A stretch of DNA of 32,489 nucleotides. Origin: Acidobacteriota bacterium (lineage in GTDB: Bacteria > Acidobacteriota > Terriglobia > Terriglobales > SCQP01). The position numbers were made by a program, and so were the translations under genes. Under the pieces are notes generated by a model. That model was not told the origin of the DNA and ran no database searches. It worked only from the letters and a program-made list of their open reading frames with translations. The stretch's first letter is position 1, and each line of letters begins with the position of its first letter. Below, piece after piece: positions 1-32,489 of this stretch. The DNA lies in contig JAJYIU010000010.1 in NCBI GenBank assembly GCA_021789895.1, forward strand, positions 33,246 to 65,734, read 5' to 3'.

Positions 1-1
1 G

Positions 2-808
2 GGCCGCGAACACCCGTTATCGGCGGAAAAATTATCTCCCGTGCTAGCGCTGTATTTCGTGCAGGACCGGGAAGCGGCTTACCAGCTTTGCCGCAACCTG
101 CTGCATTTTGGCGGGCTGGGGCATACCTGCGTCATTCATGCCCAGGACGATGTGGTGATCCGCGAGTATGGGGAACGCATGCCCGCTTTTCGAATCGTGG
201 TCAACAGTCCCGCGCCCCAAGGCTCGATTGGCGCTACCACCCGGCTGTTTCCGGCCATGACCCTGGGCTGCGGCGCCGCTGGCGGCAACATCACCTCCGA
301 CAACATCGGTCCCCAGCACCTGATTAATCTGAAGCGGATTGCCTACGAACAGCAGACGGACGGTGCCTCCGCTAAAATCCCGCCGGTCACGGCGGGCGCT
401 TCCGCGCCGGCCGCTGCCGCATGCGCCTGCCGGCAGGTTGCGGTCGAGAGCCCCGCGCCGGCCCAGCCTTCTTCGGCGGCCGTGGATCGCGGAGAAATTC
501 GCCGTATTGTGGATCGCTTCCTGACCGAGAAAGGCCTCAAGCCGCCGGCGGCATCCAATCCACCCGCGCTGGCCGCGCCCATGCCATCCGCTGCGACCGA
601 TGCCGGTGTTGCCTCCAATGCCGCAACCGATCGCGCGGACAAGCCCGCGCCGGCTACGCGCCAGCCGCTCGATTTCGTTTGCGAAGCCGACGTTCGCGAC
701 GCTCTGCGGAAAGGAACCCGGCTGGCAATCGGGCCTAAAACCCTGCTGACTCCCGCTGCCCGCGATTTAGGCCAAGACCATAATATTTTCGACCTAATCG
801 CGCCTTAA
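2..808 (+). CDS. CoA-acylating aldehyde dehydrogenase, microcompartment type, 3' part
   Basis: The reading frame is open to the left edge, so the N-terminal part, including the catalytic cysteine region, is outside the window. The visible start HPLSAEKLSPVLALY, followed by NSPAPQGSIGATTRLFPAMT and GNITSDNIGPQHLINLKR, is typical of the C-terminal part of EutE/PduP-like acetaldehyde/propionaldehyde dehydrogenases, which convert an aldehyde plus CoA and NAD+ to acyl-CoA. After the enzyme domain (about base 350) there is an Ala/Pro-rich linker, then a predicted amphipathic helix RGEIRRIVDRFLTEKGL (488-538), another linker, and a final block with FVCEADVRDALRKG and LTPAARDLGQDHNIF. Such helix-on-linker tails are known encapsulation peptides that target enzymes into bacterial microcompartments; applying that here is inference. 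The final block resembles C-terminal blocks of other microcompartment-associated proteins. No shell gene is in the window; one would be expected upstream. Confidence 0.85.
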   Translation, partial: GREHPLSAEKLSPVLALYFVQDREAAYQLCRNLLHFGGLGHTCVIHAQDDVVIREYGERMPAFRIVVNSPAPQGSIGATTRLFPAMTLGCGAAGGNITSDNIGPQHLINLKRIAYEQQTDGASAKIPPVTAGASAPAAAACACRQVAVESPAPAQPSSAAVDRGEIRRIVDRFLTEKGLKPPAASNPPALAAPMPSAATDAGVASNAATDRADKPAPATRQPLDFVCEADVRDALRKGTRLAIGPKTLLTPAARDLGQDHNIFDLIAP

Positions 809-840
809 CTCTACTGCTGGCGCAAGGTTTGCTGTTTTAG

Positions 841-882
841 AAAAAAAACGCGCCTGGCCCTGTGCGGGCCGAAGCGCGCTTT
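841..882 (-). terminator. Intrinsic terminator of the RRM gene
   Basis: CGCGC (849-853) pairs with GCGCG (874-878), and GGCCC (856-860) pairs with GGGCC (866-870), giving a long G+C stem. It is followed on the minus strand by eight U residues (A-run 841-848). It lies 25 bases after the stop of the minus-strand RRM gene. On the plus strand only a TTT follows the stem, so it would be a weak terminator for the aldehyde dehydrogenase gene. Confidence 0.8.
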
Positions 883-906
883 AACAGCCTCAAGTTCTAA
901 ATCGAA

Positions 907-1230
907 TTACCAGCGCGGGCTGCGATGCTCGCGACCGCCGCGACTTTCCCGTGCGCCGCCGCGGCTAAAGCCGCCGCCATTGCCTTCTTTCGGACGCGCC
1001 ACATTGACTTTCAGGGCGCGGCCGCCGATTTCGGAGCCGTCCAGAGCAGCAATGGCTTTGTCCGCCTGGGCGTCATCGCTCATCTCGACGAAACCAAAAC
1101 CGCGTGAACGGCCGGTATCGCGATCCGTGATGATGCTCACCCGGTCCACCGTCCCGTGCGCCTCGAACGCCTGGCGCAGTTCTTCTTCCGTTGTCGAAAA
1201 CGACAGGTTGCCAACAAATATGTTTTTCAA
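907..1230 (-). CDS. Small RRM-type RNA-binding protein
   Basis: A 107-residue protein made of one RNA recognition motif and a Gly/Arg-rich tail. RNP2 is IFVGNL (residues 4-9) and RNP1 is RGFGFVEM (43-50), both with the aromatic residues that stack on RNA bases. The tail (about 82-107) is GGGFSRGG/SRGGREHR-like, as in cyanobacterial cold-induced Rbp proteins and similar proteins in many other bacteria. It probably binds single-stranded RNA in the cytoplasm and affects mRNA stability or translation; the targets are unknown. The start is TTG: an in-frame TGA directly precedes it on the minus strand, so no longer start is possible, and a GAGGA Shine-Dalgarno sits 5 bases upstream. It is a single-gene unit with its own promoter (1361-1389) and terminator (841-882). 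Confidence 0.92.
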   Translation of the reverse strand: MKNIFVGNLSFSTTEEELRQAFEAHGTVDRVSIITDRDTGRSRGFGFVEMSDDAQADKAIAALDGSEIGGRALKVNVARPKEGNGGGFSRGGARESRGGREHRSPRW

Positions 1231-1360
1231 TCAGGTCCTCGTAACTATCGGGCTATTTGACTTGCAGGCTGTGCGCGATCGAGGCAGGATCAGAGCGGTC
1301 AGACATTGAACCGTGCGAGACTGTCAACGGGCGGACGGCAGACAATTCAAACGCATGGTT

Positions 1361-1389
1361 ATTGTAAATGATGCATTCGTACAATGCAA
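1361..1389 (-). promoter_or_regulatory. Sigma70-type promoter of the RRM gene with an internal inverted repeat
   Basis: On the minus strand, TTGCAT (1384-1389) and TACAAT (1361-1366) are separated by exactly 17 bases. A transcription start near 1354 would give an untranslated leader of about 120 bases before the TTG start at 1230. The palindrome GCATT-CGTAC-AATGC (1373-1387) overlaps the -35 box and spacer and could be an operator. The surrounding A+T-rich stretch (about 1340-1445) is typical of promoters in this G+C-rich genome. Confidence 0.6.
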
Positions 1390-1447
1390 TACTTATTTTT
1401 AAGGCGTAGCATCTTTAAGAAAAATAAAGACTTAGCTATAAATCGGG

Positions 1448-3172
1448 TCATGGCTCGCTATAGAGCAAAACCCATTGCAACCTGCCGCCGCGGCTATTTG
1501 GCAATTCCAGGCGATAGTTTAAATCCAGCCGTTGGCCTGGATTCAAATTCGCTAGGCGCGTGGTTTGCCCGTCCGCGCATACCTTTCGCTCAGCGGCGTT
1601 CCATGCCAGGCATTCGAATGCCTGGCCTTTGGCGCCAACCCATAATTTCAAGTGTTTCGATTTCAACCATTGCACTGGGCGCAAAAGCAGTACACCCGGG
1701 GTAAAGCATTGAGGCTCTGGGTTGCCGGCGCCAAAAGGCCCCAGACGATCCAGGTCTTGTGAAAACGGCAGCACTTCATCGAGGTCAAGCTGGAACGGTG
1801 GGGCAGCGGGCGCTTCGTCAAGCACCGTCAACTTTACTTCTCTTAAGTACTGGCGCAAGTCCGCGACCCGGCGCGTCTCCATTGTTAGGCCCACGGCTTG
1901 AGCATGGCCGCCGAAATGAGTAAATAAATTCGCGCAGGGCTCCAGGCTGGCTAACAAATTGAAGCCTCGCATGGACCGCCCGGATGCATGGGCCCTGCCA
2001 TCTTCATGCGCCATGACCAGCGCCGGATGCCGGTATTGGCGCTGCAGGCGCGCCGCTACACTGCCGAGCACGCCGCGATGCCAGCCTTCGCCCTCGAAAA
2101 GCAGCACCGGTACAGTCAACCGCTCAGGCTCAGCTTGCGCCTGTTGCGCGATGGCTTCCAGAATGGCGTTTTCACATGCCTGCCGGCGCTGATTCCACTG
2201 ATCAAGTTGTAATGCGATCTGGCCGGCGGAGGCTGTATCCGCGGAGAAAAGCCGCAAAACCGCTTCTGCATGATCCATCCTGCCGGCGGCATTCAGGCGT
2301 GGCGCCAGGCGGAAAGCGACATCGGCGGCGCGGATAGGGCAGTGTCCCGGCAAGGCTTGCTCCAGGAGAGCGCGCAAGCCCGGATTTGAAGGTTTGGTTA
2401 AGCCATCCAGGCCAAGCCGCACGAAAACTCGGTTCTCACCCGTCAGCGGGACATGATCGGCAATCGTTCCCAGCGCCAGCAGCTTAAAAAAAGACACCAG
2501 CCAGGCCGGGTAGGTCCCCGGCGCCAGTCTGCCTTCCGCTTCCATTAGAGCCTGACCCAGCTTGAATGCCAATCCGGCCCCGCACAAAACCGCCTCGGGA
2601 TACCCACTGTCACGGCGCATCGGGTTCACCACCGCTGTCGCCGGAGGCAAATCGCCGGCGGGTGGGTGGTGGTCGGTAACGATCACGTCTAACGGCAGTT
2701 GCCGGGCGCGCTCCAATTCGGCATGCGCCCGAATGCCATTATCGACAGTAATCACGACGCGAATGCCGTCGGACGCCGCCTTTTCCAGCACTTCGGCGCG
2801 TAATCCATAGCCTTCGTTCAGGCGGTGCGGAATGTAGCATTGCGGTTGCGCTCCCAGGCGTTGCAGCATGACGCGCAAGACGGTCGCCGCAGTGGTTCCG
2901 TCAACGTCGTAATCGCCATAAATCAAAATGCCCTCGCGCTGGCGCAGCGCTTTTTGCAGCCTCGCCACCGCCGGCTGCATGTCCGGTAAAAGCCAGGGGG
3001 AATACAATTGCGCAATGGAGGGATTTAAAAATTTTTCCAGGCTCTCCCAATTGCCGCCTTGTTGTGTTAACAGCCAGCGGGCTCCCGCCGGAGACAGCCC
3101 CAACCGGCGGCTGGCATCGGCGATCGCACCTGGCGCCGGAGAGGAAGCAAGTATGGCCGGCTCAGCCCGCAT
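1448..3172 (-). CDS. recJ: Single-stranded-DNA-specific exonuclease RecJ
   Basis: A 574-residue DHH/DHHA1-family 5'-3' single-strand DNA exonuclease used in recombination (RecF pathway), mismatch repair and base-excision repair. The metal-binding motifs are visible in order: DYDVDG (87-92), DNG (144-146), TDHHPP (166-171), the family block PRLNAAGRM (291-299), and the DHHA1 motif GGHAQAVG (421-428). The rest is the C-terminal OB-fold-like region. The length matches the family. The ATG start at 3172 is preceded on the minus strand by AGGAAA, 7 bases away, which supports it. It lies 208 bases downstream of the SH3/TPR gene on the same strand; no terminator is evident between them, so co-transcription is possible. 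No anomalies seen. Confidence 0.96.
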   Translation of the reverse strand: MRAEPAILASSPAPGAIADASRRLGLSPAGARWLLTQQGGNWESLEKFLNPSIAQLYSPWLLPDMQPAVARLQKALRQREGILIYGDYDVDGTTAATVLRVMLQRLGAQPQCYIPHRLNEGYGLRAEVLEKAASDGIRVVITVDNGIRAHAELERARQLPLDVIVTDHHPPAGDLPPATAVVNPMRRDSGYPEAVLCGAGLAFKLGQALMEAEGRLAPGTYPAWLVSFFKLLALGTIADHVPLTGENRVFVRLGLDGLTKPSNPGLRALLEQALPGHCPIRAADVAFRLAPRLNAAGRMDHAEAVLRLFSADTASAGQIALQLDQWNQRRQACENAILEAIAQQAQAEPERLTVPVLLFEGEGWHRGVLGSVAARLQRQYRHPALVMAHEDGRAHASGRSMRGFNLLASLEPCANLFTHFGGHAQAVGLTMETRRVADLRQYLREVKLTVLDEAPAAPPFQLDLDEVLPFSQDLDRLGPFGAGNPEPQCFTPGVLLLRPVQWLKSKHLKLWVGAKGQAFECLAWNAAERKVCADGQTTRLANLNPGQRLDLNYRLELPNSRGGRLQWVLLYSEP

Positions 3173-3380
3173 ATTCGTTTCCTGGAGTGAGGATAACCGG
3201 TCGAATTGGAGCCAGCCAGGTCATGAATAACGCGGTTTGTGTGGCACGTTACCATGCCTGAGCGTCTTTGATGAAAATTTAATTTAGCCCTGGAAAAGCG
3301 CGGGCGCGGCGCAGACCGCTGGAATTCAGCATCCACGGAGCCGGCGCCCGGCCGCCAGGCAGTCCTCCGGCCAGCCTGCT

Positions 3381-4322
3381 CTATCTCAATCCCAAGCCTT
3401 GCGGGCGCAGCCCATTTTGCATTTCATAATTTAGAAACACGGCTTCACGCGCCCAATCGCTGTCGGGATATTGCTGTTGCAGCCGGGCTATCCACTTCCC
3501 TGCTTTTTTCATCGCGGAACGCGACTTGCCCAGGTTCTGTTTTTTGCCCGGCCGGCTATACACCCACCAGGCGGCGGAATCATGCTCGGCCACCTGGTAC
3601 ATCGCCTCGGCGGTTCGCGGGCCGCTGCGGAAATGTTCGACATACGAACGATAGACATTGCCTTCTTTTTCAATACAACTGGGTTTGGCCATCCAGTTGT
3701 TGCAGGTTAATTTCTTGCGCAATAGCAAAAAGGCTGCCTCCGCCGCCCACGGCGTTTTCGGGTATTTGTGCAGGACGCGCTCCAGCAGCCGCCCGCGCAG
3801 CATGTAGTTGTATTCCCCGCTCGGGGTGCCGTATTGGTTCAGGTTCAACTGCCAAGCGATGCGGCCGGCACGAAACGTCGCTTCCGGTACCAGCGGGCTG
3901 GTTGGAAAGTCGTCGGTGATGCGGTAGAACAGCCGCGCCGCGTTTTTCGCTTCCTGGTCCTCGCCGGCATATTTCCGAGCTTCTTGTTCCAGGTGAATGG
4001 CGGCGCCCATCAGCACACGGTCGGCGCCGGGCGTATGCAGCGGCAGCAGCCCGCGGTTTGGCACCCATCCGGAAACGTGCACGAAAACGTGCGCGAAATC
4101 GCCGTTGACGCCCATCAAGGCGACATCGTCTCCGGGCAAAATCTGGCCGATCGGAGTGGAGCCCGCATCGGGACTGATATAGATCTTGGATGCCAGCATG
4201 CTGATCGCCTGCTGCGGCGCTGCACCGCCCGCCGCCCGCGGCGGAGCCGCCGGCGCCTGGGCCCCCGCCGCTGCTGCGGCCAGCAGCCATCCCAGTCCAA
4301 CGCGACAAAGTTGACGCTTCAT
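3381..4322 (-). CDS. Secreted protein with SH3-like domain and TPR-like helices
   Basis: A 313-residue protein from the ATG at 4322, which has AGAGGG just upstream; the open frame extends to 4403 but those extra residues would precede the signal sequence. Residues 1-23 (MKRQLCRVGLGWLLAAAAAG...) look like a Sec signal peptide ending AQA. An SH3-like segment follows, with a pattern like bacterial SH3b domains: SKIYISPDAGSTPIGQILPGD and then GWVPNRGLL. The remainder is helical with repeated patterns such as AARLFYRITDDFPTSP, LLERVLHKYPKTPWA and IARLQQQYPDSDWA, which resemble TPR/outer-membrane assembly (BamD/YbgF-like) repeats. It is probably periplasmic and may bind the envelope; the exact function is unknown. 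It is transcribed divergently from RNase J with 115 bases between the starts. Confidence 0.7.
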   Translation of the reverse strand: MKRQLCRVGLGWLLAAAAAGAQAPAAPPRAAGGAAPQQAISMLASKIYISPDAGSTPIGQILPGDDVALMGVNGDFAHVFVHVSGWVPNRGLLPLHTPGADRVLMGAAIHLEQEARKYAGEDQEAKNAARLFYRITDDFPTSPLVPEATFRAGRIAWQLNLNQYGTPSGEYNYMLRGRLLERVLHKYPKTPWAAEAAFLLLRKKLTCNNWMAKPSCIEKEGNVYRSYVEHFRSGPRTAEAMYQVAEHDSAAWWVYSRPGKKQNLGKSRSAMKKAGKWIARLQQQYPDSDWAREAVFLNYEMQNGLRPQGLGLR

Positions 4323-4422
4323 GACCCTCTGATTGTAATCGAAGCTCCGCGCCGGCGGCTCCCGCCAGGGCTGGGGCCGGCGTATCGCCGGCCGCCGCAG
4401 CAAGTTCGGCGGCGGCGCCAGT

Positions 4423-4431
4423 TGTTACAAT
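4423..4431 (+). promoter_or_regulatory. Extended -10 promoter immediately before the RNase J start
   Basis: TGTTACAAT matches an extended -10 element (TGn followed by TACAAT, 4426-4431). The GTG start of the RNase J gene is at 4438, about where transcription would begin, so the transcript could be leaderless or nearly so. No good -35 box is seen 17 bases upstream, as is usual for extended -10 promoters, and no Shine-Dalgarno precedes the GTG. Confidence 0.45.
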
Positions 4432-4437
4432 GATTGC

Positions 4438-6102
4438 GTGCCGCATTCCCTGCAATTGATCCCGCTCGGTGGGCTGGGCGAATTCGGGCTGAACATGATG
4501 GTGCTGCGTTATGGCGGCGACCTCGTGATCATTGACGCCGGGTTGATGTTTCCCGAACCCGAGTTGCTGGGGATTGACATCGTCGTGCCCGACATCACCT
4601 GGCTGCTGGAAAACCGCGCCCAAATCCGCGCCGTGCTGCTGACCCACGCCCACGAAGATCACATTGGCGCCTTGCCTTACCTGCTGGACCTGCTGGCCGC
4701 GCCGGTGTACGGCAGCGAATTTACCCTGGCGATGGTCGAGTCGCGGTTGCGCGAATACGGCTTGCTCGAGGAAACCCGCCGCCTGGTGGTGCAGCCCGGC
4801 GAGCCCTTCCGCCTGGGCCCGTTCACCATCGAATATATCCACGTCACCCACAGCATCGTCGGCGCCTGCGCGGTGGCCATCACCACGCCCGCCGGCGTGG
4901 TGATTCATACCGGCGACTTTAAAATCGATCCCAGCCCCACCGACAACCGCCCCTTCGACCTGCACAAATTTGCCGAATACGGCGCGCGCGGCGTGCTTGC
5001 GCTGCTGTCGGATTCCACCAATGTCGAACGGCGCGGCCATACCGGCAGCGAGCTGGCGGTGCGGGAACGCTTCGATCAGGTATTTGCCGAAGCCAGCCAG
5101 CGCGTCCTGATCTGCTGCTTCACCAGCTCGATTCACCGCATCCAGTTGGCGGTCGAATTGGCCGCCGAATACGGCCGCCGCGTCTGCTTTATCGGGCGCA
5201 GCATGGAAAACACCAGCGAAATCGCCCATCAGCTCGGCTACCTGCGCATCCCCGACCGCCTGCTGGTGCGCCCGCAGGATTTGCGCGCCTGTCCGCGCGA
5301 GCAGGTATGCGTGGTGATCGCCGGCAGTCAGGCCGAGCCCATGTCGGCCCTGGCCCGCGTCGCCGTCCGCAACCACCGCCATTTCGAGCTCGACGCCGGG
5401 GATACCGTGGTGCTCTCCTCCCGCATCATTCCCGGCAACGAAAAAGCTATCTTTCGCATGATCAATCACCTGTTCAAGCTCGGCGCCCAGGTGATCTATC
5501 CCGGTGAGGATTTCCCTCCCGTGCACGTCTCCGGCCACGCCAGCCAGGAAGAATTGAAGCTGCTGATCAACCTGGTGCGCCCGCGCCATTTCATCCCCGT
5601 GCACGGCGAATACCGCCAGCTCTCGCTGCATGCCAAACTGGCCCGCAGCCTGCGTATCCCCGGCATGCAGGACCATGTCATCGAAGATGGCGCAATTCTC
5701 GAACTGGAAGGCGAGCAGGCGCGCTCCGCCGGAAAAGTCCCGGTCGGCCGCGTGCTGATTGACTCCGGCAGCGGCGACGAAGTTGCCGAAGAGCATATCG
5801 TCCGCGACCGCCGCCATCTCGCCGAGGAAGGCATTGTCCTGCCGGTGCTGGCGATCAATAAAGTGAGCGGACGGCTGCAAAACGTGCCCCAGATCATCAC
5901 CAGCGGCTTCATGGACCCGGACCAGGATGGCGTCGTTGCCGGCGCCCGGTCCGTGGTCGAACGCACGGTGCTGGCGTCCAACCTGGAAGAGCTCGAGGAT
6001 TGGAGCGTGATCAAGGAAAAAATCCGCGTCGAGCTTCGCCGCTACCTCCAGAAGGAAACCAACAAGCGCCCGCTGATCCTGCCGGTCATCATGGAAGTCT
6101 GA
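4438..6102 (+). CDS. rnj: Ribonuclease J (metallo-beta-lactamase/beta-CASP)
   Basis: A 554-residue RNase J-type enzyme: 5'-3' exoribonuclease and endoribonuclease for mRNA decay and rRNA maturation, acting in the cytoplasm with two Zn ions. The signature motifs are visible: THAHEDHIGALPYLL (HxHxDH at 70-75), HTGDFKID (157-164), SDSTN (191-195), the beta-CASP motifs RSMENTSEIA and SSRIIPGNE, then HVSGHAS and VHGEYRQL. The C-terminal domain of about 110 residues ends in KRPLILPVIMEV. The length matches the family. The start is GTG with no obvious Shine-Dalgarno and a -10 element only 6 bases away. The gene is followed by a convergent lipoprotein gene. Confidence 0.96.
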   Translation: MPHSLQLIPLGGLGEFGLNMMVLRYGGDLVIIDAGLMFPEPELLGIDIVVPDITWLLENRAQIRAVLLTHAHEDHIGALPYLLDLLAAPVYGSEFTLAMVESRLREYGLLEETRRLVVQPGEPFRLGPFTIEYIHVTHSIVGACAVAITTPAGVVIHTGDFKIDPSPTDNRPFDLHKFAEYGARGVLALLSDSTNVERRGHTGSELAVRERFDQVFAEASQRVLICCFTSSIHRIQLAVELAAEYGRRVCFIGRSMENTSEIAHQLGYLRIPDRLLVRPQDLRACPREQVCVVIAGSQAEPMSALARVAVRNHRHFELDAGDTVVLSSRIIPGNEKAIFRMINHLFKLGAQVIYPGEDFPPVHVSGHASQEELKLLINLVRPRHFIPVHGEYRQLSLHAKLARSLRIPGMQDHVIEDGAILELEGEQARSAGKVPVGRVLIDSGSGDEVAEEHIVRDRRHLAEEGIVLPVLAINKVSGRLQNVPQIITSGFMDPDQDGVVAGARSVVERTVLASNLEELEDWSVIKEKIRVELRRYLQKETNKRPLILPVIMEV

Positions 6103-6203
6103 CCGCCGGCCAGCCTCCGCCCGCTTGGGAAAACTGCTCGCCGCCGGCGCTTGGCCGCCGGTTCCCACTGCGGCTGCCATTTTCGCAGCCTCCGTCCATT
6201 CCC

Positions 6204-6230
6204 GCGGCTGCCGTCCATGCCCGCAGCCGC
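6204..6230. terminator. Hairpin between convergent genes, possible bidirectional terminator
   Basis: GCGGCTGC (6204-6211) and GCAGCCGC (6223-6230) form an 8-bp perfect stem with an 11-base loop. A second smaller stem, GGCTGC/GCAGCC, is at 6172-6190. Both lie in the 146-base gap between the ends of the RNase J gene and the lipoprotein gene. There is no U-run, so the terminator role is inferred only from position. Confidence 0.25.
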
Positions 6231-6248
6231 CGTGGTCCGGCCCTTCCG

Positions 6249-7421
6249 CTATCCGCCGCCGGCGCCGTTCCCCGCCGGCAGCGTTATCACCACCGGCGCC
6301 GACCGCTGCCCGGCTCTGCCCGCCTGGTCCACCGCGCTGACGGCATAACGCACTGCCCGGTTTCCCGACCAGGCTGCGCGGTCTTCCCCTGCCGGCGTCA
6401 GCAGCAGCTCGGCATTGACCCGTTGCCAGCCATGCGCCCTCGCGCCCTCGGACGCGCTGGCCAGGCGCTGCCGGTACAGGATGTATCCCGCCAGCCGCTC
6501 GGACTCAACCGGCTGCCAGGAAAGCTGCACCGCAGGGCGCGCGCCCAGCCCCAACACCGCCACCAGCCCGGCCGGCGGCGGCAGGGGTATCCACGGCTGC
6601 GTTTGTACCATCGCCGGCTTCGCTTCCGCACTGACTGCTTGCAGCGCGCCATCGCCCGCCAGGCTGCGCAGCGTGTATTGATATACCCAGCCCGGGCGAA
6701 CTTCGCGGTCCAGATAGGACGTCTGCGTGCCCGGCAGATCGAGCACCGGTTGCCAGGTCGGAGCGGCGGGCGCCGCTTTCCCTTTCCCCCGCCGGGGTTG
6801 CGTCTCCCACTCTCGACGGTACAGCCGCACCCCGCCCGAGGGCGCCGGCTGTGGCGCTTGCCAGCTCAATTCGATCCCGTCGCTGCGCCGTTGCGCCTGC
6901 AATCCGCGCGGCGGCGGACTTACCGGCAGCAGCGAAACCAGTTGCCAATTCGACCACCCCGCCGCGCGTCCATTGCGGTTGGCGAAGGCAATAGCCAGGC
7001 GCACGGCTGCCACTGGCTCAGCGGGCGTGATCCGCGCCAGCGGCAGCTTCAACCCTTGCGGCAGGTCGCCGGGCGCGCCCGCAGGAAACAGCGCCTGCCA
7101 CGCGGGACACGTCAGACCCGGCAGCGGCGCAGCCTGCGGCAGTTTCGCCGGCCAGATACACAGGCGTACCTGCACCGCTCCGGATATTGGCAGCCCATCG
7201 CTGGTCCGGCGTGGCGTCGTCCAGCGCAATTGCACCTGCTCGCCCCGCCGCTGGGCGCGAAAATTGCTGGCGGGCATGGGCAGGTTGGCGCTGGGCGGTA
7301 GCGGCGCCCCAATTTGGCCGCAGCCGGACAGCAGTAACATCGCGGCGGCGCAAATCATCCCCTGCCGGCGCTGCCGCCGGCTTCGCGCGCCCGCCGCCGG
7401 CCTGAGTCGCAGGTTGCGCAA
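6249..7421 (-). CDS. Lipoprotein with fibronectin type III-like domains
   Basis: A 390-residue protein if the TTG start at 7421 is used. An ATG at 7358 would give 369 residues beginning MICAAAMLLLSGCGQIG. In both cases the lipobox LLSGC predicts signal peptidase II processing and membrane anchoring. The upstream TTG has a GGGA 8 bases before it, and its N-region is Arg-rich. The mature protein has at least two or three FN3-like repeats: GEQVQLRWTTPRR...; DGIELSWQAPQP...VRLYRREW; and PAVQLSWQPVESERLAGYILYRQ with RYAVSAVDQAGRAGQRS. These are beta-sandwich modules usually involved in protein or polysaccharide contacts outside the cell. It starts 17 bases after hslU on the same strand, so probably shares that transcript. 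Specific function unknown. Confidence 0.75.
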   Translation of the reverse strand: MRNLRLRPAAGARSRRQRRQGMICAAAMLLLSGCGQIGAPLPPSANLPMPASNFRAQRRGEQVQLRWTTPRRTSDGLPISGAVQVRLCIWPAKLPQAAPLPGLTCPAWQALFPAGAPGDLPQGLKLPLARITPAEPVAAVRLAIAFANRNGRAAGWSNWQLVSLLPVSPPPRGLQAQRRSDGIELSWQAPQPAPSGGVRLYRREWETQPRRGKGKAAPAAPTWQPVLDLPGTQTSYLDREVRPGWVYQYTLRSLAGDGALQAVSAEAKPAMVQTQPWIPLPPPAGLVAVLGLGARPAVQLSWQPVESERLAGYILYRQRLASASEGARAHGWQRVNAELLLTPAGEDRAAWSGNRAVRYAVSAVDQAGRAGQRSAPVVITLPAGNGAGGG

Positions 7422-7438
7422 ATGCTTGTCCCGGTGCG

Positions 7439-8848
7439 TTAGAGAATGTAGCGTGTCAGGTCCTGGTCGCGGACGATCGTTTCCAGTTGGCTGCGCACGT
7501 AGGCTTCGTCAATTTCCATCTCTTTCACCTGCGTCTCGGAGGCAGTGAAAGAAATCTCGTCCAGCAGCCGCTCCATGATCGTGTGCAGCCGGCGCGCTCC
7601 GATGTTTTCCGTCGCCTGGTTGACCTGGGCCGAAATGGTGGCGATTTCCAGCAGCGCCGCATCGGTGAAGCGCAGGTGTACGCCTTCGGTCTCCAGCAGC
7701 GCGGTATATTGCTTGGTCAGCGCGTTCTTGGGCTCGGTCAGCACCTTGACGAAATCCTCCACCGAGAGCGAATCCAGCTCCACCCGGATCGGAAACCGGC
7801 CTTGCAGTTCCGGAATCAGGTCGCTCGGCTTGGAAACGTGGAACGCCCCCGCGGCGATGAACAGGATATGGTCGGTGCGCACCATGCCGTAGCGCGTGTT
7901 GACCGTCGTGCCCTCGACGATCGGCAGAATGTCGCGCTGCACCCCTTCCCGGCTGACGTCGGGACCGCTGCCTGCCTCGCGCCCGGCGATCTTGTCGATC
8001 TCGTCCAGAAAGATGATCCCGCTCTGTTCCACCCGCTCGACCGCGGTGCGCGTGACCTGGTCCATATCCAGCAGCCGTTGTTCCTCTTCCTGCACCAGAT
8101 AATCGAGCGCATCGCTCACCCGCATGCTGCGCCGCTTGCTCTTGCCGCCGAACAGGTTGGGCAGCATGTCGCGCAGGTTGATGTCCATTTCCTCGACGCC
8201 CTGATTGGTAATGATCTCGAAGCTGGGCACGTTTTTTTCCCGCACCTCGATCTCCACCGTGCGGTCGTCAAGCTGGCCCTCGCGCAACTGCTGGCGCAGC
8301 TTGTCGCGGGTGCGCTGCCGTGCCTCGCCGCCCGCTGCCGGTGCGGGCGCCGCGGCCGCACCATCCGCCGCGCCGGCGGCCGGAGTCCCCGGCGCCGGCA
8401 GCAGCAGGTCGAGCAGCCGCTCCTCCGCCCCCTGCTCCGCTTTGTCTTCGATCTCCTCCAGCTTTTCTTCGCGCACCATGTCCACCGCGATCTCGACCAG
8501 GTCGCGAATCATGCTCTCGACGTCGCGCCCGACGTAGCCGACTTCGGTGAACTTCGAAGCTTCCACCTTCAAAAACGGCGAGTTGGCCAGCCGTGCCAGC
8601 CGGCGCGCAATCTCGGTTTTGCCCACCCCGGTCGGACCGATCATGATGATGTTCTTGGGCATGATCTCTTCCGCGATCTCCGGCGCCAGCTTGCGCCGCC
8701 GCATGCGGTTGCGCAGCGCGATCGCCACCGCGCGCTTGGCCGCCGTCTGGCCGATCACGTGCTTGTCCAGCTCGGCTACGATTTCGCGCGGCGTCATCTC
8801 GTCCAGCGCCGGAGCGCTCTCCTGGGCTGCGGGCAGATATAAAGCCAT
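7439..8848 (-). CDS. hslU: ATP-dependent protease ATPase subunit HslU (ClpY)
   Basis: A 469-residue AAA+ unfoldase that forms a hexameric ring on HslV and threads substrates into it. The N-terminal block [16 protein letters not shown] is typical. Walker A is GPTGVGKT (71-78), the pore loop region is [19 protein letters not shown] (99-117), Walker B is [10 protein letters not shown] (278-287), and the sensor region [18 protein letters not shown] is near the C terminus. It ends in RYIL, matching the C-terminal tail that docks between HslV subunits. The intermediate (I) domain holds an Ala/Pro/Gly-rich stretch at about 152-174 that looks like a lineage-specific linker. It starts 4 bases after the hslV stop, so the two genes are translationally linked. 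Confidence 0.97.
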
Positions 8849-8852
8849 TTTT

Positions 8853-9419
8853 TTAGCTGGCCTCCGGGCCGGGTTTGCCCGCGCGCGGTTTCGATGCCAG
8901 TTCCTCGCTGAAAAACTCGCTGTTGGTGTAAATACAGCTCTGCGCCGCCACCGCCATCGCCTCGCGCACGATCTCCATCGCCCCCAGCTCGGTGTGCCGC
9001 AGCAGCGCCCGCGCCGCCGCCAGCGCGTATGGGCTGCCCGAGCCGATGGCGCAGACCCCGTCGTCGGGCTCGATCACGTCGCCTTGCCCGCTGAGCAGAT
9101 ACGTGTCGGTTTCGTCGGCGATGATCATCATCGCTTCCAGGTGGCGCAGGATGCGGTCCGTACGCCAGTCCTTGGCCAGTTCCACCGCCGCCCGGCTCAG
9201 ATTGCCGTGAAACTGTTCCAGCTTGGATTCAAAGCGGTCCACCAGCGAAAGCGCGTCCGCGGTCGAGCCGGCAAAGCCGGCGATGACGCGCTCATGATAC
9301 AGCCGGCGCAGCTTGCGCGCGTGGTGCTTGATCACGCCCTCGCCCAGCGTCACCTGCCCGTCGCTTGCCATCACCACCCGGTCCCCCCGCCGCACGCACA
9401 AAATCGTCGTCGCGTGCAT
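8853..9419 (-). CDS. hslV: ATP-dependent protease peptidase subunit HslV (ClpQ)
   Basis: A 188-residue proteasome-beta-like threonine peptidase. The sequence [20 protein letters not shown], then [20 protein letters not shown], matches HslV, with the catalytic threonine in the TT pair exposed after removal of the short MHA leader. Later motifs are [10 protein letters not shown] and [16 protein letters not shown]. The ATG at 9419 is chosen because it places the start close to the catalytic Thr and has AGGCGG 10 bases upstream. An in-frame ATG at 9473 would add 18 residues with no Shine-Dalgarno and no family match. The C terminus has a short polar extension ([13 protein letters not shown]) not needed for activity. 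First gene of the hslV-hslU-lipoprotein unit. Confidence 0.95.
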
Positions 9420-9681
9420 TGGCGCAATGCCGCCTGCAATTGAATGAATGAGCTGCGACAAGTGTTGATCCATGGGTGGGGTGCGCCCCCGCTTGCGCGC
9501 AGGCGGGAGGCCTCGCGCCGGGGGGAAATATCTATACTACCGCGTGGCCCCGCCCGCCGTCCCCCCGCCGCGGCCTTGAATGCCTCGGAGCGCGGAACCC
9601 GCCCGCGGCTGGCCGCCGCCCGCGGACTGCCGCTACAATGACCCTAGCCGCGCTGCCCGCGCGGGCCGGCGCGGCCCTGCC
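9420..9681. promoter_or_regulatory. Divergent intergenic region between hslV and xdhC
   Basis: 262 bases carry promoters for both directions, because the flanking genes diverge. A short A+T-rich island (about 9526-9540, AAATATCTATACTAC) within very G+C-rich DNA is the best candidate for the hslV promoter, though no convincing -35 box is seen. For xdhC, TACAAT at 9634-9639 is a plausible -10 box, which would give a leader of about 36 bases. The ATG overlapping it at 9638 is in another frame and is not the xdhC start. Confidence 0.35.
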
Positions 9682-10551
9682 ATGCCGGACGACATCTACC
9701 AGGAAATCGTTCGCTTGCGCGCCGCCGGCCGCGGCGCCGCCCTGGCCACCATCATCCAGGTGCGCGGCTCGATTCCCGCCTACGAGTGCGCCAAGCTGCT
9801 GGTGCGCGATGACGGCTCGCAACTCGGCACCATCGGCGGCGGCTGCGTCGAGGCGGAGGTCTGGCAGGCGGCGCGCGAAGTGCTGCGTGAGGAACAGCCT
9901 CGCCGCTTGACCTTTCACCTGAACCACGATGCCGCCCACGATCAGGGTCTGATCTGCGGCGGTACCCTCGAAGTCTTCGTCGAGCCCATCCTCGCCGCCC
10001 CGGTCGCCATGCTCTTCGGCGCCGGACATGTCTCGCTCGCCCTCGCCCGCGCCGCCGCCCTCGCCGGCTTCGAAGTCGTCGTCGTGGACGACCGCGCCGG
10101 CTTCGCCAGCCGCGAACGCTTCCCCGAGGCCGCCGCCCTGCACGTCGGCGAGTTCGATCAATTGCTCCCCACCCTCGCCGTCCCCGCCCAGGCTTACCTG
10201 CTCATCGTCACCCGCGGCCATAAAAGCGACCTGCGCGTGCTGCGCTGGGCCTTGGACACTCCGGCGCGCTATATCGGCATGATCGGCTCGCGCCGCAAAG
10301 TGCTGGCCGTTTATCGCGAACTCGAAGCCGAAGGCGTGCCCCGCAGCCGCCTCGCCCAGGTCTATGCCCCGCTCGGCTTGTCCCTGGGCGCCATCACCCC
10401 GGGTGAAATCGCCATTGCCACGCTGGCGGAAATGATTGCCGTCCGCCGCCGCGCGCCGCTCGATCGCCTGCAGCCGCTCTCGCAGCGGATCGCCGATCGC
10501 CTCCCCTCCCCCGCCCTGCCTGCCCCGCCGCCGCATTCTGCTGAATCCTGA
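9682..10551 (+). CDS. XdhC/CoxI-family molybdenum hydroxylase maturation protein
   Basis: A 289-residue protein from the ATG at 9682; the frame is open upstream to 9580 but those residues are not family-like. The N-terminal XdhC_CoxI domain shows GRGAALATIIQVRGSIP, the conserved GTIGGGCVEAEVW (residues 49-61) and DQGLICGGTLEVFVEP. The C-terminal Rossmann-like domain begins VAMLFGAGHVSLALARAA (108-125), with GFEVVVVDDR and later YIGMIGSRRK. The family binds molybdenum cofactor and helps sulfurate and insert it into xanthine dehydrogenase/CO dehydrogenase-like enzymes. The stop is one base before the mocA-like ATG, so the two genes are coupled. No hydroxylase subunit gene is in the window. Confidence 0.92.
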   Translation: MPDDIYQEIVRLRAAGRGAALATIIQVRGSIPAYECAKLLVRDDGSQLGTIGGGCVEAEVWQAAREVLREEQPRRLTFHLNHDAAHDQGLICGGTLEVFVEPILAAPVAMLFGAGHVSLALARAAALAGFEVVVVDDRAGFASRERFPEAAALHVGEFDQLLPTLAVPAQAYLLIVTRGHKSDLRVLRWALDTPARYIGMIGSRRKVLAVYRELEAEGVPRSRLAQVYAPLGLSLGAITPGEIAIATLAEMIAVRRRAPLDRLQPLSQRIADRLPSPALPAPPPHSAES

Positions 10552-10552
10552 T

Positions 10553-11215
10553 ATGTCGGCAATACCCTCCGAGCTGCGCGCCATTCCCCCCTTCGCCCAC
10601 TTCGCCGGCGTCATTCTGGCGGCCGGCGCCTCCAGCCGTATGCAGCGCCCCAAGGCGCTGCTCGCCTGGCCGCAACCCGGCGGACAATCCTTCCTCGATC
10701 GCTGCGCCGCTTCGCTCGCCCGCGTCTGCGATCCGCTGCTGGTCGTGCTCGGTCCCGATGCCCCCGCCATCGCCGCCGCCCGCCCGGCTTCCGCTTCCCC
10801 CTTCCTGCGCTGGATCTTCAACCCCGACTGGGCCTGCGGCCAGTTTAGCTCGCTGCAGGCCGGCATCCGCGCGCTGCTGGCGCTGGGCAGTTTTGACGCC
10901 GTGCTGGTCTGCCCCGTGGACCACCCCGCCTTTTCACCCGCCACCGCCGCCGCCCTGGCCGCCGCCTATCTGCCCGAACTCTCCGCCCCCGCGGTCATCA
11001 AGCCGCTCTACGATGGACGCCACGGGCATCCGGTGCTCTATGGCAGCCGCGTCCTGCCCGCCATCACCGCCGCCCCCGCGGACGCCAACGCGCGTCAGCT
11101 CCAGGCCGGCTTCGCCGACTCCACCCTCAGCCTGCCCGTCGCCGATCCCGGCATCCTGCTGGATATTGACACCCCCGACGATTATCAGCGGCTCTGCGCC
11201 CGCTGCGCTCCTTAG
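10553..11215 (+). CDS. MocA-like molybdenum cofactor nucleotidyltransferase
   Basis: A 220-residue NTP transferase of the MobA/MocA family. The nucleotide-binding signature GVILAAGASSRMQRPKALL (19-37) matches LAAGxSxRMGxxK, with Gln in place of the usual Gly. CPVDHPAF (120-127) corresponds to the metal-binding D-P block, and GRHGHPVLYG and LLDIDTPDDY are typical of the family. Being coupled to xdhC points to MocA (CTP to molybdopterin cytosine dinucleotide) rather than MobA (guanine dinucleotide); this is inference from context. The ATG at 10553 begins one base after the xdhC stop. It is the last gene of the chromosomal part before the A+T-rich gap. Confidence 0.85.
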   Translation: MSAIPSELRAIPPFAHFAGVILAAGASSRMQRPKALLAWPQPGGQSFLDRCAASLARVCDPLLVVLGPDAPAIAAARPASASPFLRWIFNPDWACGQFSSLQAGIRALLALGSFDAVLVCPVDHPAFSPATAAALAAAYLPELSAPAVIKPLYDGRHGHPVLYGSRVLPAITAAPADANARQLQAGFADSTLSLPVADPGILLDIDTPDDYQRLCARCAP

Positions 11216-11617
11216 CCCGCCCCCCGCCACGCCGCCCCGCCTTTCGCCTTTCGATGAGAATTTTTTAATCTTCGCAATTGTGCTTTCGGCCTGAATCTAA
11301 ACTTTTTTGACGGACTTGCCGGCTTCCTCGGCTAAGTCATTGAAATTTTCTCGCACTTCGCCCTGGTTCTCCCGCCTGGTCCCGCCTCGATGACTGCTGC
11401 GAGTGGCTCGCCTAAGCCATACTTTTGGTTTCGATCCCGTATGTTATTGATTTCCATTTGCACCCCCGCCAATCTTGTCAAACTTTAGAATTTATTTGCC
11501 TATTTTTATTACAAAGTTATGACAAAATTGCCACAATCTGCCGCGAAGATCCGCATCCGATTGATGGCCAAAGATTTATCCGCATAAAACCGCGAATTTT
11601 GTACTCCTTTTGGGGCG

Positions 11618-11645
11618 TTGGAATAAACCTTGTCCTTACTATACT
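11618..11645 (+). promoter_or_regulatory. Candidate sigma70 promoter in the junction
   Basis: TTGGAA (11618-11623) and TATACT (11640-11645) are separated by 16 bases. No gene starts shortly downstream, so it would drive a long leader or an unrecognised RNA. The A+T-rich background makes chance matches likely. Confidence 0.25.
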
Positions 11646-11767
11646 TTAGGCGCATGGTTTTAAAATCGGGTAATGCCCGCTCAGTCCATCCTTTTTACTT
11701 ATCAAGTTGATCTTACATAACTTATCTAGCTCTGCCATGCCGGCGCAGTCGCCGATAAGTATCATTA

Positions 11768-11776
11768 TGCTATAAC
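11768..11776 (+). promoter_or_regulatory. Extended -10 promoter upstream of the phage-like genes
   Basis: TGCTATAAC fits an extended -10 element (TG, one base, TATAAC at 11771-11776). Transcription would start near 11,783, about 140 bases before the first supported ATG (11922). No clear -35 box. It is the last A+T-rich element before the G+C-rich plus-strand gene series. Confidence 0.4.
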
Positions 11777-11921
11777 TGACATGTGAGTCACTGAGGAACG
11801 GCCGCCGGCAGTTATTAAGTCGGCAGCCGGACCCCGCGCAGCCTGGCGGACTCACCGAACGGGTTCTGTCATGGCCCTAGGGCTGAGCCCCCGCGGCGCG
11901 GAAGTGTCCCTGAAGAGGCCC

Positions 11922-12182
11922 ATGAAAATCATCATTGCCAATACCGATCGCCGCATCTCTCAGCGCTGCGCCGAATCCCTGGTCCAAAGTGGCGCGGCGG
12001 CCTGGTTGGAATGCGGCCGCCTCAAAATGACCTCCCGGCCCGGCGAAGAAGGCCAAATCTTTCGCTGGGGCAGCTTCAGCCATTTCGAATTGCCCGGCGA
12101 GCTTCGCTCCTTCCGCCATCTGGGTAATGTCCGCATGAACGGCTGCCTGATCAACCAGGCGGCGTCCGGCGATTTGCGGTGA
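11922..12182 (+). CDS. Small hypothetical protein, first gene of the phage-like series
   Basis: An 86-residue protein starting MKIIIANTDRRISQRCAESL, with no family I recognise. The ATG at 11922 has GAAGAGG 3 bases upstream; an in-frame ATG at 11871 would add 17 residues with no Shine-Dalgarno. The protein is basic and has no membrane segment. Its stop (12180-12182) lies just before the next gene, and an alternative GTG start of that gene would overlap it by four bases, so the pair is probably co-translated. Confidence 0.5.
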   Translation: MKIIIANTDRRISQRCAESLVQSGAAAWLECGRLKMTSRPGEEGQIFRWGSFSHFELPGELRSFRHLGNVRMNGCLINQAASGDLR

Positions 12183-12187
12183 CCTTT

Positions 12188-12595
12188 ATGTCTGCAGCTT
12201 TGCGTCAAATCTGGATCGCTCCCGAAATCGCCCTGGATGCCCGCGAGCGCAGCCTTCAGCTCCGCTACCGCCGCGAGCGCTGGCTGTTGATCGCCGTGCT
12301 GCAGCGCGCCATCGGCGATCTCTTCCGCCTCTTCGAAGACGTCGCCCCCGAAGATTACGACGACGCCCGCGCCTGGTTCTTCAGCCACTCTCGCGAAGCC
12401 TTTAGCTTTCGCTGGCTCTGCGAGCAGCTCAGCCTCAATCCCTCCGGCATTCGCCGCCACTTATGCAAGTGGATGCGCGCCGGCGCGCCCTTGTACCTGC
12501 GCCTTCAGCCGCTTCATTATCTCGCTTCCATGCCGGCGCTCGCCGGCATGGAAGACTTCCATATCGTGCCCGAATGGTTGCAAGAACATGCCTAG
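12188..12595 (+). CDS. Small protein with helix-turn-helix-like motif, phage type
   Basis: A 135-residue protein from the ATG at 12188; a GTG at 12179 overlapping the previous stop would add three residues. The segment DDARAWFFSHSREAFSFRW and then LCEQLSLNPSGIRRHL resembles a pattern seen in small phage proteins (a charged helix, FSF, W, then a predicted helix-turn-helix), so a DNA-binding or regulatory role is possible. This is resemblance by eye, not a confirmed family. The last eight bases overlap the next gene. A 13-bp perfect hairpin lies inside its 3' part (12525-12554). Confidence 0.55.
   Translation: MSAALRQIWIAPEIALDARERSLQLRYRRERWLLIAVLQRAIGDLFRLFEDVAPEDYDDARAWFFSHSREAFSFRWLCEQLSLNPSGIRRHLCKWMRAGAPLYLRLQPLHYLASMPALAGMEDFHIVPEWLQEHA
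12525..12554. repeat. Perfect 13-bp inverted repeat inside a coding region
   Basis: CTTCCATGCCGGC (12525-12537) and GCCGGCATGGAAG (12542-12554) are exact reverse complements separated by GCTC. It encodes part of the C terminus of the small HTH-like protein and lies about 35 bases before the start of the next gene. There is no U-run after it. Confidence 0.8.
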
Positions 12596-13766
12596 CTTTG
12601 CCTCGCTTTTGCGTCGTTGCCTGCTGCCCTGGTGGCTCTCCCTGCCGCTGGCCGCCGGCACTTTGGTCGGACACATCGTCCTGCCCATGACCTCGCATCC
12701 CCTCGCCGGCGCCACCTTGACCTTGACTCTCAGCCAGGCCGCGGTCGTGCCTGGCAGCTACATCCTGGCGCCGAAAAGTGTCGCCTGCTACACCACCACC
12801 GACGGTTCGCTGGTTGGACTGCCCGACCCCACCGTGCTCGTTTCCGCTCAAGCCCAGCCCGGCGTCGGTTCGCTTCCTGCCGGCCTGTACTTCATTCAAT
12901 GGACTTGGCTCTCGCCTTCCGGCGAGTCCCTCCCCAGCCCGGAATTGCAGCTCGAACTGACCTCGCCCGGCAAGCTGGAATTCCAGCCCCCGGCGAACCC
13001 GCCGTTCTCGGCCAACGGCTACGCCATTTATATCGGCGCCGCTGCCGGCGCCGAAACCCGGCAATACTCCGGCGCGCTGATCGCCTACACGCAATCCTCC
13101 CCGCTGGCCGCCGGCGCGGCGCCGCCCGCGCAAAACGCCTCGCTTTGTACGTTGAATTTCAACGACGACACCGTCCCCGCGCCCACTTATTATCTGGTCA
13201 ATCTGACCGACGCGGACGGCAATGAGATTGCCGGCTTTCCGCAAAGCTGGTATTTGAGCGGCGCCGTCCTCGATGTTTCTCAAATCGTGCCGCTCAGCTC
13301 CAGCCCCGCCCTGCTGTTTCCCATGCCGATTCTCAGCAACCCTTCCTCCTCCATGCCGCAAAGTGTCAATTCGCCGCTGCTGCTGAACGGCTATCCGCTT
13401 TCCGGTTCTTCCAACGTCGGCCCGGGGCTGTTGACGCTCGCCTTGCCCGGCACGCTGCCCGCGCCGGTCACCGTCCTCGATCAGTGGACTCCGAATGTCG
13501 CCATCGCGCTCACCCGTATCAGCCTGTTCGCTTCCCTGCCCGGTTCGGGGGGAACCAATGGCGTCTCGCTCGCCATAACCGACGGCGTCAATACCTGCAC
13601 TTTCGCCGCCCTGCTGCCCGCCGCCCAGGTGTTTTCCTCCAGCGGCACTCCTGCCGGCGTTTGTAATTTCAGCTCTGGTCTCCCGCTGACCTTGCAGCTC
13701 GCCGCCGACGACCATGCCACCCGCCCCGCCAATTTGAATTTGACCCTGGAGATGACTTCGCATTGA
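12588..13766 (+). CDS. Secreted fibre-like protein sharing a C-terminal module with the large spike
   Basis: A 392-residue protein with an N-terminal hydrophobic segment (about residues 8-30: RRCLLPWWLSLPLAAGTLVG) that looks like a signal peptide or membrane anchor. The rest is rich in Ser, Thr, Pro and small residues with beta-strand patterns. Residues 55-165 include FIQWTWLSPSGESLPSPE and GYAIYIGAAAGAETRQYSGA, like an FN3-type fold. The last 100 residues (IALTRISLFA..., VSLAITDG..., PANLNLTLEM) align by eye with the C terminus of the 1155-residue spike (22711-26178). A receptor-binding or fibre role is inferred. The start overlaps the previous gene by eight bases. Confidence 0.65.
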   Translation: MPSFASLLRRCLLPWWLSLPLAAGTLVGHIVLPMTSHPLAGATLTLTLSQAAVVPGSYILAPKSVACYTTTDGSLVGLPDPTVLVSAQAQPGVGSLPAGLYFIQWTWLSPSGESLPSPELQLELTSPGKLEFQPPANPPFSANGYAIYIGAAAGAETRQYSGALIAYTQSSPLAAGAAPPAQNASLCTLNFNDDTVPAPTYYLVNLTDADGNEIAGFPQSWYLSGAVLDVSQIVPLSSSPALLFPMPILSNPSSSMPQSVNSPLLLNGYPLSGSSNVGPGLLTLALPGTLPAPVTVLDQWTPNVAIALTRISLFASLPGSGGTNGVSLAITDGVNTCTFAALLPAAQVFSSSGTPAGVCNFSSGLPLTLQLAADDHATRPANLNLTLEMTSH

Positions 13767-13804
13767 CTCGCTGTTCGCTGGCTGCGCGTTGAGGATTTTT
13801 CGCC

Positions 13805-14275
13805 ATGATCACCCTGCAATTCAGCTCCACCTTCGACTGGGAATCGCGTGCCATTGGCTTTCTTACCCGCTCCTGGGCTAGCCGCGTGGAGGTCGTCTTC
13901 GCCGACGCCTGTCTCATCGGCTCGCTGCCTCCGCGCGGCGTCTGTCTGCATTCCCACCCCGCCGGTGGTTACCGCCGCGTCGAGCGCTATCGGGTGATGG
14001 TGCCGGCCGCCCCCGTTTACCGCTTCCTGCGCCGCCAGCTCGGCAAGCCCTTCGACTGGGGCGCGGTCTTGGGCTGGCCGCGCCGCCACTGGCGTGCCGC
14101 CGGCTCCTGGTCCGGCGCCGAGCTGATCGCCGCCGCCTTCGAGGCGGCCGGCACGCCGCTGCTGCGCGCCCCCGGACGCAGCCGCCGCCGCATCACCGCT
14201 CGCGACCTGTTGCTTTCGCCGCGTTTGCGGCCCTTCCCCCAGGCCAGCTTGCGTCCGCTGGCTTCCGCCGCGTGA
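13805..14275 (+). CDS. NlpC/P60 or YiiX-like protein, apparently lacking the catalytic cysteine
   Basis: A 156-residue protein. GKPFDWGAVLGWPRRHWRA, then SWSGAELIAAAFEAAGTPLL, resembles the permuted papain-like (NlpC/P60, YiiX) family found in phages, where a block like WFCSEL holds the catalytic Cys. Here the matching block is WSGAEL, with Gly where Cys would be, so peptidase activity is doubtful. The upstream GVCLHSHPAGGYRRVERY contains His residues that might be the catalytic His region. TGAGGA precedes the ATG by 9 bases. It may be a structural derivative of a peptidoglycan or lipid hydrolase; the assignment is by eye. Confidence 0.5.
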   Translation: MITLQFSSTFDWESRAIGFLTRSWASRVEVVFADACLIGSLPPRGVCLHSHPAGGYRRVERYRVMVPAAPVYRFLRRQLGKPFDWGAVLGWPRRHWRAAGSWSGAELIAAAFEAAGTPLLRAPGRSRRRITARDLLLSPRLRPFPQASLRPLASAA

Positions 14276-14285
14276 GAGTGCCGTC

Positions 14286-14639
14286 ATGAACTGGTCTCAT
14301 TGCCTCGCCTTCGCCTTTCGCCGCCGCGCTGAACTGGCCGACCTGCGCCAGCGCCTGGCTGCCCGCGAAGCCGAACTGGCTTGCCTGCGCCGCGCCTGCA
14401 ACGATTGGCGGATGCTCTGCGGCGAAGCCCGCCGCGATCTGCGCCGCCTCACCGACGCCTCGCTCGCCGCCGCCGGCGCCGAGCCCGTCTTTCAGCCGCG
14501 TCCGCGCCCGCCCGCGGCCGCCGAATTGCGCCCCATTCGCCGCCTGCGCGACTGGCGGCGCGAAATGGAGTTTCTCGAAGCTCAAGCCTTTGCTCGCGCT
14601 CAGCGCGGCGAATCGGCGCCTGGCCTCGCTTCCACGTGA
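14286..14639 (+). CDS. Small coiled-coil protein
   Basis: A 117-residue, Arg- and Ala-rich protein. Residues 12-60 (RRRAELADLRQRLAAREAEL...) have heptad-like spacing consistent with a coiled coil, and the second half has a Pro-rich linker and another helix (LRDWRREMEFLEAQAFAR). No family recognised. It starts 10 bases after the NlpC-like gene and is probably in the same operon. A spanin-like or virion-associated role is possible by position near the lysis genes, but no signal peptide or lipobox is seen. Confidence 0.5.
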   Translation: MNWSHCLAFAFRRRAELADLRQRLAAREAELACLRRACNDWRMLCGEARRDLRRLTDASLAAAGAEPVFQPRPRPPAAAELRPIRRLRDWRREMEFLEAQAFARAQRGESAPGLAST

Positions 14640-14811
14640 AGGGAAGGCTTCGCGCGCCGCTTTCCCGCCGCCTGGGTCGCCGGGCAGGGCGGGGTTGAGC
14701 CGCGGCGGTGGACCGTGCGGTTGTCACTCCCGCCGGTCTGGGGGCGAAACCGCCGCCGGCTCCCTCGTCGCGCGCCCGTGCCCGCTTTGTTGGAAAGACA
14801 GGGAAACGAAA

Positions 14812-15153
14812 ATGCCAAAATCCTCGCTGATTCATGTCCCCGCCGCCGGTTTTGTCCCGGTGGCCCTCACCTCCGGCATCCCCGCCCGCCGTGTCGAAAT
14901 CATGGAAGACGGCTCCGTCGCGCCGCAGGGGTTGATTGTGCAGCTCCCCGCCGACAACTTCGCCGTCAACGACGCCTACCCTTACTCGGCGCAACCCATC
15001 GAGCTGAAGGGCCCCGGCCGCGACGGAACGCTCGGACTGCCGCAGCAGGGCCAACCCGGCGCGGCCAATTTCCGCCCCGCGGATACCTACTGCCAGCTCA
15101 CTTCCGCCACCGCGACGCCCACCCTCGTGCGTCTGCTCGAGTTGGAAAGTTGA
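14812..15153 (+). CDS. Small beta-rich hypothetical protein
   Basis: A 113-residue protein starting MPKSSLIHVPAAGFVPVALT, with AGGGA upstream of the ATG. The frame is open further back to 14590 but overlaps the previous gene and has no better start. The content (VEIMEDGSVAPQGLIVQLP, PIELKGPGRDGTLGLP) suggests a compact beta-fold, as in phage decoration or minor virion proteins; this is only a suggestion. The stop TGA is part of a TGAGGA that serves as Shine-Dalgarno for the next gene. Confidence 0.55.
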   Translation: MPKSSLIHVPAAGFVPVALTSGIPARRVEIMEDGSVAPQGLIVQLPADNFAVNDAYPYSAQPIELKGPGRDGTLGLPQQGQPGAANFRPADTYCQLTSATATPTLVRLLELES

Positions 15154-15162
15154 GGACTTTGG

Positions 15163-15354
15163 ATGCCCTGGTACGATTTCCTCGCCGGCGCCCTGCCCGG
15201 GCTCGCCAGCCTTTTTGGCCTGATGTACGCCTTCGGCCGCCTCAGCCAAAAAGTGGACGTGCTCTGGCTCGCCGTCTTCAACCACCTCGGCCTCGACGAG
15301 CGGCAGCTCCTCTCCGAGTGGCGCCGCCGCCGCTTCCCTCCCCGCCATTCCTGA
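15163..15354 (+). CDS. Small membrane protein, candidate holin
   Basis: A 63-residue protein with one likely membrane helix (about residues 5-24, DFLAGALPGLASLFGLMYAF), possibly a second shorter hydrophobic segment (VLWLAVFNHLGL), and a strongly basic tail (EWRRRRFPPRHS). Size, charged C terminus and position directly before a lytic transglycosylase fit a holin that lets the lysin reach peptidoglycan. No family match is claimed. TGAGGA, overlapping the previous stop, lies 7 bases before the ATG, indicating coupled translation. Confidence 0.55.
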   Translation: MPWYDFLAGALPGLASLFGLMYAFGRLSQKVDVLWLAVFNHLGLDERQLLSEWRRRRFPPRHS

Positions 15355-15362
15355 GGTTTTCT

Positions 15363-15977
15363 ATGCGCATTGCCGATGATGTCCTCTTCCCGCTGCTCAC
15401 CCGTGCCGCCGCCGATACCGGGCTTGATGGATGGCTGCTGTACTCGCAAATCGAGCAGGAAAGCGATTTCGATCCCGCCTCCGTCTCTTCCTGTGGTGCG
15501 CTCGGCCTGATGCAGCTCATGCCCGCTACCTTCCCGCACTTCTCCCGCGCGCAGTTGCTCGATCCGGAAACCAATGTCCGCCTCGGCTCCCGCTTCCTGG
15601 CCGAGCTGCGGGATGCCTTTCAGCACGAAGATCCGGATGAGCGCCTGCGCTTTGCCCTGGCTGCCTACAATGGCGGGCTCGGCGCCGTGCTCCACGCCCA
15701 GGCCCTGGCCCTGCGCCGCGGCCTCAATCCCGCCTGCTGGGACGACCTCGCCCGCGTCTTCCCCGACGTCCGCCTCTTCTACGGCGGCGCCTGGCATACT
15801 CCCGACTACCGCCAGATTCTGGATTACGTCGCCCGTATCTGGCGCCACTATCAGCAGCGCCGCTCCCTTTCCTTGCCTCCGGCCGCCGCGCTTGCGCCCG
15901 CCGCCGGCGCTTCCGCTCCCTCCGCTTCCGCTACGCCCGCCGCGGCCCCGCCGGCCGCCGGCTCGGCCGTCTCCTGA
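15363..15977 (+). CDS. Lytic transglycosylase (SLT family), phage lysin or virion muramidase
   Basis: A 204-residue protein with a clear SLT/Slt70-like domain: IEQESDFDPASVS (catalytic Glu33 before Ser), CGALGLMQLMPATF (44-57) and FALAAYNGG (97-105). It cleaves the MurNAc-GlcNAc bond to give 1,6-anhydro ends. The last 40 residues are an Ala/Pro/Ser-rich tail. The frame is open far upstream, but the ATG at 15363 is supported by TGAGG overlapping the previous stop and by the domain beginning right after it. No signal peptide, so export depends on a holin or on packaging in the virion. The stop is immediately followed by the next ATG. Confidence 0.85.
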   Translation: MRIADDVLFPLLTRAAADTGLDGWLLYSQIEQESDFDPASVSSCGALGLMQLMPATFPHFSRAQLLDPETNVRLGSRFLAELRDAFQHEDPDERLRFALAAYNGGLGAVLHAQALALRRGLNPACWDDLARVFPDVRLFYGGAWHTPDYRQILDYVARIWRHYQQRRSLSLPPAAALAPAAGASAPSASATPAAAPPAAGSAVS

Positions 15978-16193
15978 ATGTTTATGAAACTCACCGCTGC
16001 CGCTCGCCGCCGCCTGCCCGAGTCCGATTTCGGACTCCCCGGGCGCAAATATCCCATGCCCGACCGCCGCCATGCCGCGCTCGCCCTCGCCCTCGCCCGC
16101 TTGCATCATGTCCCGCCCGAGGAACTCGCCGGCATCCGCCGCAAGGCCCACCGCCTCTTCCCGGATATGTCCATCGCCGGCCTCAAAGCCTGA
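15978..16193 (+). CDS. Small conserved phage-type protein
   Basis: A 71-residue protein, MFMKLTAAARRRLPESDFGL followed by PGRKYPMPDRRHAALALALARL, then ELAGIRRKAHRLFPDM. This pattern (short basic start, LPxSDFxxPGRxYPxxDxxHA, then a helix ending KxxRxFP) is shared with small proteins common in phage genomes, often near structural genes; their role is unknown to me. The ATG directly abuts the transglycosylase stop. Confidence 0.65.
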   Translation: MFMKLTAAARRRLPESDFGLPGRKYPMPDRRHAALALALARLHHVPPEELAGIRRKAHRLFPDMSIAGLKA

Positions 16194-16217
16194 TTGCCCG
16201 ATCGCAAAGGAGCCGTT

Positions 16218-16559
16218 ATGAACTTCTTCGGTAAAGTCTTCCACTCCGTCGGCCATATCTTTGCCTGGCTGCTGCACATCGGCCTGCCCAGGGCGGAATC
16301 CCTGGTGCAGGAAGCCGGCAAGGCCCTCCAGACCCCGCTCGCCCTCGCTCTCGCCGGCCTGCTCGGTCCGCAGGCCGTCGCCGTGCAATCCGCCCTGGAA
16401 GCCATCGCCGGCAACGTCCTCTCCGCTTTTCAGGACGCCGGCCAGGCCATCGCCGCCGGCGGACTGAACGTGCAATTCGATCAGAAAGTCATCGCCGATA
16501 TCCAACTGCTCTTTCACCTTATGCAGCAGGCGACCGTCGGCGCGCCGGCGAAAAAATAA
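16218..16559 (+). CDS. Small protein with hydrophobic central segment
   Basis: A 113-residue protein beginning MNFFGKVFHSVGHIFAWLLH, with an excellent AAAGGAG Shine-Dalgarno 5 bases before the ATG at 16218. The first 25 residues are aromatic and hydrophobic, and the middle (LALALAGLLGPQAVAVQSAL) could be an amphipathic or membrane helix. Similar small proteins occur in phage lysis or late regions, but no function is known to me. It is followed by a 110-base gap before the portal gene. Confidence 0.6.
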   Translation: MNFFGKVFHSVGHIFAWLLHIGLPRAESLVQEAGKALQTPLALALAGLLGPQAVAVQSALEAIAGNVLSAFQDAGQAIAAGGLNVQFDQKVIADIQLLFHLMQQATVGAPAKK

Positions 16560-16669
16560 TCCGCCCGCCGGCGCGGCTTCCTGGCAGTCCATCACGCTCG
16601 AATCGGGCCCCAGGCCTGCCGCCGCCTCGCCGCTGCGGTGAAGTCTCGATCCGTCGGTTCTGAGTTCTT

Positions 16670-19351
16670 ATGTCTTCGCTTCCCAATTCGTTGCTCTCGT
16701 CTCTGCCGCTGGGCGCGGACAGTGGCCAGGAACCCTCCCCTTCGGCGCTGGCTTCGGCCCCGCCCTCCTCCGCCACTTCCCCGCCCGCGGCCGGGATGGA
16801 CGCCGGCCTGCAGTCCGCCTTGCGCGATCTGGTGCTCCAGTACGAGCTCGAATGCGACGCCGTCCGCCGCCAATATGTGCGCCGCTTCCGCGAAGCCGAG
16901 GAATTCTGGCGCGGCAACCAGAATCTGTATTGGGGCGAACGCGATTTCCGCTGGCACACCCCCTTCGAGCAGGCGCTGGAGCGCGGCGCCGCCGCCGATC
17001 TGCCCCGCTACGATTACGTCACCAACATCTATCAGGCCTTCGGTTTGTCGGTCATTGCCGCCATCTCCCAGCGCATCCCCCGCGTGCGCTTCCAGCCCGT
17101 CTCCACCCTCAATGAATCCGATATCGCCACCGCCCGAGCCGCCGCTTTGGTCGCCGAGCTGATCGAGCGCAATAACCATATTGACCTGCTCACCATCCGC
17201 GAAGCCTATCTGCTCTGGACCCAGGGCATGTTTGGCGCTTACGTGCGCTATGTCGTGGATGAGGAATTCGGCACCCACCCCGAACCCGCCTACGCCATGA
17301 CTCCCACCCGGGTGCTGGCCGCCGGGTATCTCTGCCCCGCTTGCGGCTTCGAAATCCCCTCGCCCGCGCCCGGCGATACGCCCGGCGACGCGCCCGGCGA
17401 CGCGAACGGCGACACGGCCGGTGACGTGCCCGGCGACGCGGCTGCCGGGCCGTATGCTCCTTCGCCCGCCTCCGCTCCCGCCGGCGCCTCAACCGTAGAT
17501 CTTCCGGGCTGGTCCGTGCCCCCGCCCTCGCCCGCGGCCTCTGACTCCGCGCCCGCTCTCCTATCTGCCCCGCCGCTTCCCGCTTCTCCCGCTGCGGATT
17601 CCGTTGCCGGCCGCAGCTCTTCCTATTCCGCCTGGGTCTCCTCCACCACCGCCGCCGCCGCCGGTCCCGGCGCCTTCGCCGCCGCCGGGCCGCTGGCCGG
17701 TCCGCCTTCGCTGCCCGCTTGTTCCGCCTGCGGCGAACCTCTCGACGCCGCCGCCTGGCATCCGGACGAGTTCATGGATGTCCCCGTTGTCACCGGCTTT
17801 CAATCCGTCCCCAACGGCCAGGAGCGCATCTCCGTTTACGGCGGGTTGAACTTGAAAGTCATGCCCTTCGCCGGCGAACTGCGCCAGTCCGGCTATCTCA
17901 TCCTCGCCGAAGAACAGCATGTGGCCGCGCTCCGCGCTGCCTATCCTGCCGCCGCCGAGCGCATCTCCGCCGGCAACGCCGGTGCTGGAGAAACTTACGA
18001 GCGCCTCTCCCGTCTCGCCCTGCTCGAGCCCCCCGGCGCTCCCGCCGGCTCGCTGCCCTACTCCTCCCTGGTTACGTATAAGCGTTGCTGGCTCCGCCCC
18101 TGGGCCTTCTGGGCGCACACCGATCCCGATATTCGCCGCCGCCTGCTCGAACTTTTTCCGGAAGGTTGCATGGTCGCCTTCGCCGGCGACGTCTTCCTCG
18201 AAGCCCGCCCCGAGCGCCTCGACGATCATTGGCGCATCTGCCGCGCCATGCCCGGCGCCGGCATGTACACCGAGCCCATCGGCGCCTCCATCGTCAGCAT
18301 CCAAAAACGCGTCAACGATCTGGCCAATATTCAGGCCGAGCATGTCGAGTACGGCGCCGCTCCGCCCATCCTCTATGACGCTCGCTATATCAACGGCCAG
18401 GCGCTGGCCAACAAGCGCATGGAGCCGGCCAGCTATACCCCGGTTGTTATCGAAGCCAATGGCGGCAAGCCGCTCGCCGATCTCATCTTCCAGCCCCGCA
18501 TCGGCCTCGATCCCAGCATCTATGCCCAGGGCCAGAATCTGGTCGAGCTAGCCCAGTTCCTCACCGGCGCCTTCCCCGCCGTCTTCGGCGGCTCCATGCA
18601 GGATGTTTCCACCGCCACCGGCTACGGCATGGCTCGCCAGCAGGCCCTCGGCCGCCTCTCTCTCTTCTGGCGCCAGATCAAACAGTTTCACGCCGATCTC
18701 ATGCTCGCCGCCGTCAACGTCTTTCGCTGCAACCGGACCCAGGATGTCGAACAGGTACTCTTCCATCGCTCCGGCGATTTCGCTTCCCGCTTCATACACC
18801 TTGGCGACTTGCAGGGCAACGTCACCGTCCATCCCGAGGCCGACGCCTTCCCCGTCTCCTGGTCCGACATCCGCCAGAATGTGCTGCAGCTCCTGCAATC
18901 CTCCGATCCTTATATTCAAAACCTGCTCGCCCATCCGCTCAATGCCGAGCAGGTCAAAAACTATCTCGGCGCCCCCGGTTTCATCCTCCCTGAAGACGAT
19001 AATCGCTCCAAGCAGTTCCGCGAGCTTGATCTGCTGCTTCGCTCCGAGCCCGTTTTCGATTCCGCCCGCAGCGTCTGGCTCCCCACCGTGCCCACCGACC
19101 CGCTCGTGGACGATCATGCCGTTCACCTCCAAACCTTGCGCGAATGGGCCGTCTCCGATGACGGCATCTCGGCCAAGCAAGCCAATCCCGCCGGCTACGC
19201 CAATGCCATGGCCCACCTGCTCCAGCACCAGCGCGATTTCTCGTCTGCCGCAGCGGCCGGCCCTCCTCCCGCCGCTGCCCTTCATTCCATCCGGCAACGC
19301 GCCGCGCCCCCTGATCGCCAGCGGAAACCTATGCCGCCTTCGCATCCCTGA
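16670..19351 (+). CDS. Phage portal protein with split zinc-ribbon-like motif
   Basis: An 893-residue protein. The core (residues about 500-760: SIVSIQKRVNDLANIQAEHV, AQFLTGAFPAVFGG, GYGMARQQALGRLSLFWRQI, then KQFHADLMLAAVNVFR) has the helical pattern of the portal stem and wing of P22-like and related podovirus portals. The portal forms a dodecameric DNA channel at one capsid vertex. Its position just before scaffold and major capsid genes supports this. CPAC at 222-225 and CSAC at 351-354 look like the halves of a zinc ribbon, separated by about 125 residues of Ala/Pro/Ser/Gly-rich sequence that includes six GDxx repeats (17372-17443). The start ATG has only GAG upstream within GAGTTCTTATG, a leader shared with another gene at 22400. 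It is longer than typical portals, mainly because of this insert and the N- and C-terminal tails. Confidence 0.8.
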   Translation: MSSLPNSLLSSLPLGADSGQEPSPSALASAPPSSATSPPAAGMDAGLQSALRDLVLQYELECDAVRRQYVRRFREAEEFWRGNQNLYWGERDFRWHTPFEQALERGAAADLPRYDYVTNIYQAFGLSVIAAISQRIPRVRFQPVSTLNESDIATARAAALVAELIERNNHIDLLTIREAYLLWTQGMFGAYVRYVVDEEFGTHPEPAYAMTPTRVLAAGYLCPACGFEIPSPAPGDTPGDAPGDANGDTAGDVPGDAAAGPYAPSPASAPAGASTVDLPGWSVPPPSPAASDSAPALLSAPPLPASPAADSVAGRSSSYSAWVSSTTAAAAGPGAFAAAGPLAGPPSLPACSACGEPLDAAAWHPDEFMDVPVVTGFQSVPNGQERISVYGGLNLKVMPFAGELRQSGYLILAEEQHVAALRAAYPAAAERISAGNAGAGETYERLSRLALLEPPGAPAGSLPYSSLVTYKRCWLRPWAFWAHTDPDIRRRLLELFPEGCMVAFAGDVFLEARPERLDDHWRICRAMPGAGMYTEPIGASIVSIQKRVNDLANIQAEHVEYGAAPPILYDARYINGQALANKRMEPASYTPVVIEANGGKPLADLIFQPRIGLDPSIYAQGQNLVELAQFLTGAFPAVFGGSMQDVSTATGYGMARQQALGRLSLFWRQIKQFHADLMLAAVNVFRCNRTQDVEQVLFHRSGDFASRFIHLGDLQGNVTVHPEADAFPVSWSDIRQNVLQLLQSSDPYIQNLLAHPLNAEQVKNYLGAPGFILPEDDNRSKQFRELDLLLRSEPVFDSARSVWLPTVPTDPLVDDHAVHLQTLREWAVSDDGISAKQANPAGYANAMAHLLQHQRDFSSAAAAGPPPAAALHSIRQRAAPPDRQRKPMPPSHP
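17372..17443 (+). repeat. Six 12-bp tandem repeats inside the portal gene
   Basis: Six imperfect copies of a GGCGACGCGCCC-like unit encode GD followed by two variable small residues (TP, AP, AN, TA, VP, AA). They lie in the low-complexity insert between the two CxxC motifs. The unit keeps frame, so copy-number change would only lengthen or shorten the linker. Confidence 0.85.
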
Positions 19352-19403
19352 TTTGCTGCCGTTGAATGTTCCACCGTCGGCTGACCGCTGATTTGAGGAA
19401 ATC

Positions 19404-20852
19404 ATGACCCCTGCTTCCGCTTCCGACCTTGAATTGCTCTCCGCCCCCGAAGCGCCGGCCGCTGCTGTCCCGCCGGCTGCGGAAACCATTCCCGATTCCG
19501 CTCTGCCGGCCGATCCGGCTCCGCCTTCGGGCGCTCCGCCTGAAACGCCGGCTGTCGCCGGTCCGGCGGTTGCCGCTGAACCGCCCGCCGCCGCCGCCTC
19601 GTCGGGCGCAGCCTCTGGCCCCGGCTCAGCCCCCGCCGATGCCGCTTCCGCCATCGCAGTGCCCGACCCGCTCGCGCCCTTCTCTTCCGCCCTGGCCGAC
19701 GATGCCGCATTGCAGCAGGCGCTCGCCCGCCATCCCGAATTGCAGCCGGCCATCGAATCCGCCCTGCGCCAGAGTGCCGAGTTTCAATCGTGGCGCAGCC
19801 TTTTCCCCTCGCTTCAGGCCGCTCGCTACGCCGCCGATCAGTCTGAAACCCTGTCCGGATTCGATCGCCTGTTTTACTCCGATCAGCCCGAAGCCGCCCG
19901 GGAGCTCTTGTTCCGGCTCTATCACAATCAGTTCCTGCGCGACCCCGAATCCGGCGAGTTGATGCGCGACGCCGCCGGCGATCCCGTCTCCACCGGCGCG
20001 TACGACCGCCTCGCCTCCGCCTGGCGCGATTCCCTGTTCTCGGCGCTCGACCATCACGCCGCCGAGTCCGCTGACCGTGAGTTGTCCTCCGCCCTTCAGA
20101 CCCTCCGCTCCCGCCTGGCCTCCCTGGCCGGCAATCCTTCCGCGGCCCCGCCTGCCTCCGCGCGCGCCGCACTCGATCCCTCCGCGGCTCCGGCATCTTC
20201 CTCGCCTGTCTCCGGCAATTCCCCTCTTTCTCCCATCCCGCCAGGCGAGTCCGGAGCCGCTCCCTCCCTCCCTCCCGATGTCCGCGCTCGCCTCGAACGC
20301 CTCGAGGCCCTGGAGCACCGCCTCGAATCCAGCGGGCGCGAGCAGTGGCGCGCCTGGCATGAGGGTCTGGCCGGCGATGTCGCCCAATCCGTTCGCGCCG
20401 AGATCGAACAGACGCTGGCTCCCGCCGCTCTGCCCGCCTACTTGAAATCCAAGGTCGTGGATGACGTGCTCGACGGCATCAACCAACGCGCCGCCGCCGA
20501 TGGCGCCTATCAGCACCGCATCCAAACCCTGCTCCGCGCCGCGCAGGCGCAGTCCGCCGCCGGCGCCGCCGCCCCGCCCGATACCCGCGCCCGTATCCTC
20601 GCCGCCGCCCGCGCCCAGGCCCGCGCCCATCTCGCCCCCGTCGCCCAGCAGGTCCTCCGCCACGCCCTCGCCGGGCTGCGCGAGGCGCAGCAGCAGCGCC
20701 TCGCCAAAGTCGCCGGGCAGCGCGCCAAAGTCGAGGTCAAAAGCGCCGGCGGCGATCCGAACCCCGCCCGTCATACCGATGTCGAGCGCATCCGCGGCGC
20801 CGAGCGCGCCCTCGGCCGCCGCCTCTCCGACCGCGAAATCCTGGATCTCTGA
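19404..20852 (+). CDS. Capsid scaffolding-like protein
   Basis: A 482-residue, Ala/Pro/Glu/Arg-rich protein between portal and capsid genes, the usual place of phage scaffold. The first 80 residues are low-complexity. The middle is helical (LEALEHRLESSGREQWRAWH, RAEIEQTLAPAALPAYLKSK), and the C terminus is basic and charged (DPNPARHTDVERIRGAERAL, then GRRLSDREILDL). Scaffold proteins use a helical C terminus to bind coat protein during procapsid assembly and leave before maturation. The assignment rests on position and composition, not on a sequence family. GAGGAA is 3 bases upstream of the ATG. Confidence 0.65.
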   Translation: MTPASASDLELLSAPEAPAAAVPPAAETIPDSALPADPAPPSGAPPETPAVAGPAVAAEPPAAAASSGAASGPGSAPADAASAIAVPDPLAPFSSALADDAALQQALARHPELQPAIESALRQSAEFQSWRSLFPSLQAARYAADQSETLSGFDRLFYSDQPEAARELLFRLYHNQFLRDPESGELMRDAAGDPVSTGAYDRLASAWRDSLFSALDHHAAESADRELSSALQTLRSRLASLAGNPSAAPPASARAALDPSAAPASSSPVSGNSPLSPIPPGESGAAPSLPPDVRARLERLEALEHRLESSGREQWRAWHEGLAGDVAQSVRAEIEQTLAPAALPAYLKSKVVDDVLDGINQRAAADGAYQHRIQTLLRAAQAQSAAGAAAPPDTRARILAAARAQARAHLAPVAQQVLRHALAGLREAQQQRLAKVAGQRAKVEVKSAGGDPNPARHTDVERIRGAERALGRRLSDREILDL

Positions 20853-20989
20853 TCGCGGTTCGCTGCTGGCTGTTGGTTTATCTTTTTCCCCGACCGCGGC
20901 CGTCCCGCTCTGCGGGCCTTGCCGAATGTTGTCTATTTCCCGCTGCCGGCGCTCCGCCGTCAGTGCTGCTTGGTACTGAGTACACGCTT

Positions 20990-22228
20990 ATGCCTTTGCA
21001 AAACTCTCAGGTGGTCGCCCTGCAGCTCGAAAAGGTCCGGCCCAAGCTGCCGGTGCTCTACGAGCGCGACGACACCTTCTTCTCCCTCATCCAAAAACGC
21101 GAAGTGGACCGCGTCTCTACCCGCACCGCCCGCATCCCGCTCCAGGTCCAGCCCGGCGGCTCCTTCGGCTACGCCTCCTTCGACGGCGGCGATCTGGGAC
21201 GCGGCTCCGGCACCGCCTACGACTACGCTCAAATCACTCCCGTCGGCATCCGCATGGCGGTCGAGATCACCAAGTTGGTCGAGTACGCCACCGATGCTTC
21301 CGACAAGGCCATTGAAAACGCCGCCAAGCGCAACGTCGCTGACGCCATGAAGCAGTTTCGCCACGACCTCGATGCCGCCCTGCAGACCGCCGGCAATGGT
21401 GTCTTCGGCGCCGTCTCCGCCATCAACGGCTCGACCCTGACCTTAACCAATACTCCTTACGGCGCCCGCCTGCTGCGCGAAAACATGAGCGTGCAGGTCT
21501 ACGACTCGACCTTGGCCACCAACCGCGGCTCCGCCGTCATCAGCTCCGTCGCCAAAGGCCTCGGCCAGGCGCAAAGCATCGTCGTCAATGCCGTCCCCGC
21601 CGGCACGGTCGCCGGCGACCAACTGGTCGTGGATGGCGTCTCCGGCGCCAATCCCACCTTCCTCTACGGCATCCCTTACCACCACAACACCGCCACCGCC
21701 GGCACCTGGATGGGCATCAGCCGCGCCAATGCCTATGCCGTCGCCAACGGCGTCAATGCCAATAACGCCGCCCTCACCCTCCCTCCCATCCGCCTGGCCT
21801 TTAACCAGATCCGCCAGTCGCTCGGCCTCGACAGCCTCGGCAGCCTCATCTGGCATGGACACCCGGCGCAGGTGGCCGCCTACGAGGAACTCGGCTTCGT
21901 CATCAGCGAAATCGAAAAAGGCGGCGCCAATCAGGACCTCGATCTGCTGTTCAAAAACAAAACCATGGGCGGCGTCCGCGTCAAGGAAAACATCCACGCC
22001 GATACCACCCGCCTCGACCTGATCAACCTCGAAACCTGGGGCCGCGTCGAATGGTTGCCGATTGACTTCTATGAAATCGGCGGCTCCACCGTCTTCCCCG
22101 TTTACGGCGCTTCCGGCGGTCTGGCCGCCAGCTATCTGTTCTATCTCGTCACCGGCGTCCAGTTCTTCGTGGATAACCCCAAGGCCGTCAGCTCGGTCAC
22201 CAACCTGGCCCTGCCCGCCGGCTACTGA
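20990..22228 (+). CDS. Major capsid protein
   Basis: A 412-residue protein starting MPLQNSQVVALQLEKVRPKL. The frame is open 39 codons further up, but that part is not protein-like and the ATG at 20990 fits capsid N termini. Features typical of HK97-fold coat proteins of podoviruses: N-terminal helix with PLQVQPGGSFGYASFDGGDL, the central VEYATDASDKAIENAAKRNV and ADAMKQFRHDLDAALQTAGN helices (spine-helix-like), and the C-terminal segment ALTLPPIRLAFNQIRQSLG, SLIWHGHPAQVAAYEELGF, TVFPVYGASGGLAASYLFYL. It follows scaffold and is followed by a strong terminator, as expected for the most abundant protein. The family assignment is by pattern and position. Confidence 0.8.
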   Translation: MPLQNSQVVALQLEKVRPKLPVLYERDDTFFSLIQKREVDRVSTRTARIPLQVQPGGSFGYASFDGGDLGRGSGTAYDYAQITPVGIRMAVEITKLVEYATDASDKAIENAAKRNVADAMKQFRHDLDAALQTAGNGVFGAVSAINGSTLTLTNTPYGARLLRENMSVQVYDSTLATNRGSAVISSVAKGLGQAQSIVVNAVPAGTVAGDQLVVDGVSGANPTFLYGIPYHHNTATAGTWMGISRANAYAVANGVNANNAALTLPPIRLAFNQIRQSLGLDSLGSLIWHGHPAQVAAYEELGFVISEIEKGGANQDLDLLFKNKTMGGVRVKENIHADTTRLDLINLETWGRVEWLPIDFYEIGGSTVFPVYGASGGLAASYLFYLVTGVQFFVDNPKAVSSVTNLALPAGY

Positions 22229-22268
22229 TCTGGAAATCAAGACCGTTGCTTTTTTGAACGACTGCATT

Positions 22269-22309
22269 CGGGGCCGCCGCCTGGCCGCTTTGCCGCGGCC
22301 CCGTTTTTT
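22269..22309 (+). terminator. Intrinsic terminator after the major capsid gene
   Basis: CGGGGCCGC (22269-22277) pairs perfectly with GCGGCCCCG (22295-22303) across a 17-base loop and is followed by TTTTTT (22304-22309). It lies about 40 bases after the capsid gene stop and separates it from the next gene pair. Confidence 0.85.
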
Positions 22310-22399
22310 GGCGCTTCGGGCGTCGCTTCGGCTTGCGCCTGCTGCCGGCCGCCTGCAAGCGCGGCCGGCGCATCGCTGCTGTCTGGATTGAGAGTTCTT

Positions 22400-22714
22400 A
22401 TGCCGCGTTCTCCTGCGGATCCGTCTGCAACGTTCTCTTTCTTTTACGCTATGCTGCGGCTCGAATCCCGGCCTCACGACCGCGCCGCTCAATTGCGCGC
22501 CGTGCGCGCCGAAATCGGCCTCGCGAAAAAATCTGGCTATGTCGCCGCCTTGGCCGGCATCCCGGTTGCCGAGCTGTCTGCCCTGGTGGCCGCGGGAATT
22601 CGCTTGTCTCCCCGCCCCGCTGCTGCCCTTCCCGCCCGCCTGGCCGCGCGCCGGGCCCAGCTCGGCTGCGTGCTGGAACACCCCTCCAAGCTCGAAAAAA
22701 GGTTGCCGCTATGA
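22400..22714 (+). CDS. Small hypothetical protein coupled to the large spike gene
   Basis: A 104-residue, Ala/Arg-rich protein starting MPRSPADPSATFSFFYAMLR, mostly helical, with no family I recognise. The ATG sits in the leader AGAGTTCTTATG, nearly identical to that of the portal gene. Its stop overlaps the spike start as ATGA (22711-22714), so spike translation probably depends on it. It could be a spike chaperone or assembly protein judging by coupling, but nothing in the sequence shows this. Confidence 0.55.
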   Translation: MPRSPADPSATFSFFYAMLRLESRPHDRAAQLRAVRAEIGLAKKSGYVAALAGIPVAELSALVAAGIRLSPRPAAALPARLAARRAQLGCVLEHPSKLEKRLPL

Positions 22715-25700
22715 AATCCCTCCTCGCCTGCCTCGCCGCGTTCTGCCTGGCCGCCGCCCCGCTCGCCGCGCAAACCGATTTCGTCAAACCTTTGATCGCC
22801 GGTCAGGCCATTGCCAGCCAGTTCAATTGGCGCATTGGCGCCACCGTCCAGTCCACTGCCGGCGGCTCGGGCGTCATCACCTTCGATCTTTCCTATATCG
22901 TCTTGCCCGATTCGACCCAGTACACCCCCTGGCAGCCGGGCTTGCCCGTCACCATCCAGGATGGCGCCTCCACCGAAACCGTCACCCTCACCAGCGTCTC
23001 CTGCTCCTCGCTCTCCGGCCAGGCCTGCACCGCCACCGCGAACTTCCAATTCGCCCACGATGCCCATCTCCAGGTCGTCAGCGGCACCGCCGGCCTGCAG
23101 GAAGCCATTGATCTGGTGAATAGCCATGGCGGCGGCACGGTCATCGCCGATCCCGCCTGGACCGGCGCTTCCGCTCAGATCGCCGCCGCCGCCGGCGCCG
23201 CCGGCGTCCTGCTCGAAGATGACCGCAATGGCCGCCAGATTTGGTATGCCTGGAATGGCTCTGCCTTTGCCCCGCAGTTGAATCTCAATGCCGCCGACGC
23301 CGCCCTGACCCTGCAATCGGTTAACGGCGTGCTCGATGCCGCGCAGAATGGCGGCGTCTATTCGTCCTGCCTCAAAGCCGCCCCCGCCGGTCAGATCGTC
23401 GAGCTTCCCCAGGGCGATGTCGAAACGCTGACGGTCAACACCGTCATCCCCCCGGCTTGCGTGGTGCAGGTGGATGCGGGCGCCCTCATCAGGCTCGCTG
23501 GCTTTTCCTTTGCCGGCTACGTGCGCGCCGGAGACTGGAAAATTTTCGATCTGTCCGGCGGTGGCTCCGTAAACCTGAACGATAATCTGGTCAATCCGGC
23601 CTGGTTCGGCGCCGCCGGCTCGGCGGTGGAAGGAACCGTTACCACGACGGCCGGAAGTTCGACCGCGACCTTGGGAAGTTGCGCCAATATCATTACCACT
23701 GCCGCTGCCGTTTGCGATTTTTCTGCCGGACAAGGCTTCGACATTCCGCATGCCGGCGCAACCAGCGCCTTGTTGGCGCCCACCTTCACGGCCGTTCCTT
23801 ACACCTACTCGGAAAACCCGGAGCCTTTGGCTTCGCTGTCGGATGCAACCACCGGCTGCCGGATCGGCTCGGGCGCGATCTATCCCGATCACGCAACCGC
23901 GCTGAATACGTCGTGCAGCGGGAACACGGCGACCTACGAAGTCGCGGAAGTGGATGCCAATGGCGGCGCCGGACCGCCCTCCAGCCCGGTTACGATCACT
24001 GCTAATGTCCCCGGGCATTTGGATACCAACAACAGCATCCATCTTGCCATTACGAAAAACGGCTCGCCCAGCGCCTATTTGATTTACTCGTGCTATACGG
24101 CATCGTGCACGCCGGTATTGAATGCCGTGATGCCGGCGATCACGAATGTCTATTGGGACGTGGGTGAGAGCTTTGGCCGGGATGAGCTGTACGGGACGGC
24201 CCTGCAAGCTGGGGCAACCGGCGATGATTTGCAAGGCACGATCAGCTCGGTAAGCGGCTCGACGATTACGCTCTCGACCCCCGCCCGGCAAACCGGATCG
24301 TTCTTGCTTCACCACGATGATTCGGCGGCGCTGCTGGCGGCGATTAAGTCGGTGGCGGCCAGTCCCTCGGGCAATGGCACCCTCGGCGGCGGGACCGTCC
24401 AGGGCGGTTTGGGCGCGGTTTACCAGATCGGCGCGAATGACTTTAATATCTACAACCAATGGGGCTGGAATTTGATCGGGCGCTCTCAGTACTCGCCGGT
24501 TATCGCTTACGTCGGCGGAGCGGGAGGTTACGCTGCCGAGATGAATTATGTCTTTAAAGCGCGCCTGAGCAATTTTGAATTCGTCTCGCCAAGCTCGCCC
24601 GCCTGGGGCGTAATGGTGGATGATTTGGGCAGTCCGGGAGCCTTGAATACCAAGCAGGTTGTGCTGGATAATTTGGCTTTTGTCAGTTATGGCAATTTAC
24701 AGGGCGGCGGTGGCTGCATTGCTATGGAGCCCTTCGAGACGGTTGGAAATGGTGAGCTTGAGACTCTCCATGATATTGATTGCCATTGGTTTTCTTATAT
24801 GGGTTTCTATTGGGGCGGGAATGGTGAAACTTATAATGAAATCCAAAGTAAAACCCTGGATACGGCGTCGGTCTTTGCCAACTATATTCATGGGGTGGGA
24901 AGCATCAAATTCAAAAACACCAACGAGGAGTTTAATGATTTTGGCTGGTATACCGACGCCGATTTTGGGAATGGCAGTGGCACGCTGTCCATTGATGCCG
25001 ATGTGCTGGAGAATGTGCAGTACGCTTTTTATGAGCCGAACTCGCCCTCCGGCGTGCTGAATATCAAAGGCTCGCGCTGGATGCCCCACCCCGGCGACGA
25101 TGGGTACGCCGCCTGGCTGCAGGCGCCGATGTCCGCCTCGTCCTTTATTTTGTGCGGGTATTCTGCCACCACCTGCAATATCGAAATTGGCAGTGCCAAT
25201 GAAGTATTTAACGGCGTTCTGTTCGGCAACGATCAAACCAGATTTGCGGGCGGTGGTTGGGCCGCCACGCCGCGCAACCTGCCGATTGAATCAAGCGCGA
25301 CCAATAGTGCTCCTGCGAATTTTTCCTGTATTGGCTGCTCCACCTATACGAATGGCGGCGCCACGGTCTTGCAGGGTGCCAATTTCTGGGGGGCTTTCAA
25401 CGCCGCCAATTCCTCTTCTTTCAAAATCCCGAATAGCTGGACCAACGCCGGCGGACAGACGGTCAGCACCCCCGCCGGCGCGGCCAGCAATACTGTCGTG
25501 CCGCTGGCTTCTGCCGCCGCTCACGAATGGGTGAGCTATGCCGACAGCGGCGGCGTGCAGCACCTGGCCCAGCCGGCGTTTTCGGATATTTCCGGCGTGC
25601 TGGCGTCGGCGCAGTGCCCCGCCCCCAACTCGGCCACCCCGGGCTGCATCGAATCGGCCGCGCCGGTCGCGCATCAGTGGCTCGCCGCCATCTCCACCGC

Positions 25701-26178
25701 CGGCGTCCCCTCCCTCAGCCAGCCCGCGGCCGCCGATCTGAGCGATGGCATCACCGGCAGCGGTCATGTGGTGCTGGCAATTTCGCCGGCTCTTTCCTCG
25801 CCGGCCTTGACCGCTCCGGCCATTGGCGGGGAAACCATTTCCTCCTCCCCGCGCATCCTTTACTCCGCCTTCGTCCCGGCCTTGACTTCTACCCTCACCG
25901 CCGCCGACTGGATCCCCGACAAGGCGATTACCGTCACTCGCCTCCAGGCTCAGGCCCAGACCGCCCCCGCCGGCTGCACCACCAATGCCGTCGTCCAGCT
26001 TACCGATGGCGCCTCTCCCCTGGGCCTCGCCATTGCCGCCGCCGCCGCCGATTCCGGCCCCATCAGCCAAAACTACTCCGCCGGTGCGTCCCTGGCACTG
26101 AGTGTTTCCACCGCCGCTGCCGGCTGCACTATCAACCCGGCGAATTTGACCATCATCGTCCAATACCGTATGCAATAA
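22711..26178 (+). CDS. Large tailspike/fibre-like protein with signal peptide and compositionally distinct centre
   Basis: An 1155-residue protein starting at the ATGA overlap. Residues 1-21 (MKSLLACLAAFCLAAAPLAAQ) look like a Sec signal peptide cut after AAQ or AQT, unusual for a virion protein. Residues about 90-290 include GLQEAIDLVNSHGGGTVIAD and other segments typical of the start of right-handed beta-helix (pectate-lyase-like) tailspikes, such as GQIVELPQGDVETLTVN. Residues about 620-870 (LSNFEFVSPSSPAWGVMVDD, LNIKGSRWMP) look like beta-helix rungs. The C terminus (about 1050-1155, ADWIPDKAITVTRLQ..., PANLTIIVQYRMQ) aligns by eye with that of the protein at 12588-13766. Bases about 23,560-25,340 are much less G+C-rich than both ends, indicating exchange of the binding domain. 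It probably recognises or degrades a surface polysaccharide. Confidence 0.75.
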   Translation: MKSLLACLAAFCLAAAPLAAQTDFVKPLIAGQAIASQFNWRIGATVQSTAGGSGVITFDLSYIVLPDSTQYTPWQPGLPVTIQDGASTETVTLTSVSCSSLSGQACTATANFQFAHDAHLQVVSGTAGLQEAIDLVNSHGGGTVIADPAWTGASAQIAAAAGAAGVLLEDDRNGRQIWYAWNGSAFAPQLNLNAADAALTLQSVNGVLDAAQNGGVYSSCLKAAPAGQIVELPQGDVETLTVNTVIPPACVVQVDAGALIRLAGFSFAGYVRAGDWKIFDLSGGGSVNLNDNLVNPAWFGAAGSAVEGTVTTTAGSSTATLGSCANIITTAAAVCDFSAGQGFDIPHAGATSALLAPTFTAVPYTYSENPEPLASLSDATTGCRIGSGAIYPDHATALNTSCSGNTATYEVAEVDANGGAGPPSSPVTITANVPGHLDTNNSIHLAITKNGSPSAYLIYSCYTASCTPVLNAVMPAITNVYWDVGESFGRDELYGTALQAGATGDDLQGTISSVSGSTITLSTPARQTGSFLLHHDDSAALLAAIKSVAASPSGNGTLGGGTVQGGLGAVYQIGANDFNIYNQWGWNLIGRSQYSPVIAYVGGAGGYAAEMNYVFKARLSNFEFVSPSSPAWGVMVDDLGSPGALNTKQVVLDNLAFVSYGNLQGGGGCIAMEPFETVGNGELETLHDIDCHWFSYMGFYWGGNGETYNEIQSKTLDTASVFANYIHGVGSIKFKNTNEEFNDFGWYTDADFGNGSGTLSIDADVLENVQYAFYEPNSPSGVLNIKGSRWMPHPGDDGYAAWLQAPMSASSFILCGYSATTCNIEIGSANEVFNGVLFGNDQTRFAGGGWAATPRNLPIESSATNSAPANFSCIGCSTYTNGGATVLQGANFWGAFNAANSSSFKIPNSWTNAGGQTVSTPAGAASNTVVPLASAAAHEWVSYADSGGVQHLAQPAFSDISGVLASAQCPAPNSATPGCIESAAPVAHQWLAAISTAGVPSLSQPAAADLSDGITGSGHVVLAISPALSSPALTAPAIGGETISSSPRILYSAFVPALTSTLTAADWIPDKAITVTRLQAQAQTAPAGCTTNAVVQLTDGASPLGLAIAAAAADSGPISQNYSAGASLALSVSTAAAGCTINPANLTIIVQYRMQ

Positions 26179-26333
26179 CCGTCTTCGCTCCTCGCCGGCG
26201 GCTGCATCGCCGCCGCGTGAGTGTTTAAAAACGACGCGGCTTCTGCCGTTACAACCTTGCTCAGGCTTGGCCGCGGGCATTGCAGCGATCGCTTCGCTGG
26301 CCCTGCTGGCTGCCGGCTGATTGTGTTTCCTGT

Positions 26334-27008
26334 ATGTTTCGTGATGACATTCGCGGCCGTCTCGCTCCCCCCTGGGCGCAGGCGCTGCTCCTCCGCCGCT
26401 ACGGACGCACCCCCTTCGGCGAGCCCCGCTTCCGCCTCGTCTGGGCCCCTTCCCGGCTCGAACGCTCCGGCGGCATCTGGTGCGATTTTGATTCCTGCCG
26501 CCTCCTCCGCCGCCGCCCTTCTTTGCGCTGGGTGCCGAAATACCCCGGCGAGTCCTGCTGGCTCATCGAAGCCTGGTTGCCCAACTCCGCTTATGGCTCT
26601 CCTGCCCTTTGGTATTCGCCGCAAGCCGCCGGGGGCACCCGGCTCTCGACTCCGGCCGGACCCATCCTCGCCCTCGGCGATTACCCCGCCTTCGGCGACT
26701 TTGAAGATATCGGCGCCCGTATGCATTGGTATCCTTCCGAACGCCACCTTGCCCTGGCCGTGGATTATTGGCTGTTTCAACGCAACCGCGTCCCCGCCAA
26801 TCCCCGTGCCGCCCTCGCCCGCCGCGTCGCCGCCGTCGCCGCGCGCCTCGCCCAAAACGAACGCGAGAATGATGCCTTCTGCGCCGCCGTGCTCGCCGAT
26901 GCCGATCAGGCCTTTCACGGCGCCCCCATGTCTGGCTATGGCGGCGCTCATCGCCCCAGTTCCGTCGAATTTTGCGAGCGCCTCGGCATTCGCTCGCACC
27001 CGTTTTGA
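26334..27008 (+). CDS. Conserved phage-type hypothetical protein
   Basis: A 224-residue protein starting MFRDDIRGRLAPPWAQALLL. The pattern RTPFGEPRFRLVWAPSRLER followed by SGG, then RWVPKYPGESCWLIEAWLPN and SAYGSPALWY, then LALGDYPAFGDFEDI, is one I associate with proteins encoded near podovirus head and neck genes (tyrosine- and tryptophan-rich, YGxP and WxPSR blocks). Its function is not known to me. The C-terminal half is helical (RVAAVAARLAQNERENDAFC). The start was chosen at the ATG at 26334 because the family-like region begins soon after; the frame is open to 26280. Confidence 0.6.
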   Translation: MFRDDIRGRLAPPWAQALLLRRYGRTPFGEPRFRLVWAPSRLERSGGIWCDFDSCRLLRRRPSLRWVPKYPGESCWLIEAWLPNSAYGSPALWYSPQAAGGTRLSTPAGPILALGDYPAFGDFEDIGARMHWYPSERHLALAVDYWLFQRNRVPANPRAALARRVAAVAARLAQNERENDAFCAAVLADADQAFHGAPMSGYGGAHRPSSVEFCERLGIRSHPF

Positions 27009-27067
27009 AGCCGCATTCTGCTTTGCCGGGTATTTTTCTGCCCCGGCTTTCTCTGAAGGAGTCTGCC

Positions 27068-27973
27068 ATGTCCTCCGCTTCCTCATCCCTCCCCTCCGGC
27101 CGTGATTATGCCGCCACCTTCGAGTCCGGCGCCGCTGCCAACGGACTGCGCCGCGGCGGCGCCTCCGACCGCCTCCGCGACCGCCTCGTCGCCGAAGAAA
27201 AACAGCGCCTGGCCCGCATCCCCATCGAGCCCGCCACCATCGTCAACCTTCACCCTTTCCCGCTCGCGCTCAACCTCGGCGAATTGGGCCTGATCGAGGT
27301 CCCCGCCTGCCCCTCCGGCCAGCCCTTCGCTTCCCTCGTCCTCGATCGCTTCCGCCTCGCGATGCGCGACCTCGGCGACGGCAACTTCGCCCCGCTCGCC
27401 GTCCTCCCGCTCGAACTGGCGCGTGAATTCGAACGCGAATACGCCTCCACCGGCGGCGTCTTCATCTTGGCCGGCAATGCCGCGCCTTCCAAAAAACGCC
27501 TCGCCGAGGCCCGCCATCTTCTGCTCCTCTGGCACCGCCGCGAGTATCAGTCCGCCGTGGATGCCTGGACCCGTTACCGCCAGCACAAGTTCATCACCGA
27601 GCGCCAGCGCGATGCCGCGCGCGAGCTCCATCGCCTGGGTGAAATCGCCGCCTTGCCCGAATGGGTCGCCATCACTCAGCCCGGCGCACAGCGCCGCGCC
27701 TGCCCCGCCTGCGGCGAGGAAATCAAGCCCGCCGCCCGCATCTGCCGCCATTGCCGCTTCCGCCTCGACCCCGATTGGCTCGATCGCCAGCCGCCGTTCG
27801 ACCCGCCTGCCGACGTCGCCGCCCCACTGCCTTCGTCCCCGCCGTCGCCGGCAGATGGGTCTTCGTTGCCTTCTCCTTTGCCTGTTTCCACCCCGGTTTC
27901 ACCTGCCCCAGCCCCGCGCTACCCCGCTGCGCTCGCAGCGGTCAACAAGTCATCCGCGCGCCGGCGCAGCTGA
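27068..27973 (+). CDS. Phage-type protein with C-terminal zinc ribbon
   Basis: A 301-residue protein with an excellent AAGGAG Shine-Dalgarno 6 bases before the ATG at 27068. The first 180 residues are a helical/beta domain (EPATIVNLHPFPLALNLGEL, GGVFILAGNAAPSKKRLAEA, HLLLLWHRREYQSAVDAW) of unknown function. A zinc-ribbon-like motif follows near 215-240: ACPACGEEIKPAARICRHCR (CPAC with CRHC, 17 residues between the first Cys of each pair). The last 55 residues are Pro/Ser-rich and disordered. It may bind nucleic acid or act as a virion-associated adapter. It is the second protein in this module with zinc-type cysteines, after the portal. Confidence 0.6.
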   Translation: MSSASSSLPSGRDYAATFESGAAANGLRRGGASDRLRDRLVAEEKQRLARIPIEPATIVNLHPFPLALNLGELGLIEVPACPSGQPFASLVLDRFRLAMRDLGDGNFAPLAVLPLELAREFEREYASTGGVFILAGNAAPSKKRLAEARHLLLLWHRREYQSAVDAWTRYRQHKFITERQRDAARELHRLGEIAALPEWVAITQPGAQRRACPACGEEIKPAARICRHCRFRLDPDWLDRQPPFDPPADVAAPLPSSPPSPADGSSLPSPLPVSTPVSPAPAPRYPAALAAVNKSSARRRS

Positions 27974-28044
27974 AATTTTTCCTGGACTTTTGCCTTCCTT
28001 GGTGCAATAGTTCAGTCGGATAAGTCGCGAAATGAGAGTATCTT

Positions 28045-28722
28045 ATGGAGTCATCCCAAATCTTTAACTTGATCCGCAGCCTGCTCGACGACCCCTTGGC
28101 CGATTGGACTCATAACGACTACCTCGAGCCCTTCTTCAACCTCGCCTGCCGCAACCTCCAGATGGAATTGGGCGCCTACGGCCTGGTCGAAGATGTCTCC
28201 GAAATCATCCTGCCCAATCTCCCCGCGGGCACCACCTCGCTCGCCTCCTTCACCAACCCCGGTCAGCCGCTCGCCACCATGTGGCAGCCCTTGGAACTCT
28301 TCGAGCGCCCCGTCGGCGCTGACGATACCGCCTGGCAAATCCTGCGCCAGGTTTCCACCATCCCCAGCCTGCCGCCGCAGCCGGCGTTCGGCTTTTGGGA
28401 ATACCGCGCCGGAGAAATCGTCCTCCCGCCCAATGCCCAGCCCCTGGATCTCCGCGTGCGCTTCGAGTCTTTGCTCCCGATCGTCAGCGAGCCTTACCAG
28501 CCGCTGCGCTTGGTGGGCAGCTCCCATATCCTCGCCTATGCCGCCGCCGCCTTGGTCGCGCGCAGCCGCGGCAACGAAAACCTGGCTCTCTCCCATGCCG
28601 CCGAGGCCCAGCGCCAATGCCAGCTCCTGCTGCTGCATCTCAACCGCAACCGCCAGATGCTCTCCATCCGGCCGCGCCCGTTCCGTGAAAATTACGCCCA
28701 ATACTCGCGCCTGATCTCCTGA
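28045..28722 (+). CDS. Head-tail adaptor protein (P22 gp4-like by position)
   Basis: A 225-residue protein. The start MESSQIFNLIRSLLDDPLAD, then THNDYLEPFFNLACRNLQME, and the later PFGFWEYR-like block (QPAFGFWEYRAGEIVLPPNA) with helical C terminus (HILAYAAAALVARSRGNENL) fit adaptors that dock under the portal ring. Similar proteins in short-tailed phages seal the DNA and hold the tail. The identification comes mainly from position between capsid and beta-propeller-like genes, so it is moderate. The ATG has GAGAG about 6 bases upstream. Confidence 0.6.
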   Translation: MESSQIFNLIRSLLDDPLADWTHNDYLEPFFNLACRNLQMELGAYGLVEDVSEIILPNLPAGTTSLASFTNPGQPLATMWQPLELFERPVGADDTAWQILRQVSTIPSLPPQPAFGFWEYRAGEIVLPPNAQPLDLRVRFESLLPIVSEPYQPLRLVGSSHILAYAAAALVARSRGNENLALSHAAEAQRQCQLLLLHLNRNRQMLSIRPRPFRENYAQYSRLIS

Positions 28723-28825
28723 CCGCCCCCGCTCGGCTTTCTCGCGGCTGCCCCGGCTCGTGCTTCGCGCCGGTCGCGGCCGCGCTGGCTTTAGTCTGCA
28801 ATTCGCTTTTGAAGGAGTCCTCCTC

Positions 28826-29203
28826 ATGGCTTGGAATTTTTGCATTAACGCCATCACCCGCTCGGATACCACCCTCGAGGTCGCCGGCCAGCTCCAGCTT
28901 TCCGGCAATTACGCCGCCGGCGGCGACGGCGTTGGCAGTTTCCAGATCGGCGGCAATACCTCCGGCTTCCCTCAGTTCTTCCAGACTTCGGCCTTGCACG
29001 CCGGCAGCCCGCCCCTCGCCGCCACCGTCCAGCTCGACGGCGGCTACCTCGGCGTCTTCGTTCCCGGCTCCGGCCCCGCCAACTTCAAAATCAAAATCCT
29101 CAATCCGGCCACCAATGCCGAACTTCCCGCCGGCGCTTATCCCGCCGCTTTGTCCGCCGCCCTCTATCATTCGCTGCGCTTGAGCTACCTGCAAAGTCTC
29201 TAA
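28826..29203 (+). CDS. Small beta-rich virion-type protein
   Basis: A 125-residue protein starting MAWNFCINAITRSDTTLEVA, with AAGGAG 8 bases before the ATG. Alternating hydrophobic and polar residues and many Gly/Thr/Ser (GQLQLSGNYAAGGDGVGSFQ, VQLDGGYLGVFVPGSGPANF) indicate an all-beta fold. No family recognised. It lies between the adaptor and neck genes, so a minor structural role is likely. Confidence 0.6.
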   Translation: MAWNFCINAITRSDTTLEVAGQLQLSGNYAAGGDGVGSFQIGGNTSGFPQFFQTSALHAGSPPLAATVQLDGGYLGVFVPGSGPANFKIKILNPATNAELPAGAYPAALSAALYHSLRLSYLQSL

Positions 29204-29250
29204 CCGTGGCTTCGGAATTGCCTCGGTCCCCATTGCGTTCTGGCCTTGGC

Positions 29251-29278
29251 CGCTGGTCATGATTTTTCATGGCCAGCG
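29251..29278 (+). repeat. 12-bp hairpin between the beta-rich protein and the neck protein
   Basis: CGCTGGTCATGA (29251-29262) and TCATGGCCAGCG (29267-29278) pair with one G-U wobble and a TTTT loop. It sits in the 168-base gap after 29203, with no downstream U-run. It may be an mRNA-stability element or a weak terminator. Confidence 0.6.
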
Positions 29279-29371
29279 GAACCGCCAGGCTCCGTTTTGT
29301 GGATCGCTTGTTGCTGTCGGTGAATAGCTTTTCTTCTGTCTGTGGATCGCTGATCGCTGAAAGCTTGACTC

Positions 29372-31426
29372 ATGCTTGCCGCCTTTACTCCCGTCCCGGT
29401 GATCCGCTTCGGCAGCCTCGTCACCATTTGGCCGCCCGACAAGCTGCCCAATGGCGTCTCCCCCGGCTGCCGCAACGTGCGCTTTACCCCTTCCAGCGTC
29501 CTCTCCCGCGAAGGTCTCAGCTTGGCCTTCTCCACCGGCGTGAATGCCCCGGTCACCGGCCTGGCTGGCTATGTGCTCTCCGGCGGTGGCTCCATCCCCC
29601 TGGTCTTCGATGCCGCCGGCCACCTCTGGCAGGAAAATCCCGCCGGCTCCGGCCGGCTCCAGCGCCTCGCTTCCTCCGCCGTCGCCTTGCCCGCCCAATC
29701 CTATATGCAGGCCGCCATCGCCTATAACCGCGCCTGGCTCGCCTTCGGCGATGGCCGCGTCGGCGCCATCCCCCCCGCCTCCTGTGATGGCGAGCATCTC
29801 GACCCGGTCGCCCTGGCCCCGCCCGCTGGCTCCGCTCTCGCCGCCGATGATGCTTCCAGCGGCAATGTCGCCGCCGGCTTGCGCTATGGCTTCGTCATGT
29901 ATCTCACCCGCTCCGGCTATTTGACTGCCCCTCAATCTCCCTTTAGCTGGAACGCGGCCGGCGGACATCGCGTCGCCGTCTCCAACCTCCCCATCGGCCC
30001 CGAACAGGTCGTCGCCCGCGTCCTCGCTTTTACTGTCGCCGGTGGCTCCAATGCCGGCCCCTATTTCGCGATCGGCTCAACCCAAACCATTCAAACCGTC
30101 GAAGAAACTTCTACCTGGGTCAACGACAATACCTCCACCTCCGCTGTCTTCGACTTCGACGATACCTTTCTCTCCGCCTCCACCGACTGCACCGCCGCCT
30201 TCCGCAAAATCCTTCCCTCGGCCGCCGCCGGCGTGATGTTTTCCCCCAGCACCCGCCGCCTGTTCTATTGGGGCGAGCCCGCCGCCCCCAGCCTGCTCCG
30301 CATCAGCCAGCCCGACGACCCCGAAACCTTCTACGGCGATACCGGCTTTGCCCAGGTCGCGGAAAACGATGGCCAGCGCATCACTGCCGCTTTCGAGTTC
30401 AAAGGCCAGATCTTCGTCGCCAAGCAAGATGCCCTCTACCTGCTCTCGCCTTCCGCCGCCGATCCCGCCGCCTGGGATGTGCGTATCGCCAATGACCGCA
30501 TCGGCATCGCCGGGCCCCGCGCTTTCGATCTCTCCAGTGACTTCGTCGCCATCGCGCATCGCACCGGTTGCTATGTCTTCGATGGCGCCAACCTGCTGCA
30601 CGTCAGCCTGGAAATCGACGACCTCTGGCGCCGCATTAATTGGAATTACGCCCACCTGATCTGGGTCCACATTGATTCCGCCGCCCGCGAGCTGCGCATT
30701 GGCGCCCCGCTCGATGCCGCCGCCGCCCCCAATATCGTCTTCAAGGTCAACTTCCAGGAAGACTGGAAAGCGCCGGTCATCTTTAGTCCCTTTACCGGCG
30801 ATGAGCGCGCCTATCCCGGCCGGAAATGGTCGCTCGACGATATCGCCGCCTTCTCCGCTTTGCGTATCGCCCGCCCGCTGCTGGCCGCTGCTCCCGCCCT
30901 CGCCGGCGGCATCCCCGCTTCGCTTCCCCTCCCGGGCATGCCCGGCGCGCTCGCCGCCGCCCAACTGCTCTTTGCCTCCGCCAACCCCGATGGCGCCGTT
31001 TGCTTCCTCGATCCCGCCGTCCATTCCGATAACGGCGTCGGCTTCGATTCCTGGTACCAGACCGCTCCGCTCTCGGCCACCACCGCCCAGCTCGGCGCCT
31101 CGATCGGCATACAGTCCCTCGCCGCCGTCACCCTCGTCGCCCGCGGCCGCGGTCCCTTGCAGGTTGATTTGCTGCCCGGCGCCTCGGCCGGCGATGCCGC
31201 CGGCGCGGCTTCGCCGCATGCCCGCGCCGCCGATCGCCCCTGCCGCCTGCGCCCCCTCCTCCTGCGCTCCGAAAATGCCGACTTCCGCCTCGGCGCCCGC
31301 CTCCAGGCCCCGCGCATCGCCCTCCGTGTCTCCACCGCCGCCGAGCCTGGCGCCTGGTTCGAACTCAGCTCCGCTTGCGCCTGGCTTCGCACCGCCTGGC
31401 CCGCCCCCGTCGGAACCAGGGCATAA
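29372..31426 (+). CDS. Beta-propeller-like neck/tail protein (P22 gp10-like)
   Basis: A 684-residue protein starting MLAAFTPVPVIRFGSLVTIW. It has repeated beta-strand blocks of the type seen in phage neck and tail stabilisation proteins: LWQENPAGSGRLQRLASSAV, MFSPSTRRLFYWGEPAAPSL, LRISQPDDPETFYGDTGF, AAFEFKGQIFVAKQDALYLL and FVAIAHRTGCYVFDGANLL. These resemble the beta-propeller of P22 gp10-like and related hub proteins. Position after the adaptor supports this. The last 150 residues are Ala/Pro-rich with a further beta domain. Start at the ATG 29372. The stop codon lies inside an inverted repeat (31418-31445). Confidence 0.65.
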   Translation: MLAAFTPVPVIRFGSLVTIWPPDKLPNGVSPGCRNVRFTPSSVLSREGLSLAFSTGVNAPVTGLAGYVLSGGGSIPLVFDAAGHLWQENPAGSGRLQRLASSAVALPAQSYMQAAIAYNRAWLAFGDGRVGAIPPASCDGEHLDPVALAPPAGSALAADDASSGNVAAGLRYGFVMYLTRSGYLTAPQSPFSWNAAGGHRVAVSNLPIGPEQVVARVLAFTVAGGSNAGPYFAIGSTQTIQTVEETSTWVNDNTSTSAVFDFDDTFLSASTDCTAAFRKILPSAAAGVMFSPSTRRLFYWGEPAAPSLLRISQPDDPETFYGDTGFAQVAENDGQRITAAFEFKGQIFVAKQDALYLLSPSAADPAAWDVRIANDRIGIAGPRAFDLSSDFVAIAHRTGCYVFDGANLLHVSLEIDDLWRRINWNYAHLIWVHIDSAARELRIGAPLDAAAAPNIVFKVNFQEDWKAPVIFSPFTGDERAYPGRKWSLDDIAAFSALRIARPLLAAAPALAGGIPASLPLPGMPGALAAAQLLFASANPDGAVCFLDPAVHSDNGVGFDSWYQTAPLSATTAQLGASIGIQSLAAVTLVARGRGPLQVDLLPGASAGDAAGAASPHARAADRPCRLRPLLLRSENADFRLGARLQAPRIALRVSTAAEPGAWFELSSACAWLRTAWPAPVGTRA

Positions 31427-31445
31427 AAAAATTTATTTATGCCCT
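31418..31445 (+). repeat. 10-bp inverted repeat spanning the neck-protein stop codon
   Basis: AGGGCATAAA (31418-31427) and TTTATGCCCT (31436-31445) are perfect reverse complements around an 8-base A/T loop. The TAA stop of the neck gene is inside the left arm. The stem is followed by G+C-rich sequence, not by a U-run, so its action as terminator is uncertain. Confidence 0.7.
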
Positions 31446-31544
31446 TGCGCGTCAAAAAATGCGGATTGTTGTTGGCTGATCGCCGCTCGTAATCGCTGCG
31501 GCATGTCGTTGGCGGTTGATGAGTTATTGATCGGGAGCTTGGTT

Positions 31545-32426
31545 ATGCCTCTTGCGCGCCATTATTTCCTCGGCCTCCGCGCCAGCGACCCTGCCGCTTG
31601 GCAGGGGCTCTCCGAGCTGATGGATTACGTCGAGTCCCTCGCCGCCAATCTCCAGCTCGATCCCCGCCCCGCCGCTCAGGTCTCCCCCGCCGCCGCCCTC
31701 CCGCCCCCGCTCCCCGCGGCCGCCTTCCACGTCGCCGGCCAGGATGGACACTTTGAAATCGCCATCGCCAATCATCCCGCCAACCGGCCGCTCGTCTATC
31801 ACGAGCTCGCCTCCTGCGCCACCCCGCAGTTCGATGCCCCCGGCGGTGTAACCGTCTTCGGCCCCGAAAACCGCACCCAGTGGACCATCGCCGATCCTGC
31901 CGCCCGCAAGTATTGGCGCCTCCGCTCCAAATATCTCGGCTCCGGCTTCAACGCCCCGCTCTACTTCTCCCCGCCCGATTCCGCTGGACCCGGGTCGGTG
32001 GATTCCAGCGTCCTCAGCGCCGCTTCTACCGCCAGCCGCACCCAGCACGCCGCCAACTCCGTTACTGTCTTTGCTGAATATCTGCCCCTCGGCGCGCTGC
32101 TGCAAAATGGCGACGCCAGCGATGGCTCGCCTGCCCTCGATTGGGCCGCGGCCACGCTTTATAAGGATGGCGGCGCCGCCCAGATCGTCATCCCCAAAAC
32201 CACCATCCACGGGCTCTCGCCTGCCGCCAACTATGCCGTCGCCTGGGATACGAATGCCGGCCTCGCCGTTTACGACGCCAACGGCGGACGCCTCCTCGGC
32301 GATCATCTCGTCTATCTCGCCACCGTCACCACCCCCGCCGCGGCTGGTGATGCCTATGCCGCTGCCGGCGGCGGCCCCGATGCCCTCGGCCTGACCTCCG
32401 GCGCCGGCCGCTATGCCTACACCTGA
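31545..32426 (+). CDS. Fibre-like virion protein with FN3-type region
   Basis: A 293-residue protein from the ATG at 31545, which has GGGAG 7 bases upstream; an earlier ATG at 31503 would add 14 residues but has no Shine-Dalgarno. Residues 1-40 form a helix (PAAWQGLSELMDYVESLAAN), then a Pro/Ala linker. An FN3-like beta region follows (HFEIAIANHPANRPLVYHEL, ARKYWRLRSKYLGSGFNAPL), a form common in phage tail proteins. The last 120 residues are beta-rich with Gly/Ala repeats (AATLYKDGGAAQIVIPKTTI). It is probably part of the tail or fibre. It ends 63 bases before the window edge. Confidence 0.6.
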   Translation: MPLARHYFLGLRASDPAAWQGLSELMDYVESLAANLQLDPRPAAQVSPAAALPPPLPAAAFHVAGQDGHFEIAIANHPANRPLVYHELASCATPQFDAPGGVTVFGPENRTQWTIADPAARKYWRLRSKYLGSGFNAPLYFSPPDSAGPGSVDSSVLSAASTASRTQHAANSVTVFAEYLPLGALLQNGDASDGSPALDWAAATLYKDGGAAQIVIPKTTIHGLSPAANYAVAWDTNAGLAVYDANGGRLLGDHLVYLATVTTPAAAGDAYAAAGGGPDALGLTSGAGRYAYT

Positions 32427-32489
32427 ACGGCTGCTGGTGCTCGCCATCCTATGCCCGTCCTTGTCTTCGGAAAGTGAGTTTCTTGTACG

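Follow-up and report, generated by a model that had tools for sequence, protein, structure and literature searches.

The spike and fibre proteins of a phage-like module in the genome of a soil bacterium (Acidobacteriota), and those of related phages, are probably exported and disulfide-bonded before use, to judge from their sequences and those of their homologues. We tentatively favour, at just short of an even chance, a reading in which two of these proteins, a 1155-residue spike and a 392-residue protein (p392), would be Sec-exported, receptor-binding-type fibres of a short-tailed-phage-like particle encoded by a domesticated cluster, and would be docked when lysis mixes the cell compartments. 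Ordinary phage tail parts are both synthesized and put together intracellularly, and the known podovirus tailspikes and fibres of the P22 type are cytoplasmic products that lack signal peptides.

Organization of the phage-like module

The window, i.e. the whole stretch of 32,489 nucleotides that was analysed (G000:C36:33246-65734; 54-72% GC), lies within a 111,746-base contig and contains the host genes recJ, hslU and hslV and an XdhC-family gene. The phage-like module begins at about position 11,871, is about 25 kb long, has all its genes in the same direction and extends beyond the end of the window as far as a terminase gene (L002:2588-4084; Terminase_6N, 4e-7; PHROG 979, 4.5e-47); a homoserine-kinase-like GHMP kinase gene and a threonine-synthase-like gene lie beyond the terminase. 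The module features within the window, where several structural genes are named from position alone, are as follows.

11871-12595, + strand: pair of small genes (103 aa, 138 aa), left module end
12588-13766, + strand: p392, fibre-like protein of 392 aa; leader 12588-12656 (aa 1-23), mature from aa 24
13805-15153, + strand: small module genes (156-, 117- and 187-aa ORFs), present in some relatives
15363-15977, + strand: transglycosylase SLT domain protein (PF01464, 8e-21)
16670-19351, + strand: presumed portal protein (size, position, conservation)
19404-20852, + strand: presumed scaffold protein (position; weak PHROG 206 match, E 0.044)
20990-22228, + strand: presumed major capsid protein (position and conservation)
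22711-26178, + strand: spike/fibre protein of 1155 aa; leader 22711-22770 (aa 1-20)
27068-27973, + strand: p333, conserved, with zinc-ribbon-like cysteines
28045-28722, + strand: p225, conserved module protein
29372-31426, + strand: p684, virion structural protein (PHROG 3287, 1.3e-10)
31509-32426, + strand: 305-aa module protein

No match was obtained for the presumed portal in Pfam and PHROG searches, for the presumed major capsid protein in a PHROG search, or for the presumed portal and the spike among the named phage records searched. Between the spike and p333 genes, a 242-aa frame (26280-27008) resembles the gene found there in relatives and was preferred over the overlapping GTG ORF 26221-27105.

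Leaders of the spike, p392 and their homologues

N-termini were scored with a strict home-made rule with its own thresholds, comprising a charged n-region, an uncharged hydrophobic core and an A-x-A-like end. The true start of the spike is ATG 22711, the listed ORF 22333-26178 (from TTG 22333) being a mechanical maximum only; this ATG is preceded at 8 nt by AAAGG, and an unverified ORF, 22401-22714, ends on it in an ATGA overlap. Translation from here begins with MKSLLACLAAFCLAAAPLAAQTDFVKPL, and the spike's leader and junction (MKSLLACLAAFCLAAAPLAA↓QTDF, the arrow marking the cleavage site) pass the strict rule, showing the positive n-region, hydrophobic core and small residues at -3/-1 of a Sec leader with a signal peptidase I site. 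The p392 gene starts at ATG 12588, which overlaps the gene before, and its leader and junction read MPSFASLLRRCLLPWWLSLPLAA↓GTLVGHIVLP. Taken alone, this leader fails the strict rule; in the orthologues of six related genomes, a diverged hydrophobic leader ends just before a conserved GT[LI]xG[RK], and four of these six leaders pass. The proposal of the preliminary description that both proteins start with a real signal-like segment was thus confirmed, by the rule for the spike and through its orthologues for p392. Its caveat that the true starts might lie downstream of the hydrophobic segments was also checked, and such starts were rejected because they fall inside conserved domains: the next in-frame start of the spike, TTG 22792, lies within the domain that begins at about residue 21, and the alternative p392 start, ATG 12687, would truncate the GT[LI]xG[RK] domain. 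Besides a weak PHROG match of p392 (8040, E 1.5e-4), a search of an Acidobacteriota phylum-wide sample with this protein matched its own genome only.

Relatives of the spike were drawn from whole genomes, IMG/VR and GTDB contigs, and those of p392 from family genomes and IMG/VR; the genomes include metagenome-assembled ones (MAGs) with fragmented contigs, and the contigs bearing spike relatives are titled Acidobacteria, Acidobacteriaceae or Terriglobia. The strict rule was passed by 46 of the 59 complete homologous fibre ORFs from Acidobacteriota clusters and IMG/VR phage contigs, as compared with 2 of 120 core virion/packaging proteins, orthologues of the core module proteins (Fisher 3e-28, a P that overstates independence, related sequences being counted as cases), and with 18 of 892 internal ATGs (2%). 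Most of the fibres that fail the rule have a leader evident by eye, e.g. MKIYLLSLLTLLLWTRVPAQ. Sec-type leaders are therefore conserved in the homologous fibres of related phages, a check that the preliminary description had called for. Among homologues the leader sequence varies while the mature start is retained, the A-x-A↓Q-type leader ends match those of host exported proteins on the same contigs, and leaders also occur on different fibres encoded elsewhere in sister modules. In the modules and phage contigs that were inspected, we noticed no leaderless fibre candidate.

Domain architecture of the spike

The spike is divided into three regions.

22771-23355, + strand: N-terminal domain, directly behind the leader (iterated HMM; predicted beta-rich)
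23461-25353, + strand: middle, about aa 251-881, presumed receptor-binding part
25819-26175, + strand: C-terminal domain, about aa 1037-1155

An iterated HMM built from spike residues 21-215 and run against 2,931 ORFs found the N-terminal domain (about 195 aa) in 23 proteins, and in all 23 a leader lies directly upstream, called by the rule in 20 and evident by eye in 3. The invariant residues of the domain include a cysteine and the motif GLQE, and comparison with Pfam and PHROG gave no match. AlphaFold2 modelled this domain of the spike alone well, as a mostly confident beta-rich fold over approximately residues 11-178 (mean pLDDT 75 overall); the p392 model was too poor for use. Neither a fold search (nothing below E 0.001) nor a PDB sequence search yielded a match, and the best VIA-align match, to a Klebsiella K1 capsule lyase (Z 8.0, rmsd 2.4, 74 residues), is uninformative because these 74 residues are a common small barrel.

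Both ends of the spike are conserved in a same-genus homologue (split over two contigs), and the middle has no detectable similarity to it. The C-terminal domain has two invariant cysteines in the alignment and resembles the C-terminus of p392. The spike shares with podovirus tailspikes a conserved N-terminal domain with an exchangeable remainder; it had no Pfam, PHROG or PDB match that would mark it as a depolymerase. One genome, G281, carries three different spikes (L045:6308-17022) that have a common N-terminal domain, a leader of their own each and different positions in the module.

Cysteine content of the mature fibres

An even cysteine count was found in 21 of 22 mature fibres of a hand-picked set. 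In an automatic set of 26 representatives (<50% identity) the count was even in 21 (P 0.0012), and in 24 (P 5e-6) once three cleavage sites had been moved by hand to the evident downstream junction; of the core proteins that have at least three cysteines, 22/45 showed an even count. The mature spike has 20 cysteines, and four cysteines of p392 are conserved across seven orthologues. The module's own genome encodes, on the same contig, VKOR (G000:C36:367-744; L169), a member of a disulfide-making family. Exported bacterial proteins are known to favour even cysteine numbers (PMC7678975). Since leaders and paired cysteines are essentially limited to the fibre/spike proteins, the fibres are probably exported and disulfide-bonded before use.

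Related phage contigs

The IMG/VR contigs with p392 relatives (45-58 kb) contain DnaB-like helicase or replication-initiation genes, and a terminase was found in two of them. They have an apparently similar series of structural genes together with rows of leader-bearing fibres, and their core genes lack leaders, one weak call excepted. Because phage contigs with replication genes also bear leader-carrying fibres, exported fibres are not confined to the vertically inherited module described below. GroEL-like chaperonins were recognized by eye in two of the related IMG/VR contigs that have leader-bearing fibres (L184:6182-7786 and L179:85-1779).

Inheritance of the module within its bacterial family

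Of the same-family genomes searched, 12 out of 14 have a terminase homologue (62-87% identity) and 10 out of 13 the presumed portal, counts that are limited by MAG incompleteness; in the other-family genomes of the same searches neither was found, one weak terminase match (35% identity) excepted. The side with thrC and the homoserine kinase gene is common to five genomes, including the present one, and a sixth has these genes at the other end; the left flank varies between genera. In trees of the terminase, presumed portal, capsid and p684 the family holds together and the well-supported pairs agree with hslU, the disagreement concerning G281 and G652. For one same-genus pair, with dS partly saturated, module dS (0.6-1.1; 1.6 in one small gene) is similar to host dS (0.7-1.3), and the module dN/dS of 0.13-0.28 indicates purifying selection. 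No integrase, replication or repressor genes were found among the module ORFs scanned with Pfam and PHROG, several of which had no match of any kind. The distribution, synteny and host-like dS disfavour a recent ordinary prophage. The cluster probably descends from a phage lineage, has been kept by vertical inheritance and is either gene-transfer-agent-like or domesticated in some other way. A literature search of partial coverage found no report of a gene transfer agent in Acidobacteriota.

A related module has a patchy distribution in genus g29, whose 36 genomes contain p684 homologues that are full-length in 10 cases and contig-cut in 4, and a few fragments. In two sister genomes a TAG stop lies within the match to the C-terminal part of the presumed portal (G649:C49:21111-21344 and G653:C152:4205-4450; L125, L126). 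In the same-genus module, L094 (G648:C31), a short tandem repeat occurs at two places, one upstream of p684 and one close to the terminase, in ORFs that read LCALRSALCALRSALCAL....

Discussion

Export and disulfide bonding of the fibres are well supported by sequence comparison. Of the options that the preliminary description had left side by side, export by the host draws on the conserved leaders, the mature domain just after the cleavage site, the even cysteine numbers and VKOR; membrane insertion of a virion protein fits poorly with the A-x-A↓Q-type leader ends; and domestication applies to the whole, apparently vertically inherited cluster but not to the spike and p392 alone. In the mechanism that we tentatively favour, spike and p392 would be translated within the structural operon and directed by their leaders to Sec, the leader would be cleaved near A↓Q in the spike and A↓G in p392, and the cysteines would pair outside the cytoplasm, all of which are steps that the sequences support. 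The proteins would then fold outside the cytoplasm and, once lysis mixes the compartments, may use the conserved N-terminal domain to dock onto cytoplasmically assembled heads or tails, the presumed outcome being particles with disulfide-stabilised spikes. We infer docking because of the structural operon, the conserved N-terminal domain, the unmatched middle of the spike and the absence of any leaderless fibre among those noticed; the literature searched contained no known case of a Sec-exported virion fibre of a tailed phage.

The main and close rival, somewhat less probable in our estimation, is that the exported proteins are not on particles and serve as polysaccharide-active enzymes, superinfection-blocking decoys or adhesins, whether periplasmic, surface-bound or released into the medium. 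The signals and the cysteine pattern would suit any extracytoplasmic protein, phage contigs carry arrays of several paralogous exported fibres, and there are precedents in the Bdellovibrio MAT fibres (PMC10769870), Pantoea WceF (PMC7949094) and XepA (PMC6834076). However, a short-tailed phage requires a receptor-binding protein, for which no leaderless candidate was noticed, the conserved N-terminal domain with its exchangeable remainder looks like a docking domain, and the fibre genes lie within the structural operon. Some leaders are long, e.g. MIRSKIAMGFLWALLALVLHVIPGVVGPTHAQ, as might be expected if the hydrophobic N-terminus were an uncleaved membrane anchor or entry segment of a virion protein assembled in the cytoplasm, but we consider this improbable in view of leader ends like those of host exported proteins on the same contigs, a mature domain that begins just after the junction and the even cysteine counts. 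Least likely is that G+C-rich coding yields signal-like, Ala/Leu-rich N-termini by chance: the window is G+C-rich and its p392 leader alone is borderline, but the low pass rates of core proteins and internal ATGs led us to reject chance hydrophobicity, and the leaders are conserved across taxa.

With P22-type tailspikes the spike has in common a conserved N-terminal domain, a variable middle, a conserved C-terminal domain and a gene in the structural operon, whereas the spike/p392 fibres differ from them in their leaders and even cysteine numbers, and have no PDB sequence match. The Bdellovibrio MAT fibres have a conserved beta-rich domain of about 130 aa right after the signal peptide and, by description, resemble the module fibres in combining these elements with a variable phage-like fibre into a chimera, but they are cell proteins for predation, unlike fibres encoded in phage structural operons (PMC10769870). 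Pantoea WceF, an enzyme, is likewise an exported protein, with a tailspike-like fold; it is, however, Tat-exported and belongs to a biofilm synthesis operon outside phage modules (PMC7949094). The PBSX prophage protein XepA is also exported during phage development, and is absent from mature PBSX particles, but it is a lytic-cassette protein and not a fibre (PMC6834076). The cluster as a whole resembles RcGTA-like gene transfer agents (PMC6821227) in its vertical retention within a clade, purifying selection and structural and packaging genes, and no integrase was found among the ORFs scanned; it derives from a different phage lineage.

A broader scheme, which we regard as doubtful, is that tailed phages of one Acidobacteriota-infecting lineage have Sec-made, periplasm-oxidised receptor-binding fibres that are joined to particles only at lysis, with one branch having become a vertically inherited, gene-transfer-agent-like element of an acidobacterial family and still exchanging its spike. 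The near-universal module in one family makes a gene transfer agent candidate for Acidobacteriota, where we found none described. If the fibres do not reach particles, phages would encode sets of secreted recognition proteins. If they do reach particles from the periplasm, the assembly of tailed phages would not be wholly cytoplasmic, and exported, disulfide-bonded spikes would be the design of a whole phage lineage.
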